64,000 bases of DNA from an uncultured Aquabacterium sp. (GTDB lineage Bacteria > Pseudomonadota > Gammaproteobacteria > Burkholderiales > Burkholderiaceae_C): the NCBI RefSeq assembly GCF_947366995.1, contig NZ_CANBCC010000004.1, forward strand, positions 1 through 64,000, given 5' to 3'. Within the stretch, counting starts at the first letter, position 1; each line of letters opens with the position of its first letter. Below are positions 1-64,000 of this stretch, one piece after another. A program made the position numbers and the translations under genes. The notes under the pieces were generated by a model. That model was not told where the DNA came from and did no database searches. It saw nothing but the letters and a program-made list of their open reading frames with translations.

Positions 1-1416
1 CTCGGGCTGCCGCTGCTGATGGCGCTGGACGGCCCTCGGGTGGCGGCGGTGCTTGCGCACGAGTACGGCCATCTGCGCGGCCACCACGGGCGCTTCGCCG
101 CCTGGGTGTACCGCAGCCGCCAGAGCTGGGCCCGGCTCAACGCACAACTGGACGGCGACGACGGTGCCGCCTCCTGGCTCACGGCCCGCTTCATGAGCTG
201 GTACGTGCCCCGCTTTCTGGCGCAAACCTTCGCGCTGGCCCGCCAGGACGAATACGAGGCCGATCGCATCGCGGCCAGCCTGGTGGGCCCTCAGGTGGCT
301 GGTGCCGCTCTCATTGAAATCAGCGTCAAGGGCGACTGGCTGGCACGCGCCTTCTGGCGCCAGCACTGGCTCGGCGCTGCCACGCACGCGTTGCCCCAGG
401 GCCCGTTCAAGGCCATGCGCCACCTGCTGGCCAGCCCGCCCGAAGCGGCGCACGCCAGCGAAGCGCTGCGGCAGGCTCTGCGCCGTCCGAGCAACTTCGA
501 CGACACGCACCCGGGCCTCAAGGACCGGCTGGAAGCGCTGTCGGCCGACCTGTCGCTGCCGGCCTGGTCGAGCCGATCGGCCTTGTCTCTGCTGGGCCCG
601 CACGCCGAGCGCAGCATCGCCCACTTCGACCAGCGCTGGTGCCGCGACCATGCCAGCGCCTGGAAGACACGCCACGCGCGCTTGCAGAAACTGCGCGCCC
701 TGGCCCAGGACTGGCGCCAGCGCGCGCCTCAGCTGTCTGCCGAGGAATGGGTGATGTGGGCGGATTGCGAACGGCGCTGGCGGGCGCCTGGCTCACTTGA
801 TGAGCTGGCGGATCGGTACGAACGCGCCTTGCAGCTTCGGCCCGGCTATGCCCCGGCCCTCAAGGGGCTGGTGCTGTCTCGCCCGAACGCACCGCTGGAC
901 GACCACCTCTTCTGGCTCGATACGCTGTGGCAGCGCGATGACAACCTGCAGAGCTGGGCCGCCCGTCAGGCGGTGCAGCGGCTGGAGTCCAGCATCCATT
1001 CGGTGGCCGCCGACACACTCGCCCGCTGGCGGCAGCGCGTGAAGGACGCCCAGGCCAGCGACCAGGCCCTGTGGGAGGCCCTGCACACGCCCCCCTGGTT
1101 ACAGCGTGTGCGACCGCATGAGCTGTCGGCGCTCGATGTGGACGACGCGCTGGACCCGATCATGCGCGAGCCGACCGTTCAACGCGCCTGGCTGGTCAGC
1201 CGCGATCTGCCCGGCCACGGGCGCCGCACCGGCTACCTGCTTCTGCTCGACCTGCCCGGCCTGAGCGACGCCCGACGGTATGCCCTGTGTCGCGAGCTCG
1301 AAAGCGCCATTGACGTGCCGGGCCCGGTGCTCGCCCTGTGGGCAGGCGACGACCCCACGCTGGCAGACATCGAGCGTCTGCCGGTTCCGCCGTTGTACGT
1401 GCGACAGGCGACCTGA
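1..1416 (+). CDS. M48 family metallopeptidase, 5' end outside window
   Basis: The open frame runs in from the window edge, so the N-terminus is missing; the first Met inside the window (base 19) is not a convincing start. It is a zinc endopeptidase of the M48 family. The HEYGH metal-binding and catalytic motif lies at bases 58-72, about 20 codons in. The third zinc ligand is probably the Glu of DEYEAD, near base 250-265. Histidine- and arginine-rich text follows the active site, and the remaining 300 or so residues form a long C-terminal region without a motif I recognise, with tetratricopeptide-like character around ADRYERALQLRPGYAPA. M48 proteins of this type are usually membrane-anchored, with N-terminal helices that would lie upstream of the window. 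It ends 6 bases before the convergent radical SAM gene. The family call is firm; the substrate is unknown. Confidence 0.85.
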   Translation, partial: LGLPLLMALDGPRVAAVLAHEYGHLRGHHGRFAAWVYRSRQSWARLNAQLDGDDGAASWLTARFMSWYVPRFLAQTFALARQDEYEADRIAASLVGPQVAGAALIEISVKGDWLARAFWRQHWLGAATHALPQGPFKAMRHLLASPPEAAHASEALRQALRRPSNFDDTHPGLKDRLEALSADLSLPAWSSRSALSLLGPHAERSIAHFDQRWCRDHASAWKTRHARLQKLRALAQDWRQRAPQLSAEEWVMWADCERRWRAPGSLDELADRYERALQLRPGYAPALKGLVLSRPNAPLDDHLFWLDTLWQRDDNLQSWAARQAVQRLESSIHSVAADTLARWRQRVKDAQASDQALWEALHTPPWLQRVRPHELSALDVDDALDPIMREPTVQRAWLVSRDLPGHGRRTGYLLLLDLPGLSDARRYALCRELESAIDVPGPVLALWAGDDPTLADIERLPVPPLYVRQAT

Positions 1417-1422
1417 GGTCGC

Positions 1423-2610
1423 TCAGAACAGGCTGCCCTGCGCGGGCGGCAACAAAGGACTGGCTGCGGGCCTCGGTGCCGGGGGGGTGAAGGCGGTCAC
1501 GTCCAACCCGGGCCCGGCGTGGCCGAGCCCATGGCGCTCGGCTGCCTTGCGCACACGCTGGCGGATCAGGTCGGCCCAGATGCCCTCGCCCTTCATGCGC
1601 CGGGCAAAGTCGGCTTCGTAATCCCGCCCCCCGTGCAGTTCACGGATGCGGGCCATGATGCGCTCGGCCTTGTCGGGCACATGGTCGGCCAGCCAGCCCT
1701 GAAACAGCGGGTTCACCTCCCAGGGCAGGCGCACCACGGTGTAGTGGATGCTGGCGGCCCCGGCCTGCGCTGCCGCTTCGATGATGCGCTCGATCTCCGG
1801 CTCGTTGAGGAAGGGGATGATGGGCGCGACGTTGACCCCCACCGGCACCCCAGCCGCTGCGAGCCGCCGCACAGTCTCCAGCCGACGCCACGGCGCCGCC
1901 GCCCGGGGCTCCAGCCGCAGCGACAGGCCCGCATCCAGGCTGGTGATGCTCACCATCACGTAGACCTGCTTCCGGTCGGCTGCACGCACCAGCAGGTCGA
2001 TGTCGCGCTCCACGCCGCTCGACTTGGTGACGATGGTGTACGGGTGCCGGCAGGCCTCCAACACCTCGAGCACCCGCCGGGTCAGGCGCCATTCGCGCTC
2101 CACGGGCTGATAGGCATCGGTGGCCGAGCCGATCTGGATGGGACTCGGCTGGTAGCCAGGCCGGGCGAGTTCGCGCTGCAGCGCCTCGGCCGCATTGACC
2201 TTCGCGATCAGCCGCGTTTCGAAATCCAGCCCCGGCGACAGATTCAGGTAGCTGTGCGTGGGCCGGGCGTAGCAGTAGATACAGCCGTGCTCGCAGCCAC
2301 GGTAGGGATTGATGGCCCAGGTGAAGGGAATGTCCGGAGAATCATTGCGGGAGAGGATGGTGCGCGCCGGTTCGGGCCGACACGTGGTGGGCTGCACCGA
2401 GGGCGGCGCGTCGAACGGGTCATCCGCGGGGCCCTCCTCCGGGCGCTGCGCAGGCTGCCACTGCATGGGCTCCCAGCCGGTCTGGTCCCGCTCACGTGTG
2501 CGGGCTTCGAAGCGATGCGCCAGCTGCGTGGACGTGCCACGGCCCTTCACGGGCGCGGCGGCGCGCCGGTCGTCCGGAATGGCGTCAGGGGTAGCGGCGG
2601 GCTTGCGCAT
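1423..2610 (-). CDS. PA0069 / Rv2578c family radical SAM protein
   Basis: A 395-residue radical SAM protein. The 4Fe-4S-binding cysteines are in CEHGCIYCY (CX3CX2C) near residue 106-114, preceded by the family signature AINPYRGC. The rest fits a SAM/TIM-barrel (TKSSGVERDIDLL, VSITSLD, NVAPIIPFLNE). The length is normal for the PA0069-like group, whose reaction is not established as far as I know. The ATG at 2610 is directly abutted by a LexA-type palindrome, so there is no room for a normal Shine-Dalgarno. Either translation is leaderless or a downstream start is used; the first 25 residues are low-complexity and could be dispensable. As I recall, PA0069 belongs to the LexA regulon of Pseudomonas aeruginosa, which fits the box seen here. 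Function in DNA-damage response is inferred only. Confidence 0.88.
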   Translation of the reverse strand: MRKPAATPDAIPDDRRAAAPVKGRGTSTQLAHRFEARTRERDQTGWEPMQWQPAQRPEEGPADDPFDAPPSVQPTTCRPEPARTILSRNDSPDIPFTWAINPYRGCEHGCIYCYARPTHSYLNLSPGLDFETRLIAKVNAAEALQRELARPGYQPSPIQIGSATDAYQPVEREWRLTRRVLEVLEACRHPYTIVTKSSGVERDIDLLVRAADRKQVYVMVSITSLDAGLSLRLEPRAAAPWRRLETVRRLAAAGVPVGVNVAPIIPFLNEPEIERIIEAAAQAGAASIHYTVVRLPWEVNPLFQGWLADHVPDKAERIMARIRELHGGRDYEADFARRMKGEGIWADLIRQRVRKAAERHGLGHAGPGLDVTAFTPPAPRPAASPLLPPAQGSLF

Positions 2611-2629
2611 ACTGTATTTTCATACAGTA
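2610..2629. promoter_or_regulatory. LexA (SOS) box
   Basis: TACTGTATTTTCATACAGTA is a 20-bp palindrome with perfect 8-bp outer arms. It equals the E. coli LexA consensus at every position except within the central four bases. It touches the ATG of the minus-strand radical SAM gene and lies in the 47-base gap behind the response-regulator gene. LexA bound here would block transcription or initiation of that gene. Confidence 0.85.
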
Positions 2630-2657
2630 CCGCGCGCTGCGCAAACCCCTTCGCCCG

Positions 2658-3404
2658 TCAGGACCAGCTGACGCTCGCCGAGAACACATACCCCGCGCCA
2701 TACACCGTCTTGATGATGCGCGGGTCCATCGGGTCGACTTCGATCTTGCGGCGCAGCCGAGAGATGCGCACATCGATGCTCCGGTCCATGGGCGACAGGC
2801 CGCGGTGCCCCACCAACTGTTCACGGCTCAGGATTTGATGCGGCCGTTCGAGAAACGTCCGCAGCACCTGCACCTCGGCCACACCGAGCACGTGTTCGGT
2901 ACCGTCTTCGGCACGCAGGATGTTGGCGGCACAGTCCAGCGTCCAGCCTGCGAACGACGCCAGCCGGCGTGCCGACCCCACGGCCGTGCCCGTGTGGGGC
3001 GCTCGCCGCCGCAGGATGCTGCGCACCCGTGCCACCAGTTCGCGCGGCTCGAACGGCTTGGTCACGTAGTCGTCGCCGCCCAGTTCCAGCCCCATCACAC
3101 GGTCCACCGTGTGCCCGCGCCCGGTCAGGATCAGCACCCCGGCATGCGACTGCAGGGCGATCTGGCGCACCAACTCGATCCCGTCCATGTCAGGCAGGCC
3201 GAGGTCGACGATACACAGGTCCGGTCGCGTGGTCTGCAGACGACGCAACACCGCCGCACCGGTGCCGAAGGCTTCGGCGAGAAAGCCAAACTCGGTCAGC
3301 ACATGCGTGAGCAACCGGGCAATCGACAGGTCGTCGTCCACGATGTAGATCAGGGCCGGCGCCTGGCCGTCCTGTTCTGCTGCGGGAAGGTGCGGCTCGC
3401 TCAT
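2658..3404 (-). CDS. OmpR/PhoB-family response regulator
   Basis: A 248-residue two-component transcription factor. The receiver domain (about residues 18-135) has the acidic pair in VDDD, phospho-acceptor Asp67 in CIVDLGLPDMDG, and Lys116 in VTKPFEP, so phosphotransfer chemistry is intact. A winged-helix DNA-binding domain follows (about 150-245), ending in the usual RxxRRKIE...GAGYVF pattern. The start codon overlaps the stop of the upstream hybrid histidine kinase (ATGA), so the pair is translationally coupled. Targets are not shown by sequence; the divergent acyl-CoA ligase/ActP operon on the other side of the kinase is the obvious candidate. Confidence 0.93.
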   Translation of the reverse strand: MSEPHLPAAEQDGQAPALIYIVDDDLSIARLLTHVLTEFGFLAEAFGTGAAVLRRLQTTRPDLCIVDLGLPDMDGIELVRQIALQSHAGVLILTGRGHTVDRVMGLELGGDDYVTKPFEPRELVARVRSILRRRAPHTGTAVGSARRLASFAGWTLDCAANILRAEDGTEHVLGVAEVQVLRTFLERPHQILSREQLVGHRGLSPMDRSIDVRISRLRRKIEVDPMDPRIIKTVYGAGYVFSASVSWS

Positions 3405-5365
3405 ACCGTGAGCTCCTCGATGGCCGCGGCCAGTTCGCTGGTGGTGAAGGGCTTGGCCAGCAAGGGCAGGTCCGTCAGGGTGTCGATGCCGGGGGCATAC
3501 CCGCTCATCAGCAACACCTGCTTGGCCTGACCGCGTTCGCGCGCCTGCCGGGCGAGGACACGCCCATCGATGTCGCCGGGCATCATGATGTCGGACAGCA
3601 GCAGCGTGATGCCGCTCATCTGCGCCAGGATCTCCTGCGCCTCATGGCCGTTGGCGGCCTCGATCACGGCAAAGCCCAGGTCAAGCAGGCTGCGCCGCAC
3701 CACCTTGCGCACATCCCCGTCGTCTTCCACGAGCAGGGCCACGCCGCGGCGCGCACTGCCGGGCACATGCCCCGGCTCGTCAAGCGCCGGCAATTCGGCC
3801 GGGGCTTCGGTGGCGGGCAGCCACAAGCTCACCGTGGTGCCCTGCCCCGGCGTGCTGCGCACGTCCACAGCACCGCCCGACTGCCGCACAAAGCCATAGA
3901 CCATCGCCATGCCGAGGCCCGTTCCGCTGCCATGCCGCTTGGTGGTGAAGAAGGGCTCGAACACCCGCGCCAGTGTGGCGGCATCCATGCCGACGCCCTG
4001 GTCCTGCACCTCGATGCAGACATGCGGACCTGTCTGCAGTTGCAGCGCTCGAGCCCGCACACCATCCAGATCGCTACACCGCACACGCACGTCGATGCGG
4101 CCACTGCCTGGCGTGGCATCGCGCGCATTGAGAATCAGGTTGACCAGCGCGTTCTCGAGTTGCGTGGCATCCACCCAGGTCCACGCGGCATCGTCGCCCG
4201 CATGGGCCTGCAGCGTCAGGCAGGCCGGCAGCGCGGGCCGCACCAGGCGCACCACCGACGACACCAGCGCCCCCACGTCGACCGCCGCCGCCTGCAACGG
4301 CTGCTGGCGTGCGAACGTCATCAGGCCGCGGATCAGCTCCGCACCACGGCGCGCAGCGGCCACGGCGGGCTGCGTGAACTCGCTCACCAGTTGATCCTGT
4401 GGCCGCGCATCGCCCAGTGCCGCCAGGTTACCGATGATGACGGTCAGGATGTTGTTGAAGTCGTGGGCCAGCCCCCCCGCCAGCTGGCCCATGGCTTCCA
4501 TCTTCTGCGCACGCTCGATCAGCGCCTGCGAGCGCTTCTGCTCGGTCACATCGAAGGTCAACTCGAAGCAGCCCACCACCTCGCCATCGGCCGTGCGGTC
4601 GGGGATGAGCGTGGTGCGCACGGACAGCGTCTCACCCTGAACGGTGTGCAGCTCGTAGTCGAACGTGACGGACTCGCCGGCCAGCGCCCGCTTCACATTG
4701 GGCTTGATGCCTTCGTAGACCTCGGGGCCAAGGAAGGCCCGCGCGCTGACCTGCTCGGGCCGTTTCGGGTCGAGCCCGAACCAGTCCTGGTAGCCGCGGT
4801 TGATGTACTCATAGCCACGGTCGCGCCGGAAGTAGGCCACCAGCGCGGGAATGGAGTCGGTCACCAGCCGCATCTGCTGTTCGCTGCGCTGCAGCTCGGC
4901 GGTACGGGCCCGTACGCGCGACTCCAGCTCGAGGTTGGCCTGCCGCAGCGCCTGCTCGGTGCGACGCTGCTCGGTCACGTCCGAATACAGCGTGACGAAG
5001 CCGTGTCCCGGCAGGGGCTGGCCGGTGATGCGCAGGATGCGGCCGTCGGGCCGGGTGCGCTCGATGTCGTGAGGCAAGAACTTCAGCGCAAGGTCCACGC
5101 GCCGGCGCACGGCCTCGTCTTCGGGCTCGTCGCCGTACTCGCCGCGGCGGGCGTTGTAGCGGATGAAGTCCTCGAACGGCGCGCCGATGCGCGTCATCTC
5201 AGGTGGAAACGCGAGCAGCTCCAGAAAGGCCCGGTTCCAGGCCACCAGGTGCAACGAGGCGTCGAACACCGTCAGGCCCTGGTCGAGCAGATCCAGGCCG
5301 GCCTGCAGCGTCTGCTGCCGCCAGCTGCCGCCATCGGCTGGAAAAGTGGGGGGGATGGCCGTCAC
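3401..5365 (-). CDS. PAS-PAS hybrid sensor histidine kinase / receiver
   Basis: A 654-residue soluble sensor kinase. In order: a PAS_7-type domain (about 22-132, 'GLTVFDASLHLVAWN'), a short coiled coil (135-165), a second PAS (about 165-275), an NtrB-like dimerisation domain with His301 in LAHDFNN, an HATPase domain (N-box VNLILNARDA, G-boxes DQGVGM and GTGLGMAMVYG), and a C-terminal receiver with Asp592 in LLLSDIMMP and Lys638 in LAKPF. No transmembrane segment is evident. I chose the GTG at 5365 because AGGAG sits 5 bases upstream; a longer in-frame ATG reaches 5470 but adds Arg-rich text without an RBS. It overlaps its response regulator by 4 bases. It is divergent from the carboxylate operon, which it may control, as CrbS/CrbR does for acetate genes elsewhere; that link is inference. 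Confidence 0.9.
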   Translation of the reverse strand: MTAIPPTFPADGGSWRQQTLQAGLDLLDQGLTVFDASLHLVAWNRAFLELLAFPPEMTRIGAPFEDFIRYNARRGEYGDEPEDEAVRRRVDLALKFLPHDIERTRPDGRILRITGQPLPGHGFVTLYSDVTEQRRTEQALRQANLELESRVRARTAELQRSEQQMRLVTDSIPALVAYFRRDRGYEYINRGYQDWFGLDPKRPEQVSARAFLGPEVYEGIKPNVKRALAGESVTFDYELHTVQGETLSVRTTLIPDRTADGEVVGCFELTFDVTEQKRSQALIERAQKMEAMGQLAGGLAHDFNNILTVIIGNLAALGDARPQDQLVSEFTQPAVAAARRGAELIRGLMTFARQQPLQAAAVDVGALVSSVVRLVRPALPACLTLQAHAGDDAAWTWVDATQLENALVNLILNARDATPGSGRIDVRVRCSDLDGVRARALQLQTGPHVCIEVQDQGVGMDAATLARVFEPFFTTKRHGSGTGLGMAMVYGFVRQSGGAVDVRSTPGQGTTVSLWLPATEAPAELPALDEPGHVPGSARRGVALLVEDDGDVRKVVRRSLLDLGFAVIEAANGHEAQEILAQMSGITLLLSDIMMPGDIDGRVLARQARERGQAKQVLLMSGYAPGIDTLTDLPLLAKPFTTSELAAAIEELTV

Positions 5366-5450
5366 GCTGTCTCCTCGTGGGCGGGCCTCGAACGGACCCT
5401 TTGACTGCCGGATTCTAGGCAGCAGCGCGCTGGATCGCCGGCCACGACGG

Positions 5451-5470
5451 GTGACGCAAAGATTCGTCAC
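5451..5470. promoter_or_regulatory. Palindrome in divergent kinase / acyl-CoA ligase promoter region
   Basis: GTGACG-N8-CGTCAC is a 20-bp inverted repeat with perfect 6-bp arms. It lies in the 221-base gap between the divergent hybrid kinase gene and the acyl-CoA ligase gene. It has the size and place of an operator for a dimeric regulator. No protein can be assigned to it from sequence, and OmpR-type regulators more often use direct repeats. Confidence 0.4.
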
Positions 5471-5586
5471 ATTTGATGGGAGGTCGTGAAAAAGTCCTTG
5501 GCCATCATCGCCGCCGACAACGCTTGCCGCGTCATCGTCCGACTGTGAATCCGGGCGCGGCAGGCACCGCCGCCACGGAGACCACG

Positions 5587-7227
5587 ATGACTAGTATAAA
5601 CCCTTATAAGCTTGGCCTGGACAAGAACGCCGCCAACCATGTCAGCCTTTCGCCACTGAGCTTTCTGCGCCGGGCGGCGGCCGTCTACCCGAACCGCGCG
5701 GCCATCGTCTACGGCGAGCGCCGCCAGACCTGGGCCGAGACCGACGCGCGCTGCCGCCGACTCGCCAGCGCCCTTGCGGCCCGCGGCATCGGTCAGGGCG
5801 ACACCGTGGCCGTGATGCTGCCCAACGTGCCGGCCATGCTGGAGGCGCACTTCGGCATTCCGATGGTGGGCGCCGTCCTCAACACGCTCAATACCCGGCT
5901 CGATGCAGAAGCCATCGCCTTCCAGCTGCAGCACGGCGAAGCCAAGGCGCTGCTGACCGATCGGGAGTTTTCGCGCGTGATCAGCAAGGCGCTGGAGATG
6001 GCCGGCCGGGATATCCTCGTCATCGACGTCGAAGACGAGACAGCGCCTGCGGGCGACAACCTCGGCTCGCTGACCTATGAGCAGCTGCTGGCCGAGGGCG
6101 ACCCGGCCTATGAATGGCAATTGCCCGACGACGAGTGGAACGCCATCGCGCTGAACTACACCTCGGGCACGACGGGCAACCCCAAGGGCGTGGTCACCCA
6201 CCACCGCGGCGCTTACCTGAACTCGGCCAGCAACGTGATCTCGTGGAGCCTGCCGCAGCACGCCACCTACCTGTGGACGCTGCCGATGTTCCACTGCAAT
6301 GGCTGGTGCTTCCCGTGGACGATGGCGCTGATCGCCGGCACCAGCGTGTGCCTGCGCCGCATCGACCCGTCGGTGATCTTCTGGCTGATCAAGAGCCACC
6401 ATGTGACCCACATGTGCGGCGCCCCGATCGTCTACAACATGCTGATCAGTGCCCCGGCCAAGCTGCGCGAAGGCCTGAACCACACGGTCAACGGCCTGAT
6501 CGCGGGCGCTGCACCTCCGATCGCCGTGATCGAAGGCTGCGAGGCCGCCGGCATCAACCTGACCCACGTATATGGACTGACCGAGGTCTACGGCCCCGCC
6601 GCGGTGTGCGCCAAGCAAGCCGAATGGGACGACCTGCCACTGGACGAGCGTGCCCGCCTGAACGGCCGCCAGGGTGTGCCCTACGCGCTGCAGGAAGCCG
6701 TGACCGTGCTCAACCCCGACACGATGGAGCCCGTGCCGTGCGACGGCGTGACCATCGGCGAGATCTGCTTCCGCGGCAACGTCGTGATGAAGGGCTACCT
6801 GAAGAACGAGAAGGCGACGAAGGAAGCGTTCGCGGGCGGCTGGTTCCACACCGGTGACCTGGCCGTGCGCGATGCCAGCGGCTACATCAAGATCAAGGAC
6901 CGCAGCAAGGACGTGATCATCTCCGGCGGCGAGAACATCTCGTCCGTCGAGGTGGAAGACGCGCTGTTCCACCACCCGGCCGTGATGTCGGCGGCGGTCG
7001 TGGCCGAGCCCGATCCGAAGTGGGGCGAAGTGCCGTGTGCCTTCGTCGAACTGAAGGCCGACCAGCACGTGACAGAAGAAGAGCTGATCGCCTTCTGCCG
7101 CGAGCACATCGCCCGCTACAAGGTGCCCAAGCGCATCGTCTTCGGTGAGCTGCCCAAGACGGCCACCGGCAAGGTGCAGAAGTTCGTGCTGCGTGAGCGG
7201 GTGAAGTCCGCCAGCGCCATCGAGTGA
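5587..7227 (+). CDS. Acyl-CoA synthetase (AMP-forming), DmdB/AlkK-like
   Basis: A 546-residue adenylate-forming ligase that activates a carboxylic acid to its CoA thioester in two steps using ATP. The P-loop motif YTSGTTGNPKG is at residues 191-201. The adenine-side motif THVYGLTEVYGP, the GWFHTGD motif and the C-terminal catalytic Lys in KTATGKVQKF are all present. The length fits the medium/short-chain ligases related to AlkK and the 3-methylmercaptopropionyl-CoA ligase DmdB; the substrate cannot be read from sequence. The ATG at 5587 has GGAG 7 bases upstream; an in-frame ATG at 5473 would add 38 arginine-rich residues with no RBS. It leads an operon-like run with a DUF485 protein, an ActP-like carrier and an acyl-CoA dehydrogenase, which suggests uptake, activation and oxidation of a short or branched carboxylate. 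Confidence 0.92.
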   Translation: MTSINPYKLGLDKNAANHVSLSPLSFLRRAAAVYPNRAAIVYGERRQTWAETDARCRRLASALAARGIGQGDTVAVMLPNVPAMLEAHFGIPMVGAVLNTLNTRLDAEAIAFQLQHGEAKALLTDREFSRVISKALEMAGRDILVIDVEDETAPAGDNLGSLTYEQLLAEGDPAYEWQLPDDEWNAIALNYTSGTTGNPKGVVTHHRGAYLNSASNVISWSLPQHATYLWTLPMFHCNGWCFPWTMALIAGTSVCLRRIDPSVIFWLIKSHHVTHMCGAPIVYNMLISAPAKLREGLNHTVNGLIAGAAPPIAVIEGCEAAGINLTHVYGLTEVYGPAAVCAKQAEWDDLPLDERARLNGRQGVPYALQEAVTVLNPDTMEPVPCDGVTIGEICFRGNVVMKGYLKNEKATKEAFAGGWFHTGDLAVRDASGYIKIKDRSKDVIISGGENISSVEVEDALFHHPAVMSAAVVAEPDPKWGEVPCAFVELKADQHVTEEELIAFCREHIARYKVPKRIVFGELPKTATGKVQKFVLRERVKSASAIE

Positions 7228-7233
7228 CCCCGT

Positions 7234-7255
7234 GCGGCCCGCCACGGTGGGCCGC
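7234..7255 (+). other. Intercistronic hairpin
   Basis: GCGGCCC-N8-GGGCCGC forms a perfect 7-bp GC stem just after the acyl-CoA ligase stop codon. No T-run follows, so it is not a clear terminator. It may partly uncouple the ligase from the transporter genes or protect the 3' end of a processed message. Confidence 0.4.
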
Positions 7256-7287
7256 TCCCTGAATCCCTGGAGAAATTGGAGAGAGAC

Positions 7288-7596
7288 ATGAGCCAGGACA
7301 TCTATCGGCGCGTAGAGGCCGACCCTGCCTTCCGCGAATTGAAAAGCAGCCGCAACCGACTGGCCGTCACGCTGTCGGTGCTGGTGCTCGGCGCGTACTA
7401 CGGCTTCATGGCCATCGTGGCCTTCGCGCCCGGCATCTTCGGCCAGCCGCTGTTTGCCGGCAGCACGCTGACGCTGGGCATCCCGGTCGGCGCTGCCCTC
7501 ATCGTCGGCTCATGGCTGCTGACCGGCTGGTACGTGCGCTGCGCCAACGGCCAGTTCGACCGTCTGACCCGTGAAATCGTGGAGCGCAACAAATGA
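7288..7596 (+). CDS. DUF485 membrane protein, ActP partner (YjcH-like)
   Basis: A 102-residue inner-membrane protein with two predicted helices (about 24-46 and 58-80) and a charged C-terminus ([11 protein letters not shown]). It belongs to the DUF485/YjcH family, which is almost always encoded directly before an ActP-type symporter, as here. The ATG at 7288 is preceded by GGAGAGAG. An in-frame TTG 4 codons upstream lies within that purine run and is unlikely. Its stop overlaps the actP start (ATGA), so the two products are probably made in equal amounts. Its molecular role is not established; a helper or small subunit of the transporter is the usual suggestion. Confidence 0.9.
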
Positions 7597-9266
7597 AAGC
7601 CCATCTGAAAGCCCTTGCCGCTTCGGCGGCCCTGCTGGCCGTGGGCTGCGCCCTTGCTGCGCCCGGTGACGTCGGTCAGGTGCAGAAGCAGCCGATCAAC
7701 CTCACGGCCATCGGCATGTTCCTGGTGTTCGTGCTGTTCACCCTCGGCATCACCTGGTGGGCCGCCAAGCGCACCACATCGGCCGCTCATTTCTACACCG
7801 CTGGCGGCGGCATCACCGGCTTCCAGAACGGCCTGGCCATTGCCGGCGACTACATGTCGGCCGCCACGCTGCTGGGCCTGAGCTCGCTGGTGTTCATGCG
7901 CGGCTACGACGGCTTCGTCTACACCATCAGCTTCTTCATCGGCTGGCCGGTGATCCTGTTCCTGCTGGCCGAGCGCATGCGCAACCTGGGCCGCTTCACG
8001 TTCGCCGACATCGCGTCGTACCGACTGCAGCAGGGCTCGATCCGCACCTTCGCAGCCTTCTCGTCGCTGACCGTCGTGTGCTTCTACCTCATCGTGCAGA
8101 TGGTGGGCGCGGGCCAGCTGATCAAGCTGCTGTTCGGCCTGGACTACCCCGTGGCCGTGGCCGTGGTGGGCGTGCTGATGGTCGTGTACGTGACCTTCGG
8201 CGGCATGATTGCCACGACCTGGGTGCAGATCATCAAGGCCGTGCTGCTGCTGACCGGTGGCGTGCTGATGCTCGGCCTTGCGCTGAGCCAGTTCGGCTTC
8301 AACATCGAGACGCTGGCCACCAAGGCCGTGGCTGCGCACAAGGATGGCGACGCCATCATGCGCCCTGGCAGCATGCTGGCCGACCCCATCACCGCGACCT
8401 CGCTGTCGCTGGGTCTGGTCTTCGGCACCGCTGGCCTGCCGCACATCATGATGCGCTTCTTCACCGTGCCCAACGCCAAGGAAGCGCGCAAGTCGGTGTT
8501 CGTGGCCTCGGGCTTCATCGGTCTGTTCTTCCTGATCGTGTGCCTGCTGGGTCTGGCGGCCATCGTGATCGTCGGCCAGGATCCCAAGTTCTTTGAAGGC
8601 GGCGTCATCGGCGGCAAGATCATCGGCGGCAACAACATGCCCGTCATGCACCTGGCCAACGCCGTCGGCGGCAACCTGTTCCTGGGCTTCCTGTCGGCCG
8701 TGGCCTTCGCGACCATCCTCGCGGTGGTGGCCGGCCTGGCCCTGGCCGGTGCCTCGTCGATCGCCCACGACATCTATGCCCGCGTGCTGCGCCATGGCAA
8801 GGCCACCGAGGCCGAAGAAATGCGCGTGTCGAAGTTCGCTTCGATCGGCCTGGGCGTGGTGGCCGTCGTGCTCGGCATCATGTTCGAGAAGCAGAACGTC
8901 GCCTTCCTGGTGGGCCTCACCTTCGGCATCGCCGCATCGGCCAACTTCCCGGTGCTGATCCTGTCGCTGTACTGGAAGGGCCTGACCACGCGGGGCGCCC
9001 TGCTGGGTGGCATCGCCGGTCTGGTGTCGGCCGTGCTGTTCGTCGTGCTGTCCAAGGCCGTGTGGGTGGTGGTGCTCGGCAACGAGAAGCCCATCTTCCC
9101 GTACGAACACCCCGCCCTGTTCTCGATGCCGCTGGCGTTCTTCTTCACGTGGCTGTTCTCGGTGACCGACAGCAGCGCCCGTGCCAAGCAGGACAAGGCC
9201 GGCTTCCATGACCAGAGCGTGCGCGCCGAAACCGGCATCGGTGCCGCGGCCGCCAGCGCGCACTGA
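7593..9266 (+). CDS. actP: Cation/acetate symporter, sodium:solute symporter family
   Basis: A 557-residue carrier of the SSS family with a cleavable-looking leader (first 23 residues, ending ALAAP) and about 13 hydrophobic segments. Family hallmarks include [20 protein letters not shown] in the first transmembrane region and [19 protein letters not shown] near residue 275. ActP of E. coli imports acetate, glycolate and other short monocarboxylates with a cation. The Lys/Ala-rich C-terminus is cytoplasmic. It is coupled by a 4-base overlap to the DUF485 gene and sits between an acyl-CoA ligase and an acyl-CoA dehydrogenase rather than beside acs, so the natural substrate may be a longer or substituted carboxylate. 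Confidence 0.92.
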
Positions 9267-9301
9267 GTCCTTTCCCCAAGTCTGAACTGGAGTAACGAAC
9301 G

Positions 9302-11086
9302 ATGTCCGTCTACAGCGCGCCCCTGCGCGACATGGCCTTCACGATGAAGGAGGTGGCCGGCCTGGACGCCGTGTGCGCCCAGCCTGGTTTCGAAGAAACC
9401 TCGCCCGATCTCGTGGAGGCCATCCTCGAGGAAGCCGGTCGGTTTGCCAGCGGTGTGCTGGACCCTCTGAACTGGCCCGGCGACCAGCAGGGTGCACGCT
9501 GGGACAACGGCGTCGTTCACGCGGCCGATGGCTTCAAGCAAGCCTACGCCCAGTTCTGCGAAACAGGCTGGAACGGCATGCCCGCCGCTACCGAATTCGG
9601 TGGCCAGGGCCTGCCGACGCTGGTCAGCACCGCGGTGCTGGAAATGTGGAAGTCGTCGAACATGGCGTTCTCGCTGTGCCAGATGCTGACGCTGGGTGCC
9701 GTCGAGGCCCTGGCGCGCCACGGCAGCCCTGAGCTGCAACAGCGCTTCCTGCCCAAGATGGTGTCCGGCCAGTGGACGGGCACCATGAACCTGACCGAGC
9801 CGCAGGCCGGCTCGGACCTCTCGGCCATCCGCAGCCGCGCGGTGCCCGAGGGCGACCACTACCGCATCACGGGCACCAAGATCTTCATCACCTGGGGTGA
9901 GCACGACATGGCCGAGAACATCGTCCATCTGGTGCTGGCCCGCCTGCCGGACGCCCCGGAAGGCGTGAAGGGGATCTCGCTGTTCGTGTGCCCCAAGTAC
10001 CTCGTGAATGCCGATGGCTCACTCGGTGAGCGCAACGACCTGATGTGCTCGTCCATCGAGCACAAGCTCGGCATCCACGCCAGCCCCACCGCCGTGATGT
10101 CCTTTGGTGACCAGGGCGGCGCCATCGGCTACCTGGTGGGCGAGGCCCACAAGGGCCTGGGCTACATGTTCACGATGATGAACCACGCCCGCTTGAATGT
10201 CGGCCTCGAAGGTGTGGCGATCTCGGAGCGCGCCTACCAGCGGGCCCGCGCCTATGCCATCGAGCGCGTGCAGGGCCGCACCCTGACCGAAGGCAGCCGC
10301 GGCATCATCGGCCACCCCGATGTGCGCCGCATGCTGATGGACATGAAGGCCCGCGTGGAAGCCATGCGCTCGCTGGCCTACTACGCAGCCGGCCAGATGG
10401 ACCGCGCCCATGGTCACACCGATGCGACGGTGCGCCAGCAGAGCCAGGCCATGGTCGACCTGCTGATCCCGGTGGTCAAGGGCTGGTGCACGGAAACCGC
10501 CCAGCAGGTGGTGGCCGACGGCGTGCAGGTGCACGGCGGCATGGGCTTCATCGAAGAAACCGGTGCAGCACAGTACGTGCGTGACGCCCGCATCACCACC
10601 ATCTACGAGGGCACGACCGGCATCCAGGCCAACGACCTGATCGGCCGCAAGCTGGCCCGAGAAGGCGGCGTGACGATGAAGGCGCTGACGCGCACGATGT
10701 CGGCCGACGCTCACCGACTGAGCGAGCATCCGGATGCGTCGCTGCGCCAGCTGGGACAGGGTCTGCAGCGCGGTCTCGATGCGCTGTCGCAGGCGACCGA
10801 CTGGCTGCTGACCGTCGGCGCCCAGCAACCGGCCGCCAGCGCGGCCGGTGCCGTGCCCTACCTGAAGCTCAGCGGCACCGTGATCGGTGGCTGGCTGATG
10901 AGCCGCTCGGCCGAGGCCGCTCTGGCCCAGCTGTCGGGCGCCACCGGCGACGAGGGCTTCCTCAGCGCCAAGGTCGGCACCGCGCTGCACTTCCTGCACC
11001 ACATGCTGGTCGAAGCACCGGCCTGGCGCGACCGCGTCGTCAACGGCGCCAGCAGCACGCTGGCCCTGCGCGAGGACCAATTCTGA
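9302..11086 (+). CDS. Acyl-CoA dehydrogenase, DmdC-like
   Basis: A 594-residue FAD enzyme that introduces the alpha-beta double bond into acyl-CoA. It has the long form with an extra C-terminal domain seen in DmdC-like dehydrogenases. The family start MAFTMKEVAGLD, the FAD/substrate signature MNLTEPQAGSDLS, and RITGTKIFITWGEHD are present. The catalytic Glu is likely in ITTIYEGTTGIQAND near residue 440. It starts 35 bases after actP with GGAG in the gap and is followed by a strong terminator, so it closes the operon. With the ligase it could oxidise fatty acids or methylmercaptopropionate; the sequence does not choose between these. Confidence 0.92.
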   Translation: MSVYSAPLRDMAFTMKEVAGLDAVCAQPGFEETSPDLVEAILEEAGRFASGVLDPLNWPGDQQGARWDNGVVHAADGFKQAYAQFCETGWNGMPAATEFGGQGLPTLVSTAVLEMWKSSNMAFSLCQMLTLGAVEALARHGSPELQQRFLPKMVSGQWTGTMNLTEPQAGSDLSAIRSRAVPEGDHYRITGTKIFITWGEHDMAENIVHLVLARLPDAPEGVKGISLFVCPKYLVNADGSLGERNDLMCSSIEHKLGIHASPTAVMSFGDQGGAIGYLVGEAHKGLGYMFTMMNHARLNVGLEGVAISERAYQRARAYAIERVQGRTLTEGSRGIIGHPDVRRMLMDMKARVEAMRSLAYYAAGQMDRAHGHTDATVRQQSQAMVDLLIPVVKGWCTETAQQVVADGVQVHGGMGFIEETGAAQYVRDARITTIYEGTTGIQANDLIGRKLAREGGVTMKALTRTMSADAHRLSEHPDASLRQLGQGLQRGLDALSQATDWLLTVGAQQPAASAAGAVPYLKLSGTVIGGWLMSRSAEAALAQLSGATGDEGFLSAKVGTALHFLHHMLVEAPAWRDRVVNGASSTLALREDQF

Positions 11087-11144
11087 TTCTGACCTGATCA
11101 CCAGCAGATCAGCGGCGGGTGGGCCTCGTGGCCTGCCCTCTTTT

Positions 11145-11183
11145 CAGGCACATGGCGCTCCACGGCATGTGCCTGCTTTTTTT
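11145..11183 (+). terminator. Rho-independent terminator of carboxylate operon
   Basis: A perfect 10-bp stem (CAGGCACATG with CATGTGCCTG, 11-base loop) is followed by CTTTTTTT. It acts on the plus strand after the acyl-CoA dehydrogenase gene and ends 11 bases before the convergent dnaE stop. There is no A-run on the other side, so it is probably one-directional. Confidence 0.9.
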
Positions 11184-11193
11184 GGTGGACCGA

Positions 11194-14100
11194 TCAGCCT
11201 TCGCCGTAGACCACCGTGGCCTGCGCGTCGGGCATCAGCTCCTTGAAGCGAAGCATGGCCGCCTCGGTCGGGTACACCTTGGCCTGGTCGCCCAGCTCCA
11301 GTTCGGCCCGCGCCGACAGCTCGGGCGTCCGGCGCTCCACCAGCACACGCAGTGGCAGGCCCTGCAGGATGGGCGGCAGGTCAGGCTGATCCGACTCGAT
11401 GCGCCGCGCCGGGTGCTCGCGCAGCACCTCGGCCACGGGCAGCTTCTGGTCGCGCGCCACCAGCCGCACGAAGCGGGCATAGCGGCACCGCGCCGACGCC
11501 AGGCTCATCACCTCCTGCACGTTCAGTCTCAGTCCGCCTGAGAAGCGGTCCGTCTGCACCTTGCCCTGGATGATGACGAGCTCGTCGTCCTTGAGCAGGT
11601 CCTTGTTGGCATCCAGCGTGCTCTGGTTGGCCACGGCCTCGATCGTCTCGCTCTTGTCGTCCAGCTTGAAGATGGCCACACGCCCGCGGGTGCCGTTGAT
11701 GATGCGCAGTTCGCTGATGATGCCGGCCACCAGCTGCGGATCGCGGCTGTCCTTGAGGTCGCCGATGCGCTGCTTGCAGAAGCGCCGCACCTCGGGCTCG
11801 GCCTCGTCGAACAGGTGGCCCGAGAGGTAGAAGCCGATGGCGGTCTTCTCGAGGCTCAGGCGCTCCTTGAGCGTCCACGGCTCGGTCGGCACCAGGTCAG
11901 GCTCGTTGGTCGAGGCCGCGTGGCTGTCACCGAAGTCGAACAGCCCGCCCTGGTCGGCATTGGCCGCCAGCGTGTCGGCGTACTCGAAGGCGAGCGACAC
12001 ACTCGCCAGCAAGCCCGAGCGGTGCGGCTCCAGCCGGTCGAAGGCACCGGCCTTGATCAAGGCCTCCACCACGCGCTTGTTGACCAGCTTGCGGTCCACA
12101 CGCGAACAGAAATCGAAGAAGCTCTTGAACGGGCCGTTGGCCTCACGCTCGCGCACGATGGCTTCGATGGCGCCCTGGCCCGTGCCCTTGACCGCGCCCA
12201 GCGCGTAGCAGATGGTCTTGTCGTCGATCGGGATGAAGCGCCACGCGCCCTGGTTCACATCCGGTGGCGTGAACGTGATGCCGAAGTTCTGCGTGGCATC
12301 GTCGTGGAAGATCTTGAGTTTGTCGGTGTCGTCGCTGGCAATCGTCATGTTGCCTGCGAAGAACTCGGCCGTGTAGTGCTGCTTGAGCCAGGCCGTGTGG
12401 TACGCCAGCAGGGCATAGGCCGCCGCGTGCGACTTGTTGAAGCCGTAGCCCGCGAACTTCTCCATCAAGTCGAAGATCTCGTTGGCCAGCTCGGCGCTGA
12501 TGCCGTTCTTGGCGGCGCCCTCCGCGAAGATGCCGCGGTGGTGCTGCATCTCCTCGACCTTCTTCTTGCCCATGGCCCGGCGAAGCAGGTCGGCGCCGCC
12601 GAGCGAGTAGCCCCCGACGATCTGGGCCACCTGCATCACCTGCTCCTGGTACACCATGATCCCGTAGGTTTCCTTGAGCACCGTCTCCATCAGCGGGTGC
12701 GGGTAGGTCACCTCTTCCTTGCCGTGCTTGCGCGCGCAGAACGAAGGGATCAGGTCCATCGGGCCCGGACGGTAGAGCGCCACCAGCGCGATGATGTCCT
12801 CGAAGACGCTGGGCTTGGCGTCGCGCAGCATGCCCTGCATCCCGCGGGATTCCAGCTGGAACACGGCCACCGTCTTGCCTTCGGACAGCAGCCGGAACGT
12901 GGGCGCGTCATCGAGCGGGATCTTGGCGAAATCGAAGTCCTTCTGGTCCGGATGCCGGGCCATGATGAACTCCTTGGCCGTCTCCAGAATGGTCAGCGTG
13001 GCCAGGCCCAGGAAGTCGAACTTCACCAGGCCGATCGCCTCGACGTCGTCCTTGTCGTACTGGCTCACGGCCGAGTCGCTGCCCGGCTGCATGTACAGCG
13101 GGCAGAAGTCGGTGATCTTGCCCGGCGCAATCAGCACGCCCCCGGCGTGCATGCCGATGTTGCGCACCATGCCTTCCACACGCTCGGCCAGCGTCAGCAG
13201 CGCAGCCACTTCCTCTTCGGCCTTTTCGCGCTCTTCCAGTTCGGGGGCTTCCTTGCGCGCGTAGATGATGCCGGGGTCGGGCTCGGCAGGCACCTTGGCC
13301 AGCGTCACCGTCTTGCCCGGGGGCGCCGGGATCAGCTTGGCAATGCTGTCGACATGGCCGTAGCCCATGCCCAGCACGCGGCCCACGTCGCGCAGCGCAG
13401 CCTTGGCGGCCATGGTGCCGAACGTGGCGATCTGCGAGACGGCATCGCGCCCGTAGCGGTCCTTCACGTAGTCGATGACGCGGTCGCGGTTGCCCTGGCA
13501 GAAGTCGATGTCGAAGTCGGGCATCGAGACCCGCTCGGGGTTCAGGAAGCGCTCGAACAGCAGGTTGTACTTCAGCGGGTCGAGGTCAGTGATCTTCAGC
13601 GCATACGCCACCAGCGAACCGGCGCCCGAGCCCCGGCCCGGGCCCACCGGGCAGCCATTGTTCTTCGCCCAGTTGATGAAGTCCTGCACGATCAGGAAGT
13701 AGCCCGGGAAGCCCATCTTCAGGATCACGTTGATCTCGAAGTCCAGGCGCTCCACATAGGTCGGGCGCTGCGCGTTGCGTTCGGCCTCGTCGGGGAACAG
13801 GTGGAGCAGGCGTTCTTCCAGGCCCTGGTGCGACAGCTCGCGGAAGAAGTCTTCCATCGGCTGCGGCTGGCCGTCCGGCATGATCGGCGTCGGGAAGTCG
13901 GGCAACTGCGGCTTGCCCAGCACCAGCGTCAGCGCGCAACGGCGGGCAATGGCCACCGTGTTCGCGATCGCCGAGGGGATGTCCGCGAACAGCGCCGTCA
14001 TCTCGGCCGTGGTCTTGAAGTGCTGCTCCTTCGTGAAGCGCTTGATGCGCTTGGGGTTGCCCAGGGTCTCGCCCTCGGCAATGCACACGCGGGCCTCGTG

Positions 14101-14727
14101 CGCATCGAAGTCATCGGGCGTCATGAACTGGATCGGGTGCGTGGCCACCACGGGCAGCCCGAGCCGCGCGGCCAACGGCACCACAGCGCGGATGTGCGGC
14201 TCGTTCGTGGCATGGCCACCGCGCTGCAATTCCAGGTAAAAGCGGCCCGGAAAGATCTCGGCCAGCTTGCGCGCCCACATTTCGGCCTTCGCCAGATCGC
14301 CCATCAGCACGGCCTGCCCCACCGGGCCCAGGTCGGCGCCGGACAGACAGATCAGCCCTTCGTTGCGCTGCGCCAGCGAGGCCCACGCCACCCATGCATG
14401 GGTCCGCTGGCCCGGGGCCGTCCAGGCCTCGCCCAGCAGCTCGCACAGCCGGAGGTAGCCCTCGCGATTCTGGATGACGAGCAGCAGCCGGGTGGGCGCC
14501 TTGCCGGCCTCTTCGGGCTCCAGCCAGACGTCGGCTGCGATGATGGGCTGAACACCCTTCTTCTGCGCGCTCTTGTACAGCTTCAGCGCCCCGAACAGGT
14601 TGCTCAGGTCAGAAATGGCCACCGCGGGCTGGTTGTCCTTGGCCGCGGCCTTGACCAGGTCGTCGATCCGGACGGTGCCGTCGACGACGGAAAATTCGGT
14701 GTGGGAGCGCAGGTGAACGAAAGGCAT
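11194..14727 (-). CDS. dnaE: DNA polymerase III alpha subunit
   Basis: A 1177-residue replicative polymerase subunit. It has an N-terminal PHP domain starting MPFVHLRSHTEFSVVDG and the C-family catalytic palm with the acidic motif PDFDIDF near residue 402. A further conserved KFDFLGL lies near 569, YQEQVM follows, and the HhH and OB-fold region (GTRGRVAIFKLDD, VIIQGKV) lies towards the C-terminus. The length is normal for DnaE1 and the YQEQVMQV context fits DnaE1 rather than the damage-inducible DnaE2. The ATG at 14727 begins the conserved PHP text; the frame stays open 55 codons upstream but with non-conserved Arg/Gly-rich residues. It lies 59 bases after the TetR gene on the same strand. 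Confidence 0.97.
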   Translation of the reverse strand: MPFVHLRSHTEFSVVDGTVRIDDLVKAAAKDNQPAVAISDLSNLFGALKLYKSAQKKGVQPIIAADVWLEPEEAGKAPTRLLLVIQNREGYLRLCELLGEAWTAPGQRTHAWVAWASLAQRNEGLICLSGADLGPVGQAVLMGDLAKAEMWARKLAEIFPGRFYLELQRGGHATNEPHIRAVVPLAARLGLPVVATHPIQFMTPDDFDAHEARVCIAEGETLGNPKRIKRFTKEQHFKTTAEMTALFADIPSAIANTVAIARRCALTLVLGKPQLPDFPTPIMPDGQPQPMEDFFRELSHQGLEERLLHLFPDEAERNAQRPTYVERLDFEINVILKMGFPGYFLIVQDFINWAKNNGCPVGPGRGSGAGSLVAYALKITDLDPLKYNLLFERFLNPERVSMPDFDIDFCQGNRDRVIDYVKDRYGRDAVSQIATFGTMAAKAALRDVGRVLGMGYGHVDSIAKLIPAPPGKTVTLAKVPAEPDPGIIYARKEAPELEEREKAEEEVAALLTLAERVEGMVRNIGMHAGGVLIAPGKITDFCPLYMQPGSDSAVSQYDKDDVEAIGLVKFDFLGLATLTILETAKEFIMARHPDQKDFDFAKIPLDDAPTFRLLSEGKTVAVFQLESRGMQGMLRDAKPSVFEDIIALVALYRPGPMDLIPSFCARKHGKEEVTYPHPLMETVLKETYGIMVYQEQVMQVAQIVGGYSLGGADLLRRAMGKKKVEEMQHHRGIFAEGAAKNGISAELANEIFDLMEKFAGYGFNKSHAAAYALLAYHTAWLKQHYTAEFFAGNMTIASDDTDKLKIFHDDATQNFGITFTPPDVNQGAWRFIPIDDKTICYALGAVKGTGQGAIEAIVREREANGPFKSFFDFCSRVDRKLVNKRVVEALIKAGAFDRLEPHRSGLLASVSLAFEYADTLAANADQGGLFDFGDSHAASTNEPDLVPTEPWTLKERLSLEKTAIGFYLSGHLFDEAEPEVRRFCKQRIGDLKDSRDPQLVAGIISELRIINGTRGRVAIFKLDDKSETIEAVANQSTLDANKDLLKDDELVIIQGKVQTDRFSGGLRLNVQEVMSLASARCRYARFVRLVARDQKLPVAEVLREHPARRIESDQPDLPPILQGLPLRVLVERRTPELSARAELELGDQAKVYPTEAAMLRFKELMPDAQATVVYGEG

Positions 14728-14786
14728 GGGCGCGATTGTAGGGAGGCCGGCGCCGCCCGGTGCCCGCCTCGTCGCACCGTGTCCGT

Positions 14787-15452
14787 TCAGGCCTTGCGCG
14801 GGGCGCCCGCCAGTGCGAAAAGCCCGCGATACGGCAGCAGATTGGTCGCGACCACCTTGTCGATGGGCTCGGCAAAACCGTCCTGCATCCACCGGGCGGC
14901 CAACAGCACATTCAACCCGATCATCCCCTCGGCCAGCAGGTCCAGGCTGATGTCATCGCGCTTCAGATCAGGCACCAGCTGGGCCAGGTGCGAGCGCAGC
15001 ATGTTCGAATAATCGCGCGCCGTGGCGCCGCTCACGGCCGCCACCTCGTCGTTCACGGCGAGCGAGTCGACCAGCATGATGCGGCCACGCCGCGGGTCGT
15101 CGCGGATGAACTCAAGGAACACCCGCATCGCAGGCTCCAGCAAGCCCAGCGGCGTGGGCTCGGCCTGCGACAGCGCCGCCAGCGTCAGCCGCATCAGTTC
15201 TTCGCGCAGCGTTTCATAGGTCGCCAGATAAAGCTGGGGCAGCGTCTTGAACGATTCGTAGAAGTAGCGCTCGGTCAGGTGCGCGGCCACGCACACCTCA
15301 CGCACCGTGGTGGCGTGGAAGCCCTTGGTGCCGAACACCGCCAGCGCCCCCTCGATGAGCTTGGCACGGCGCTGCCGCTGCCGCTCTTCGGGCAGCACGC
15401 CGCCGTAGCGGCGCTTGTTCGCGGGGGATGGGTCAGGGCGTGGGCTTTCCAT
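14787..15452 (-). CDS. TetR/AcrR-family repressor
   Basis: A 221-residue regulator. The N-terminal HTH is at about residues 25-70 (KLIEGALAVFGTKGFHATTVREV, HLTERYFYESF); the rest is an all-helical ligand-binding and dimerisation domain. I chose the ATG at 15452: an in-frame upstream ATG at 15485 would run through operator 1. It is divergent from the monooxygenase cassette, separated by a 79-base gap holding two palindromes of identical format, so it most likely represses that cassette and perhaps itself. The inducer is presumably a substrate or product of the cassette, such as a ketone or ester, but this is inference. Confidence 0.9.
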   Translation of the reverse strand: MESPRPDPSPANKRRYGGVLPEERQRQRRAKLIEGALAVFGTKGFHATTVREVCVAAHLTERYFYESFKTLPQLYLATYETLREELMRLTLAALSQAEPTPLGLLEPAMRVFLEFIRDDPRRGRIMLVDSLAVNDEVAAVSGATARDYSNMLRSHLAQLVPDLKRDDISLDLLAEGMIGLNVLLAARWMQDGFAEPIDKVVATNLLPYRGLFALAGAPRKA

Positions 15453-15465
15453 AGGGATGCCTATG

Positions 15466-15494
15466 TTGACATGGTCCATTGTCAAAGCTATTGT
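15466..15494 (+). promoter_or_regulatory. Sigma-70 promoter of the monooxygenase cassette
   Basis: A perfect -35 TTGACA (15466-15471), a 17-base spacer and -10 TATTGT (15489-15494, 4 of 6 to consensus) point at the monooxygenase gene. The predicted transcript start is near 15501, giving a leader of about 30 bases. The -35 is part of operator 1 and the -10 touches operator 2. Confidence 0.75.
15467..15484. promoter_or_regulatory. TetR operator 1 (TGACA-N8-TGTCA)
   Basis: An 18-bp inverted repeat with perfect TGACA/TGTCA arms; one more base pair each side extends it to TTGACA/TGTCAA. It covers the -35 element of the cassette promoter. It shares its exact format with operator 2, 27 bp away centre to centre. 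Confidence 0.75.
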
Positions 15495-15511
15495 GACAAG
15501 CCTCCTTGTCA
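15494..15511. promoter_or_regulatory. TetR operator 2 (TGACA-N8-TGTCA)
   Basis: TGACAAG-N4-CTTGTCA is a perfect 7-bp inverted repeat in the same 5-8-5 format as operator 1. It covers the end of the -10 and the predicted transcription start of the monooxygenase cassette. Two sites spaced like this are common for cooperative TetR-family repressors. Confidence 0.78.
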
Positions 15512-15531
15512 GAAATCAACCCTCCCCTCGC

Positions 15532-17037
15532 ATGAAACCCCAGGCTTACGCCCAGCCGGCCACCCCTTCGGGCACCGCGCCGTCCCGGCACCGCGTCATC
15601 GTGGTGGGCACGGGGTTTTCGGGCCTGTGCATGGGCGTGAAGCTGCGGGAAGCGGGCGAGGAAGACTTCGTCCTGCTCGAACGCGCCAGCGAGGTGGGCG
15701 GCACGTGGCGTGACAACACCTACCCGGGCTGCGGTTGCGACGTGCAATCGCACCTCTATTCTTTCTCGTTCGCACCCAACCCGAACTGGTCGCGGATGTA
15801 CGCCCCGCAGGCCGAAATCTTTGCCTACCTGAAGGACGTGGCCCGGCGCTTCGACCTGATGCGCCACATCCACTTCAACGCCAACCTCGTGGGTGCGCGT
15901 TACGACGAAGCCCGCCGGTTGTGGGTGGTGCAGGCAGAAGACGGTCGGGTCTTCGAAGGCGAGGTGCTCGTGTCCGGCATGGGCGGCCTGAGCAACCCGA
16001 TGGTGCCAGACCTGCCCGGCCTGGCGCGTTTCAAGGGGCCGGTGTTCCATTCGGCCACCTGGCAGCACGATGTGGACCTGCGGGGCCTGCGCGTGGCGGT
16101 GGTTGGCAGTGGCGCCAGCGCCATCCAGTTCGTGCCGGCCATTGCGCCGCTGGTCGACCGGCTCGACTACTACCAGCGCACCCCGCCGTGGGTGGTGCCC
16201 GAAGATGACCGCCCGCTGATCGAGCGCGAACGCGCCGACTTCAGCGCCCATCCCTGGCGTCAGCGGCTGCAGCGCATCAAGCTCTACTGGATGCTCGAAG
16301 CCCGTTTCCTGGCCTTCAAGTACAAGCCCGAGTGGATGAAGCTGGTGGCCAAGGTCGGCAAGCACCGCATCGCCAAGGCCATCCGGGATCCGGAGGTGCG
16401 CGCCAAGGTGACACCCGACTACACGCCCGGCTGCAAGCGTCTGTTGATCTCCAACGACTACTACCCGGCGCTGGCGCGCACCAACGTGCACGTGATCACC
16501 GATGGCATCCGGGAAGTGACGGAAACCGGCGTCGTCACGCAGGATGGCACGCTGCGCGACGTGGATGCGCTGATCTTCGGAACCGGCTTCAAGGTTTCGG
16601 ATCCGATCCCGCCGGGCGTGGTCTTCGGCCGTGGCGGCGCCGACCTGGCCGAAGTCTGGCGCAACGGCCCGGAGGCCTACATGGGCATCACCGTGGCGGG
16701 CTTTCCGAACTTCTTCATGCTGATGGGCCCCAACACCGGCCTGGGCCACAACTCGATGGTCTTCATGATCGAGTCCCAGGCGCACTACATCGTCGAGGCG
16801 CTGAAGGCCATGCGCGAACGCCACCTGCGCACGCTGGAGATCCGGCCGCAGGCGCAAGCCCGCTTCGTGAACGAGGTGCAGCAGCAACTGCAGCGCACCG
16901 TCTGGCAGTCGGGGTGCAAGAGCTGGTACCTCACGGCCGAGGGACGCAATATTTCCCTGTGGCCCGGCTTCACCTTCGCCTACCGTCTCAAGACCCGCCG
17001 TTTCAACCTCAAGCCTTACCTGAGCGAGCCCGCATGA
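15532..17037 (+). CDS. Flavin-containing Baeyer-Villiger-type monooxygenase
   Basis: A 501-residue FAD/NADPH enzyme. An N-terminal Rossmann GTGFSG at about residues 26-31 binds FAD, and a second GSGASA near 189 binds NADPH. The stretch FKGPVFHSATW (about 164-174) fits the BVMO fingerprint FxGxxxHxxxW. Type I BVMOs insert oxygen next to a carbonyl, turning ketones into esters or lactones. The first gene of the cassette, it overlaps the esterase gene by 4 bases (ATGA). No clear Shine-Dalgarno precedes the ATG at 15532, which begins after the twin operators. An esterase and an SDR behind it support ketone catabolism: alcohol to ketone, ketone to ester, ester to acid plus alcohol. EthA/MymA-like enzymes are the nearest known relatives. 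Confidence 0.9.
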   Translation: MKPQAYAQPATPSGTAPSRHRVIVVGTGFSGLCMGVKLREAGEEDFVLLERASEVGGTWRDNTYPGCGCDVQSHLYSFSFAPNPNWSRMYAPQAEIFAYLKDVARRFDLMRHIHFNANLVGARYDEARRLWVVQAEDGRVFEGEVLVSGMGGLSNPMVPDLPGLARFKGPVFHSATWQHDVDLRGLRVAVVGSGASAIQFVPAIAPLVDRLDYYQRTPPWVVPEDDRPLIERERADFSAHPWRQRLQRIKLYWMLEARFLAFKYKPEWMKLVAKVGKHRIAKAIRDPEVRAKVTPDYTPGCKRLLISNDYYPALARTNVHVITDGIREVTETGVVTQDGTLRDVDALIFGTGFKVSDPIPPGVVFGRGGADLAEVWRNGPEAYMGITVAGFPNFFMLMGPNTGLGHNSMVFMIESQAHYIVEALKAMRERHLRTLEIRPQAQARFVNEVQQQLQRTVWQSGCKSWYLTAEGRNISLWPGFTFAYRLKTRRFNLKPYLSEPA

Positions 17038-17975
17038 GCATCCAGTCCGTCCTCACCAACCTGGTCCTGCGCTGGCAGTTCAAGCGGGGCAGCCGCGGCC
17101 CGCTGAACGTGGCCGCCGCGCGGCACAAGGTCGATCAGCTGGCGCGCCGCTACCCGCCGCCGCCCGCCAGCATCCGGCACACGCCGGTGGCCGCCAACCC
17201 CGCCGCCGGCCTGTGCGCGGCCGAATGGCTCAGCGTCGCCAACCCGAAGCGCACCGTGCTGTACTTCCACGGTGGCGGCTACTTCTTCTGCAGCCTCACC
17301 ACCCACCGGCCCACGTGCGCCTACCTGGCACGCACCGCCGAGGCCCGCGTGCTGTCGGTCGATTACCGCATGGCACCCGAGCATCCCTGCCCGGCCGCCG
17401 TGGACGACACGCTAGCCTGGTGGAAAGCCGTGCTCGCCGAAGGCACCCGACCCGAGGACGTCGTGTTTGCCGGAGACTCGGCCGGGGGCGGCCTGGCGCT
17501 GGCCACGTTGGTGGCGGCACGCGATGCCGGTCTGCCGCTGCCCGCCGGCGCCGTGCTGTTCTCGCCCTGGTGTGATCTGACCTGCTCCGGTGAGACCATG
17601 CAGACGCAGGCCAAGGCCGACGTCATGTTCAACCCGCACCTGCTGCCCGAAGCGGCGAAGCTCTACCTGGCGGGCCGGCCTGCAAACGACCCGGTGGCCT
17701 CACCGCTGTTTGCCGACCTGCGGGGCCTGCCCCCGCTGATGATCCACGCCAGCCGCCACGAGATCCTGATGGCCGACTCCACCCGGCTGCATGACCGGGC
17801 CGTGGTGCAGGGCGTCACCAGCGAGCTGCACCTGAAGGCGCGGATGCCCCATGTGTGGCCGACCATGCTGATGCTGCCCGAGGCGCGCCGCACGCTGACC
17901 GACTGCGGCACCTGGATCGCCCGCCGTACCCAGGCCGCCAACGCGGCCGCCGATGCCGCCCGCCGCGCGGCCTGA
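17034..17975 (+). CDS. Alpha/beta hydrolase, hormone-sensitive lipase family
   Basis: A 313-residue esterase. The HSL-family oxyanion motif HGGG is at about residues 80-83 and the nucleophile elbow GDSAGG near 149, with a C-terminal catalytic His in MPHVWP. The acidic residue is probably in the SRHEILMADS region. It overlaps the monooxygenase stop, so the two are co-translated. Its likely job is to hydrolyse the ester made by the monooxygenase. Family members act on short acyl esters in the cytoplasm; no signal peptide is seen. Confidence 0.92.
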   Translation: MSIQSVLTNLVLRWQFKRGSRGPLNVAAARHKVDQLARRYPPPPASIRHTPVAANPAAGLCAAEWLSVANPKRTVLYFHGGGYFFCSLTTHRPTCAYLARTAEARVLSVDYRMAPEHPCPAAVDDTLAWWKAVLAEGTRPEDVVFAGDSAGGGLALATLVAARDAGLPLPAGAVLFSPWCDLTCSGETMQTQAKADVMFNPHLLPEAAKLYLAGRPANDPVASPLFADLRGLPPLMIHASRHEILMADSTRLHDRAVVQGVTSELHLKARMPHVWPTMLMLPEARRTLTDCGTWIARRTQAANAAADAARRAA

Positions 17976-17992
17976 TTGTTTTCGCCACCCAC

Positions 17993-18844
17993 ATGAAGTC
18001 ATACAAGGACAAGGTCGCCGCCATCACCGGCGCGGCCTCCGGCATGGGCCGTACCCTGGCCATCGAACTGGCCCGCCGCGGCTGCCACCTGGCCCTCAGT
18101 GATGTGAACGACACCGAGCTCGTCCGCACTGCCGAGCTGGCCGGCCAGCACGGGGTGCGGGTCACGCTGCGCAAGCTCGACGTGGCCGACCGCGCCGCCG
18201 TGTTCGCCTGGGCCGACGAGGTCGTGCGCGACCACGGTCGCGTCAACCTGGTGTTCAACAACGCCGGCGTGGCGCTGACGGTGCCCGTCGAGCACGCGAA
18301 GATCACCGATTTCGAGTGGATCATGGGCATCAACTTCTGGGGCGTGGTGCACGGCACGCAGGCCTTCCTGCCGCACCTCCGCGCTTCCGGCGACGGCCAC
18401 ATCGTCAACACCTCGAGCCTGTTCGGGCTGATGGCTATCCCCACGCAGGGCACCTACAACGCCACCAAGTTCGCGGTGCGCGGCTTCACGGAAGCCTTGC
18501 GCATGGAACTGGAGATGGAAGGCGCGTGCGTGAGCGCCACCTGTGTGCACCCGGGCGGCATTGCCACCAACATCGCGATGGCCGGCAAGGTTGACCCGGC
18601 GATGGAGAAACTCACCGGCGCCACCATCGAACAGCACAAGCGCCGCGCCAACAAGATGATCAGCACGACCACCGCCGAATCGGCCGCGCTGCAGATCCTC
18701 GATGCCGTCGAGCGCAATGCCCGACGCGTGCTCGTCGGCCCCGACGCGAAGTTCCTCGACAAGGTGGTGCGCCTGCTGGGCAGCACCTACCAGGCGCTCG
18801 TGATCCGCCAGATGCGCAAGCTCAACAGCCGGAAACCGCGCTGA
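17993..18844 (+). CDS. Short-chain dehydrogenase/reductase
   Basis: A 283-residue classical SDR. The cofactor motif TGAASGMG is near residue 12, NNAG near 88, the catalytic Ser lies in NTSSLFG, and YNATK (Tyr, Lys) is near 156-160. The active site is complete. It follows the esterase by 17 bases in the TetR-controlled cassette. It probably interconverts an alcohol and a ketone or aldehyde that feeds the monooxygenase. The gene order monooxygenase-lipase-SDR resembles, from memory, the mymA operon of Mycobacterium tuberculosis (Rv3083-lipR-sadH). Confidence 0.92.
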   Translation: MKSYKDKVAAITGAASGMGRTLAIELARRGCHLALSDVNDTELVRTAELAGQHGVRVTLRKLDVADRAAVFAWADEVVRDHGRVNLVFNNAGVALTVPVEHAKITDFEWIMGINFWGVVHGTQAFLPHLRASGDGHIVNTSSLFGLMAIPTQGTYNATKFAVRGFTEALRMELEMEGACVSATCVHPGGIATNIAMAGKVDPAMEKLTGATIEQHKRRANKMISTTTAESAALQILDAVERNARRVLVGPDAKFLDKVVRLLGSTYQALVIRQMRKLNSRKPR

Positions 18845-18865
18845 AGCAAGGCATGATGTCGGCCC

Positions 18866-19810
18866 ATGGAGTGGTTGAAACGTCTGTGGTGGGCCATCGT
18901 GCTGTTTGCTGCCGCGCTGGCGGCGGTCGTGGCGACCACCTGGGAACCTGATCGTCAGCTCGGCCAGCTCGTGGCCCGCTGGGCCCCTGATCCATCGACC
19001 TTCATCGAGCTCGATGGCATGCAGGTGCACGTGCGCGACACCGGTCCGCGCGATGACAAGACCCCGATCGTGCTGCTGCACGGCATGGCGTCCAGCCTGC
19101 ACACCTTCGACGGCTGGCAGCGTGGCCTGCAGGCCCGGCACCGCGTCATCACGGTCGACCTGCCGGGCTTCGGCCTGACGGGCCCGTCGCCTCAGGGCGA
19201 CTACCGCATCGACGCCTACACCCGCTTCGTGCTGCGCCTGCTGGACAACCTGGGATTGCGCCAGGTGATCCTGGGCGGCAATGCGCTGGGCGGCGAAATC
19301 GCCTGGCAGACCGCCGTGCTGGCCCCCGACCGGGTCAGCAGACTGATCCTGATCGACGCCGATGGCTATGAACCGTCGGTGCTGTCCATGCCTCTGGCCT
19401 TCCAGGTGGCCAGCACCCGGGGCCTGCGATGGGTGTCGGAGCGCATCCTTCCGAAGCCCCTGGTGGCGTCCAGCGTGCGCAGCGTCTTCGGCGCGCCAGA
19501 GCGGGTCACCCAGGAACAGGTCGACCGCTATTTCGAGATGGCGCTGCGCGTGGGCAACCGCGGCGCGCTCTTCCAGCGCATGGACCAGGCGCAGTTCGGC
19601 GCTTCGGCCCTGCTGATCAAGCGCGTGCGCCAGCCCACCCTGGTGATCTGGGGCGAGCGCGACGAAATGATCTCGCCCGAACACGGCCGGCTGTTCTGCC
19701 GGGACATCCCGCAGTGCCGGCTCGTGACCTACCCCGACCTGGGCCACCTCCCGCAGGAAGAGGCCCCGGCCGCCACGCTGAGCGCCGTCCGCGAGTTTCT
19801 GGGCAGCTGA
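18866..19810 (+). CDS. Membrane-anchored alpha/beta hydrolase with altered nucleophile
   Basis: A 314-residue alpha/beta-hydrolase-fold protein with one N-terminal hydrophobic segment (about 7-24), probably a membrane anchor. The oxyanion HGM (72-74), Asp266 in GERDEM and His294 in DLGHLP are in place. The nucleophile elbow reads GGNALGG, with Ala140 where relatives have Ser (codon GCG at 19283-19285). Unless another residue takes over, the protein should not work as a normal serine hydrolase. It is 21 bases after the SDR and is the last gene of the cassette. It meets the convergent FMN reductase gene with no base between the two stop codons. Confidence 0.85.
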   Translation: MEWLKRLWWAIVLFAAALAAVVATTWEPDRQLGQLVARWAPDPSTFIELDGMQVHVRDTGPRDDKTPIVLLHGMASSLHTFDGWQRGLQARHRVITVDLPGFGLTGPSPQGDYRIDAYTRFVLRLLDNLGLRQVILGGNALGGEIAWQTAVLAPDRVSRLILIDADGYEPSVLSMPLAFQVASTRGLRWVSERILPKPLVASSVRSVFGAPERVTQEQVDRYFEMALRVGNRGALFQRMDQAQFGASALLIKRVRQPTLVIWGERDEMISPEHGRLFCRDIPQCRLVTYPDLGHLPQEEAPAATLSAVREFLGS

Positions 19811-20422
19811 TCAGCCCTGCAGGCGCCAGTTGGCCTGACGCACCACCGACGCCACGAGGCGGTCCAGCATCTGGTCGAGCGCGTCGCTCGCCAGACGACC
19901 CGGCGCCATGAACTGCTGGTCGGCCGCAGGCACACCCACCTGCTCGGGCACCACGACCATCGCGAAATTGGTGCTCAGGAAGGTGCGCACGATGGGCAGC
20001 GCCCGCACGCCACCCAGCGCGCCCGGCGATGCGGCCATCAGACCCACCGGCTTGCCCGCGGTGGCCACCGTGCCGCCTGGCAGGTCGCCTTCGGCCTGCA
20101 CCACAGACAGCCAATCCAGTGCGTTGATCAGCAACGGAGTCGGCAAGGCGTTGTACTCGGGGCTGGCCAGCAGCACGCCGTCGTGCGCCGCCATCAGGTC
20201 ACGTAACTGACGCGCACCGGCGGGCAGCCCTTCGGCCGCGATCAGGTCGGCATCGAACACCGGCAGGGCCAGTGCGCGCAGGTCCACCGAGGTGACCTCG
20301 GCCCCCAGTGCGGTGGCCTTGGCGGCGGCCACCGCCACCAGTTTGCCGTTGATCGAGCCCTCGCGGGCGCTGCCACTCAGCGCCAGCAGGCGGGGGGCGC
20401 GGTTCGGATGGGAGGCGGTCAT
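19811..20422 (-). CDS. NADPH-dependent FMN reductase
   Basis: A 203-residue flavoprotein of the NADPH-dependent FMN reductase family. The FMN phosphate loop is SGSAREGSING (about 16-26) and the flavin-contact motif SPEYNALPTP is near 87-96, with GG near 131. These enzymes reduce FMN, quinones or azo compounds with NAD(P)H. It lies 23 bases downstream of a second flavodoxin-fold gene on the same strand, and the two are probably co-transcribed. Confidence 0.9.
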   Translation of the reverse strand: MTASHPNRAPRLLALSGSAREGSINGKLVAVAAAKATALGAEVTSVDLRALALPVFDADLIAAEGLPAGARQLRDLMAAHDGVLLASPEYNALPTPLLINALDWLSVVQAEGDLPGGTVATAGKPVGLMAASPGALGGVRALPIVRTFLSTNFAMVVVPEQVGVPAADQQFMAPGRLASDALDQMLDRLVASVVRQANWRLQG

Positions 20423-20445
20423 GCGGGTCGTCCTTCGGGTGTCGT

Positions 20446-21003
20446 TCAGGCGTTGAAGCGGTTGGCCACGGCGCGCACGCGCTCGCCGAACAGGCGGGCG
20501 GTCTCGAGGTCACCGGGCAGCATCTCGTCCACGCTGGCATCCGATGGGGTGGTGGCCATGGCGCCGCTGAACGAGGCCACGTAGTTCACGTCGTTGCGCG
20601 TCGCAGCCTTGCTGTTGCTCGGCATCATGCCCGTGCCGACCCACACCATGCTGTGTTGCATGGCCAGGGTAAACAGGTAGTGCAACGTGGAGAGCTTGTC
20701 GCCGTTCATCGAGGCCGAGTTGGTGAAGCCGGCGGCCAGCTTGTCCTTCCAGCCCTGCGTGTACCAGATGCGGGAAGTGGCGTCGATGAACTTCTTGAAC
20801 TGCCAGGGCACGCTGCCCATGTAGGTCGGCGCGCCGAACACGATGGCGTCGGCGGCCGCCAGCGTGGCCCAGCCGCTGTCCGGCACGTTGCCTTCGGCGT
20901 CCACGGCCACCAGGGTCGCGCCGGCGCCCTGGGCGACCGCCTCGGCCATGCGCTGTGTGTGGCCGTAGCCGCTGAAGTACACGATGGCGATCTGCTTGCT
21001 CAT
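20446..21003 (-). CDS. Flavodoxin-fold NAD(P)H:quinone oxidoreductase, WrbA-like
   Basis: A 185-residue flavodoxin-like protein. The FMN phosphate loop is FSGYGHTQRMA (about 10-20), followed by GAPTYMGSVPWQFKKFID and a C-terminal GERVRAVANRF. WrbA-type enzymes reduce quinones by two electrons and lower redox cycling. The protein is a little shorter than E. coli WrbA (198). It heads the two-gene run with the FMN reductase, with the rlmJ gene divergent on the other side. Confidence 0.88.
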   Translation of the reverse strand: MSKQIAIVYFSGYGHTQRMAEAVAQGAGATLVAVDAEGNVPDSGWATLAAADAIVFGAPTYMGSVPWQFKKFIDATSRIWYTQGWKDKLAAGFTNSASMNGDKLSTLHYLFTLAMQHSMVWVGTGMMPSNSKAATRNDVNYVASFSGAMATTPSDASVDEMLPGDLETARLFGERVRAVANRFNA

Positions 21004-21091
21004 GAGGGAATCCTTTCAGGGAGAGAGACGGAACGGGAAAAAGACAAGGACATCAGCCGCAGGCAGCGCCATCCGCTGCTACCCTTGGGCC

Positions 21092-21958
21092 ATGTTCAGT
21101 TATCGACACGGCTTCCACGCGGGCAACCACGCCGATGTGCTCAAGCACACGGTGCTGGTGCAGGTGCTTGAGCACCTGCTGCAGAAAGACAAACCCTTCT
21201 GGGTGATCGACACCCACGCGGGCGGCGGCCTGTATGACCTGACCGCGGGTTACGCCGCCCGCAGCGGCGAGGCGGCTTCCGGCATTCAGGCCCTCTGGCC
21301 CAAACGGCACGACCCGGCCATGCCGGAAGCCGTCAAGGCCTTTCTGAAACAGGTGGCTGCCGTGAACCACGGGGACACGCTGCAGTGGTATCCCGGCTCG
21401 CCGCAACTGGCCGCGCAGATGCTGCGTGAGGGCGATCACCTGCGCCTGTACGAACTGCATCCCACCGAAAGCAAACTGCTGGAGCAGCACTTCGCGTCGG
21501 TGCGCCGAGGCGTCAGCATCCAGGTGGCAGACGGGTTTGCGGGGCTCCGTGGCGTGTTGCCGCCGCCGCCCCGCCGCGGCCTGGTCCACATCGACCCGCC
21601 GTACGAGGTCAAGGACGACTACCGCACCGTGATCCAGACGTTGAAGGAGGCCGTGCCGCGCTTCGCCACGGGCACCTACGCCATCTGGTACCCCGAGGTG
21701 GCGCGCCACGAAGCGCAGCAGCTGCCGGGCCAGCTCAAGCGGGTGGCGGCGGCGCTGCCCAAGGTTGACTGGTTGCACGCCACGCTGCGTGTCAAGGCGG
21801 CCGCCCGCGACGGCATGGGCCTGTTCGGCAGCGGCATGTTCGTCATCAACCCGCCCTGGACGCTGTATGACCGCCTGGCCGAGGCCCTGCCCTGGCTGGT
21901 CGAAAAGCTCGGCGAGGATGACCACGCGGCCTACACGCTCGAAGCCCAGCAGAACTGA
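21092..21958 (+). CDS. rlmJ: 23S rRNA (adenine(2030)-N6)-methyltransferase
   Basis: A 288-residue SAM-dependent N6-adenine methyltransferase that modifies A2030 of 23S rRNA. The N-terminal MFSYRHGFHAGNHADVLKH is the RlmJ signature. The SAM-site acid lies in IDTHAGGGLYDL, and the catalytic DPPY is in HIDPPYEVKDDYR near 169. I start it at the ATG at 21092 because conservation begins exactly there; the upstream frame is open but unrelated. It is a single gene between the WrbA-like gene and pirin. Confidence 0.95.
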   Translation: MFSYRHGFHAGNHADVLKHTVLVQVLEHLLQKDKPFWVIDTHAGGGLYDLTAGYAARSGEAASGIQALWPKRHDPAMPEAVKAFLKQVAAVNHGDTLQWYPGSPQLAAQMLREGDHLRLYELHPTESKLLEQHFASVRRGVSIQVADGFAGLRGVLPPPPRRGLVHIDPPYEVKDDYRTVIQTLKEAVPRFATGTYAIWYPEVARHEAQQLPGQLKRVAAALPKVDWLHATLRVKAAARDGMGLFGSGMFVINPPWTLYDRLAEALPWLVEKLGEDDHAAYTLEAQQN

Positions 21959-21999
21959 GCGCAGGATCGGATGCAGGACGCGCATGCCGTGTCCTGAAC

Positions 22000-22701
22000 T
22001 CAGGCGGCCAGATCGAAGACCAGCACTTCGGCCTGGTGCCCGCCTTCCAGCCGCAGCAGCGCCTCGCCTTCCAGCATGGCCGCATCGCCCGCCTTCAGCA
22101 CAGTCCCATTCGCCGTCACCTCGCCCAGCGCCACATGCACATAGGCCTTGCGGCGGGGATCGAGTGTCAGTTCCGCGGTTTCAGTGCCGTCGAACAGGCC
22201 GGCATACAGCAGGGCATCGGCCGTCATGCTGACCGAGCCCTGGCGGCCATCGGGTGAAGCCACCAGACGCAGACGCCCGCGCTTGTCGGCAGCGTCGAAG
22301 TGCTTCTGTTCATAGCTGGGGCGAATGCCGCGCACCGTGGGTTGAATCCAGATCTGCAGCAGGTGCGTGGCGGCGGCCGTCTCGTGGTTGAACTCGCTGT
22401 GGAGGATGCCCTTGCCGGCGCTCATGCGCTGCACGTCGCCAGGCAGGATGGTGGCGCCGTTGCCCAGGCTGTCCTGGTGCGCCAGGGCACCATCCAGCAC
22501 GTAGGTCACGATCTCCATGTCGCGGTGGCCGTGCATGCCGAAGCCACGCCCGGGGGCAATCACGTCGTCGTTGATGACGCGCAGCGGCCCGAAGCCCATG
22601 AAGGCCGGATCGTGGTAGTCCGCGAACGAGAAGCTGTGGAAGCTCTGCAGCCAGCCGTGGTCGGCGTAGCCGCGGTCTTCGGATCGGCGCAGGGTCAGCA
22701 T
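22000..22701 (-). CDS. Pirin family protein (YhhW-like)
   Basis: A 233-residue bicupin. The N-terminal cupin carries the metal ligands in MHGHRDMEIVTYVLDG (about 57-72) and HSEFNHE near 101-107; the C-terminal cupin is divergent. YhhW-type pirins act as quercetin 2,3-dioxygenases in vitro, but the physiological role is uncertain. It is divergent from a LysR regulator with a 15-bp palindrome between them, a common pirin arrangement, so the regulator probably controls it. Confidence 0.92.
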   Translation of the reverse strand: MLTLRRSEDRGYADHGWLQSFHSFSFADYHDPAFMGFGPLRVINDDVIAPGRGFGMHGHRDMEIVTYVLDGALAHQDSLGNGATILPGDVQRMSAGKGILHSEFNHETAAATHLLQIWIQPTVRGIRPSYEQKHFDAADKRGRLRLVASPDGRQGSVSMTADALLYAGLFDGTETAELTLDPRRKAYVHVALGEVTANGTVLKAGDAAMLEGEALLRLEGGHQAEVLVFDLAA

Positions 22702-22798
22702 GAGGGGTCTCCTGAGAGGGGTCGGGCGCCCACTGGACGCATGACCTCACTGTAGGCACCGACAACCCCTCGGAGGCTGCGGCCGTCTGATGGCATCA

Positions 22799-22813
22799 TT
22801 CAAACCAATTGAA
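22799..22813. promoter_or_regulatory. LysR-type inverted repeat
   Basis: TTCAA-N5-TTGAA is a 15-bp palindrome containing the T-N11-A pattern typical of LysR-family sites. It lies between the divergent pirin and LysR genes, 17 bases before the LysR ATG. Confidence 0.5.
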
Positions 22814-22829
22814 CGAAATTAGCCGAACG

Positions 22830-23774
22830 ATGCCGGATCGCCGCCATGTCCTCACGCCCGACGCGCTGCTGATGATGGACACCATCGCCCGCACTGGCAG
22901 CTTCGCAGCCGCCGCGCGCGAACTTGGCAAGGTCCCCTCCGCCCTCACGTACAGCGTGCGCCAGCTTGAAGACGCACTCGATGTGCTGCTGTTCGACCGG
23001 CGCAGCCGCCAGGCCCGCCTGACCACCGCCGGAGAGGAACTGCTGCGCGAAGGGCGCTTGCTGCTGCAGCAGATGGCGGCAGTGGCCAACCGGGTCCAGC
23101 GTGTGGCGTCGGGCTGGGAAGCCGAGTTGACGATTGCGGTCGACAAGGCCATGGCGCCCCATGCGATCTTCGACCTGATGGAGGCGTTCTACGCGCTGAA
23201 GCCGCCCACCCGCCTGCGCATGCGCAGCGAGGTGATGACGGGCACCTGGGAAGCCCTGACCACCGGCAAGGCGGATCTCGCCATCGGCGTGCCGGCCGAC
23301 CGTGTGGTGGGCTCGGACATGCGGCAGGAACTGATCGGCGAGTTCAAGTTCATCTTCGCGGTGGCGCCCCATCACCCGCTTGCCGCCGAACCCGGCCCGC
23401 TGAGCCCGACCGAGATTGCCCAACACCGCATCATCGCGGTGGCCGACACGGCGCAGGGGCTGACCCCGATGACGGTCGGCATCCTTCCCGGGCAGGATGT
23501 GCTGACGCTGCCGTCCATGTCGGCCAAGCTCGAAGCCCAGCTGCGCGGGCTGGGCTGTGGCTACCTGCCCGAGCCCATGCTGCGCCCTTACCTGGATCAG
23601 GGCCGGCTGGTGCACAAGCCGGTGACCGGCCCAGAGCGGCTGATCCGCTCGTTCTACGCCTGGCGTCAACCCAGCGCCCAGCCGGGGCTCGGGCTCACAT
23701 GGTGGCTGCATCAGCTGGCCAGCCCGACCACCCGGCGCGCGCTGCTCGAGCGCCACGAGGGCCTGCTGCTGTGA
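22830..23774 (+). CDS. LysR-family transcriptional regulator
   Basis: A 314-residue LTTR. The N-terminal winged HTH is at about residues 8-66 ([24 protein letters not shown]...), followed by a periplasmic-binding-protein-like effector domain. The ATG at 22830 is used; an in-frame TTG at 22809 overlaps the palindrome and is unlikely. It is divergent from pirin, which it probably regulates. Its stop overlaps the GTG of gluQ. Confidence 0.92.
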
Positions 23775-24709
23775 GCGCTGCCGCACCGTACATCGGCCGC
23801 TTTGCCCCCTCGCCCACCGGCCCGCTGCATGCGGGCTCCCTGGTGGCGGCTCTGGCCAGCTGGCTGGACGCGCGCGGACAGGGCGGGCAGTGGCTGGTGC
23901 GCATCGAGGACGTCGACACGCCGCGCTGCGTGCCGGGTGCCGACACACTGATCCTGCAGCAGCTGGCCACCTGCGGCCTCCTCCCTGATGCCCCCCCCGT
24001 TTGGCAGAGCCGCCGCGGAGACCGCTACCAGGCGGCGCTCGACCGGCTCATCGCCCAGGGGGTGGCCTACGGTTGCGCCTGCACCCGCAGCGACATTGCG
24101 CGGGCGAACGCCGAACTGGGCCGCATCAAGCCCCGGCACGGCGATTTGGTCTACCCCGGAACGTGCCGCCCTGACCACGGGGGCTTGCGCGGTCGCGCGC
24201 CCCGCGCCTGGCGGGTGGCCGTGCCCGAGGGGGCCGCTGCGCACTGGCCTTGGCTCGATCGGCGTCTGGGCCCGCAGTCACAGCAGCTGGACGACGCCGT
24301 GGGCGACTTTGTGGTGCGCCGGGCCGACGGCCTGTGGGCCTACCAGCTGGCCGTCGTGGTGGACGATGCCGAGCAGGGCATCACCGACGTGGTGCGGGGT
24401 GAGGACCTGGCCGACAACACGCCGCGCCAGATGTGGCTGCAGACGCAACTCGGCTGGCCCCACCCGCGTTACCTGCACACGCCGCTGGTGATGGGCGACA
24501 ACGGCGAGAAACTGTCGAAGCAGAACGGTGCGGCGGCCCTGGCCCTTGACGATCCGCTGGATGCGCTGCGGCGGGCGGGTGCCGTGCTAGGGCTGTCCGA
24601 TATGGGCGGCAGCACCGTGGGCGAGTGGCTCGGCGCCGCCATTCCGGCCTGGCGGGCCCGGGTGGCCTGTTGGGCCTCGTCCGCTCCCCACACCGAAACC
24701 ATCGCCTGA
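23771..24709 (+). CDS. gluQ: Glutamyl-Q tRNA(Asp) synthetase
   Basis: A 312-residue paralogue of the GluRS catalytic core that attaches Glu to queuosine in tRNA(Asp). The HIGH-like site is [11 protein letters not shown] near residue 14 and the KMSKS-like site is KLSKQN near 246. It lacks the anticodon-binding domain, as expected. CACTRSD and the later Cys supply part of the zinc site seen in GluQ-RS. I chose the GTG at 23771, which overlaps the LysR stop (GTGA), because the conserved text starts there; an upstream in-frame ATG lies inside LysR. Confidence 0.95.
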
Positions 24710-24752
24710 CGGCACCGTGCCGCACAACAGCGTGGCACGGCGTGCGGGTGGC

Positions 24753-25127
24753 TCAGCCGCCGACAAGCACGAAGTGCTTGCGCACAGGCTCGATCACCTC
24801 GAACGCGCCGGTGAAGCCGCCGGGGATCACGGCGCCTTCGCCAGCGCGCACATCCGTCCATCCTCCGGCCGCGTCATGCAGCCGCACATGGCCTTCCAGC
24901 ACGAAGAAATACTCGTGCTTGCCCGGCGGAAACACGATGCGCCACCGGCCCACCTCGCAGGCCCAGATGCCGGCCGACAGGCCGCCCGCGGCCGGCTCGT
25001 ACAGTGTCCAGGTTTCACGACGCGGGTTGCCCTGCTCCAGCCGGTCCGGACGCGGATGGTCGATCGTGCCGCCGCCCACAGGCGCATCGAACCGGACGAT
25101 GCCAGGTTGATCAGCATGCTGCGTCAT
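24753..25127 (-). CDS. Cupin-domain protein
   Basis: A 124-residue single-domain cupin (DUF861-like). The motif PPGKHEYFFVLEGHVRL (about 67-83) gives one cupin box; the second box is weak (GAVIPGGFTGAFEV), with few metal ligands. Length and layout fit small cupins acting on ureidoglycolate or organic acids, but the function is not known. It lies 10 bases downstream of orn on the same strand. Confidence 0.8.
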   Translation of the reverse strand: MTQHADQPGIVRFDAPVGGGTIDHPRPDRLEQGNPRRETWTLYEPAAGGLSAGIWACEVGRWRIVFPPGKHEYFFVLEGHVRLHDAAGGWTDVRAGEGAVIPGGFTGAFEVIEPVRKHFVLVGG

Positions 25128-25137
25128 GCACCCGACC

Positions 25138-25719
25138 TCACTTCACAAGGAAGTGCTCGCGGTAGTAGGCGAGCTCGTCGATCGATTCGTGGATGTCGGC
25201 CAGCGCGGTGTGCTTCTGTGCCTTCTTGAAACCCTCGGCGAGCCCGGGCTTCCAGCGCTTGGCCAGTTCCTTCAGGGTGCTGACGTCCAGGTTGCGGTAG
25301 TGGAAGAAGGCTTCCAGCTTGGGCATGTAGTTCGCCAGAAAGCGGCGGTCCTGGCAGATCGAGTTGCCGCACATCGGCGACTTGTTGGCCGGCACGTACT
25401 GCTTGAGGAAGTCGATCACGGCCTGGGCCGCCTCGTCCTCGCTCACGGTCGAGGCCTTCACGCGGTCGATCAGGCCGCTGCGGCCGTGCGTGCCTTTGTT
25501 CCAGTTGTCCATCTTGTCGAGCACGGCGTCGCTCTGGTGCACGGCAAACACCGGCCCCTCCACGCGCACCGACAGGTTGGCGTCGGTCACCACCACCGCG
25601 ATTTCGATGATGCGGTCGCTCTCGGGCTTGAGGCCCGTCATCTCCAGGTCGATCCAGATCAGGTTCTGGTCGCTCTTGGCCAGGGTCACGGGGGTGTCGG
25701 GGGCGGTGGTGTCGGTCAT
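25138..25719 (-). CDS. orn: Oligoribonuclease
   Basis: A 193-residue DEDDh exonuclease that degrades 2-5-mer RNA and pGpG. Acidic residues are in WIDLEMTGL (residues 23-31), and further conserved parts are [25 protein letters not shown] and [14 protein letters not shown]. The length matches Orn plus a short N-terminal extension. The ATG at 25719 is chosen because the frame upstream, though open for 77 codons, overlaps the divergent protease gene. Confidence 0.96.
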
Positions 25720-25807
25720 GTCGGCAGAAGTCAAAACAGGCGCTGGCGTCACGGTCTTGTGCACGTCAGCCCGGCAGCCGATTGTGCGGCAAACGTACAC
25801 TCCCGGC

Positions 25808-27109
25808 ATGCCATCCAGCACCGTCACCCTGCTTTTTGCCTTTTTCGTCGCGGCCTCCGTGCTCGTGAAGCTCTGGCTCGACACCCGCCAGGCCCGCCAC
25901 GTCGCGCGCCACCGCGCCGCCGTGCCCCCGGCATTTGCCGACGAGGTCACGCTGCGCAGCCACCAGCGCGCCGCCGACTACACGCTCGACAAACTCCGCT
26001 TCGGCCTGGTGAACACGGTGGTCACCACGGCCGTGCTGCTTGGCTGGACGCTGCTGGGCGGGCTTGACGCCCTGAACCACGCGGTGCGCGACCTGGTCTT
26101 CCCCCGCTGGGGCGGCCTGGCTTACCAGCTTGTGCTGCTCGGCGCCTTCAGCGCCATCGGCGCCCTCATCGAGATGCCGCTGGAGGCCTGGCACACCTTC
26201 CGCATCGAGCAACGCCACGGCTTCAACCGCATGGGCTTCGGCATGTGGGTGGGCGATCACATCAAGCAGGCGATCGTCGGTGTCGTGATCGGCGCCCCCA
26301 TCGCGGCCCTCATCCTGTGGCTGATGGGCGCCGCGGGCAGCGCCTGGTGGCTGTGGGCCTGGGTCGCCTGGGTCTCGTTCAGCCTGCTGCTGATGGTGAT
26401 CTTTCCCATCTTCATCGCCCCTCTGTTCAACAAGTTCGAGCCGCTGCAGGACGAGGGCCTGGCCCAACGCGTGACCGGCCTGATGCAGCGTTGCGGCTTC
26501 AAGGCCAAAGGCTTCTTCGTGATGGACGGCAGCCGCCGCTCTGCGCACGCCAACGCCTACTTCACGGGCCTCGGGTCCTCCAAGCGCGTGGTGTTCTTCG
26601 ACACACTGCTGTCCAAGCTCTCGCATGGCGAAGTCGAGGCCGTGCTGGCCCACGAGCTGGGGCACTTCAAGCACAAGCACGTGCTCAAGCGCATGATCAT
26701 GATGTTCGTGATGAGCCTGATCGGCTTCGCGCTGCTGGGCTGGCTGTCGCGCCAGATGGCCTTCTACACCGGCCTGGGCGCATCGCCCAACCTGGGTGCG
26801 CCGAACGACGCGCTGGCCCTGCTGCTCTTCATGCTGGCGCTCCCGCCCGTCATGTTCTTCATCGCGCCGGTGTTCTCGGCCTTCTCGCGCCGTGACGAAT
26901 ACCAGGCGGACGCCTACGCCTGTGCCCAGGCCAGCGGCACCGACCTGGCGAACGCCCTGATCAAGCTCTACAAGGACAACTCGTCCACCCTCACGCCCGA
27001 CCCGCTGTACGTGCGCTTCCACTACTCGCACCCGCCGGCCTCCGAGCGCCTGGCCGCCATGGGCGCCCTCACCCGCACGGCCCCGCACGGCGCGGCCCAA
27101 CCGGCATGA
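25808..27109 (+). CDS. M48 metallopeptidase, Ste24/CAAX-protease-like
   Basis: A 433-residue polytopic membrane zinc protease. Several hydrophobic segments flank the catalytic HELGH motif (about 281-285), and the third ligand Glu is in [11 protein letters not shown] near 364. The N-terminal domain has the [18 protein letters not shown] signature of the Ste24 type. Bacterial members degrade damaged membrane proteins, although the eukaryotic name refers to prenylated substrates. It overlaps phhB by 4 bases and heads the run protease-phhB-rsgA-hypothetical. Confidence 0.92.
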
Positions 27110-27453
27110 GCGCGGTCAGCCCCCTGCCGCTGCACCAGCAGCGTTGTGAGCCGCGCGCTGGCTCGCCGCTGTCCGTGGCCGGCCAGCACGCCATGCTCGG
27201 CCAGATCCCCGGCTGGCAGGTGGACGACGCCGTGCCGGGCGGGGCGCTGCAGCGCACCTACACCTTCCCCGACTTCCACCGCACCATGGCCTTCGTGAAT
27301 GCCGTGGCCTGGATTGCCCACGAACAGGATCACCACCCCGACATGGCCGTGTCTTTCAACCGCTGCACGCTGCGCTGGTCGACCCATTCGGTCGGCGGCG
27401 TCTCGCTGAACGACTTCATCTGCGCCGCCCGCGTGGATGCCCTTGGCGCATGA
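27106..27453 (+). CDS. phhB: 4a-hydroxytetrahydrobiopterin dehydratase
   Basis: A 115-residue pterin-4a-carbinolamine dehydratase that recycles the pterin cofactor of aromatic amino-acid hydroxylases. The signature EQDHHPDM, with its His pair near residues 78-79, and a late conserved W are present. The N-terminus is some 20 residues longer than the core. Both ends overlap neighbours by 4 bases (ATGA), so it is tightly coupled to the protease and rsgA. No phenylalanine hydroxylase gene is nearby. Confidence 0.92.
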   Translation: MSAVSPLPLHQQRCEPRAGSPLSVAGQHAMLGQIPGWQVDDAVPGGALQRTYTFPDFHRTMAFVNAVAWIAHEQDHHPDMAVSFNRCTLRWSTHSVGGVSLNDFICAARVDALGA

Positions 27454-28418
27454 AGCGGGGTCACCCGCCCGCCCCACAGGGCCGCAAGGGACGCCCGGCC
27501 CGTGAGGCCGACACCTCCGGCTGCAGCCGCGGCCTGGTCGTCTCCACGCACGGCCGCCACGTGGTGGTCGAGCCCGAGGAGGGCCCGCGCCTGATCTGTC
27601 ACCCCCGCGGCAAGAAGAGCGAGGCCGTCGTCGGCGACCGCGTGCTGTGGCAGCACACGCTCGACGGGGGCGACGAAGGCGTGATCGTGCAGGTCGAGCC
27701 GCGCCGCAGCCTGCTGTGGCGCCAGGACGAATGGCGCAGCAAGTCGTTTGCGGCCAACCTCGACCAGCTGCTGATGTGGATTGCGGTCGAGCCCGTGTTC
27801 AGCGAAGCGCAGCTCACGCGCGCCCTCATCGCCGCCGAATCGGCCGACATCCCGCCGACCATCGTGCTCAACAAGATCGACCTGCCCGGCGCCGACGCCG
27901 CCCGCGCCCGCCTGGCGCCCTACCGCGCCATGGGCTACCGGGTGGTCGAGCTCTCGCTGAAGGCCGACACCGAGGGCGCCCGCGCCCAGATGGCTCCCCT
28001 GCTCGACGGCAAGGCCACGCTGGTGCTGGGCCCCTCCGGCGCCGGCAAGAGCACGCTGATCAACACCCTGCTGCCCGAGGCGCGCGCCGAGGTCGGTGAG
28101 ATTTCGCAGGCGCTGAACTCGGGCCGCCACACGACCACCACCAGCCTCTGGTACTGGATGGACAAGGCCGCGGGCACCGCCGTCATCGACTCGCCGGGCT
28201 TTCAGGAGTTCGGGTTGCACCACATTCCGCCCACCGACCTGGCGCGCTGGATGCCCGACATCGGCAAACACGTGGCCGACTGCCGCTTCCACAACTGCAC
28301 GCACCGGCAGGAGCCGGGCTGCGCCGTACGGGCTGCCGTCGAGCGCGGTGAGGTCAGCCCCATCCGCCTGAGCCTGTTCAATGACCTGTTCGAGGAGCTG
28401 AGCCAGCCCCGCTGGTGA
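27450..28418 (+). CDS. rsgA: Ribosome small-subunit-dependent GTPase A
   Basis: A 322-residue circularly permuted GTPase that assists late 30S maturation. An N-terminal OB fold is followed by the G4 motif NKID before the P-loop GPSGAGKS (about 193-200), which is the permuted order. G3 is DSPGF, and the C-terminal zinc-binding Cys/His cluster is DCRFHNCTHRQEPGC near 272-286. All parts are intact. Confidence 0.96.
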   Translation: MKRGHPPAPQGRKGRPAREADTSGCSRGLVVSTHGRHVVVEPEEGPRLICHPRGKKSEAVVGDRVLWQHTLDGGDEGVIVQVEPRRSLLWRQDEWRSKSFAANLDQLLMWIAVEPVFSEAQLTRALIAAESADIPPTIVLNKIDLPGADAARARLAPYRAMGYRVVELSLKADTEGARAQMAPLLDGKATLVLGPSGAGKSTLINTLLPEARAEVGEISQALNSGRHTTTTSLWYWMDKAAGTAVIDSPGFQEFGLHHIPPTDLARWMPDIGKHVADCRFHNCTHRQEPGCAVRAAVERGEVSPIRLSLFNDLFEELSQPRW

Positions 28419-28431
28419 GGCCTGCCGCCCC

Positions 28432-28695
28432 ATGTCCGACCACCTTGCCGCCCTGCCCGCCACCCTGACCGCCTTCAGCGCCGGCCAGATGCCTCTTTCC
28501 GCACTGACTCAACAATGGCGCGAGGCCGCGCGGGCGCACGAACCGGCGCTGCCGCCCCGCTACCTCGAGGTGCTGGAACGGGTGTTGTCGCAACTGGAGA
28601 GCGCCGCGCTGTTCACGGAAGAAAGCTGCTCGTTCAGCCAGGGTGACATGGTGGCGGCGCTGGGCGACTGGCTGGCGCGCGCCCGCGCGCTGTGA
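28432..28695 (+). CDS. Conserved hypothetical protein, 87 aa
   Basis: A small, mostly helical, acidic protein without signal peptide, membrane segment or metal motif. The text SQLESAALFTEESCSFSQGDMVAALGDWL suggests one compact helical bundle. It starts 13 bases after rsgA on the same strand. It carries the same codon style as its neighbours, so it is likely real and co-transcribed. I do not recognise its function. Confidence 0.6.
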   Translation: MSDHLAALPATLTAFSAGQMPLSALTQQWREAARAHEPALPPRYLEVLERVLSQLESAALFTEESCSFSQGDMVAALGDWLARARAL

Positions 28696-28791
28696 AGCCA
28701 GGAAGGTGACCCGGTACGGCTGAAGCTCGGCGGCTCACCGCACGGGCGCAGGCGCCGGAATACCGGGGCGACGCATGCCGGACGGACCGGC

Positions 28792-29790
28792 TCAGCCGAT
28801 CAGGTTGGCCAGCGACAGCAGCGCCAGCAACAGCATCCACAGCACGACCGAGCGCCACACCAGGCCCACAACGCTGCGCAGGTGCGCCATCTCGGGCGGT
28901 GCACCGGTGGTGCTGCCCTCTGCGTCGATCACATCGGGTGAATCGCCGCTCACCACGGTGCGGCTGACATCCCCGAACGCACGCCCGGTGGCCGGTGCCA
29001 CTTGCCCGCCCAGGCGCACGCCGATGGCGCCCGACGCGGCAGACAGGATCGTGCCTTCGTTCGGATGCGCCCACAGCACCGCATGGCGGCGCCAGGCATC
29101 GATCGCATCCTCGAAGTTGCCCACCACCGCGAAACCGAACGCTGTCAGGCGCGCGGGCACGTGGTCGATGAGTGCGAACATCGTCTGCGACAGCGCCATC
29201 AGGCGGTCGTGCGTGGGCTGGCCGGTCACGCGGCTCTTGTACGACCAGTAGCGGCCGGCAAACTCGGCCATGCGGTAGAGCACGGCGCCCGCCGGGCCCA
29301 GCCCGAAAGTGGACAGCGCCACGAACCAGAAGAACACGCCGAACACGTGGCGGTGCGCCGCCAGCAGCGAGAACTCGATGACATGGCGCAGGATCTCGGT
29401 GCGCGGCAGGTCGCTCGCATCGACGTTCTGCCAGTGGGCGAGCAGCTCGCGGGCGCGCTCTTCACGGCCCTGCTCGAGGGCATCACGGATGTCGGTGTAA
29501 TGGTGGCTGAACTGCCGGAAGCCCAGCGTCAGGTACAGCACGGCCACGTCGAACGCCAGCGCCAGCAGGGTGCTGTAGCGGTTGACGAAAACGTAGAGGA
29601 TGGCCACCAGCGCCGCCGACGCCACCACGGTGATCCCCCAGACCACGCGCGCATGCACTTCGGCCCCCGCATCGAAATTGCGCCCGACCCAGCGCACCCA
29701 GGCCGTCAGGCCGTGGTGAATGGGGTTGAGGTTCGAGAGGGGTTTGAGCTGTTCGGCGAGCAGGGCGAACAGCACGGCAAAAAAGCTCAT
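28792..29790 (-). CDS. CobD/CbiB-family membrane protein
   Basis: A 332-residue protein of the CobD/CbiB family with about four to five hydrophobic segments (near 45-65, 75-90, 145-170 and the C-terminus). CbiB makes adenosylcobinamide phosphate in B12 synthesis. No other cobalamin gene or B12 riboswitch is visible nearby, and this group is common in Burkholderiales outside cob operons, so the enzymatic role is uncertain. It lies 58 bases downstream of the NUDIX gene on the same strand. Confidence 0.8.
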   Translation of the reverse strand: MSFFAVLFALLAEQLKPLSNLNPIHHGLTAWVRWVGRNFDAGAEVHARVVWGITVVASAALVAILYVFVNRYSTLLALAFDVAVLYLTLGFRQFSHHYTDIRDALEQGREERARELLAHWQNVDASDLPRTEILRHVIEFSLLAAHRHVFGVFFWFVALSTFGLGPAGAVLYRMAEFAGRYWSYKSRVTGQPTHDRLMALSQTMFALIDHVPARLTAFGFAVVGNFEDAIDAWRRHAVLWAHPNEGTILSAASGAIGVRLGGQVAPATGRAFGDVSRTVVSGDSPDVIDAEGSTTGAPPEMAHLRSVVGLVWRSVVLWMLLLALLSLANLIG

Positions 29791-29848
29791 GGCTCAGGAT
29801 CATAGCGGGGCCCACCGGCCCCCTGGTGACAGAAAAGAACACGCCGCA

Positions 29849-30565
29849 TCACGCGGAAAGGAAGCGGTATAAATTTCGCAACATCGCGGCGGTGGCGCCC
29901 CAGATGAAATACTCGCGATCGGATTCGGCGCCGGGCCGCCATGGCATCGAGAAGAACTCGATGCGCGGGTTGTCACGGCCCATCTCCAGGGCCGGCACGC
30001 CGAAGGCCCGCCGCTGGTGATGCCGCGGATCCATCAGGAAGGACAGCGGCACCTCGAAGGCCTCGGCCACCTCGCGCGGATCGGGCTGCAGCGCCAGCAT
30101 CGGCGTCTCGTGCGGCTGAGGCGCAATCAGACCCACCACCGGCGTCACGATGAACCCCGTGCCCGTGGTGTAGCGCGGCATCTGGCCCAGCACCTGTACC
30201 CGCTCGGGCGGCAGGCCGACCTCTTCCTGGGCCTCGCGCAGCGCCGTGGCCACCGGGTCGGGGTCGTCGGGCTCGCAACGCCCGCCGGGAAAACTGATCT
30301 GGCCTGGATGCTTGCGCAGCGTGGCGGTGCGCTGGGTCAGCAGAACCGCTGGCTCGGGCCGCATCACGATGGGCACGAGCACCGCGGCATGCACCGGGTC
30401 GGACGGCGTGGCCCAGCGCTCGATCGAGACGTCAGGCTCCCACGCAGGCGGCGACAGAAAGCGCTCGACCAGCGCCTGCGGCGAAAAGCGTTGCGAATCG
30501 ACAGGCGGAAGATGGTGATCGTGACCGAGCAGTTCGGCGACGCGGGGGTCGATGGAAACGGTCAT
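29849..30565 (-). CDS. NUDIX hydrolase, CoA pyrophosphatase type
   Basis: A 238-residue NUDIX protein. The box GGRCEPDDPDPVATALREAQ continues into EEVGL (about residues 95-119) and has the UPF0035/NudL form seen in CoA diphosphatases. It is preceded by LLTQRTATLRKHPGQISFPG, a CoA-NUDIX motif. The start is uncertain: ATG at 30565 (used here) or 30577. Both lie within 16 bases of the terminator hairpin that closes the rplS operon. Thus the gene must rely on read-through or on a promoter inside or before that hairpin. Confidence 0.88.
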   Translation of the reverse strand: MTVSIDPRVAELLGHDHHLPPVDSQRFSPQALVERFLSPPAWEPDVSIERWATPSDPVHAAVLVPIVMRPEPAVLLTQRTATLRKHPGQISFPGGRCEPDDPDPVATALREAQEEVGLPPERVQVLGQMPRYTTGTGFIVTPVVGLIAPQPHETPMLALQPDPREVAEAFEVPLSFLMDPRHHQRRAFGVPALEMGRDNPRIEFFSMPWRPGAESDREYFIWGATAAMLRNLYRFLSA

Positions 30566-30580
30566 GGACAGCACCATAGC

Positions 30581-30615
30581 AAAAGCCGCCTGGGCTTGCG
30601 CAGCAGGCGGCTTTT
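30581..30615 (-). terminator. Terminator of rpsP-rimM-trmD-rplS operon
   Basis: A perfect 12-bp inverted repeat (AAAAGCCGCCTG with CAGGCGGCTTTT, 11-base loop) ends in four Ts on the minus strand and carries matching As on the other side. It lies about 100 bases after rplS and directly before the NUDIX start codon. Its 3' arm could also mask the NUDIX ribosome-binding region. Confidence 0.8.
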
Positions 30616-30715
30616 GATGTGTTCGCGCTTGACGCAGGCCCTGAGGGCCCACGTCGGAAACTCGCTTGCTTTGCGTTGCAAAGCACCGTGGCCCATGACC
30701 ACGGCAGAGCCATGC

Positions 30716-31072
30716 TCAGGCGAGTTTTTCCTTGATTCGAGCCGACTTGCCCGAACGCTGGCGGAGGTAGTACAGCTTGGCGCGACGGACGTCACCGCGG
30801 CGCTTGACTTCGATCGAAGCGATCAGCGGGCTGTACAGCTGGAACGTACGCTCGACGCCTTCGCCGCTGGAGATCTTGCGGACGATGAAGCTGGAGTTCA
30901 GGCCGCGGTTGCGCTTGGCAATCACGACGCCTTCGTAGGCCTGCACGCGCTTGCGGGTGCCTTCAACCACGTTCACGTTCACGATCACGGTGTCGCCAGG
31001 GGCGAACGACGGGATGATCTTGTTCAGACGAGCGATTTCTTCTTGCTCGAGCTGTTGGATGATGTTGGACAT
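30716..31072 (-). CDS. rplS: 50S ribosomal protein L19
   Basis: A 118-residue ribosomal protein at the 30S-50S interface. Conserved text includes [36 protein letters not shown] and the basic C-terminal [18 protein letters not shown]. The ATG at 31072 is used; the codon before it is an in-frame TTG. It is the last gene of rpsP-rimM-trmD-rplS, with a 106-base gap after trmD that holds an extra promoter. Confidence 0.97.
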
Positions 31073-31177
31073 CAAGGGCTCCTAGGGTGATCTTGCCCGC
31101 GCCAGGTTGGATGTCGAAGACCCCTCGGGATGAGGCGCCCCCGCAATGAAGCCGGGTAGAGGATCGGAAAACCGCAG

Positions 31178-31183
31178 ATTATA
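31178..31183 (-). promoter_or_regulatory. Internal promoter -10 ahead of rplS
   Basis: TATAAT on the minus strand overlaps the TAA stop codon of trmD and is followed by a GC-rich discriminator. TATAATC(T)GCGGTTTTC matches the rpsP promoter over 17 bases with one mismatch. The -35 is poor. The predicted leader of rplS is about 99 bases. Confidence 0.5.
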
Positions 31184-31967
31184 GCGTCAGTCCGCGAAGA
31201 AAGTCTTCATCTTTCTTCGACAACTCACCGCGTTCGCGCGCTGCAGCAATCAGTTCGGGGCGGCGGCGCCACGTGATCGCGAGTTGCTGCTCACGGCGCC
31301 AGCGGGCAATGTGCGCATGGTGGCCCGACAAGAGCACCGGTGGCACGGCTTGCTCTACCGGCTCGCCGCCCTCGCGCGGAGGCAGCGGCAGCACCTCGGG
31401 GCGGCTGTAGTGGGGGCAATCGAGCAGGCCATCCGAGAAGCTGTCCTGCTGGTGCGAGGCCGCATCATGCAGCACGCCGGGCTGCAGTCGCGCCACGGCA
31501 TCCATCAATGTCAGTGCGGGCAACTCGCCGCCCGACAGCACGTAGTCTCCCAGGCTGATTTCCTCATCGACATGCGCGTCGATGAAGCGCTGGTCGATGC
31601 CTTCGTAGCGGCCACACAGCAGGACGGCGCCCGGCGACGCGGCCAGCGCCTCGACGCGTTGCTGCGTGAATGGGCGGCCAGCGGGACTGAACAGCACGAC
31701 CGGCAGGCGCGGCGCGCCGTCCACCGCCTGCGAGGCGCGGATGGCCGACAGGCAGCGCACGAGCGGCTCGACCAGCATGACCATGCCCGGGCCACCGCCG
31801 AAAGGCCGGTCGTCGACGCGGCGGTACACGCCCTCGGCGTGGTCGCGCAGCGGCCACAGGCGCACGTCGACCGCGCGCGTTTCGAACGCGCGACGGGTCA
31901 CGCCCACGCTTTGAAATGGGGCGAACAGTTCGGGGAACAGGGTGATGACGTCGAAGCGCACGGCCAT
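31179..31967 (-). CDS. trmD: tRNA (guanine(37)-N1)-methyltransferase
   Basis: A 262-residue trefoil-knot methyltransferase that makes m1G37 and so prevents frameshifting. The conserved start is FDVITLFPELF, followed by RPFGGGPGMVM, LCGRYEGIDQRF and the SAM-binding knot EEISLGDYVLSGGE (about 136-149). The C-terminal part is normal. It lies 13 bases after rimM. Confidence 0.97.
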   Translation of the reverse strand: MAVRFDVITLFPELFAPFQSVGVTRRAFETRAVDVRLWPLRDHAEGVYRRVDDRPFGGGPGMVMLVEPLVRCLSAIRASQAVDGAPRLPVVLFSPAGRPFTQQRVEALAASPGAVLLCGRYEGIDQRFIDAHVDEEISLGDYVLSGGELPALTLMDAVARLQPGVLHDAASHQQDSFSDGLLDCPHYSRPEVLPLPPREGGEPVEQAVPPVLLSGHHAHIARWRREQQLAITWRRRPELIAAARERGELSKKDEDFLRGLTL

Positions 31968-31980
31968 GTGCCGCCCCGCG

Positions 31981-32637
31981 TCAGTAGTCGAGGCCCCAGT
32001 CGGCCACGATGCGCTTGTCGGCCAGGCTGACGCTGTCGATGTAGGCCGACACGAAGGGGATCAGGCGCTCGGCCGGGGTGCCCTCGGCGGGCGCTTCGAC
32101 GGCGCAGCGCAGCACGCAGTGCGGGCCGGTGTCGAGCAGGTCGACCACCTTGCCCAGCGGCTGGCCTTCGCGGTTGACGACGTCCAGGCCGATCAGGTCG
32201 ACCCAGTAGAACTCGTCTTCATCGGGCGTCGGGAAAGCCGAGCGCGACACGAACACGCGCGCGCCCTTGAGGGCTTCGGCGTCGTTGCGGTCTTCCAGGC
32301 CTTCGGCGGTCACGACGACCACGTCGCCCTGCTCGCGGGCCTGCCTGACTTTCAGGAAGCGCGGCGCGCTCAGGCGGGCCGGCGCAGCGGGCTCGGTGCC
32401 CGCAGGGGCCGTCCGACGTGCTGCCGGACGCGCCACGGCGCCCGAAGCCGCTTCGGCCGGGCGCAGAAACCATTTCTTGGTGCAGAAGAGCGCCTGGGGA
32501 TCGGTCGAGAACGGCAGCACCTTGATGCCACCCTTCACGCCCCAGGCGTCCAGCACGCGCCCCACCTCCACCGCGTCATCGGGCCAGACGACTCCGTCTT
32601 CCAGCACGAGGGGCGAGGCTGCGGCGCGGTCGTTCAT
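31981..32637 (-). CDS. rimM: 16S rRNA processing protein RimM
   Basis: A 218-residue 30S maturation factor that binds S19. The N-terminal beta-barrel begins at VGRVLDAWGVKGGIKVLPFS; the PRC-barrel contains DEFYWVDLIGLDVVN and PFVSAYIDSV. An Ala/Pro/Arg-rich insert of about 30 residues (near 65-95) separates strands of the first domain and makes the protein longer than E. coli RimM (182). It lies between rpsP and trmD with 15- and 13-base gaps. Confidence 0.95.
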   Translation of the reverse strand: MNDRAAASPLVLEDGVVWPDDAVEVGRVLDAWGVKGGIKVLPFSTDPQALFCTKKWFLRPAEAASGAVARPAARRTAPAGTEPAAPARLSAPRFLKVRQAREQGDVVVVTAEGLEDRNDAEALKGARVFVSRSAFPTPDEDEFYWVDLIGLDVVNREGQPLGKVVDLLDTGPHCVLRCAVEAPAEGTPAERLIPFVSAYIDSVSLADKRIVADWGLDY

Positions 32638-32652
32638 GCGAAACGCAGAACC

Positions 32653-32910
32653 TTAGGCGGCAGCGGCCTGGGTCTTGGCCTGGCGCAGCAGACGGCCCAC
32701 GGTTTCCGAAACCTGTGCGCCGTTGTTCACCCAGTACTCGACGCGGTCGAAAGCGACGCGCAGCGACTCGGCGTTGCCCGAAGCCACGGGGTTGTAGAAA
32801 CCCACGCGCTCGAGGAAGCGGCCGTCACGGCGGTTGCGCGAGTCAGCGGCAACGATGTTGAAGAAAGGGCGCTTCTTGGAGCCGCCACGTGCAAGTCGAA
32901 TCACGACCAT
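32653..32910 (-). CDS. rpsP: 30S ribosomal protein S16
   Basis: An 85-residue ribosomal protein: [20 protein letters not shown] and [10 protein letters not shown] are standard S16 text. The ATG at 32910 is preceded by AAGGAC. It is the first gene of the operon, with a leader of about 200 bases from the promoter at 33123-33128. Confidence 0.97.
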
Positions 32911-33122
32911 GGTGTGTCCTTCAAATTGGTTTGGGCGACGGGCCCGCCCGGGAGACACTCGGGGTAGACCAGCCAGGGTTCGCGCAGGCGTCTGGTTTCA
33001 TCCGACCTGCCCGCACCGTTTTTTGATTCGGCGCCGATTAGATACGCGCCACGCACTTCCCGCTCGAACCCGGCCAGCCGGACACTCAAGGAAAGCCCGC
33101 AGCTCGGGCCAGAAAACCGCGG

Positions 33123-33128
33123 ATTATA
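33123..33128 (-). promoter_or_regulatory. rpsP operon promoter -10
   Basis: TATAAT on the minus strand is followed by CCGCGGTTTTC, almost the same as at the rplS internal promoter. The best -35 (TTCACA) is 19 bases upstream, which is long. The GC-rich discriminator fits growth-rate or ppGpp control of ribosomal genes. Confidence 0.6.
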
Positions 33129-33159
33129 GTCCCCCGAAACCGCTTTGTGTGAACACCCC

Positions 33160-33627
33160 ATGCAAGACGCGCCGACACCCGCCAAATCGAAGACGCTCGC
33201 GACCTGGCTGGCCTTCCTGGTCGGCACGCTCGGCCTGCACCGCTTCTACCTGTACGGCTGGCGCGATCGGCTGGGCTGGGCGATGCCCGTACTGACGCTG
33301 ATCGGCCTGGCCGGCCTGCGCCGGGTGGAGCGCTACGGTCAGGACGACACCCTGTCGTGGCTGCTGCTGCCGGTGCTCGGTTTCACAGTGGCCGGGACCA
33401 TGCTGCAGGCCATTCTTTACGGGCTGACAACGGACGCCCGCTGGCACGCGCGGCACAACCCCGGTCTGACCGACCCTGCCATGGCCTCGCACAGTGGCTG
33501 GGCTGTGGTCATCGCCGTGGTCCTGGCCCTGATGGTGGGCGCCACCGTGCTGATGGCCACCATCGCGTTCTCGGGGCAGCGCTACTTCGAGTACCAGGTG
33601 GAAGAGGCACGCAAGATCAGCCAGTGA
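33160..33627 (+). CDS. TM2-domain membrane protein
   Basis: A 155-residue inner-membrane protein. The TM2 signature is LGLHRFYLYGWRDRLGW (about 27-43), with helices near 18-30, 45-55, 68-88 and 113-140. TM2 proteins have no agreed biochemical function. It is divergent from rpsP. The ATG at 33160 is used; in-frame GTGs just upstream lie near the rpsP promoter and lack an RBS. Confidence 0.8.
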   Translation: MQDAPTPAKSKTLATWLAFLVGTLGLHRFYLYGWRDRLGWAMPVLTLIGLAGLRRVERYGQDDTLSWLLLPVLGFTVAGTMLQAILYGLTTDARWHARHNPGLTDPAMASHSGWAVVIAVVLALMVGATVLMATIAFSGQRYFEYQVEEARKISQ

Positions 33628-33736
33628 CGGCCGGGCGTGCCACGCGGCCTCCGGGTGCCGGATAATCTCGCCTTTGCGCATCGCCGTCCGGCCACGTCCG
33701 ACCCCGGATGGGCCTCAACCGATTTCCCCGACCGCC

Positions 33737-34855
33737 ATGACTTCTGCCACGCCCTCTTCCCCGCTGACGTACGACCAGGCCGGCGTCAACTACGACCTGA
33801 TCGACCCGTTGAAGGTGGCCGCCCAGCGTGCCGCGGCAGAAACCGGCACCCACCTGGCCAGCCATGGCTTCAGCGAGGTGCTGGCTTCGCGCGGCGAGTC
33901 AGCCTATGTGGTGGATGTGGGCCCGATGTACCTGGCCTCGATCGTGGAATGCCTGGGCACCAAGACCCTGGTGGCCGACGAGATGGCCACGCTGACGGGC
34001 AAGAGCTACTACGACGGCATCGCGCAGGACACCATTGCCATGGCGGTGAACGACCTGATCACCGTGGGCGCCACGCCGCTGGTGGTGCAGGCCTACTGGG
34101 CCGCGGGCGGTTCGGACTGGTTCGGCGACAAGGTGCGCGCCAACGCGCTGGTGGCCGGCTGGAAGAAGGCCTGCGAGGTGTGCAACGTGGCCTGGGGCGG
34201 CGGTGAAACCCCCGCGCTGGCCGGCATCGTGGCCGATGGCCGCGTCGACCTGGCCGCCTCGTGCACCGGCATCATCAGCCCGAAGGAGCGTCTGTCGGTG
34301 GGCGACAAGCTGGAAGCCGGCGACGCCATCGTCCTGCTGGCCTCCAGTGGCATCCACGCCAACGGCCTGTCGCTGGCCCGCAAGCTGGCCGAGCGCCTGC
34401 CGCAGGGCTACCTGACCGACATCGGCAATGGCCAGACCTATGGCGAAGCCCTGCTGGCCCCCACGGTGCTGTATTCGCCCGTGACGGAAGCGCTGGCCAA
34501 GGAAGGCATCATTCCGCACTACTGCGCGAACGTGACCGGCCACGGCTGGCGCAAGCTGCTGCGCCACCCGAAGGCGCTGACCTACCGCATCACCGCCCTG
34601 CCAGAGAAGACGCCCGTGCTGGCCTTCATGCAGAAGGAGTGCGGCCTGGACGACCACGAAGCCTACGGCACGCTGAACATGGGCGCCGGCTTTGCGCTGT
34701 ACGTGGCCGCCGACCAGGCCGAGCGCGTGGTGGCCGTGGCCCAGTCGCTGGGCATCCCGGCCCTGGTGGCCGGCCGCGTGGAAGAAGGCCCCAAGCAGGT
34801 CGTGATCGAGCCGCTGGGCGTGACCTACGGCGCCGACGAGCTGCAGCTGCGCTGA
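33737..34855 (+). CDS. PurM-like AIR synthase-related protein
   Basis: A 372-residue protein with the PurM/AIR-synthase fold: a substrate-side region (LTYDQAGVNYDLIDPLK), an ATP-side VNDLITVGATPLVVQAYWA, WGGGETPAL, and the C-terminal half LLASSGIHANGLSLARKL and MGAGFALYV. PurM closes FGAM to AIR in purine synthesis. The protein is clearly divergent from the usual PurM text (no DAGVDIDAG or LVSGTDGVGTKL), so it may be an alternative cyclo-ligase or a paralogue with another phosphoryl-amide chemistry. Whether a standard purM exists elsewhere cannot be judged here. It is followed 4 bases later by slyX. Confidence 0.75.
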   Translation: MTSATPSSPLTYDQAGVNYDLIDPLKVAAQRAAAETGTHLASHGFSEVLASRGESAYVVDVGPMYLASIVECLGTKTLVADEMATLTGKSYYDGIAQDTIAMAVNDLITVGATPLVVQAYWAAGGSDWFGDKVRANALVAGWKKACEVCNVAWGGGETPALAGIVADGRVDLAASCTGIISPKERLSVGDKLEAGDAIVLLASSGIHANGLSLARKLAERLPQGYLTDIGNGQTYGEALLAPTVLYSPVTEALAKEGIIPHYCANVTGHGWRKLLRHPKALTYRITALPEKTPVLAFMQKECGLDDHEAYGTLNMGAGFALYVAADQAERVVAVAQSLGIPALVAGRVEEGPKQVVIEPLGVTYGADELQLR

Positions 34856-34859
34856 GTGC

Positions 34860-35093
34860 ATGCCTGACACGCCCACGCCCCGGGAGGCCGAGACGGCCGC
34901 CCGGCTTGAATCGCTGGAGATCAAGGCCGTCTACCTGGAAGACCTGGTCGACAGCCTGAACACCGTGGTCGCCCGGCAGCAGGCCCACATCGACCTGCTG
35001 CTGCACGAGGTGCGCCGTCTGCGGGAGCAGACCGACGAGGGCGCACCGCCCGCCTTCCGCAGCCTGCGCGACGAGCTGCCGCCGCACTACTGA
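34860..35093 (+). CDS. slyX: SlyX family protein
   Basis: A 77-residue coiled-coil protein: heptads run through RLESLEIKAVYLEDLVDSLN and VVARQQAHIDLLLHEVRRLR, and the typical C-terminal PPHY end is present. SlyX is widespread but of unknown function. The ATG overlaps the tail of the preceding gene region by spacing only 4 bases after the PurM-like stop, so they are likely co-transcribed. Confidence 0.88.
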   Translation: MPDTPTPREAETAARLESLEIKAVYLEDLVDSLNTVVARQQAHIDLLLHEVRRLREQTDEGAPPAFRSLRDELPPHY

Positions 35094-35106
35094 GGCAGCT
35101 CGGCAC

Positions 35107-35132
35107 GCCTCTTCCTGGCCACCGGAAGAGGC
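35107..35132 (+). terminator. Hairpin after slyX, possible terminator
   Basis: A 9-bp inverted repeat, GCCTCTTCC-N8-GGAAGAGGC, lies 14 bases after slyX. The following CTTCTC is only weakly T-rich. It would separate the PurM-like/slyX unit from the 4.5S RNA gene. Confidence 0.5.
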
Positions 35133-35196
35133 CTTCTCATGCACAAGGGCACCACAGCCATCCCGGGAAGAGGCCGAGGATCGCTTACAATCCGCA

Positions 35197-35295
35197 GTGA
35201 CGGGCCTCCCTGCATGGGGGCGCGGCCAACCGGGTCAGGTCGGGAACGAAGCAGCCCCAACCGTTAGCCAACAGTGCCAGGTCAAGGCTCGTCAC
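35197..35295 (+). ncRNA. ffs: 4.5S / small SRP RNA
   Basis: The conserved SRP domain-IV core GGTCAGGTCGGGAACGAAGC lies at about 35235-35255, with the closing side GTGCCAGGTC after it. The ends pair (GTGACGGGCC with GGCTCGTCAC), giving a hairpin RNA of about 99 nt. A -10 TACAAT at 35186-35191 places the start at about 35198. The RNA binds Ffh to target membrane proteins. The exact ends are estimated. Confidence 0.9.
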
Positions 35296-35402
35296 CCTTT
35301 CCTTTCCAGATGCCCCCTGCGTCGCGGCCGGGACCGAACTTCCGCGAAGTTCGGGGCGCTTGAACAGCCCGTTCAACCCCGCTGAGACCGACGACCGCGT
35401 TC

Positions 35403-36527
35403 ATGGCATCCACGCACCTGCCCCCCGCTTCTCCCGCCCCCGCCGGCACGGCCAACGTGGCCATCGACCTGGGCGACCGGAGTTACGACATCCTGATCGG
35501 CGAGGGCCTGCTGGACGACCCGGCCACGTTTGCCGGATTGCCCAAGTCCACCAAGGCGCTGATCGTCACCAACACCACGGTGGGGCCGCTCTACACCGCC
35601 AGGCTGCGCGCGGCCATTGCCCCGCTGCACAAGCAGGTGCTCGACATCGAGTTGCCCGACGGCGAGCAGTACAAGGACTGGCCGGCGTTGAACCAGGTGT
35701 TCACCCGCCTGCTGGAAGAAGCCGCCGACCGCAAGACGGTGCTGTACGCACTGGGCGGCGGCGTGATCGGCGACATGACCGGGTTTGCCGCGGCCTGCTA
35801 CATGCGCGGCGTGCCCTTCGTGCAGGTGCCCACCACGCTGCTGGCCCAGGTGGATTCGAGCGTGGGCGGCAAGACCGCCATCAACCATCCCGCCGGCAAG
35901 AACATGATCGGCGCGTTCTACCAGCCGCTGCGTGTGGTGTGCGACATGAGCACGCTCGACACCCTGCCCCAGCGCGAGCTGCTGGCCGGCCTGGCCGAGG
36001 TGATCAAGTACGGCCCGATTGCCGATGCCGCCTTCCTGGGCTGGCTGGAAGACAACCTGGATGCCCTGCTGGCGCGCGACCGCCAGGCGCTGAAGTACGC
36101 GGTGCAGCGCTCGTGCCAGATCAAGGCCTGGGTGGTGGGCCAGGACGAGAAGGAAGCCGGCCTGCGCGCCATACTGAACTACGGCCACACCTTCGGCCAC
36201 GCCATCGAGGCGGGACTGGGCTATGGCGAATGGCTGCACGGCGAGGCCGTGGGCTGCGGCATGGTGATGGCCGCCGACCTGTCGGCGCGCCTGGGCCTGA
36301 TCGACACGGGCACGGCCGACCGCATCATCGCGCTGATCAAACGGGCCGGGCTGCCGACCCGGGGCCCCGATCTGGGCGCCGACCGCTACATCGAGCTGAT
36401 GCAGGTGGACAAGAAGGCCGAGGGCGGCGAGATCCGCTTCGTGGTGATCGGCCCGCTGGGACAGGCAGGCATGCGCGGGGCGCCGGACGCCCTGGTACGC
36501 GATGTGATCGCCACCCACACCCGCTGA
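35403..36527 (+). CDS. aroB: 3-dehydroquinate synthase
   Basis: A 374-residue NAD- and metal-dependent enzyme, second step of the shikimate pathway. Key parts are [16 protein letters not shown], the [20 protein letters not shown] substrate loop (about 143-162), [13 protein letters not shown], and metal-binding His in [11 protein letters not shown] and WLHGEAV. It is followed 21 bases later by the dGTPase gene, the usual Burkholderiales order. Confidence 0.97.
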
Positions 36528-36548
36528 CACCACCGGAAACGAGACACC

Positions 36549-37676
36549 ATGTGGTTAGCCCCTTACGCCAGTCATCCTGAGCAGACCAAGGGGCGCCGCC
36601 ACCCCGAGCCGGCGGCCCCGACGCGCAGCGATTTCCAGCGCGACCGCGACCGCATCGTGCACAGCACGGCGTTCCGGCGGCTCGTTTACAAGACGCAGGT
36701 GTTCCTGAACCACGAGGGCGACCTGTTCCGCACGCGGCTGACGCACTCGCTGGAGGTGGCGCAGCTGGGTCGCTCGGTGGCGCGGTCGCTGGGGCTCAAT
36801 GAAGACCTGGTGGAAGCCATTGCGCTGGCGCACGACCTGGGCCACACGCCATTCGGCCATGCGGGCCAGGACGCGCTGAATGCCTGCATGCAGGGCCACG
36901 GCGGCTTCGAGCACAACCTGCAGTCGCTGCGGGTGGTGGACAAGCTGGAAGAGCGCTACCTGGGCTACGACGGCCTGAACCTGAGCTTCGAGACGCGCGA
37001 GGGCATTCTCAAGCACTGCTCGCGTGCCCACGCGGAGGCGCTGGAAAAGCACGAGCCGGGCGGCGTGGGCCGGCGCTTCATCAAGGGCCATCAGCCCAGC
37101 CTGGAGGCGCAGCTGTGCAACCTGGCCGACGAGATCGCTTACAACGCGCACGACATCGACGACGGCGTGCGCTCGGGCCTGATCACGATGGAGCAGCTCG
37201 AAGCCGTGCCGCTGTTCGTGCGCTTCCGCGACGAGACGCTGAGCGAGTTCCCGCACGCCAAGGGCCGGCGCCTGCTGTTCGACACCATCCGCCGGATGCT
37301 GTCACAGCAGGTGTACGACGTGATCGACGCGACGCGCGCACAGATTGCCGAGCACCTGCCGGTGACGGCCGACGAGGCGCGGCGTTGCCCGCCGCTGGTG
37401 CGCTTCAGCGCGCCCATGCGCGAGGCCAGCACGCAGCTCAAGCGCTTCCTGTTCAAGGAGCTGTACCGGCACCCGCAGGTCAACGAGATGACGGCCAAAG
37501 GCCGGCGCGTCATCACCGAGCTGTTCGAGGCCTATGTGGCCGATCCGAAGGCGATGCCGGCCGACTATGCGGCGCGCGAAGACCTGCACCGGGCGGTGGC
37601 GGATTACATCGCGGGGATGACGGATCGGTTTGCGGTGAAGGAGCATGAGCGGGTGACGGGGGAGCGGGTGTTTTGA
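36549..37676 (+). CDS. dgt: Deoxyguanosinetriphosphate triphosphohydrolase-like
   Basis: A 375-residue HD-domain dNTPase. H...HD...D ligands are in TRLTHSLEVAQ (H about 68), ALAHDLGHTPFGHAG (about 95-109) and DEIAYNAHDIDDG (about 198). Such enzymes split dNTPs to nucleoside and triphosphate. The short bacterial class (about 375 residues) fits. It is downstream of aroB. Confidence 0.93.
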   Translation: MWLAPYASHPEQTKGRRHPEPAAPTRSDFQRDRDRIVHSTAFRRLVYKTQVFLNHEGDLFRTRLTHSLEVAQLGRSVARSLGLNEDLVEAIALAHDLGHTPFGHAGQDALNACMQGHGGFEHNLQSLRVVDKLEERYLGYDGLNLSFETREGILKHCSRAHAEALEKHEPGGVGRRFIKGHQPSLEAQLCNLADEIAYNAHDIDDGVRSGLITMEQLEAVPLFVRFRDETLSEFPHAKGRRLLFDTIRRMLSQQVYDVIDATRAQIAEHLPVTADEARRCPPLVRFSAPMREASTQLKRFLFKELYRHPQVNEMTAKGRRVITELFEAYVADPKAMPADYAAREDLHRAVADYIAGMTDRFAVKEHERVTGERVF

Positions 37677-37849
37677 GGCATGCGGCCCGGGATCCCGTCC
37701 GGGCTGAAATGAGCCGAGGGGGCCGTTCTATTCCGCCCATTGGATTGCAGGGCGGCGCCTAGAGTCCAGCATGCGGCGTCGTGCCAGCCGGACACAGGTT
37801 GCCCTGCTGTGTGGCGCCGCTCTGTGTCGCTCAGCAAGGACCCCCGGCC

Positions 37850-39358
37850 ATGATTCCCACGCCTCCACGTGCCCTCGTGTTCATGAATGCGCGCAATTGC
37901 GCGAAGTACGTGGGCGCAGCGCTCGAAAGCCTGGCTTGGCAGACGCACCCCGGCATCCACGTACTGTTCGTGGACGACTGCTCCAGCGACGAAACCGGCA
38001 CCGTGGCCCAGAAGGTATTGAGCGAATTCTTTGATGGCCGCCACACCTTCGTTCGCAACCCCGAGCAATGGGGCAAGGCCCGGAACACCCATGTGCATCT
38101 TCGGGCTTGCCGGGACAAGGGCGATTTCGTCGCGGTGTTCGACGCCGACGACCAATTGATCAAGGCAGATATCCTGGCCGAGATGGCGGCGCAGTACGAC
38201 GCCGGCTTCGACGTGGTGTGGAGCAACTTCGAAACCGATCAGGGCGCCGTAGGGCGCAATGCGGCGCTCGACCCGTTCGTGTCGCCACGCAAACAGGGCT
38301 GGAAGACCAGTCACTTCTTCAGCTTCCGGGCCGAGCTGCTGGACGGCGTGCCGGAATCCTACTTCCGCGACGACACGGGCGCGTGGCTCACGGCCGCGTG
38401 CGACCTGGCCATCGCCTTCCCGATGCTGGACCAGACACGCAGGTATCGCTTCCTGCCTGTGGTGGCCTACCGCTACACCGCCACCAACCCGTCTTCACAT
38501 CACAACCAGGACCCGCACGCGGTCGGCCTCAGTTCGCGGCACCAGATGCGCAGCGCCGAGGTCGTGCTCGCCAAGGCGCCGCTGCCGTGCCGCAGATGGG
38601 TGTTTGGCCCACAAGGGGCCGGAGATCAGCTGATCGGCCAGCTGCAGCACAAGGTGCTGGCTGGTCAGCAAGCGTTGATGCAACGTCTGGCTGGCGGGGA
38701 ACCGGCGAGAAGCGAGTCTGCGCCAGGCGCGCAGGACCCGTGGATCCACGCTGCCGCCAACCTGCTGCACCAGCGCTGCCCTGGCCTGCTCGAACTCGTC
38801 ATGGCGTCCGTGCACGCCAGACCCGACGTCGAGGTCTTGTGGGCATGGTGGCAATGGCTGCAACGTGGTCCTGCTCAGCCCAGGGTCCTCTCCATCGGGA
38901 CGAGCCCGCTGTCTGCGGCGCTGCATGCGCTGACTGGCGGCCTCGGCGGCAAGATGACCCATGTGTGCGGCGATCAGCAGCGCGCCATGTCCCTGTATGC
39001 CTCGCTGGGCTCGGCGAGCATCGACGCCGAGGTTCTGCATGTGCCGCTCGTGGCAGCGGATTTCGAAGGGCATGCGGGCGAGTTCCCCAACCTCGCACTG
39101 CTGCCGGATGACGCAATCGACTTTGACCTCGTCATCGTTCACGCGGAGGGTGCCGGCCGTGTCCCGGCCGACGCGGTACTTTCCCTCCCCATGGTGTTGC
39201 CCCGCCTTCGCGCAGAGGGTTTCCGGTTGTGTGTCTGGTCCCCCGGTCAGCCGCAGCCGCTGCAACAGGCCGTGCACGCATGGCGCGCAGCAGCACCGGA
39301 ACTGGGCTACGCAGAAGGCGCGCTTGCAGGGCAGGCCCTGGTCGTTCATTCACACTGA
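37850..39358 (+). CDS. Family 2 glycosyltransferase with extra C-terminal domain
   Basis: A 502-residue protein. Residues 1-230 are a GT-A fold transferase: the nucleotide-site Asp pair is in VDDCSSDET (about 43-51) and the metal-binding DADD near 98-101. After a helical middle, residues about 345-500 (RVLSIGTSPLSAALHAL, IDFDLVIVHAEG, LPRLRAEGFRLCVWS) have the strand order of a Rossmann or SAM-methyltransferase-like domain, though the glycine motif is not canonical. AAGGA precedes the ATG at 37850 by about 10 bases. It is followed 17 bases later by a WecF-like transferase. The acceptor is unknown; flagellin is a candidate by position. Confidence 0.8.
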   Translation: MIPTPPRALVFMNARNCAKYVGAALESLAWQTHPGIHVLFVDDCSSDETGTVAQKVLSEFFDGRHTFVRNPEQWGKARNTHVHLRACRDKGDFVAVFDADDQLIKADILAEMAAQYDAGFDVVWSNFETDQGAVGRNAALDPFVSPRKQGWKTSHFFSFRAELLDGVPESYFRDDTGAWLTAACDLAIAFPMLDQTRRYRFLPVVAYRYTATNPSSHHNQDPHAVGLSSRHQMRSAEVVLAKAPLPCRRWVFGPQGAGDQLIGQLQHKVLAGQQALMQRLAGGEPARSESAPGAQDPWIHAAANLLHQRCPGLLELVMASVHARPDVEVLWAWWQWLQRGPAQPRVLSIGTSPLSAALHALTGGLGGKMTHVCGDQQRAMSLYASLGSASIDAEVLHVPLVAADFEGHAGEFPNLALLPDDAIDFDLVIVHAEGAGRVPADAVLSLPMVLPRLRAEGFRLCVWSPGQPQPLQQAVHAWRAAAPELGYAEGALAGQALVVHSH

Positions 39359-39375
39359 ATCGTCCGGAGTCCGCC

Positions 39376-40524
39376 ATGAAGATCATTCACCTTGTGGTCG
39401 ATGACAAGTTCATCGACAGCGCCATCCGCGAATTCGAGGGCGTGAGCCCGGGCGTTCACGAGTACCTCCTCGTCGGCGGCGGCTCGCCGCCCTATCGCTA
39501 TGTGCGCAGCCCGCTGATCCAGGCGGTCTCTCGCGGGGCCTGCCTGGCTCGGCTGAACCAGCCCGACGTCGCGGCCATCGTGTGCCACAGCCTGCCGCTG
39601 TCGACGCTGCTGATGCTGCCGGAAATGCCCGAACGACCCCACGTCATCTGGCTGGGATGGGGCTATGACTACTACGGCCTGCTGATGGACGCCTTCCCGG
39701 AGGGCCTCTTCATGCCGGAAACGGCCCGGCTGATGGGCGGGCTGCAGCCGCGAGGCGGACTTCCCAGGACGGGGTCGATGCGGTCATCCGTGCTCTCGGC
39801 AGCCCGACCGTATGCGAAGCCATCTCGGACCGAGTTGTCGGCCCTGCAGCGTGTCGACTTCTTCAGTCCGGTGCTGCCCAACGAATACACGCTGCTGACA
39901 CAGCATCAACCCCAGCTGCGCGCCCGGTTCATCCGCTGGAACTACGGCACGGCCGAGGACGACATGAGCCTGGGGACCGCACGCTGCCAGACGCTCGGCG
40001 CCGACATCCTGGTGGGCAACAGCGCCACGCCGGCCAACAACCATCTCGAGTGCTTTGCCAGCCTGGCCCGGCAGCCGGATCTTGACGGGCGCCGCATCGT
40101 TGTACCGTTGAGCTATGGTGATGGCGACGGTGCGTACACGCGGCACGTTGTACAAGCCGGACAGAAGCATTTCGGCTCGCGCCTTGTCCCGCTGCTGGAC
40201 TACCTGCCCAAGGATCGCTACATCGAGGTGCTGACGTCGTGCGGACACGTGATGATGAACCACGTCCGCCAGCAGGCGATGGGCAACCTGATCATCAGTG
40301 GCCTGCTCGGCGCCCGGATGCACCTCCACCGTCGAAACCCGGTGGCATCGTGGATGAAGAAGCTCGGGCTGCCGATCTCCGACCTGGTGCAACCCGCCCT
40401 TCAACCGTTGACCGAGGCCGACGCCGAAATGCAGGCTCGCATCCTGCTGGCGGAGTACGGCCGAAGCACCCAACGCCAGCGGACACGGATGCTCGTCGAC
40501 ACGGCCCTGACGCCCAGGATCTGA
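39376..40524 (+). CDS. GT56-like (WecF family) 4-acetamido-fucosyl transferase
   Basis: A 382-residue protein of the Fuc4NAc-transferase (WecF, GT56) family: MKIIHLVVDDKFID start, WLGWGYDYYGL near 95-105, DILVGNSATPANNHLE near 213-228, and a C-terminal NHVRQQAMGNL. WecF adds Fuc4NAc from dTDP-Fuc4NAc to lipid II in enterobacterial common antigen synthesis. ECA genes are not present here; instead the nearest genes encode sugar aminotransferase, sugar acyltransferase, an OGT and flagellins. So this enzyme may serve flagellin or a surface glycan. It follows the GT2 gene by 17 bases and converges on the acyltransferase. Confidence 0.78.
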   Translation: MKIIHLVVDDKFIDSAIREFEGVSPGVHEYLLVGGGSPPYRYVRSPLIQAVSRGACLARLNQPDVAAIVCHSLPLSTLLMLPEMPERPHVIWLGWGYDYYGLLMDAFPEGLFMPETARLMGGLQPRGGLPRTGSMRSSVLSAARPYAKPSRTELSALQRVDFFSPVLPNEYTLLTQHQPQLRARFIRWNYGTAEDDMSLGTARCQTLGADILVGNSATPANNHLECFASLARQPDLDGRRIVVPLSYGDGDGAYTRHVVQAGQKHFGSRLVPLLDYLPKDRYIEVLTSCGHVMMNHVRQQAMGNLIISGLLGARMHLHRRNPVASWMKKLGLPISDLVQPALQPLTEADAEMQARILLAEYGRSTQRQRTRMLVDTALTPRI

Positions 40525-40547
40525 ACCCGCGGACCGCACCGTTGGGT

Positions 40548-41207
40548 TCACTTTGATGGGCGTTGCAAGAGACGCGCTGGATTGCCCACCACTGTCACCC
40601 CTGCCGGCACATCGCGGGTCACCACAGCACCCATTCCGACCACGGCCCCTGCCCCCACCACCGTCGGGCGACCTCTCGGGATGCCTTGGCGGATCATGGC
40701 GGCGGTCCCGATGTAGGCGTGCTCGTGTACCGTCACGTTGCCAAGGCAGTTGACGCGGGGCGCAAAGGTCACCCAGTCACCGATCACGCAGTCGTGCGCG
40801 GTGTAGGAATAGAAGTTGGCGTGGAAATGGCGCCCCACGGTGACATTGGCCGTGATCGACGCGTACGGGCAGATGATGGCGCCCGGGCCAATGCGGTCCG
40901 CGTCGTACACCAGCGCGCTCGGTGCCTGGAGGGTCATGGGGCGTGCGCCCCGGGCTTCGCACCGCAGCGCCAGCGTCTCGCGCGCGCGGGAGTCGGCGAT
41001 GGCGACAGCAAACCCGCGCTCATGCGCCGGCGCTGCAAAGAAGGCGTCTTCTGACAGCAACGGCACGCCGTTGACTTCGGTCGCGGCAGGACAGGTTTCC
41101 AGAAACACCAGTTGCCAGCCCTCGGCGAGCAGTTGCTGCCGCGCAAAGGGCATGACTTCGCGGGCAAAGCCGCCCGCCCCATACAGCCCGAACAATCGCA
41201 GGCTCAC
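40548..41207 (-). CDS. NeuD/PglD-family sugar O/N-acyltransferase
   Basis: A 219-residue protein. The N-terminal Rossmann-like sugar-nucleotide domain begins LFGLYGAGGFAREV; the C-terminal left-handed beta-helix has hexapeptide repeats (IGPGAIICPYASITANVTVG, then IGDWVTFAPRVN...). The acetyl-CoA site and catalytic His are typical of PglD (HFHANFYSYTAHDCVIGD). PglD acetylates UDP-4-amino-sugars. It lies 22 bases downstream of the aminotransferase, so both may act in series. Confidence 0.88.
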   Translation of the reverse strand: MSLRLFGLYGAGGFAREVMPFARQQLLAEGWQLVFLETCPAATEVNGVPLLSEDAFFAAPAHERGFAVAIADSRARETLALRCEARGARPMTLQAPSALVYDADRIGPGAIICPYASITANVTVGRHFHANFYSYTAHDCVIGDWVTFAPRVNCLGNVTVHEHAYIGTAAMIRQGIPRGRPTVVGAGAVVGMGAVVTRDVPAGVTVVGNPARLLQRPSK

Positions 41208-41229
41208 GACACCCTCCGGATGAACGACG

Positions 41230-42450
41230 TCAGGTACTCAACGCCAGCGTCGAAGACCGCAACAGCCCAGAAGGCTGCGATGGTACATCCGGCAGCACGG
41301 ACGGTCCGCCGAACACGGCCTGACCGCGGGCGGCCAGCATCACGGACACGACGCGCTCGACCTCGGCGTCTTCCAGCGAAGGGAAGATGGGGAGGCAGAG
41401 CACCTGATCCGCAACCGCGCGCGCGATCGGGAGGTTGGCCGGCGCGGCCGACGGCAGCCCACGGTACATGGGGAAGTCAGAGATCAACGGATAGAAGTAA
41501 CGGCGCGCCATGATCTGCTCGGCCTTGAGGGCCTCGTACACTGCATCGCGCGAGACACCGAAGTCGGGGCCGATCAGCACCGCGAAGTACGAATGATTGG
41601 GCTGCGCGTCGGCAGGGGGCGCCAGCAGCCGGATGCCCGGCACATCGGCCAGGAGCTTTCGGTACAGCGCATCGATCTCGCCGCGGCGCCGGATGGCCCC
41701 GTCGACGTGCTGCAACTGGACCAGGCCCAGCGCTGCATTGAACTCGCTCATCTTGCCGTTGATGCCCGTAGCCACCACGGTGGTCTCGTTGATGAATCCG
41801 AAGTTCTTGAGGTGGTCGATGCGCTGCTTGGTCTTGGCATCGGGGGCGATGATGGCCCCACCCTCGAAGGTGTTGAACACCTTGGTGGCGTGGAAGCTCA
41901 GCACCGACAGGTCACCATGGTTGAGCACGCTGCGCATCTCGCCGCCTTCCATCCGACGCACGCCGAAGGCATGGGCAGCGTCGTAGATCACCTTGAGGTT
42001 GTAGGCGTCGGCAATGGCCTGGATGGCATCGACATCACAGGGGGTGCCATAGCAATGGATCGGCATGATCGCCGTGGTCTGTGGTGTGATGGCCGCCTCG
42101 ATCTTGCGTGGGTCGAGGTTGAGCGTCACAGGGTCGATGTCGACAAACACCGGCTTGATGCCGTTCCACATGGCCGAGTGGGCGGTGGCCACGAACGAGT
42201 AAGGCGTCGTGATGACCTCGCCCGTGACCCGCATCGATTGCAGCGCGGTCACCAGCGCCATGGTGGCATTCGTGAACAGCGAGATGTGGCGCACGCCCAG
42301 ATGCTCACACAGCGCCTGTTCGAACTGCTGGTGGAACGGGCCGTTGTTGGACAGGATGCGCGTATCCCAGATCTCTTTCAGGTAAGGCAGGAATTCTTCG
42401 AGCGGCGGCAACTCGGGCCGGGTGACGTACAGAGGGCGACGGTCTGACAT
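41230..42450 (-). CDS. DegT/DnrJ/EryC1/StrS sugar aminotransferase
   Basis: A 406-residue PLP enzyme of the sugar aminotransferase family. The PLP Lys190 is in SFHATKVFNTFEGG, Asp157 in VIYDAAHAFG, and the substrate loop NGKMSEFNAALG is near 230. Members convert NDP-4-keto-6-deoxy sugars to amino sugars (WecE-like, FdtB-like). The ATG at 42450 follows an AGGA; an upstream in-frame start adds 15 residues without support. It lies between the acyltransferase and the OGT gene on the same strand. Confidence 0.9.
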   Translation of the reverse strand: MSDRRPLYVTRPELPPLEEFLPYLKEIWDTRILSNNGPFHQQFEQALCEHLGVRHISLFTNATMALVTALQSMRVTGEVITTPYSFVATAHSAMWNGIKPVFVDIDPVTLNLDPRKIEAAITPQTTAIMPIHCYGTPCDVDAIQAIADAYNLKVIYDAAHAFGVRRMEGGEMRSVLNHGDLSVLSFHATKVFNTFEGGAIIAPDAKTKQRIDHLKNFGFINETTVVATGINGKMSEFNAALGLVQLQHVDGAIRRRGEIDALYRKLLADVPGIRLLAPPADAQPNHSYFAVLIGPDFGVSRDAVYEALKAEQIMARRYFYPLISDFPMYRGLPSAAPANLPIARAVADQVLCLPIFPSLEDAEVERVVSVMLAARGQAVFGGPSVLPDVPSQPSGLLRSSTLALST

Positions 42451-42564
42451 GGCGATATCCTGTCTTCGCTGGGTATGACCCTGATGTTCCGGCAAGCGCG
42501 CGGCTACCGAAGAGGAGAAATAAACCGTGGTTCCGGCCCCATTCCCCGCATCGCGTCAGCGTCT

Positions 42565-44487
42565 TCAGAGACTGAGAAGGTGAGCTGGAGCCTGCCCCTC
42601 GCGGTGCTGCTGCACCATGCGCTCCAGCAGGGCCTCGAAATCGCGGGTGAACCTGGCACTGTCGAACAGCGGACTGGTGTCGCGCGCTTCGACCAGCTTG
42701 CTGCGGCACGCAGCAAGCCACGCCGGATCGCGGGCCAGTCGAAGAATGGTCTGCCTGTAGCTGTCCACATCTTCTGTCACCAGTTCCGGCAGACCGCAGG
42801 CATTGAGCAGGCTGGCCGCCACACGGGAGGCAAACGTCTGACCCATGAGCGTCACGACAGGGAGCCCGGCCCACAAGGCATCGCTGGCGGTTGTGTGTGC
42901 ATTGCAAGGCCAGGTATCGATGAAGACATCGGCCAGGGCAACGCGGCTGATGTGCTCGTCAAGACTCAGCCTGGGCGCCCAGAACACGCGTCGTAGATCC
43001 ACTCCGCGCGCGCGCAGTTCTCCTTCCAGATTGGGCCGGGCCTGACCGTGCCAGTCCAGCAGCCACAACACCGCATTCGGCAAGTCGCGCAACAGAGCGA
43101 CCCAGACATCCAGCACCTCGGGCGAAATCTTGTATGCCTGGTTGAAAGCACACAGCACGAGCGCATCGTCGGGCAGGCCGACTTGAGCACGGGTACGGGG
43201 CTGTGGTCGGGCGCGCTGACGGTCATTGGGCTGATAGCAGACCGGCATCTGGGCGATCTTCTCGGCGAAGTGCGCCTCGTGAGCCTGCGGGGTCACCACT
43301 GGGTCGCCCACGATGTAATCCATGAAGCTGGCCCCCGTGGTGCCCGGGAAGCCCAGAAAGGTGGCCTGGACATGGGCGGGATGGCGAGCCAGCACGCCCA
43401 TGCGGTTATGCGCCGTGTACCCCTTCAGGTCGATCAACACGTCAATGCCATCGGCTGCAATGCGCTGGGCCATCTCTCGATCGGCCAGGCCGCGCAACTC
43501 CACGAAATGCTCGCTGGCATCGATCACGCGACGGCGCATGGCCGATCGGTCATCCTGACCGTGCGAATACACGAACACCTCAAAGCGGCTGCGGTCGTGA
43601 TGCTCGAACACTTCGGCCATGAGCACGCACGTGGCGTGTTGGTAAAGGTCGCTCGAGAGGTAGCCCACGCGGATGCGCCCATCGTCCGTCTGCCGCGGTG
43701 CGGGCGCCAGACGCTGCACCGATCGCCATGTGTTGGACATCAGGCGGGCCGCTTTCAACTGATGCAGGGCATCGTCCATCAACGTGACGTGCGCAAAGGG
43801 GGCCGTGGTGATGGCTGCATCGTCAGGCAGTTGGGCGATGATGTCGCGCAGCCGGCTGAGCTCGAGCTGGGCCTGGGGCCAACGCCCGCTCTCCCGCTCT
43901 GCATAGGCCAGCATGCCGTGCACGTGTACCGCACTCAACCCCAACCCGAGGACGAGTCCGGTCCGGAAGCACTCGGATGCCTCCTCCTTCAGGCCCAGCT
44001 CATAGAAGGAAACGCCCATGCGGTAGTGCGACATGGCATCGTCCATCTTCGAACCGAGCGCGGTCATGTAGGCACCCACCGCCTTCTGGTGTTCGCCAAC
44101 GTGCTGCAGACAGAACCCCAGAAAGGCGTTGTACTCGAACGAGCTCCGGGCGCTTTCAGGCATGGCCTGCAGCACCTGCATCGCCTCCGCATGTCGCTGC
44201 AAGCGGTTGAGGATGCGCACGCGAAAGAGCGCCTGCAGTTCGGCGGCTGGCTCGAGCGCGCAGGCCCGCTCCACGTGGCGCAGCGCGTCATCGAGTTGCC
44301 CGGCCTGAAAGTGACACCGCGAAGCATTGAGGGCCAGCAGGGCATCTTGCGGCTGAAGCTTCGCCGCCGATTGAAAGACTTCAGCGGCCTCCCGCCACTG
44401 CTTCTGCTTGGTCAGCGCCACGCCGCGCTCCCACAGTGTCTGCGCTTGCTGAGCCTGACGTGTTCTGGGTTTCGAGCTGACCTTCAT
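42565..44487 (-). CDS. TPR-containing O-GlcNAc transferase, SPINDLY family
   Basis: A 640-residue protein. The first 270 residues are tetratricopeptide repeats (WERGVALTKQKQWREAAEVF and later units); the C-terminal part is a GT41 catalytic domain: RIRVGYLSSDLYQHATC, VLIDLKGYTAHNRMGVLARH, ATFLGFPGTTG, and DTWPCNAHTTASDALWAGLP for UDP binding. Bacterial members O-glycosylate proteins. It is divergent from fliC with a 374-base gap. Together with the amino-sugar genes this makes a flagellin O-glycosyltransferase role likely. The ATG at 44487 has AGGA; an upstream ATG at 44520 does not. Confidence 0.9.
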   Translation of the reverse strand: MKVSSKPRTRQAQQAQTLWERGVALTKQKQWREAAEVFQSAAKLQPQDALLALNASRCHFQAGQLDDALRHVERACALEPAAELQALFRVRILNRLQRHAEAMQVLQAMPESARSSFEYNAFLGFCLQHVGEHQKAVGAYMTALGSKMDDAMSHYRMGVSFYELGLKEEASECFRTGLVLGLGLSAVHVHGMLAYAERESGRWPQAQLELSRLRDIIAQLPDDAAITTAPFAHVTLMDDALHQLKAARLMSNTWRSVQRLAPAPRQTDDGRIRVGYLSSDLYQHATCVLMAEVFEHHDRSRFEVFVYSHGQDDRSAMRRRVIDASEHFVELRGLADREMAQRIAADGIDVLIDLKGYTAHNRMGVLARHPAHVQATFLGFPGTTGASFMDYIVGDPVVTPQAHEAHFAEKIAQMPVCYQPNDRQRARPQPRTRAQVGLPDDALVLCAFNQAYKISPEVLDVWVALLRDLPNAVLWLLDWHGQARPNLEGELRARGVDLRRVFWAPRLSLDEHISRVALADVFIDTWPCNAHTTASDALWAGLPVVTLMGQTFASRVAASLLNACGLPELVTEDVDSYRQTILRLARDPAWLAACRSKLVEARDTSPLFDSARFTRDFEALLERMVQQHREGQAPAHLLSL

Positions 44488-44647
44488 GGCGTTCCTGGGC
44501 TGGTTGCAGGGCATCAACATCCCCTGTCGCAGTCTAGAAAAAGAAAGTGCTCAAGTTCAGCGCAAGAGACCCGAAAACCCCCCGCTTCTCTCAACGCCGT
44601 CAAGCATCCCGCATGCGACGACTTTGCAAAAGCGAGCAAAAAATCAC

Positions 44648-44675
44648 TCAAGAGGCGGACACGACGCGACGATAA
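44648..44675 (+). promoter_or_regulatory. Sigma-28-like promoter of first flagellin
   Basis: TCAAGAGG-N12-GACGATAA fits the flagellar sigma-28 form TAAAGTTT-N11-GCCGATAA, with 7 of 8 bases in the -10 and one extra spacer base. It would give a leader of about 180 bases. The rest of the 374-base gap between the OGT and flagellin genes holds A-rich runs and no gene I can support. Confidence 0.5.
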
Positions 44676-44861
44676 ACAACCCAACGGCACTGAAAGGTTC
44701 CGGGGTCCGGTTAGACGGCCAGCGTCCTGCGGGTGATCAAGCACCTACCAGGTCCAAGGCTGACTAGCGTCGGGCAGGTCAAGCCGCAAGGCACTTCGTA
44801 TCAAGCGGCACTTGTTCGCCGGCGCTGTCGCCGGGTAGTTTCAACGTCAAAGGATCAGATC

Positions 44862-45812
44862 ATGGCATCCGTCAACACCAACGTGGTTTCGCTCAATGCC
44901 CAGCGCAACCTCAGCACCTCCCAATCCAGCATGGCCACCACCATGCAGCGCCTCTCGTCGGGTCTGCGCGTCAACTCCGCCAAGGACGACGCCGCCGGTC
45001 TGGCCATCGCAGAACGCATGAGCGCCCAAGTCAAGGGCATGAATGTGGCGGTGCGCAACGCCAACGACGGTATCTCGCTGGCCCAGACTGCTGAAGGCGC
45101 CCTGGGCAAGATCGGCGACAACCTGCAGCGCATGCGTGAACTGGCCGTCCAGTCGCGCAACGCAACGAACTCGAGCGGCGACCGCGCCAACCTGCAGAAG
45201 GAATTCAAGGAACTGCAGGCCGAAATCGATCGCACGGTCAAGGGCACCAAGTTCAACGGCACCGCGCTGTTCGCATCGGGCGCAGCCACTCAGCTGTCCT
45301 TCCAAGTCGGCGCCGGCACCTCCAGTGAGGACCGCATCGACATCGCGGGCGCCGTGCTCGGCGGCGGCACCAGCATGTCGGCAGCATCGGCCATCGGCGC
45401 CATGGACGGCACCAGTGTGGACGGCACCGACGAAGCCAACCTGATGGCCACCGTGGTCGGCGGCTGGGACGGCACCAACGGTATCGCCATCGGCGGCGCT
45501 GCCACGAGCGGCACGTCCGTCGCCGGCGTGGACCAGGTTGATGCGGCGATCAACGCCATCGACGAGGCCCTGGACCTCATCAACGACAAGCGCGCCAACT
45601 TCGGTGCCTCGCAGAACCGCTTCGAAGCTGTCATCTCGAACCTGCAGACCAACATCGAGAACCAGGCTGCCGCACGAGGCCGGATCGTGGACGCGGACTT
45701 CGCGACCGAGACCGCGAACCTCTCTCGCTCGCAGATCCTGCAGCAGGCCGGTACCGCGATGGTGGCCCAGGCCAACCAGCTGCCGCAGCAGGTTCTCTCG
45801 CTGCTCCGCTGA
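44862..45812 (+). CDS. fliC: Flagellin A
   Basis: A 316-residue filament protein. Conserved D0/D1 domains occupy both ends: N-terminal NTNVVSLNAQRNL through ERMSAQVKGMNVAVRNANDG and C-terminal QNRFEAVISNLQTNIENQ to the end QQVLSLLR. The central variable part (about 170-235) is Gly/Ala/Ser/Thr-rich and rich in possible O-glycosylation sites. The length is short compared with enterobacterial flagellin. AAGGA precedes the ATG at 44862. Terminator and a second flagellin follow. FliS is its likely chaperone. Confidence 0.97.
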   Translation: MASVNTNVVSLNAQRNLSTSQSSMATTMQRLSSGLRVNSAKDDAAGLAIAERMSAQVKGMNVAVRNANDGISLAQTAEGALGKIGDNLQRMRELAVQSRNATNSSGDRANLQKEFKELQAEIDRTVKGTKFNGTALFASGAATQLSFQVGAGTSSEDRIDIAGAVLGGGTSMSAASAIGAMDGTSVDGTDEANLMATVVGGWDGTNGIAIGGAATSGTSVAGVDQVDAAINAIDEALDLINDKRANFGASQNRFEAVISNLQTNIENQAAARGRIVDADFATETANLSRSQILQQAGTAMVAQANQLPQQVLSLLR

Positions 45813-45841
45813 TCGACCGGCCCGCAGGGGCTCAAGCGAAC

Positions 45842-45867
45842 AGGCCGCCCCACGGGGCGGCCTTTTT
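45842..45867 (+). terminator. Terminator of first flagellin gene
   Basis: AGGCCGCC-N6-GGCGGCCT followed by TTTTT, 30 bases after the fliC stop. It keeps the first flagellin as a one-gene transcript. Confidence 0.9.
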
Positions 45868-46043
45868 CATGGGGTGGATCAAGATGCGAAATAGCCCCCA
45901 AAAGCCGGTCACATCGCGGCCTTGCCCCTGACCCAAAAGTCTCACCATTGCACTCACTACAGGTCGAAGGTGACACCGTCTTTGGCCAGCCAATAGCCGG
46001 CCGGCGTGCATGCCGGGAGTCACGGGTTCTTTAGGAGTGCAAC

Positions 46044-46979
46044 ATGCCCCAAACGATCAACACGAACATCGTTTCGCTCAACGCCCAGCGGAATCTGAAC
46101 ACCTCGCAGACCTCGCTGTCCACTTCGATGCAGCGTCTGTCATCGGGCCTGCGCGTCAACTCCGCCAAGGATGACGCCGCGGGTCTGGCGATCGCCGAGC
46201 GCATGAACACCCAGGTCCGCGGCATGAACGTCGCGATCCGCAACGCCAACGACGGCATCTCCTTCTCGCAGACTGCGGAAGGCGCACTGGGCAAGATCGG
46301 CGACAACCTGCAGCGCATGCGTGAGCTGGCAGTCCAGTCGCGCAACGCCACGAACTCGGAAGGCGACCGCGCCAACCTGCAGAAGGAATTCGCGCAACTG
46401 CAGGGAGAAATCTCCCGGACGATCGATGGCACCAAGTTCAACGGCAAGCCGCTCTTCTCGTCCACCGCAGCCACCACACTGGAATTCCAGGTCGGCGCGG
46501 GCACGACCAACGAAGACACGATCGACATCAAGGGGGCGGTGCTCGGCGGCGGCTCCGCCATCTCTGCCTCCTCCGCGATTGCATCGACCTCTACGTCGGC
46601 TGTGCAGGACCTCATGGCCACGGTGGTTGGCGCCTTCGACGGCACGAACGGCATTGCAATCGGTGGCGGAACGGGCAGCACACTGGCCAGCGCAGCCGAG
46701 ATCGATGACGCCATCAACGCCATCGACAAGGCGCTCGACGTGGTCAACGACCAGCGCGCCGATTTCGGCGCTGCACAGAACCGTTTCGAGGCCGTGATCT
46801 CGAACCTCCAGGTGAGCGTCGAGAACCAGGCCGCGGCCCGCGGACGCATCATGGATGCCGACTTCGCCGCCGAAACAGCCAACCTGTCGCGCGCCCAGAT
46901 CCTGCAGCAGGCCGGCACCGCGATGGTGGCGCAAGCCAACCAGCTGCCGCAGCAGGTTCTGAAGCTGCTGCAAGGCTGA
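46044..46979 (+). CDS. Flagellin B
   Basis: A 311-residue flagellin, very similar to the first at both ends and different in the central region (about 165-225) and in its N-terminal MPQTINTNIVSLNAQ. The C-terminal end is QQVLKLLQG. TTTAGGAG lies just before the ATG. I found no convincing sigma-28 site in the 176 bases after the preceding terminator. Two flagellins may be mixed in the filament or used in different conditions. No hairpin with a T-run follows. Confidence 0.96.
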   Translation: MPQTINTNIVSLNAQRNLNTSQTSLSTSMQRLSSGLRVNSAKDDAAGLAIAERMNTQVRGMNVAIRNANDGISFSQTAEGALGKIGDNLQRMRELAVQSRNATNSEGDRANLQKEFAQLQGEISRTIDGTKFNGKPLFSSTAATTLEFQVGAGTTNEDTIDIKGAVLGGGSAISASSAIASTSTSAVQDLMATVVGAFDGTNGIAIGGGTGSTLASAAEIDDAINAIDKALDVVNDQRADFGAAQNRFEAVISNLQVSVENQAAARGRIMDADFAAETANLSRAQILQQAGTAMVAQANQLPQQVLKLLQG

Positions 46980-47018
46980 CATCCCGCGAACTTCTTCACG
47001 CGATGGGATCAGCGCGGC

Positions 47019-47045
47019 TCAAGTTCCGTGAACGACAGCCGATTC
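47019..47045 (+). promoter_or_regulatory. Sigma-28-like promoter of fliD
   Basis: TCAAGTTC-N11-GCCGATTC has exact spacing and 6 of 8 bases in each element of the flagellar sigma-28 consensus. It lies 59 bases before the fliD ATG. Confidence 0.7.
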
Positions 47046-47104
47046 CTTCGATGTCCGGGTGGTGAGTCACTGCCTGGACTGTTGTGCATTGAGAGGGGCA
47101 GATC

Positions 47105-48550
47105 ATGGCGTCGTTATCTTCACTGGGGGTTGGCAGCGGACTGGATGCGGAATCCATCGTCACCAAGCTGGTGGCGATCGAAAAGCAGCCCGCACAGGTC
47201 ATTGCCACGCAGAACTCGAAGCTGGAAACCAAGGTTTCCACGTGGGGCAAGATCCAGAGTGCGTTTTCCGCATTGCAGGACGCTGCAAAGGCGCTGAACA
47301 AGTCCGATTTCTGGACGGCCACCACGGCGTCGTCCAGCGACGCGTCAGCGGTGGCCGTCACGTCAACGTCAGAAAGTGCGGCAGGCGCCTACAGCGTCAA
47401 CGTGTCCGCACTCGCGTCGGCGCAGTACATCGCCAGCAAGCCGTTTGCAGCCAAGACCTCCGCCGTGGGGCAGGGCGAGATCCGCATTCAGCTTGGCACC
47501 TACGCAAACGATCCGGACAACGCACCGCCCGCGGCCACCTTCAACGCGAAGGCCGCCGCGCAGGAAGTGAAGATTTCGATCGGGCCTGAGGACAACACGC
47601 TCGAGAAGATCCGTGACCGCATCAACAGTGCGAACGCGGGCATCACCGCCTCGCTCGTCACGGACGCGTCGGGCACACGCCTCATCATGCGCGGCTCCAC
47701 CGGCAGCGAGAACGGCTTCAAGGTCGACGTAACGGAAGACGCAGCCGCGCCGGGCCTCTCCGCGCTGGCGTACGACGGCACCAAGGTCAAAGCCGAGAAC
47801 CCGATGGCGCGCACGCAACTCGCGGGCAATGCGGTGGCCGAGATCAACGGCATCTCGGTGTCCTCCAGCAGCAACACGTTCAGCAACGTCCTCGAGGGTG
47901 TGAGCCTGACGGTCGGAAAGGTCACCAGTTCGCCCGTTTCGGTGAACGTGACCTCAGACACCTCCAGCATCAAGAAGGGCATCGACACCTTCGTCTCGGC
48001 CTACAACAACGTCGTCAGCACCATCCGCGTTCAGACGCTGTACGACGAAGCTTCCAAGACCGCCGGCCCGCTGCAAGGCGACGCGACCGCGCGAGGATTG
48101 CTCTCCCAGATCCGAAGCCTGATGGGAAGCGAAACGGGGGCTTCAAGCGTGTTCTCGCGCCTGCCGGACATCGGCCTCGACATTGGCAAGGACGGCACGC
48201 TCAGCACGAAGTCATCCAAGCTGAACGCCGCGCTGGACAACCTGCCGGAGATGAAGAAGTTCTTCTCCAACGTGAACGAGGCAGACACGACCAAGAACGG
48301 GATCGGGCAGCGCGTCGCAGAGCTGACCAAGAAGCTCCTCCAGGACGATGGCGCCATCGACTCCAAGACGGATGGCCTCAACAGCACCATCAAGCGCAAC
48401 AAGGACAAGATCGAACGGATCGAAGACCGCGTCACGCTGATGGAGGCCCGCTTGCGGGCGCAGTACTCGGCCCTGGACACCAATGTCTCCAAGCTCAGTG
48501 GGCTGCAGAGTTACGTGTCCGCACAGCTCGCGGCCTTGAACAAGAACTGA
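47105..48550 (+). CDS. fliD: Flagellar filament cap protein
   Basis: A 481-residue hook-associated protein 2 that caps the filament and inserts flagellin. The N-terminal SSLGVGSGLDAESIVTKLVAIEKQP is the FliD_N signature. The C-terminal helical FliD_C domain (about 240-480) includes FVSAYNNVVSTIR and the final QYSALDTNVSKLSGLQSYVSAQLAAL coiled coil. It follows flagellin B and precedes fliS. Confidence 0.95.
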   Translation: MASLSSLGVGSGLDAESIVTKLVAIEKQPAQVIATQNSKLETKVSTWGKIQSAFSALQDAAKALNKSDFWTATTASSSDASAVAVTSTSESAAGAYSVNVSALASAQYIASKPFAAKTSAVGQGEIRIQLGTYANDPDNAPPAATFNAKAAAQEVKISIGPEDNTLEKIRDRINSANAGITASLVTDASGTRLIMRGSTGSENGFKVDVTEDAAAPGLSALAYDGTKVKAENPMARTQLAGNAVAEINGISVSSSSNTFSNVLEGVSLTVGKVTSSPVSVNVTSDTSSIKKGIDTFVSAYNNVVSTIRVQTLYDEASKTAGPLQGDATARGLLSQIRSLMGSETGASSVFSRLPDIGLDIGKDGTLSTKSSKLNAALDNLPEMKKFFSNVNEADTTKNGIGQRVAELTKKLLQDDGAIDSKTDGLNSTIKRNKDKIERIEDRVTLMEARLRAQYSALDTNVSKLSGLQSYVSAQLAALNKN

Positions 48551-48585
48551 GGGCGTAGTCACCGCCTGTTTCAGGGCTAAACGGG

Positions 48586-48612
48586 TCAAGCTTGCTCACA
48601 GCAGGTCGATAA
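48586..48612 (+). promoter_or_regulatory. Sigma-28-like promoter of fliS
   Basis: TCAAGCTT-N11-GTCGATAA has exact spacing and 7 of 8 bases in the -10. It lies 36 bases before the fliS ATG and would drive fliS-fliT and perhaps the YcgR-like gene. Confidence 0.7.
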
Positions 48613-48648
48613 CCAATACATCAGTCGTCAACCCAGCAGAGCACCAAG

Positions 48649-49116
48649 ATGTTTGCACCTGCCAGCCCGTTTTCCCGCCCTCTCCCCGCCGGAGACCGCA
48701 CGATGTCCGCGATGTACAAGCAAGTGGGCGTCGAGACCAGCATCAGCGGCGCGTCTCCACACAAGCTCATCAAACTGCTGCTCGCCGGCTACTTCGATGC
48801 CGTGGCCGAAGGCCGTGGCGCCATGAAGGCCGGTGACATGGCCGCCAAGGGCAACGCCCTGGGTCGGGCGTTGCGCATCGTCGACGAAGGTCTCAAAGCC
48901 AGCCTCGATCTGCGAGCCGGTGGAGAACTGGCTCAGAATCTGAGCGACCTCTACGGCTACGTCTGCCTCCGCCTCACTCACGCCAATCTGCGCAACGACG
49001 AGGCGGCGCTCGACGAATGCAACGCCCTCATGCAACCGATTCGTGAAGCGTGGGAAGGCATCAACGCAGGCGAGAGCCATACCGCCTACGCCTCTGGCAT
49101 GGAGCTCCGCGCATGA
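48649..49116 (+). CDS. fliS: Flagellin export chaperone
   Basis: A 155-residue helical chaperone that binds the flagellin C-terminus before export. The core YKQVGVETSISGASPHKLIKLLLAGYFDAVAEGRGAM is typical FliS text. The start may be the ATG at 48649 (used) or one at 48703 (MSAMYKQ); the latter fits the family length better but has a weaker context. Its stop overlaps the fliT-like ATG (ATGA). Confidence 0.92.
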   Translation: MFAPASPFSRPLPAGDRTMSAMYKQVGVETSISGASPHKLIKLLLAGYFDAVAEGRGAMKAGDMAAKGNALGRALRIVDEGLKASLDLRAGGELAQNLSDLYGYVCLRLTHANLRNDEAALDECNALMQPIREAWEGINAGESHTAYASGMELRA

Positions 49117-49460
49117 ACGCCCCCGAAATCCTCGGCCACCCCGACGAAGAACTCTTCCACGGCAGCCTGCTGGGCTACTACGAAGCGATCGAGACCGCCA
49201 GCCACGACATGCTCAACGCCGCCCGCAAGGGCGACTGGGACACCGTGGTGAAGCTGGAAGGCGCCTGCGCCGTGCTGATCGCGCAGCTCAAGCACGCCTC
49301 GGAAGAGCACCCGATGGGCCCGTCGGAACTGGCGCTCAAGACGCGCATCATGCAGCGCATCCTTGTCAACGACGCCGAGATCCGCAACCTGGCCGAGCCG
49401 TGGATCAACGACCTCAGTCGCATGATGGGCAACACCACCGATCCGACGAAGATGCATTGA
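49113..49460 (+). CDS. fliT: FliT-like flagellar chaperone
   Basis: A 115-residue, mostly helical protein in the fliT position: GYYEAIETASHDMLNAARKG, LEGACAVLIAQLK and MQRILVNDAEIRNLAEPW. FliT chaperones FliD. Sequence conservation in this family is low, so the call rests on size, helical character and the 4-base overlap with fliS. Confidence 0.8.
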   Translation: MNAPEILGHPDEELFHGSLLGYYEAIETASHDMLNAARKGDWDTVVKLEGACAVLIAQLKHASEEHPMGPSELALKTRIMQRILVNDAEIRNLAEPWINDLSRMMGNTTDPTKMH

Positions 49461-49479
49461 GCCCTCGGGCTAATCCGAC

Positions 49480-50244
49480 ATGGACACCCGCACCCCTTCC
49501 ACGCCCGCATCACGCGGGCGTGTTGCCGATCTGGACGACTACCGCATCACGTCGGCCGTCGAGATTGCAGCACTGCTCCGCCAGATGCACGACGAGCACG
49601 CACTGGTCACCCTGAGTGCGCCGGGCGGCGCCAGCTACACCACGGTGCTGCTGACCATCGACCCGCAGCGTCACACGGTGACCCTGAGTGCCGAAGAGGG
49701 CGATGCCCGCATTCAGGCCCTGCTCGACAGCAACGAGGTGTCAGCCGTCGCCTACCTTGACAGCATCAAGGTCGAGTTCGACATGGATGGCCTCGTGCTC
49801 GTGCACGGCACCCAGGGCAGCACCCTGCACGCGAGCCTGCCGACCGTGGCCTACCGCTTCCAACGCCGCGCCGCCTTCCGTGTGCAGCCGCTGGCATCGA
49901 GCACCCCCCTGGCGCGGTTGGTTCACCCGGCTCGGCCCGATGCCCCGCTCGTGTTGCGCGTGCTGGACGTCAGCCTGCATGGCGTGGCGCTCCTGCTGCC
50001 GCCCGATGCCCCCATGGTGGCCGCGGGCAGCCGCATCCAGGCTGTCGACCTGGAGCTGGACGAGGAAACCCAGCTGAGCTGCGATCTCATCGTGCACCAC
50101 GTGACCGCCCTGGGCACGCAGGCCCCGGCGCACCGACTGGGCTGCGAGCTGGCCGGCATCGACCCGCGCGACCGCACACTGGCCCTGTACGTGAACCAGA
50201 CGCAGAAGCGTCGACTCGCCACCTTGGGCAGCATCAAAGGCTGA
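49480..50244 (+). CDS. YcgR-like PilZ flagellar brake protein
   Basis: A 254-residue c-di-GMP effector. An N-terminal YcgR domain (about 25-125) is followed by a PilZ domain with the arginines of [11 protein letters not shown] (about 124-134) and the [11 protein letters not shown] motif (about 166-176), close to the RxxxR...D/NxSxxG c-di-GMP signature. YcgR slows the flagellar motor on binding c-di-GMP. It begins 19 bases after fliT. Confidence 0.88.
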
Positions 50245-50291
50245 GCCTGCCTTTCGTGTCCCGGGAGCCGTCAGGCCCGATAATGCCGGGC

Positions 50292-51239
50292 ATGAGCACC
50301 ACCGCCTTGTCCTCCTGGGTGATCGCCACCCGTGAAAGCCGCCTGGCCCTGTGGCAGGCCGAGCATGTCCGCGACATCCTGTCGCGCCGCTTCGGCCGGC
50401 CCGTCGACCTGCTGGGCATGACGACCAAGGGTGACCAGATCCTCGACCGCGCCCTCTCCAAGGTCGGCGGCAAGGGCCTGTTCGTCAAGGAACTCGAAGT
50501 CGCGCTCGAAGAAGGCCGGGCGCACCTCGCTGTGCATTCCTTGAAGGATGTGCCCATGGAGCTGCCCGAAGGCTTCGTGCTGGCCGCCGTGATGGAGCGC
50601 GAAGACCCGCGCGATGCGCTGGTGTCGTCCCGCTACGCGTCGATCGAAGCCCTGCCGCAAGGCGCGGTGGTGGGCACCTCCAGCCTGCGCCGCCTGGCCC
50701 AGTTGCGCGCCCTGCGCCCCGACCTGAAGATCGAGCCCCTGCGGGGCAACCTCGACACCCGTCTGCGCAAGCTCGACGACGGTCAGTACGACGCCATCGT
50801 CCTTGCGGCCGCCGGGCTCAAGCGCCTGGGCCTCGAAGGCCGCATCCGCGCCCTCATTGCACCGTCGGTGATGCTGCCCGCTGCGGGCCAGGGCGCCCTC
50901 GGCATCGAAATCCGCACCGGCAACGCCGAACTCGCCGACGCCATCGCCTCGCTGGCCCACATGCCGACGTGGCTGGCCACGCTGGCTGAGCGGGCGGTGT
51001 CGCGCGCATTGGGCGGCAGCTGCTCGATGCCGCTGGCCGCGTTCGCCCAGTGGCGCGAAGGCCAGCTGGTGCTCGACGCCCGACTGGGACACCCGAGCGC
51101 CAGCGGCCTGGTGGAAGCCAGCCTGAGCGCCACCCCGGCCGATGCTGCCGAAGCCGAGGCCATGGGCCAGGCGGTTGCGCGGCGGCTGCAGGAGCAGGCC
51201 GGCCCGGAATGGCTGGCTGCGCTGCACCCGGCAGCCTGA
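50292..51239 (+). CDS. hemC: Porphobilinogen deaminase
   Basis: A 315-residue enzyme that joins four porphobilinogens to hydroxymethylbilane. Key parts are [52 protein letters not shown] and the dipyrromethane-cofactor Cys near residue 244 in [12 protein letters not shown]. The ATG at 50292 is used; another lies 3 codons earlier. It heads hemC-hemD-hemX-hemY. Confidence 0.97.
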
Positions 51240-51246
51240 TCCGTCC

Positions 51247-52047
51247 ATGCCGCTGCTGGTCACGCGGCCCCAGCCCCAGGCCGATGCCTGGGTGGCCGAC
51301 CTGCGTGCGGCCGGGCTCGATGCCGCGGCCTTGCCCTTGATCGCCATCGAAGGCCCGGCCGATCCTGAGCCGGTTCGCGCGCTGTGGCATGGGCTGGCAG
51401 CGCACCGACTGCTGATGTTCGTGAGCCCCGCTGCGGTGCAGTGGTTCTTTGCCCTGCGGCCGCCCGAAGCGCGCTGGCCTGCCACCTGCCTGGCTGCCAC
51501 GCCGGGCCCGGGCACGGCCCGATCCCTGCAGGCAGCCGGCGCCCCCAGCGGCCTGACGCCGCAGCAGATCCTGACCCCACCCAGCCAGGCCAGCCAGTTC
51601 GACTCCGAACACCTGTGGCCCGTGCTGGCCCCACTGGACTGGGCAGGGCAGCACGTGGCCATCCTCGGCGGCGGCGACCAGTCCGACGTCAAGGGACGCA
51701 CCTGGCTGGCCGAGCAACTGCGCGCGCGCGGCGCCACTGTCACCCCGGTGCTGGCCTACCAGCGCGGCCCCGGCACCTGGCAGGCACACGAACAGGCGCT
51801 GGCTCGCGCCGCGCTGGCTCAACCCGCCACCCACCAGTGGCTGTTCAGCAGCTCACAAGCCATCGACCATCTGATCGCCCACCACCTGCCCGCCTGGTCC
51901 TGTGCTGTACCCGACTGGGCAGACCACCAGGCCCTCGTCACCCACCCGAAGATCGCCGAACACGCCCGGCGCGCGGGCTTCGGCCACATTGTTCAGACGC
52001 GGCCCACGCTCGAGGCCGTCGTGCAGGCACGACGCACGGCCGCCTGA
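51247..52047 (+). CDS. hemD: Uroporphyrinogen-III synthase
   Basis: A 266-residue enzyme that closes hydroxymethylbilane to uroporphyrinogen III. HemD is poorly conserved; visible family parts are LLVTRPQPQADAWVADLRAAGLDA, FVSPAAVQWFF, and VAILGGGDQSDVKGRTWLAEQLRARGATV. It lies 7 bases after hemC. Confidence 0.93.
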   Translation: MPLLVTRPQPQADAWVADLRAAGLDAAALPLIAIEGPADPEPVRALWHGLAAHRLLMFVSPAAVQWFFALRPPEARWPATCLAATPGPGTARSLQAAGAPSGLTPQQILTPPSQASQFDSEHLWPVLAPLDWAGQHVAILGGGDQSDVKGRTWLAEQLRARGATVTPVLAYQRGPGTWQAHEQALARAALAQPATHQWLFSSSQAIDHLIAHHLPAWSCAVPDWADHQALVTHPKIAEHARRAGFGHIVQTRPTLEAVVQARRTAA

Positions 52048-52105
52048 GTCGGCCCCACGCCTTTTTGTCACGGGCGCACGCTGGGCCGCTCGATACAATC
52101 AAAGC

Positions 52106-53266
52106 GTGACCGATACCACCCCACCTCAAGCCACCGAGCCCGCACTGCCCGTGTCCCCTCGCGCAGGCGACGACACCGTCACCCCGTCCGGGCAGCCCGG
52201 GTGGATGCGATGGACCGTTCTGGCGCTGGCCGCCGCCGCCGTCGCGACCGGCTGGTCTGCCTGGCAGACGCAGCAGCGCGTGCACAGCCTCGAACAGGAA
52301 TTGGTGCGCCGACAGCAGGACAGCCAGGGCCAGGCCACCGAGGCCCGCGTGGCCGCCAAGCAGGCCCAGGAGCTCTCGCGCGAGGCTGCGGCCCGCGCCA
52401 CGCTGCTCGAAACCCGCCTGGCCGAAGTCGCCCTGCAGCGCACGCAGGTCGAAGACCTGGTCAAGAACCTCAGCCAGTCACGCGACGAGAACCTGCTGGC
52501 CGACATCGAATCAAGCCTGCGCGTGGCCGCACAGCAGGCCTCGCTGACGGGCAGCGCCGATCCCATCGTGGCCGCACTGCAATCGGCCGATGAACGCCTG
52601 ACCCGCACCCGCCAGCCCCGGCTGGACAACGTGCGCCGCGCCATCGCCAAGGACCTTGACCGCGTGAAAGCCACGCGCGTGGCCGACCTCGTCACCCTGG
52701 GCATCCGCCTCGACGAGGCCATCCGCCTCATCGACGAGGTGCCCTTGCTCAACCAGCCCGAGGCCACCATGGCGAAGGGCCGCCCGGTGCCCGCCCCCAG
52801 CCGGCCCGCGCTGCGCAACGCCCAGGCCACCAAGGGTGCCTCTGCCCCGGGCGCGGCCTCCGAAGCGGCCTCTGGCGAGCCCGGCTGGGGCGAGCAGGTG
52901 CTGGGCTGGATCAGCGGCTCTGCCCGCACCGTGTGGGATGAGACCCGCGGCCTCGTCCGCCTGACCCGCGTGGACCGCCCCGAAGCGATGCTGATGTCGC
53001 CCGAGCAGGGTTTCTTCATGCGCGAGAACATGAAGCTGCGCCTGCTCAATGCCCGCGTGGCCCTGCTGAGCCGGCAGACGCACACCGCCACCGCCGACCT
53101 GCAAGCCACGCAGCAGGCCGTGTCCCGCTATTTCGACACCAGCTCGCGCAAGACCCAGCTGCTGCAATCGCTGCTGGCCGAAGTGATCGGCCAGGGCCAG
53201 CACACCGTGGTGCCCCGCCCCGATGACACGCTGGCCGCGCTCATCGCGGTCAACGGCGGTCGCTGA
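52106..53266 (+). CDS. hemX: HemX-like uroporphyrinogen-III C-methyltransferase family membrane protein
   Basis: A 386-residue protein: one transmembrane helix near 34-52, a long coiled coil (about 57-130), then the HemX domain. The GTG at 52106 is chosen; the frame is open upstream within hemD but without an RBS or conservation. Despite the name, HemX lacks SAM-methyltransferase motifs; it probably has a structural or regulatory role beside HemY. Confidence 0.88.
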   Translation: MTDTTPPQATEPALPVSPRAGDDTVTPSGQPGWMRWTVLALAAAAVATGWSAWQTQQRVHSLEQELVRRQQDSQGQATEARVAAKQAQELSREAAARATLLETRLAEVALQRTQVEDLVKNLSQSRDENLLADIESSLRVAAQQASLTGSADPIVAALQSADERLTRTRQPRLDNVRRAIAKDLDRVKATRVADLVTLGIRLDEAIRLIDEVPLLNQPEATMAKGRPVPAPSRPALRNAQATKGASAPGAASEAASGEPGWGEQVLGWISGSARTVWDETRGLVRLTRVDRPEAMLMSPEQGFFMRENMKLRLLNARVALLSRQTHTATADLQATQQAVSRYFDTSSRKTQLLQSLLAEVIGQGQHTVVPRPDDTLAALIAVNGGR

Positions 53267-53286
53267 GCCCCGGAAGGACCCAAGGC

Positions 53287-54543
53287 ATGCGTTCCATCGT
53301 CTGGCTTCTGCTGCTGGCCGTCGTGGCCGTGGTCGGGGCCACCGCCCTCGGCGCCAATGACGGCCTCGTCACCCTCTACTGGATGGGCTGGCGCGCCGAC
53401 CTCTCGCTCAACCTCTTCCTGATCAGCCTGATCCTGATCTACCTGGCCGTGTACTCGCTGATCCGCGGGCTCGACGGCCTGCTGGACCTGCCGCAGCGCG
53501 CCCGACGCTGGCGCCTGAACCAGCGCGACCGCCTGGCCCAGGCGGCCCTGCGTGAAGGGCTGGCGCTGTACATGGCCGGCCGCTACAGCCGCGCCCACCG
53601 CGCCTGCCAGAAGGCGATCGCCATCCAGGCCGACACACCCGAACTGGCGCTCGATGCCGAGTTCACGGCCCTGGCCCACCTGCTGTCGGCTGGCAGCCTG
53701 CACCGCCTGCAGGACCGCCCGCGCCGCGACGAGCAGTTGCGTCGCGCCATCGAGCTCTCGCAGCTGACGCGCAAGCCGCGCCCGACCGAAGAGGGCGCAC
53801 GCCTGATGGCCGCCGAATGCGCGCTGGAAGACCGCGACGCCCCCAAGGCCCTGCGCGATCTGGCCGAATTGCCGCCCGGCGTGGCACGCCGCACCCAGGC
53901 CCTGCGTCTCAAGCTCCAGGCTGCCCGGCTGGCCCGCCAGCCCGTCGAGGCGCTGCGCACCGCCCGCCTGCTGGCCAAGCACCAGGGCTTCACACCGGTT
54001 GCCGCCGAAGGCCTGCTGCGCACACTGGCCACCGAGACACTCGATTCGGCCCGCGACGCCGACCAGCTCCGCAACGTGTGGTCGCACCTCGACCCCGCTG
54101 ACCGGCGCGACGCCATGGTGGTGGCGCACGCCGCACGGCGCATGGCCTCGCTCGGCGCCCCGGCCGATGCCCGTCAGTGGCTGGCCCCGCTGTGGGACCG
54201 CCTGCCCGAGCAATCGCCCGAGGCCGTCGACGCGCTGACCCAGGCGCTGGGCGACAGCCTGATCGGCCTGGAAGCCGAGTGGCTGCCACGCCTGGATGCC
54301 TACACGCAGATGGCCCTGCGCCATCCGGGCCTGGCGCTGGTGCTGGGCCTGGCGTTGTCGGAACGACAGCTGTGGGGCAAGGCGCGCGGCATGCTGATGT
54401 CGGCGGCCAATGACCAGGCGCTGGACACCGAGCGGCGCCGCACGGCCTGGGCCGCGTTGGGCCAGCTTGCCGAACGCGAACACCGCGACGACGAAGCCGC
54501 TCGCTTCTACCGTCGGGCCGCGCTGCCCGGCGAACGTGACTGA
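53287..54543 (+). CDS. hemY: Heme biosynthesis protein HemY
   Basis: A 418-residue inner-membrane protein: two N-terminal helices (about 3-20 and 40-60), then a HemY_N domain and tetratricopeptide-like helices. This is the proteobacterial HemY, not the Bacillus protoporphyrinogen oxidase. It closes the hem operon and is followed by a strong hairpin. Confidence 0.92.
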   Translation: MRSIVWLLLLAVVAVVGATALGANDGLVTLYWMGWRADLSLNLFLISLILIYLAVYSLIRGLDGLLDLPQRARRWRLNQRDRLAQAALREGLALYMAGRYSRAHRACQKAIAIQADTPELALDAEFTALAHLLSAGSLHRLQDRPRRDEQLRRAIELSQLTRKPRPTEEGARLMAAECALEDRDAPKALRDLAELPPGVARRTQALRLKLQAARLARQPVEALRTARLLAKHQGFTPVAAEGLLRTLATETLDSARDADQLRNVWSHLDPADRRDAMVVAHAARRMASLGAPADARQWLAPLWDRLPEQSPEAVDALTQALGDSLIGLEAEWLPRLDAYTQMALRHPGLALVLGLALSERQLWGKARGMLMSAANDQALDTERRRTAWAALGQLAEREHRDDEAARFYRRAALPGERD

Positions 54544-54545
54544 CC

Positions 54546-54585
54546 CGCCGCGGCGGTGTGGCGCCCACCACACTGTGCCGCGGCG
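54546..54585 (+). terminator. Long GC hairpin after hemY
   Basis: A 9-bp outer stem (CGCCGCGGC with GCCGCGGCG) encloses a 6-bp inner stem (GTGTGG with CCACAC). It begins 3 bases after the hemY stop. No T-run follows directly; a small GCAC-A5-GTGC hairpin and TTTT come next. It probably ends or stabilises the hem transcript. Confidence 0.5.
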
Positions 54586-54606
54586 ACGCACAAAAAGTGC
54601 ACCGTT

Positions 54607-54636
54607 TTGACGGCAGGGCCGAAAACATGCTATAGT
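54607..54636 (+). promoter_or_regulatory. tRNA-Arg promoter
   Basis: TTGACG (54607-54612), an 18-base spacer and TATAGT (54631-54636) lie just ahead of the first tRNA; predicted start near 54643. Confidence 0.75.
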
Positions 54637-54647
54637 TTCACTTCTCG

Positions 54648-54724
54648 GCGGCTGTAGCTCAGTTGGATAGAGTACTTGGCTACGAACCAAGGGGTCGTGG
54701 GTTCGAATCCTGCCAGCCGCACCA
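54648..54724 (+). tRNA. tRNA-Arg (anticodon ACG), copy 1
   Basis: 77 nt, with CCA encoded. Acceptor GCGGCTG pairs with CAGCCGC; the anticodon stem CTTGG/CCAAG encloses CTACGAA, giving anticodon ACG; the T-loop is TTCGAAT. A34 is normally deaminated to inosine by TadA to read CGN codons. Confidence 0.97.
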
Positions 54725-54755
54725 GTTTCATCACTGGTAGCCGAGAACATTTTTA

Positions 54756-54832
54756 GCGGCTGTAGCTCAGTTGGATAGAGTACTTGGCTACGAACCAAGG
54801 GGTCGTGGGTTCGAATCCTGCCAGCCGCACCA
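54756..54832 (+). tRNA. tRNA-Arg (anticodon ACG), copy 2
   Basis: Identical over all 77 nt to the first copy, 31 nt downstream. The same promoter and terminator serve both, so they are one transcript. Identity of the copies points to recent duplication or gene conversion. Confidence 0.97.
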
Positions 54833-54854
54833 AGCACATTGCGTTGTGCGCCAG

Positions 54855-54894
54855 AAGGTCAGATGTCTCAAGGCATCTGACCTTTTGTGTTTTT
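54855..54894 (+). terminator. Terminator of the tRNA-Arg pair
   Basis: A perfect 11-bp stem (AAGGTCAGATG with CATCTGACCTT, 8-base loop) followed by TTGTGTTTTT, 22 bases after the second tRNA. Confidence 0.88.
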
Positions 54895-55022
54895 GCCTCC
54901 GCTTTCTTCGCGCCGAGGCCCCCTCCAGATGACACGCAGCGCGTATGCTGTCGGGCATTCAACCCAGGGCCGGCACGCACCGGCCCGGCTGCGCAGCGCG
55001 CAGGTCACCGGAGACAAAGCCC

Positions 55023-55865
55023 ATGCCCTCTCACCCCGCCTCCTGCTCGCCATGGCGGCGCCCCCTGCTCTCCGCAGCAATGCTGCTCGCCCTCATCGGC
55101 ACGGCCTCTGCGCAGGACAGCACCCGCAGCGACTGGCTGCGCAATCCGGCCATGGGCAACTACAAGGCCTACGCCGAGTTCAAGATGGGGCACTACGCCG
55201 AGGCCCGCCATGTGTGGGAGACGCTGACCGAGGTAGGCAACGGCGACGCGCTGTTCAACCTGGGCGTGCTGGCCGAAGACGGACTGGGCGAGCCGCGTGA
55301 TCTGCCCAAGGCCGAAACCCTCTACACCGCCGCGGCGCGGGCTGGCAACTTCAAGGCCCAGTACCGACTGGGCCTGCTCTACAGCACCGGCGAGACACTG
55401 CCGCGAGACCTGGCCCGGGCGCGGCTCTATCTCGGCATGGCGGCACAGGCCGGTGACGCGGACGCGCGCGCCCGCCTGGCCGCACTCGATCAGCCCGACC
55501 AGGCTCTGAGCCCGTATCAGCAGGCTGAATCGCTGTCGGCCGGGGGCCGCCACACCGAGGCCGCCACGCTGTATGCGCGCCTGGCGGACCAGGGTGACCG
55601 CAGCGCGCAGACCCGCCTGGCCTGGATGTACGAGGCCGGCCGTGGCGTGCCGCGCGACCTGGCCGAAGCGGCACGTCGCTTTCGTCTGGCGGCCGATGCC
55701 GGCGAGGCCGAGGCCCAGTACGCGCTGGCCGTGATGCACCGCACCGGCGTGGGTCAGGACAAGGATCTGCCGGCCAGCCTGCACTGGCTGAAGAAGGCGG
55801 CTGCACAAGGCTACCCTGCGGCGTTGGCCGCCCTCCAATCGGGCAGCGCCGCCGGCCTGTATTGA
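55023..55865 (+). CDS. Secreted Sel1-repeat protein
   Basis: A 280-residue protein with a signal peptide (hydrophobic core about 15-30, likely cleavage after ASA at about 34). Several Sel1/TPR-like repeats follow, for example ALFNLGVLAEDGLGEPRDLPKA, AQYRLGLLYSTGETLPRDLARA, AQTRLAWMYEAGRGVPRDLAEA and AQYALAVMHRTGVGQDKDLPAS. Sel1 repeats bind protein partners, often in the periplasm. The ATG at 55023 is used, where the signal peptide begins. Confidence 0.88.
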   Translation: MPSHPASCSPWRRPLLSAAMLLALIGTASAQDSTRSDWLRNPAMGNYKAYAEFKMGHYAEARHVWETLTEVGNGDALFNLGVLAEDGLGEPRDLPKAETLYTAAARAGNFKAQYRLGLLYSTGETLPRDLARARLYLGMAAQAGDADARARLAALDQPDQALSPYQQAESLSAGGRHTEAATLYARLADQGDRSAQTRLAWMYEAGRGVPRDLAEAARRFRLAADAGEAEAQYALAVMHRTGVGQDKDLPASLHWLKKAAAQGYPAALAALQSGSAAGLY

Positions 55866-55883
55866 GGGCCGGCCCGCGCAGGC

Positions 55884-56579
55884 TCAGACCGGCGGCTGGC
55901 TGAGCCTGCGTCGCGTCCACCACAGCAGGGTGGCCACGCCGGCGAACACCGCGGCCAGGCTGGCCCAAGCGCCGGGTCCCGGCTCGCGCCACACCGCGAC
56001 CACACGGTCCATGAACAGCGACATCCCGACCGTGCCGGGCAGCAGGCCGAGAAAGCTGCCGAGCACGTAATCACGCAGTCGAACGCCCAGCGCACCGGCC
56101 GCCACATTCACCACCAGAAACGGCGCCACCGGCAAGGCGCGGACCACCGCCACCGTCCACAGACCGCGCCGGTGCAAGTGCGCCGACAGCAGCGCCAGCC
56201 GCCCGCCCGCCGCCCGGTCGATCAGCGCCGGGCCGCTCCAGCGTCCCACCGCCCAGGCGACGACCGCCCCCGCCAGCATCCCCGCCATCGCGTAGGCCAT
56301 GCCGGGCCACGGCCCGAACACCAGCACCCCCGCGGCAATCAGTGCGGCCACGGGCACCGCCAGGAACACGGCCAGCACGTAGCCGCCGATCACGGCCAGG
56401 GAGCCGAACGGGGTCTTCAGCAACGTGCGTCCGGCCTCGGACAAGGCCGGCAGACTCAGCAGCGCCCTGGCCTGCGGCTGCTGCCACAGCCAGACGAGGC
56501 CCACGCCCACCAGCGCGTAAGCCGCAATGAATAGAAAGCGCGTCCGTCGCAACGGAGGCACAGACAGCGAGGAAAGCAC
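55884..56579 (-). CDS. VTT-domain (TVP38/TMEM64, DedA-like) membrane protein
   Basis: A 231-residue polytopic membrane protein. Helices lie near 15-32 and 55-85, with the VTT core (GSLAVIGGYVLAVFLAVPVA, FGPWPGMAYAMAGMLAGA, VVRALPVAPFLVVNVAAGA, GLLPGTVGMSLF). The GTG at 56579 is chosen because GGAG lies 7 bases upstream; the only upstream ATG in frame adds 64 Arg/Gly-rich residues. Family members affect lipid transport or membrane homeostasis. It lies 145 bases downstream of the LOV kinase on the same strand. Confidence 0.88.
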   Translation of the reverse strand: MLSSLSVPPLRRTRFLFIAAYALVGVGLVWLWQQPQARALLSLPALSEAGRTLLKTPFGSLAVIGGYVLAVFLAVPVAALIAAGVLVFGPWPGMAYAMAGMLAGAVVAWAVGRWSGPALIDRAAGGRLALLSAHLHRRGLWTVAVVRALPVAPFLVVNVAAGALGVRLRDYVLGSFLGLLPGTVGMSLFMDRVVAVWREPGPGAWASLAAVFAGVATLLWWTRRRLSQPPV

Positions 56580-56724
56580 GGACGGTCTCCAGGCGCGGCG
56601 GCCCCATCGCCGCGCGCGCAGAGCGATGCTGCCCCGGCCCTCCGCACCCGGCCATGCGGGGATGCCCCCGAACAAGGCCGCAGCCCCCGCGCTTCGGGGA
56701 TGCCCGCATCCCGCACGCCACACC

Positions 56725-59505
56725 TCAGGCCATGGCCGCCTCGGACTCGCCTTGCTGCGCCACAGGCGCACCGCTCACCACCGGCAACCACAGCACCACC
56801 GTGGTCCCCGCACCGTGCTCGCTGGTCAGCATCACCTGTCCACCGTGCAGCTCGATGATCTCCTTCACGATGGTCATGCCCAGGCCGGTGCCCGGGATGT
56901 TGCCCGAGGTGTCGGCGCGGAAGAAGCGCTCGAACACCCGCTCGAGCTGGTCGGGCGTCATGCCGAGCCCGTGGTCGGTGACCTGGATGCCGACTTCGCC
57001 CTGCACCCCTTGCAGCCCCTGCGACCGCCACAGCAGCGACAGCTCGATGGCGCCGCCCCCCGGGGAGTACTTGTAGGCGTTGGACAGCACGTTGGTCAGC
57101 GCCAGCGACAGCTTCTCCCGGTCGACGTCGACGACGATGGCCTCCTCGGGCAGGTGGTAGTCCACCTTGCGGGGGTCGTTGTGCACCAGCAGGCCCGACA
57201 GCGTGGCCTCGATCAGCGGCTGCAGCACCTGGCGCTCGCGCTTGAAGTCCTTGCCCCGGCGCGACTCGATGCGGGCCAGGTCCAGCAACTCGTTGACAAG
57301 GTTGATGAGCACCTGCGCCTGCCGGTGGATGGTCGACAGCATGTCGTTGCGGCGCTCGTCGCTGAACTGGCGCTTGAGCAGCAGTTCGGTGAAGCCGAAG
57401 ATGCTGGCCATCGGGGTGCGCAGTTCGTGTGCGGCCATCGACAGGAACTCGCTCTTCATGCGGTCCACCTCCCGCTCGTGCGTGACATCGCGGAAGTACA
57501 TGACGGTCTCGTTGTCCTGCCCGCCGTGTCGAACGCGGCGCGTGAGCGTGCGAGCACACGGTGTGTGCAGGTGCAGCAACTCGCGCGGGCCGAACTGGCG
57601 GGCATCGCCCTCCGGCCCCTGCCCTTCGACCGACACCACGGCATCCGTCTCGACCCACTGACAACGCGCCATCAACTGCTCTTCCAGCGCCTCGATCGAC
57701 TGCCCGACCAGATCGGCCGCCAGCAAGCCGGTCATGCGCTCGAAGGCCGGGTTCACGATGCTGACCTCGCCCCGCTTGTCCAGCACCACAAAGCCATCGG
57801 GGCTCAGATCGAACACGGCGTTGAGCCGCTCGGTGCGCAGTTGCAGCACCTGCTCGGCCGCGATGCGATCGGTGATGTCCGACTGCACGCCAACGTAATG
57901 CGTCAGCGCGCCCTCGGCATTGAGCACCGGCGAGATGGCCAGCTCGTTGTAGAACAGGCTGCCATCCTTGCGGTAGTTGCGCACCACGACCTGGCAGGGC
58001 CGGCCCTCACGGATGGCCTCCCGCATGGCCTCCACGCCGGGCTGGTTGCGGTCATGCCGCTGCAGCAGGCTGCAGTTCAGGCCCAGCACCTCATGGGCCT
58101 CGTAGCCCGTGATCTTCTCGAACGCCGCGTTCACGTAGATGACCGGGTGGTTGGGCAAGGTCATCGACGCGATCACCACGCCATCGGCCGACGAGGCCAG
58201 CGCACGGTCACGCAGGATGAGCTCCTGCTCGGCCCACTTCGCGTCGGTGGTGTCGCGCACGATGAAGGTCTGGATGCGCTCGCCGTCCAGCGTGGCCCGG
58301 CTCGCCGACACCGCCACCGGAAAGGCCGTGCCCTCGTTGCGCAGCCCCGTGGTCTCGCAGCCGATCACGCGGTTGGAGAAACCGTGGTTGGCAAACCAGT
58401 CGTCCAGACCGTCCGGCGACAGGGCGGGCAGCACGCTGTCGATCGGCTGGCCCACGAGCACGTCGGGCGGCCGGCCGAAGATGCTGGTGGTGGCCTGATT
58501 GCACCAGCGGACCAGCCCCTGGCCATCGACCATCACGATGGCATCGGCCGCCGTGTCCATGACCGCCTGGTTGCGCGACTGTGTGCGCTCCAACTCCGCC
58601 GACATCTCGCTCGCCATGCGGGCCGCGCGCCTGCGCGTGGAGATGAGCATCAGGTAAACATGCAGCGCCGTGAGCGTGCAGACCAGCCCGAACGCGGCCG
58701 CCGCCCACACGCTGGCGTAGCGCATCAGGCCCTGCCACCACCCACGCGCCTGTTCGTGGCCCTGCAACGTGAGAGTCAGGCGCTCACCAGCCAGCATGAT
58801 GCCGACGTCACGGTGCCAGCGGGTGAGTGCGGCCTCGTCGAGCGCGGGCGCCGCGGGCAAGCGCGCCCCCTCATGCAGCGGCACAGGTACCTTGCCGAAC
58901 AGCCGCGCCCACAGCAGCCAGTCGCCGCGAGACAGGGCCGCGGGCAGCAGATCGGCGTCGTTCAGCAGCGCCACGACCCAGCCTCGCGAAGCGGGCAGCG
59001 CCCGTGCCATGAAGCGGTTCTCGCTCGCCGCCCCGGTGGCTGGCGGACACAAGGTGGTGGCACCGACCTCCACGTGCACCAGGCAGGACGCCAGCGCCTC
59101 GCTGTCGGCCGGGGTGTAGCCCCCCAGTCGGCTCAAGGCCGCGGGCGATGCGGCCTCGCCATTCACGCGCAGGATCCGGGCGGCGGGCCAGCTGGCAGAT
59201 GCCATCCCGCGGTCATTGGCGCCGAACAAGGCCGCTGCCTGCTCCAGCGTCATCACACGCTGCATCAACCGATCCTGCAGCAACATCTGCAGCCGCACCG
59301 CATCGGCGTCGAACTCGTGTCGGGTGCGCTCGGCCTCGATGCGCCACACGGTGAAGACCATGGCCGAGGTCAGCAGCACCCCGATGGCCCCGATGAGCGT
59401 CAGCGCATGCCCCAAGGGAATCCGCCCGGTCAGGCGCTCCAGCGCCGAGATGAGCCGCTCGAGGGTGGCGGGAAGCTCCACAGCATCGCGACGGTGGTTC
59501 ATCAT
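56725..59505 (-). CDS. Membrane sensor histidine kinase with PAS-LOV-PAS domains
   Basis: A 926-residue kinase. Helices at about 33-55 and 266-288 bracket a periplasmic domain. Then PAS (about 311-420), a LOV-type PAS (about 432-548), a third PAS (557-680), HisKA with His693 in AAHELRTP, and HATPase (NVLSNAYKYSPGG, DHGLGM, GTGLGMTIV). The LOV domain has the GVVIASMTLPNHPVIYVN start and GLNCSLLQ with Cys478 at the photo-adduct position (codon 58072-58074). It also keeps FMN-contact residues Asn477, Gln482, Asn510 (NYRKDG), Asn520 (YNEL) and Gln541 (VGVQSDIT). Arg and Phe of the canonical NCRFLQ are Ser and Leu. AGGAG precedes the ATG at 59505. It follows a CheY-like gene on the same strand. 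Blue-light sensing is likely by family, unproven. Confidence 0.9.
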   Translation of the reverse strand: MMNHRRDAVELPATLERLISALERLTGRIPLGHALTLIGAIGVLLTSAMVFTVWRIEAERTRHEFDADAVRLQMLLQDRLMQRVMTLEQAAALFGANDRGMASASWPAARILRVNGEAASPAALSRLGGYTPADSEALASCLVHVEVGATTLCPPATGAASENRFMARALPASRGWVVALLNDADLLPAALSRGDWLLWARLFGKVPVPLHEGARLPAAPALDEAALTRWHRDVGIMLAGERLTLTLQGHEQARGWWQGLMRYASVWAAAAFGLVCTLTALHVYLMLISTRRRAARMASEMSAELERTQSRNQAVMDTAADAIVMVDGQGLVRWCNQATTSIFGRPPDVLVGQPIDSVLPALSPDGLDDWFANHGFSNRVIGCETTGLRNEGTAFPVAVSASRATLDGERIQTFIVRDTTDAKWAEQELILRDRALASSADGVVIASMTLPNHPVIYVNAAFEKITGYEAHEVLGLNCSLLQRHDRNQPGVEAMREAIREGRPCQVVVRNYRKDGSLFYNELAISPVLNAEGALTHYVGVQSDITDRIAAEQVLQLRTERLNAVFDLSPDGFVVLDKRGEVSIVNPAFERMTGLLAADLVGQSIEALEEQLMARCQWVETDAVVSVEGQGPEGDARQFGPRELLHLHTPCARTLTRRVRHGGQDNETVMYFRDVTHEREVDRMKSEFLSMAAHELRTPMASIFGFTELLLKRQFSDERRNDMLSTIHRQAQVLINLVNELLDLARIESRRGKDFKRERQVLQPLIEATLSGLLVHNDPRKVDYHLPEEAIVVDVDREKLSLALTNVLSNAYKYSPGGGAIELSLLWRSQGLQGVQGEVGIQVTDHGLGMTPDQLERVFERFFRADTSGNIPGTGLGMTIVKEIIELHGGQVMLTSEHGAGTTVVLWLPVVSGAPVAQQGESEAAMA

Positions 59506-59573
59506 GGCCTCACTCCTTGCGCCCACGAGGGGGCCGACGCGGGGCGACTGGCACCCCCGGTGCAGGGCTGCCC

Positions 59574-59951
59574 TCAGGCGACGGTCGAGACCATGGCTTC
59601 CACGCGCTCGATCAGCTCCAGCGGGCTGAACGGCTTGACCAGGTAGGCGTCGGCACCAGCGGCCTCGCCAGCGGCAAGGTCCGTCGCCTGACCCCGCGCC
59701 GTCAGCATCACCACCTGGATGGCCTTCAGTTCGGGATCCTGCTTGATGCGGGCGCACACCTGGTAGCCGTCCAGCAGGCCCGGCATCATCACGTCCAGCA
59801 GCATCACCGTGGGCCGGATGGCGCGGGCCATGGCCAGACCGGACTCGCCGTCGTGGGCCTCGTGGATCTCGAAATCGCCGAACTCCAGCGTCATGCGGAT
59901 CAGCTTGCGGATGTCGGCCTGGTCTTCAACAATCAGGATGCGGTGGGCCAT
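59574..59951 (-). CDS. CheY-like single-domain response regulator
   Basis: A 125-residue stand-alone receiver: acidic pair in VEDQAD, phospho-Asp53 in LLDVMMPG, Thr in LTARG and Lys in LVKPFSP are intact. It has no output domain. It lies 68 bases before the LOV kinase and 10 bases after the pseudo-kinase gene, so it is a likely phosphate target of the LOV kinase. Confidence 0.92.
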   Translation of the reverse strand: MAHRILIVEDQADIRKLIRMTLEFGDFEIHEAHDGESGLAMARAIRPTVMLLDVMMPGLLDGYQVCARIKQDPELKAIQVVMLTARGQATDLAAGEAAGADAYLVKPFSPLELIERVEAMVSTVA

Positions 59952-59961
59952 GTCTGTCTCC

Positions 59962-61050
59962 TCAGGTGACTTTCTTGCTCATGCTGCGGGCCAGCAGCTG
60001 CGACATGTCGCGCGCATAGCGCTGAGCCTGCTCCACGGACAGTTGGGCGTCCTGCGTGGCGGGGGCCCCCGCCGGGATCTCGAGCACGAAGTCGACGCCA
60101 TCGAAGTCGTCCTCGATGCGTACCGAGCCGCCGTGCTGTTCCAGGATGCGTTGACTCAGCGCCAGGCCGATACCTTGCCGTGCCACGGGTTTGGGTGAGT
60201 CGCCCACCCCGAAGGGCACATAGGCCTTGCGGCGCTCGTGGTTGGACACGAACAGGCCCTGGTTACGGGCGCGCACCATCACGCGCGTGCCCACGGCCTG
60301 CACCGACAGGTCGATGAGCCCGCCCGGCTGCGCGCTGCGGATGGACTGCTCCAGGTACTCGGACATGGCCTTGCCCAGCCAGTGCACGCTGCCATAGACC
60401 GGGGGCAACTCCCCATCGATGCCGTTGACGGCCACGGTCACATTGCGGGCGTCGGCCAGGTACATCACCTCGTCCAGCGCCTTGCGCAGCAGATCGGGCA
60501 GCAGGATGCGCTCGTCGCGCTGGATGGCACTCTCGCCGAAGACGCTGACCAGATCGTGCAGCTTGCCCAGCTTGCCCGACAGCGCAGAGGCCTCTTCGGC
60601 CAGCGCCTGCAGTTCGGGCGCGATGCCCGGGCGGGCCAGAATCTGGCCGATGGCCGGCAGCTTGCCCGCCAGCAATTCGATCGGGCGGGCCATTTCGGCG
60701 TCGATGTAGCCGATCAGGTTCTCGAGCGCGTGCGAATACCAGCGCTCCTCCGACACGTTGTTGAGCACCACCATCAGGTCGTTGCCCACCGGCGCGTTGA
60801 TCACCACCGCGCGGATCGTGTCGGGGTTCACCTCCTGCGTGGTCAGCTCGAACTGGAAAGGCAGGGTCAGCATGTTCTGCCCAGCCGCCTTGACGGTGCG
60901 CTCGGCCACCGGGTCCATCATCGGCTGGCCCAGCATCACCGGCGTCATCTGCACCGCGGCCTTGTTGGCATAACGCACCACCCCGTTGCGCTGCACCCAG
61001 ACCACGCCACTCTTGACCTGGTCAAACAACATCCGGAAAGCGTCGTTCAT
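59962..61050 (-). CDS. Degenerate PAS-histidine-kinase-like protein
   Basis: A 362-residue protein: PAS (about 5-100), a two-helix DHp-like region (about 103-170) and an HATPase-like domain (about 180-328). In the DHp region, IDAEMARPI aligns with the usual SHELRTPL, putting Ala118 where the phospho-His should be. In the ATPase part, the N-box Asn is Gln (EYLEQSI) and the G1 Asp is Asn (ARNQG); only the G2 box GIGLALSQRILEQHGG is well kept. It should neither autophosphorylate nor bind ATP normally. It may act as a scaffold or allosteric partner. It is 21 bases after the MerR-receiver gene and 10 bases before the CheY-like gene. Confidence 0.85.
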   Translation of the reverse strand: MNDAFRMLFDQVKSGVVWVQRNGVVRYANKAAVQMTPVMLGQPMMDPVAERTVKAAGQNMLTLPFQFELTTQEVNPDTIRAVVINAPVGNDLMVVLNNVSEERWYSHALENLIGYIDAEMARPIELLAGKLPAIGQILARPGIAPELQALAEEASALSGKLGKLHDLVSVFGESAIQRDERILLPDLLRKALDEVMYLADARNVTVAVNGIDGELPPVYGSVHWLGKAMSEYLEQSIRSAQPGGLIDLSVQAVGTRVMVRARNQGLFVSNHERRKAYVPFGVGDSPKPVARQGIGLALSQRILEQHGGSVRIEDDFDGVDFVLEIPAGAPATQDAQLSVEQAQRYARDMSQLLARSMSKKVT

Positions 61051-61071
61051 GGTGATCCCCTTCTGGCGCCT

Positions 61072-61755
61072 TCAACTGACACGCTGGCCCAGCAACTGAC
61101 GCCCGACCCGCACGGCAATCGCCTCGGGCGACACCGGCAGATGAATCAGCTCGGCAGCGGCGGGCAACCCTCCACGGCGGGCGATCTCATGGTCGCTGGC
61201 CGCACTCAGCACCAGCACGCGCATGCCGGCCAGTGACTCGCACCGCTCCAGCGTCCGCAGCATCGCCATGCCATCCATCCCGGGCAATTCCAGGTTGGTC
61301 ACCAGCAGGTCGGGCGCACGCTGGCCGATCTGCAGCAGGGCCAGGTAGCCGGTTTCAGCCATCCGCATGGTCACCGAGGGCCCGAACGGCTGCACCGCGG
61401 CTTCACAGCGTGCCTGCCACTGCGGGTCATCGGCCACCAGCAGCACGTCCAGTGGCCGGGTGCCCTGCACGGCATCGCGCGGCCGCGGGGGCTGTGGCTG
61501 CATCTCGGGCACCGCAGCCAGGGCCCGGGCGCGCTCGTCCGCGCGCGGAGGCTCCCCGCCCAGCCCCGTGCTCAAGGCCAGCGCCTCGACCGCGTTGTAC
61601 GGAATGCGTCGGTGCCCCCCGGGCGTGCGAGCCGCCGGCAGGATGTCGGCCTCGACCCACAGCTGCACGGTGCGCAGCGAGACGCCCAGGCGCAGGGCGG
61701 CCTCGCGGGTGGTCAGCATGCGGGCCGCGGGGCCCAGAGGGATCACGTGGGACAT
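61072..61755 (-). CDS. MerR-type HTH protein with pseudo-receiver domain
   Basis: A 227-residue regulator. Residues 12-62 form a MerR/excisionase-type winged HTH (LTTREAALRLGVSLRTVQLW, then TPGGHRRI). A Pro/Arg-rich linker (65-100) leads to a receiver-fold domain (about 102-225). The acidic pair DD109-110 is kept, but the phospho-Asp is Asn154 (LLVTNLELPGMDG, codon 61294-61296) and the conserved Lys is Leu206 (IHLPVSP). Thus phosphorylation should not control it. The ATG at 61755 has AAGG 7 bases upstream; longer starts reach 61812 or further. It is the first gene of the four-gene signalling run and is divergent from greB. Confidence 0.85.
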   Translation of the reverse strand: MSHVIPLGPAARMLTTREAALRLGVSLRTVQLWVEADILPAARTPGGHRRIPYNAVEALALSTGLGGEPPRADERARALAAVPEMQPQPPRPRDAVQGTRPLDVLLVADDPQWQARCEAAVQPFGPSVTMRMAETGYLALLQIGQRAPDLLVTNLELPGMDGMAMLRTLERCESLAGMRVLVLSAASDHEIARRGGLPAAAELIHLPVSPEAIAVRVGRQLLGQRVS

Positions 61756-61927
61756 GGGACAAACCTTTTTGTCGCGCCAGTTGGTGGTCTCAACCATGTT
61801 GTCGGCAGACATTTCAGTTTTTCGAGTTCCCAGGTCCCTTCGGAGGTCGCCCCGTGCACGAAACACCCCCGGTGCGTGCAGAAGTCGCATTTGGCGCGCT
61901 CCGGCGGATTGGGCACAATCGCGTCCC

Positions 61928-62500
61928 ATGAGCAAAGCCTTCACGAAGGAAGCCGAAGGCGACGAGGACGACGACGTCGCCCTGCCGCCGCTGCCTGCCG
62001 GCACCAAGAACTACATGACGCCCGAGGGCTACCAGCGACTGCGTGCCGAGCTGGTCGGCCTGATCGACGTGGAACGCCCCAAGGTGGTGGAGATCGTCCA
62101 CTGGGCGGCCTCCAATGGCGACCGCAGTGAGAACGGCGACTACCTCTACGGCAAGAAGCGCCTGCGCGAGATCGACCGCCGCATCCGCTTCCTCACGAAG
62201 CGGCTGGACCGCGCCGAGGTGGCCGACCCCACCGCGCACCATGGCAACGACCAGATCTTCTTTGGGGCCACCGTCACCTACGCCAACCAGGCGGGGGTGG
62301 AACGCACCATCACGATCAAGGGCATCGACGAGGTCGACAACCTCAATGGCGAAGTCAGTTGGATCTCGCCGATCGCCCGCGCGCTGCTGAAGGCCCGCGA
62401 AGGCGACGAGGTGCAACTGATGACACCCGGCGGGCTGGAGCGGCTCGAAGTCATCGAAGTGCGCTACCCCGCACCAGCCCGAGAGACCGACGCGCCCTGA
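61928..62500 (+). CDS. greB: Transcription elongation factor GreB
   Basis: A 190-residue factor that stimulates RNA cleavage by backtracked RNA polymerase. The N-terminal coiled coil (about 28-105) has the acidic tip residues in SNGDRSENGDY; GKKRLREIDRRIRFLTKRLD is the GreB form; the C-terminal FKBP-like domain ends in ARALLKAREGDEV. The N-terminus carries an extra acidic stretch (EAEGDEDDD). It converges on spoT with a 15-base gap. Confidence 0.94.
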   Translation: MSKAFTKEAEGDEDDDVALPPLPAGTKNYMTPEGYQRLRAELVGLIDVERPKVVEIVHWAASNGDRSENGDYLYGKKRLREIDRRIRFLTKRLDRAEVADPTAHHGNDQIFFGATVTYANQAGVERTITIKGIDEVDNLNGEVSWISPIARALLKAREGDEVQLMTPGGLERLEVIEVRYPAPARETDAP

Positions 62501-62515
62501 AGCCCGTCTGCGGCC

Positions 62516-64000
62516 TCAGGGGCAGACGCGCTCGGCCTTGATGACCACGTTGCAGCGCCGCAGCGCGCGCAGCACGTCCGACAGGTGCTCGGTGTCGCGC
62601 ACCGCCACCGTCAGGCGCAGCTCCGCCGTCTGGCCCAGGCGCTCGTCGCCCATCTCGATGTGGGTGATATCGGTTTCGGCCGTGCTGATGGCCGAGGCCA
62701 CCTGCGCCAGCACGCCCTTGCCATTGGTGACCGTCACGGCCAGCACGGTTTCGAATGCCCTCGTCGGCTCCTCCGCCCAGCTCACGTCGATCCAGCGCTC
62801 GCTGTCCCGCTCGAACAGGCGTCGTCCCACGCCGCAGTGCTGCGTGTGCACCACCAGGCCCTCGCCGCGGCCCAGATAGCCCGCAATCGGATCGCCCGGC
62901 ACGGGCGTACAGCACGGCGCCAGGCGCACGGTGGCGCCCTCGCTGCCGTCGATCACCACCGAGCCCTGCGTCGGCGCCTCGGCCGCCGCAAATCGGCCCA
63001 GCGTCAGCGTCAGCGCGTCCGGCCGCTCGCCCGACTCGGCCATCAGCTGTGCCAGGCGTTTGGCCACCATGGGCGCGATCTTGCGGCCCAGGCCGATGTC
63101 GATCAGCAGTTCGCGCTGGCTGCGGTTGCCGCCCCAGCGCACCAGGTTCTGCCAGAGGGCACCTTCCGCACCCGGACTCTCGTCGTCGCCACTGGGCAGC
63201 GTGAGCCCCTCGGCACGCAACGCCTGCGCCAGCAGCTTCTCGCCCAGCTCCAGTGACTCCTCCGCCTCCATCGCCTTCAGATAGCTGCGGATCTTGGAGC
63301 GAGCCCGGCCCGTGCGCACGAAATTCAGCCAGCCCGGATTCGGCCGCGCGCTCGGTGCCGTGATGATCTCGACCACGTCGCCGCTGTGCAGTTGCGAGCG
63401 CAACGGCACCGGCTCCCCATTGACCTTGGCCGAGACGCAGCGGTCGCCCACCCCCGAGTGGATGGCGTAGGCAAAGTCCACCGGCGTCGCGCCCTTGGGC
63501 AGCGCCACGATGCGCGACTTCGGCGTGAGCACATACACCGACTCCGGGAACAGGTCGATCTTCAGGTGCTCGAGGAATTCCGCCGAATCCCGCGTCTCGT
63601 GCTGGATGTCGATCAACGACTGCAGCCACACCGCCGCCTGCTGCGGCGACGCATCGCCGGGCTCCTCCTGCTCCTTGTACATCCAGTGCGCCGCAATGCC
63701 CTTCTCGGCCACCGCGTGCATGGCTTGCGAGCGGATCTGGAACTCCACCGCCGTGCCCACCGGGTTCACGAGCGTGGTGTGCAGCGACTGGTAGCCGTTG
63801 GCCTTCGAGATCGCGATGTAGTCCTTGAAGCGCCCCGGCAGCGGCTTGTAGAGCTGGTGCAGCACGCCCAGCGCCGTGTAGCACTCCAGCAGTTCGTTGG
63901 TCACGATGCGAAAACCGAAGATGTCGCTGACCTGCGCGAAGCTCAGGTTCTTCTCGACCATCTTGTGATAGATCGAGTAGACCGTCTTCTCGCGGCCGTA
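62516..64000 (-). CDS. spoT: Bifunctional (p)ppGpp synthetase/hydrolase, 3' part
   Basis: The C-terminal 494 codons; the 5' end runs off the window in frame. It starts inside the synthetase domain (REKTVYSIYHKM). The RFKD in PGRFKDYIAISKANGYQSLHT is the RXKD form typical of bifunctional Rel/SpoT rather than RelA. TGS (VYVLTPKSRIVALPKGATPV), the conserved Cys pair of LAPCCTPVPGD and a C-terminal ACT domain follow. The hydrolase HD domain lies outside the window. Confidence 0.95.
   Translation of the reverse strand, partial: YGREKTVYSIYHKMVEKNLSFAQVSDIFGFRIVTNELLECYTALGVLHQLYKPLPGRFKDYIAISKANGYQSLHTTLVNPVGTAVEFQIRSQAMHAVAEKGIAAHWMYKEQEEPGDASPQQAAVWLQSLIDIQHETRDSAEFLEHLKIDLFPESVYVLTPKSRIVALPKGATPVDFAYAIHSGVGDRCVSAKVNGEPVPLRSQLHSGDVVEIITAPSARPNPGWLNFVRTGRARSKIRSYLKAMEAEESLELGEKLLAQALRAEGLTLPSGDDESPGAEGALWQNLVRWGGNRSQRELLIDIGLGRKIAPMVAKRLAQLMAESGERPDALTLTLGRFAAAEAPTQGSVVIDGSEGATVRLAPCCTPVPGDPIAGYLGRGEGLVVHTQHCGVGRRLFERDSERWIDVSWAEEPTRAFETVLAVTVTNGKGVLAQVASAISTAETDITHIEMGDERLGQTAELRLTVAVRDTEHLSDVLRALRRCNVVIKAERVCP

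Follow-up and report, generated by a model that had tools for sequence, protein, structure and literature searches.

Can a histidine kinase that has lost its own phosphorylation site still be a working part of bacterial signalling when it is encoded beside an intact kinase and an intact receiver? This question is raised by a locus in a 64-kb stretch of DNA, here called the window, from an Aquabacterium genome (Burkholderiales). An earlier note on this DNA had described a signalling run of four genes on one strand, with gaps of 21, 10 and 68 bases. The positions and spacings were borne out, and the genes lie on the minus strand in the order P0001-P0002-P0003-P0004. The locus and its neighbours are as follows.

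61072..61755, minus strand: P0001, MerR/BldC-type HTH plus receiver, a pseudo-receiver in the Aquabacterium lineage
59962..61050, minus strand: P0002, pseudo-histidine kinase (psHK) with PAS, DHp-like and HATPase_c parts, by domain and residue alignment
59574..59951, minus strand: P0003, intact CheY-like single-domain receiver (D53, T84, K106)
56725..59505, minus strand: P0004, membrane PAS-LOV-PAS histidine kinase with intact catalytic boxes, H693 and LOV Cys478
61928..62500, plus strand: greB (GreA_GreB domains), divergent upstream neighbour that marks the site together with spoT
62516..64000, minus strand: RelA/SpoT-type gene cut by the window end, site marker
55884..56600, minus strand: VTT-domain membrane protein gene, start approximate, the downstream cassette edge in most loci

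The residues of the four proteins agree with those claimed earlier. P0001 carries an HTH_17/MerR domain (residues 13-59) and a Response_reg domain (residues 104-213). In its receiver the phospho-Asp is replaced by Asn154 and the Lys by Leu206, and the acidic pair is AD instead of ED; a receiver fold without phospho-Asp is that of a pseudo-receiver. Its HTH scores above the cut-off of the excisionase-type model TIGR01764 and below that of the BldC subfamily NF033787 (34.9 bits, cut-off 77). The spacer between greB and the MerR gene was examined for the footprint of a MerR operator, and the element found there adjoins greB and is not attributable to MerR. P0002 matches the HATPase_c profile and, weakly, PAS, with no match to HisKA. 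Ala118 stands at its phospho-His position, Gln235 replaces the N-box Asn, and Asn263 replaces the G1 Asp. In P0003 all catalytic residues are present (E9, D10, D53, T84, K106). P0004 consists of PAS, LOV (N477-C478) and PAS domains followed by intact HisKA/HATPase boxes, with two membrane-like stretches (scanning windows starting near 29-38 and 263-272). A 1010-aa frame for P0004 (56725-59757) was rejected because its first part overlaps CheY, and the ATG at 59505 was taken. Judged by residues, P0004 is a putative LOV photoreceptor kinase with the adduct Cys in a flavin-pocket motif, and together with P0003 it would form a canonical two-component pair (His, N and G boxes, Asp and Lys intact).

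Of 399 genomes from the same taxonomic family, 26 carry a member of the psHK family (E<=1e-32); in the order sample the figure is 7 of 399 (E<=1e-60), five of these seven coming from three other families. Outside Burkholderiales, a phylum sample of 299 genomes gave no match at E<=1e-60. The phospho-His is absent in 48 of the 49 psHK sequences, L092 being the sole carrier. The site is occupied by Ala, Ser, Thr or Asp and never by Tyr (0/49). The other boxes are eroded too, with the N-box Asn kept in 9/49 and the G1 Asp in 13/49; G2-box columns were left out of these counts, the alignment being shifted by one in some rows. Such losses are rare, for in a published census the phospho-site is missing in 0.9% of HisKA domains and 2.0% of receivers (PMC12632262). 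Thus, psHK is a near-fixed His-less family and not a local oddity, and the phosphate-incompetent kinase-like protein is a conserved part.

Missing catalytic residues and repeated loss of the cassette could also mean that P0001 and P0002 are two functionless genes in decay. We consider this hardly credible. No stop was seen inside any of the close matches listed, the C-terminal tail is conserved across the family (QAQRYARDMSQLLAR in P0002), and the family spans several taxonomic families. The median dN/dS of psHK is 0.21 (129 pairs, 18 Aquabacterium loci) and that of the receiver 0.24, values which are rough because dS is high in many pairs, and which indicate purifying selection; pseudogene status was rejected for both genes. 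The LOV kinase has a higher median, 0.37. Within psHK in Aquabacterium, PAS is the most constrained domain (0.113) and DHp the least (0.317). Family-wide, conservation of the DHp stretch is 1.94 bits versus 2.92 bits for the tail. The DHp stretch, where a receiver would dock, is thus not specially conserved in the family, which we counted against a receiver-reading role.

The four-gene order occurs in all 18 Aquabacterium cassette loci covering it, one of them cut by a contig end in the last gene, and 6 of the 29 diverse relatives have it unchanged, including two from another family. The order, whose recurrence the earlier note had proposed as a check, is therefore found well outside the source strain. 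In Aquabacterium the genes for psHK, CheY and the LOV kinase are present or absent nearly as one block, and the MerR-receiver gene remains. Their joint loss between the MerR and VTT genes amounts to about 8 losses (Dollo) or 6 changes (Fitch), with genome G1097 assumed to bear the cassette because its contig is as long as that of L031. A search of plasmids gave 20 records, all of which fell short of 80% coverage of the query. The best explanation of these gene patterns is that the conserved unit would be a cassette of psHK, CheY and a sensor kinase.

The MerR receiver has a different history. The 18 Aquabacterium cassette loci have all lost its Lys, and 17 of them, all but L034, its Asp as well; in the sister genus the receiver is half-lost. 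Outside these two genera all 17 proteins, from 15 loci, are canonical, so the decay is recent and local. Kinase losses recur widely, whereas receiver losses occur only in Aquabacterium and partly in the sister genus. These results bear on the relay that had been proposed for the locus, with phosphate in an intact half and phosphate-free output through direct contact of psHK with the MerR pseudo-receiver in the other. The two genes stand side by side in unchanged order in 18/18 Aquabacterium cassette loci with both complete, and the MerR-receiver gene lies within about 5 kb of psHK in 15/29 diverse loci. The receiver is also slightly less constrained without the cassette than with it (0.338 vs 0.242, a raw difference). 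However, it is equally degenerate in 16 of the 17 cassette-less Aquabacterium genomes examined, and it is canonical where the psHK family occurs outside the Aquabacterium lineage. The earlier note would have taken relatives with the canonical His and Asp as a refutation; such relatives exist for the receiver but, apart from one sequence, not for the kinase. Thus, of the proposed relay the conserved phosphate-incompetent kinase stood when relatives were compared, and the pseudo-receiver did not; the "phosphate-free half" combines two unrelated things. We find contact output distinctly improbable here and a joint contact-based half unlikely as a general rule. The pseudo-receiver was likewise dropped as a hallmark of the system, since relatives are canonical and the degenerate form outlives the cassette.

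The regular companion of psHK is CheY, whose catalytic residues are kept in 47/47 sequences. Of the 29 diverse loci, which come from relatives and lie outside the native Aquabacterium locus, 28 have CheY directly behind psHK; the gap is <=160 bases in these and <=54 in 27 of them. In L101, CheY lies 0.77 kb from psHK, L088 has an extra psHK without an adjoining CheY, and L148 has retained CheY and lost psHK and the kinase. Since psHK stands beside the same small receiver in many related bacteria, it probably functions by reading that receiver and is probably no relic of decay. Related CheY genes also occur in other cassettes without psHK (20/20 loci, L166-L185), so that this kind of CheY needs no psHK in general; these are 20 of 61 places listed, chosen from genomes without a psHK match, and are uninformative on frequency. 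Distance correlation is r 0.84 for psHK-CheY (0.77 among the 29 diverse loci), 0.74 for psHK-kinase (0.53) and 0.71 for CheY-kinase (0.53), raw values that include shared ancestry, have no null, and use a per-locus kinase that may not always be the ortholog.

An intact histidine kinase is found near psHK in 29/29 diverse loci. The partner-kinase His is intact in 47/47, and the remaining boxes in all 46 complete sequences. The input parts differ among relatives (LOV, HNOBA/H-NOX, binding protein). The LOV adduct Cys is present in 17/18 Aquabacterium kinases and in only 11/29 diverse partner kinases, with H-NOX or binding-protein genes elsewhere; light was therefore rejected as an essential input. 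An H-NOX sensor gene lies in or near 8/29 diverse psHK loci; none was found in the window cassette or in genome G000. It is possible that psHK forms heterodimers with the LOV kinase and thereby damps or gates that kinase, CheY serving only as phosphate acceptor. P0002 and P0004 share PAS and HATPase_c matches, PAS is the domain of psHK under the strongest constraint, and ChrS pseudokinase-HrrS heterodimers offer a precedent (PMC9491836). We nevertheless regard heterodimerisation as unlikely: in the diverse loci psHK tracks the kinase less closely than it tracks CheY (ancestry included), the kinase input parts swap while the psHK-CheY pairing stays, and in L134 the kinase is on the opposite side and divergent.

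Could psHK instead act on the phosphate of CheY, as a phosphatase or a phosphotransfer protein? Spo0B and ChpT are degenerate kinases serving as transfer proteins, and the HisKA phosphatase motif carries Thr/Asn. PhyK acts as a transfer protein as well (PMC5964349). In psHK, however, the DHp site lacks His in 48/49, and the phosphatase-motif Thr/Asn is found in 1/49 (L057). A role of this kind is thus quite improbable, and a ChpT/Spo0B-like transfer protein was rejected for want of a His at the psHK site.

We consider the chances evenly balanced that psHK is a DivL-like reversed kinase reading CheY~P within the psHK, CheY and sensor-kinase cassette. This reading builds on the family, residues, synteny, co-loss and constraint of the cassette as they appear from sequence comparison. 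The membrane LOV kinase would autophosphorylate on light and/or a periplasmic cue and would pass phosphate to Asp53 of CheY. We infer that psHK may then bind CheY according to its phosphorylation state, and that its output would be conformational, through the PAS domain and presumably the conserved C-terminal tail. This kinase may, in relatives, also act on two further targets often encoded nearby, an intact transcription factor of the MerR-type receiver kind and an HD-GYP enzyme; in Aquabacterium the MerR receiver lacks its phosphorylation residues and outlives the cassette. The MerR receivers form a graded series: distant relatives have the canonical form, the sister genus has half lost it, and Aquabacterium has lost it whether or not the cassette is there. 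This makes pseudo-receiver control testable in sister strains.

Among the papers listed in literature searches, no title or abstract opening describes a module of this composition, and four known systems resemble parts of it. LovK-LovR is of a kinase class other than that of P0004, and we know of no pseudo-kinase partner for it. Like P0004-P0003, it uses a LOV kinase with a single-domain receiver, but it is alphaproteobacterial (PMC5964349), and the window is from Burkholderiales. The HnoK-HnoB-HnoC-HnoD network of Shewanella resembles the cassette in that a sensor kinase branches to a DNA-binding regulator, a c-di-GMP enzyme and a degenerate-enzyme modulator (PMC6335343, PMC8846402), and H-NOX and HD-GYP genes adjoin many relatives of the cassette. 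Its degenerate part is HD-GYP-like, whereas here it is a kinase, and the cassette of the window carries LOV but lacks H-NOX. P0001 recalls known Asp-less receivers and pseudo-receivers (PMC4395418, PMC12632262) in lacking Asp and Lys; it differs in its fusion to a MerR/BldC-like HTH and in that its loss is lineage-specific, with canonical relatives.

The fourth system, DivL-DivK of Caulobacter, is the one studied case considered here of a phospho-His-less protein reading a phosphorylated receiver. DivL binds DivK~P, its binding to DivK is very limited, and it acts neither as a kinase nor as a phosphatase (PMC4211667). As in psHK, a PAS-bearing kinase body without phospho-His is paired there with a single-domain CheY-like receiver phosphorylated by another, intact kinase (PMC4211667). 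DivL (PDB 4q20) is among the 59 profile matches of psHK (E 7e-15), though a better PDB match exists. In DivL a Tyr occupies the site and the N, G1, F and G2 boxes are retained (PMC4211667), whereas psHK has Ala, Ser, Thr or Asp and eroded boxes; Tyr with boxes kept, by which the DivL family is recognised, is not the pattern of the 49 psHK sequences. Further, psHK has one PAS domain instead of several, a conserved tail of its own and an operon shared with CheY and a kinase, and has been seen in Burkholderiales only. The best reading is that psHK came to its trick separately from DivL. Somewhat more tentatively, and a little short of even confidence, psHK may be a Burkholderiales-wide reversed-kinase family that arrived at the DivL trick independently, its fixed pair with CheY serving as an exchangeable middle piece for any sensor kinase (blue-light LOV, nitric-oxide H-NOX or binding-protein) and giving output via a new conserved C-terminal tail. 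A recurrent, operon-encoded psHK with CheY next door offers, beside DivL, a clean test of whether dead kinases came to read receivers on more than one occasion in evolution.

The Aquabacterium genome G000 (4.0 Mb) carries the window, and four genes follow each other there on the minus strand, with gaps of 21, 10 and 68 bases. The divergent greB and a RelA/SpoT gene lie before this run, and the gene of a VTT-domain membrane protein lies after it. In gene order, the products and their Pfam matches are:

P0001, minus strand, MerR/BldC-like HTH and receiver: HTH_17 and Response_reg
P0002, minus strand, pseudo-histidine kinase (psHK): HATPase_c, and a PAS match below cut-off; HisKA not found
P0003, minus strand, CheY: Response_reg
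P0004, minus strand, PAS-LOV-PAS kinase: three PAS stretches, HisKA and HATPase_c

In the P0001 receiver, Asp is replaced by Asn154 and Lys by Leu206; in P0002, His is replaced by Ala118, Asn by Gln235 and Asp by Asn263. These residues are as an earlier note had read them. By psHK identity the closest genome is G013 (98%), and the closest named relative is an A. olei MAG (93%). The psHK, CheY and sensor kinase genes are called the cassette below; the one in the window includes no HD-GYP gene and no H-NOX gene.

At E<=1e-32, a psHK profile picked out 26 of 399 genomes of the same family, which fall into 15 of 141 genera. After this set E jumps to 6.7e-17, and those partial matches resemble ordinary kinases. 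In a sample of the order (399 genomes), seven genomes matched at E<=1e-60, five of them from families f22, f30 and f33, and the next-best match (2.8e-27) was partial. In a phylum sample of 299 genomes, the best match from outside the order (1.3e-26) was partial too. Twenty-nine loci were treated as diverse: 23 from the same family outside the genus, five from other families, and L057 of the Aquabacterium genome G021. It turned out that CheY directly follows psHK in 28 of them; in the exception, L101, it lies 0.77 kb away. Measured to where the CheY alignment begins, the gap does not exceed 54 bases (or is a few-base overlap) in 27 loci, and it is 160 bases in L135. The intact kinase gene is downstream on the same strand in 27/29 loci, upstream in L057, and divergent on the other side in L134. 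Fifteen of the 29 have a MerR-receiver gene no further than about 5 kb away, and in two more it is at about 6 kb. The earlier note was right that the four-gene run is unusual, and the run recurs: the identical order was found in six diverse loci (L086, L087, L088, L098, L136 and L137) and, next to spoT-greB, in all examined Aquabacterium cassette loci within contig limits (L031 starts within MerR, L044 stops within the kinase). L086 and L087 belong to the sister genus and occupy the same spoT-greB site. L088 also has a second psHK (8620-9726) with no adjoining CheY, about 4 kb from its complete run.

We also followed the cassette within Aquabacterium. Combining several searches, it was found at its native site in 19 of 42 genomes, followed by a VTT match except in L035/L049 (one genome), L055 and L044 (contig end). 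Another 17 genomes have the MerR-receiver gene adjoining greB without psHK there, and six have no strong MerR match. Among these 17 cassette-less loci VTT comes immediately after MerR in 14; L148 retains CheY between MerR and VTT, L152 has a CheY-like gene with no VTT up to the contig end, and in L163 VTT was looked for and not found. On a SpoT+GreB tree, rooted with the cassette-carrying sister genus and weakly supported at several inner nodes, this history takes eight separate losses (Dollo) or six changes (Fitch parsimony). Thus, within Aquabacterium, psHK, CheY and the LOV kinase behave as a single unit, and MerR is independent of it. One genome without the native cassette, G021, has a distant psHK variant (28% identity) at another site, where the gene order is kinase, psHK, CheY, as if a replacement had come from outside.

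Outside these two genera, Aquabacterium and its sister, all 17 MerR-protein receivers (15 loci) are canonical. Both sister-genus receivers keep Asp and have lost Lys and the acidic pair. In 18 complete Aquabacterium cassette loci Lys is gone from all and Asp from 17 (L034 keeps it), and both are gone from 16/17 cassette-less receivers, L163 being canonical. The earlier note's proposal that the two degenerate proteins form one half of a system therefore does not stand, given the canonical receivers of relatives and the independence of MerR from the cassette.

Other features of the window are:

54648-54724 and 54756-54832, plus strand: tandem pair of tRNA-Arg (ACG) genes
53128-54837, minus strand: long ORF with a doubled GAAGRIRTHDPLVRSQVLYPTELQP stretch, antisense over both tRNA genes and likely an artefact
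61907-61920: GATTGGGCACAATC, immediately upstream of the greB start
44733-50244, plus strand: stretch with flagellin genes (Pfam confirmation for 44856-45809) and the PilZ gene of the next line
49480-50244, plus strand: YcgR-type PilZ gene, separated from the flagellin genes by FliD/FliS-like ORFs read from translations only

An alignment of 36 greB-MerR spacers shows exact copies of the 14-base form GATTGTGCCSAATC (other strand) in 14 of them; the first eight bases of this form are present in 32, both with and without the cassette. The GATTGGGCACAATC element may serve as greB promoter or as an operator.

The catalytic residues were compared across relatives. CheY retains them in 47/47 sequences; the partner-kinase His is intact in 47/47, and the remaining boxes in all 46 complete kinases. 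At the psHK His position (n=49) there are A 27, S 8, T 5, D 5, E 1, L 1, R 1 and H 1. The sole His is in L092; the L138 psHK aligns poorly at this position and has His residues close by. The N-box Asn is present in 9/49 and the G1 Asp in 13/49, and the L136 and L137 psHKs have near-canonical ATP boxes without the His. This uneven retention suggests that His was probably lost first and permanently and that the ATP site eroded afterwards, unevenly. The tail past the ATPase fold is the best-conserved psHK segment (2.92 bits), and its pattern matched no ORF other than those labelled psHK in the loci scanned. The kinase and CheY thus have every residue needed, and psHK is a conserved companion unable to hold phosphate at the usual site. 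In the partner kinases of L050, L087, L090 and L091 the LOV-like domains have lost the adduct Cys, which suggests a non-photochemical PAS role there.

Median dN/dS is 0.09 for CheY, 0.16 for SpoT and GreB, 0.21 for psHK, 0.25 for MerR and 0.37 for the LOV kinase. Within the MerR protein it is 0.04 for the HTH, 1.1 for the linker and 0.24 for the receiver; the pseudo-receiver value in cassette-less genomes is 0.34, a nominal difference. Distance-matrix correlations, raw and including shared ancestry, are 0.84 for psHK-CheY, 0.74 for psHK-kinase and 0.71 for CheY-kinase over 46 loci, and 0.77, 0.53 and 0.53 over the diverse loci alone.

Among the diverse loci, 13/29 contain a gene with both HD and GYP motifs, right after CheY in seven (L093, L094, L096, L097, L099, L134, L135) and elsewhere within the fetched locus in six (L089, L092, L102, L108, L137 and L138, the last a longer protein). 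An H-NOX gene (PF07700-type) is present in 8/29, HNOBA in three of five partner kinases scanned, and in L102 a phosphonate-binding-type protein gene sits between CheY and the kinase. Twenty loci with a related CheY, chosen for lacking psHK, have MerR-receiver in 14 and HD-GYP in 12; both such loci scanned for it have a solute-binding protein gene. In L168-L170, L172-L174, L181-L183 and L185, genes for CheY, an HD-GYP protein and a kinase make up a related psHK-less cassette, and MerR-receiver is encoded nearby. These varied neighbours (HD-GYP, H-NOX, binding proteins, MerR-receiver) show that the input part is exchangeable and make c-di-GMP turnover and a MerR-type factor plausible outputs in relatives.

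We propose that the kinase would phosphorylate CheY, that psHK would read CheY~P, and that psHK would act through its tail. The unremarkable conservation of the psHK DHp docking region counts against such reading. Alternatively, psHK may form a heterodimer with the kinase. By analogy this rival has the most precedent, the ChrS pseudokinase with HrrS (excerpt of PMC9491836), and it fits the swapped kinase inputs less well than CheY reading does. The model for CheY reading is DivL-DivK: an excerpt of PMC4211667 describes DivL as binding DivK~P, with very limited binding of DivK and without kinase and phosphatase activity. Still, psHK is not a DivL: it lacks the Tyr, has eroded boxes and contains a single PAS. 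Judged by title or the opening of the abstract, none of the matches listed for open-licence PMC papers describes such a module. We file it as a pseudo-histidine kinase with a single-domain receiver, which is a known kind, in a new form.
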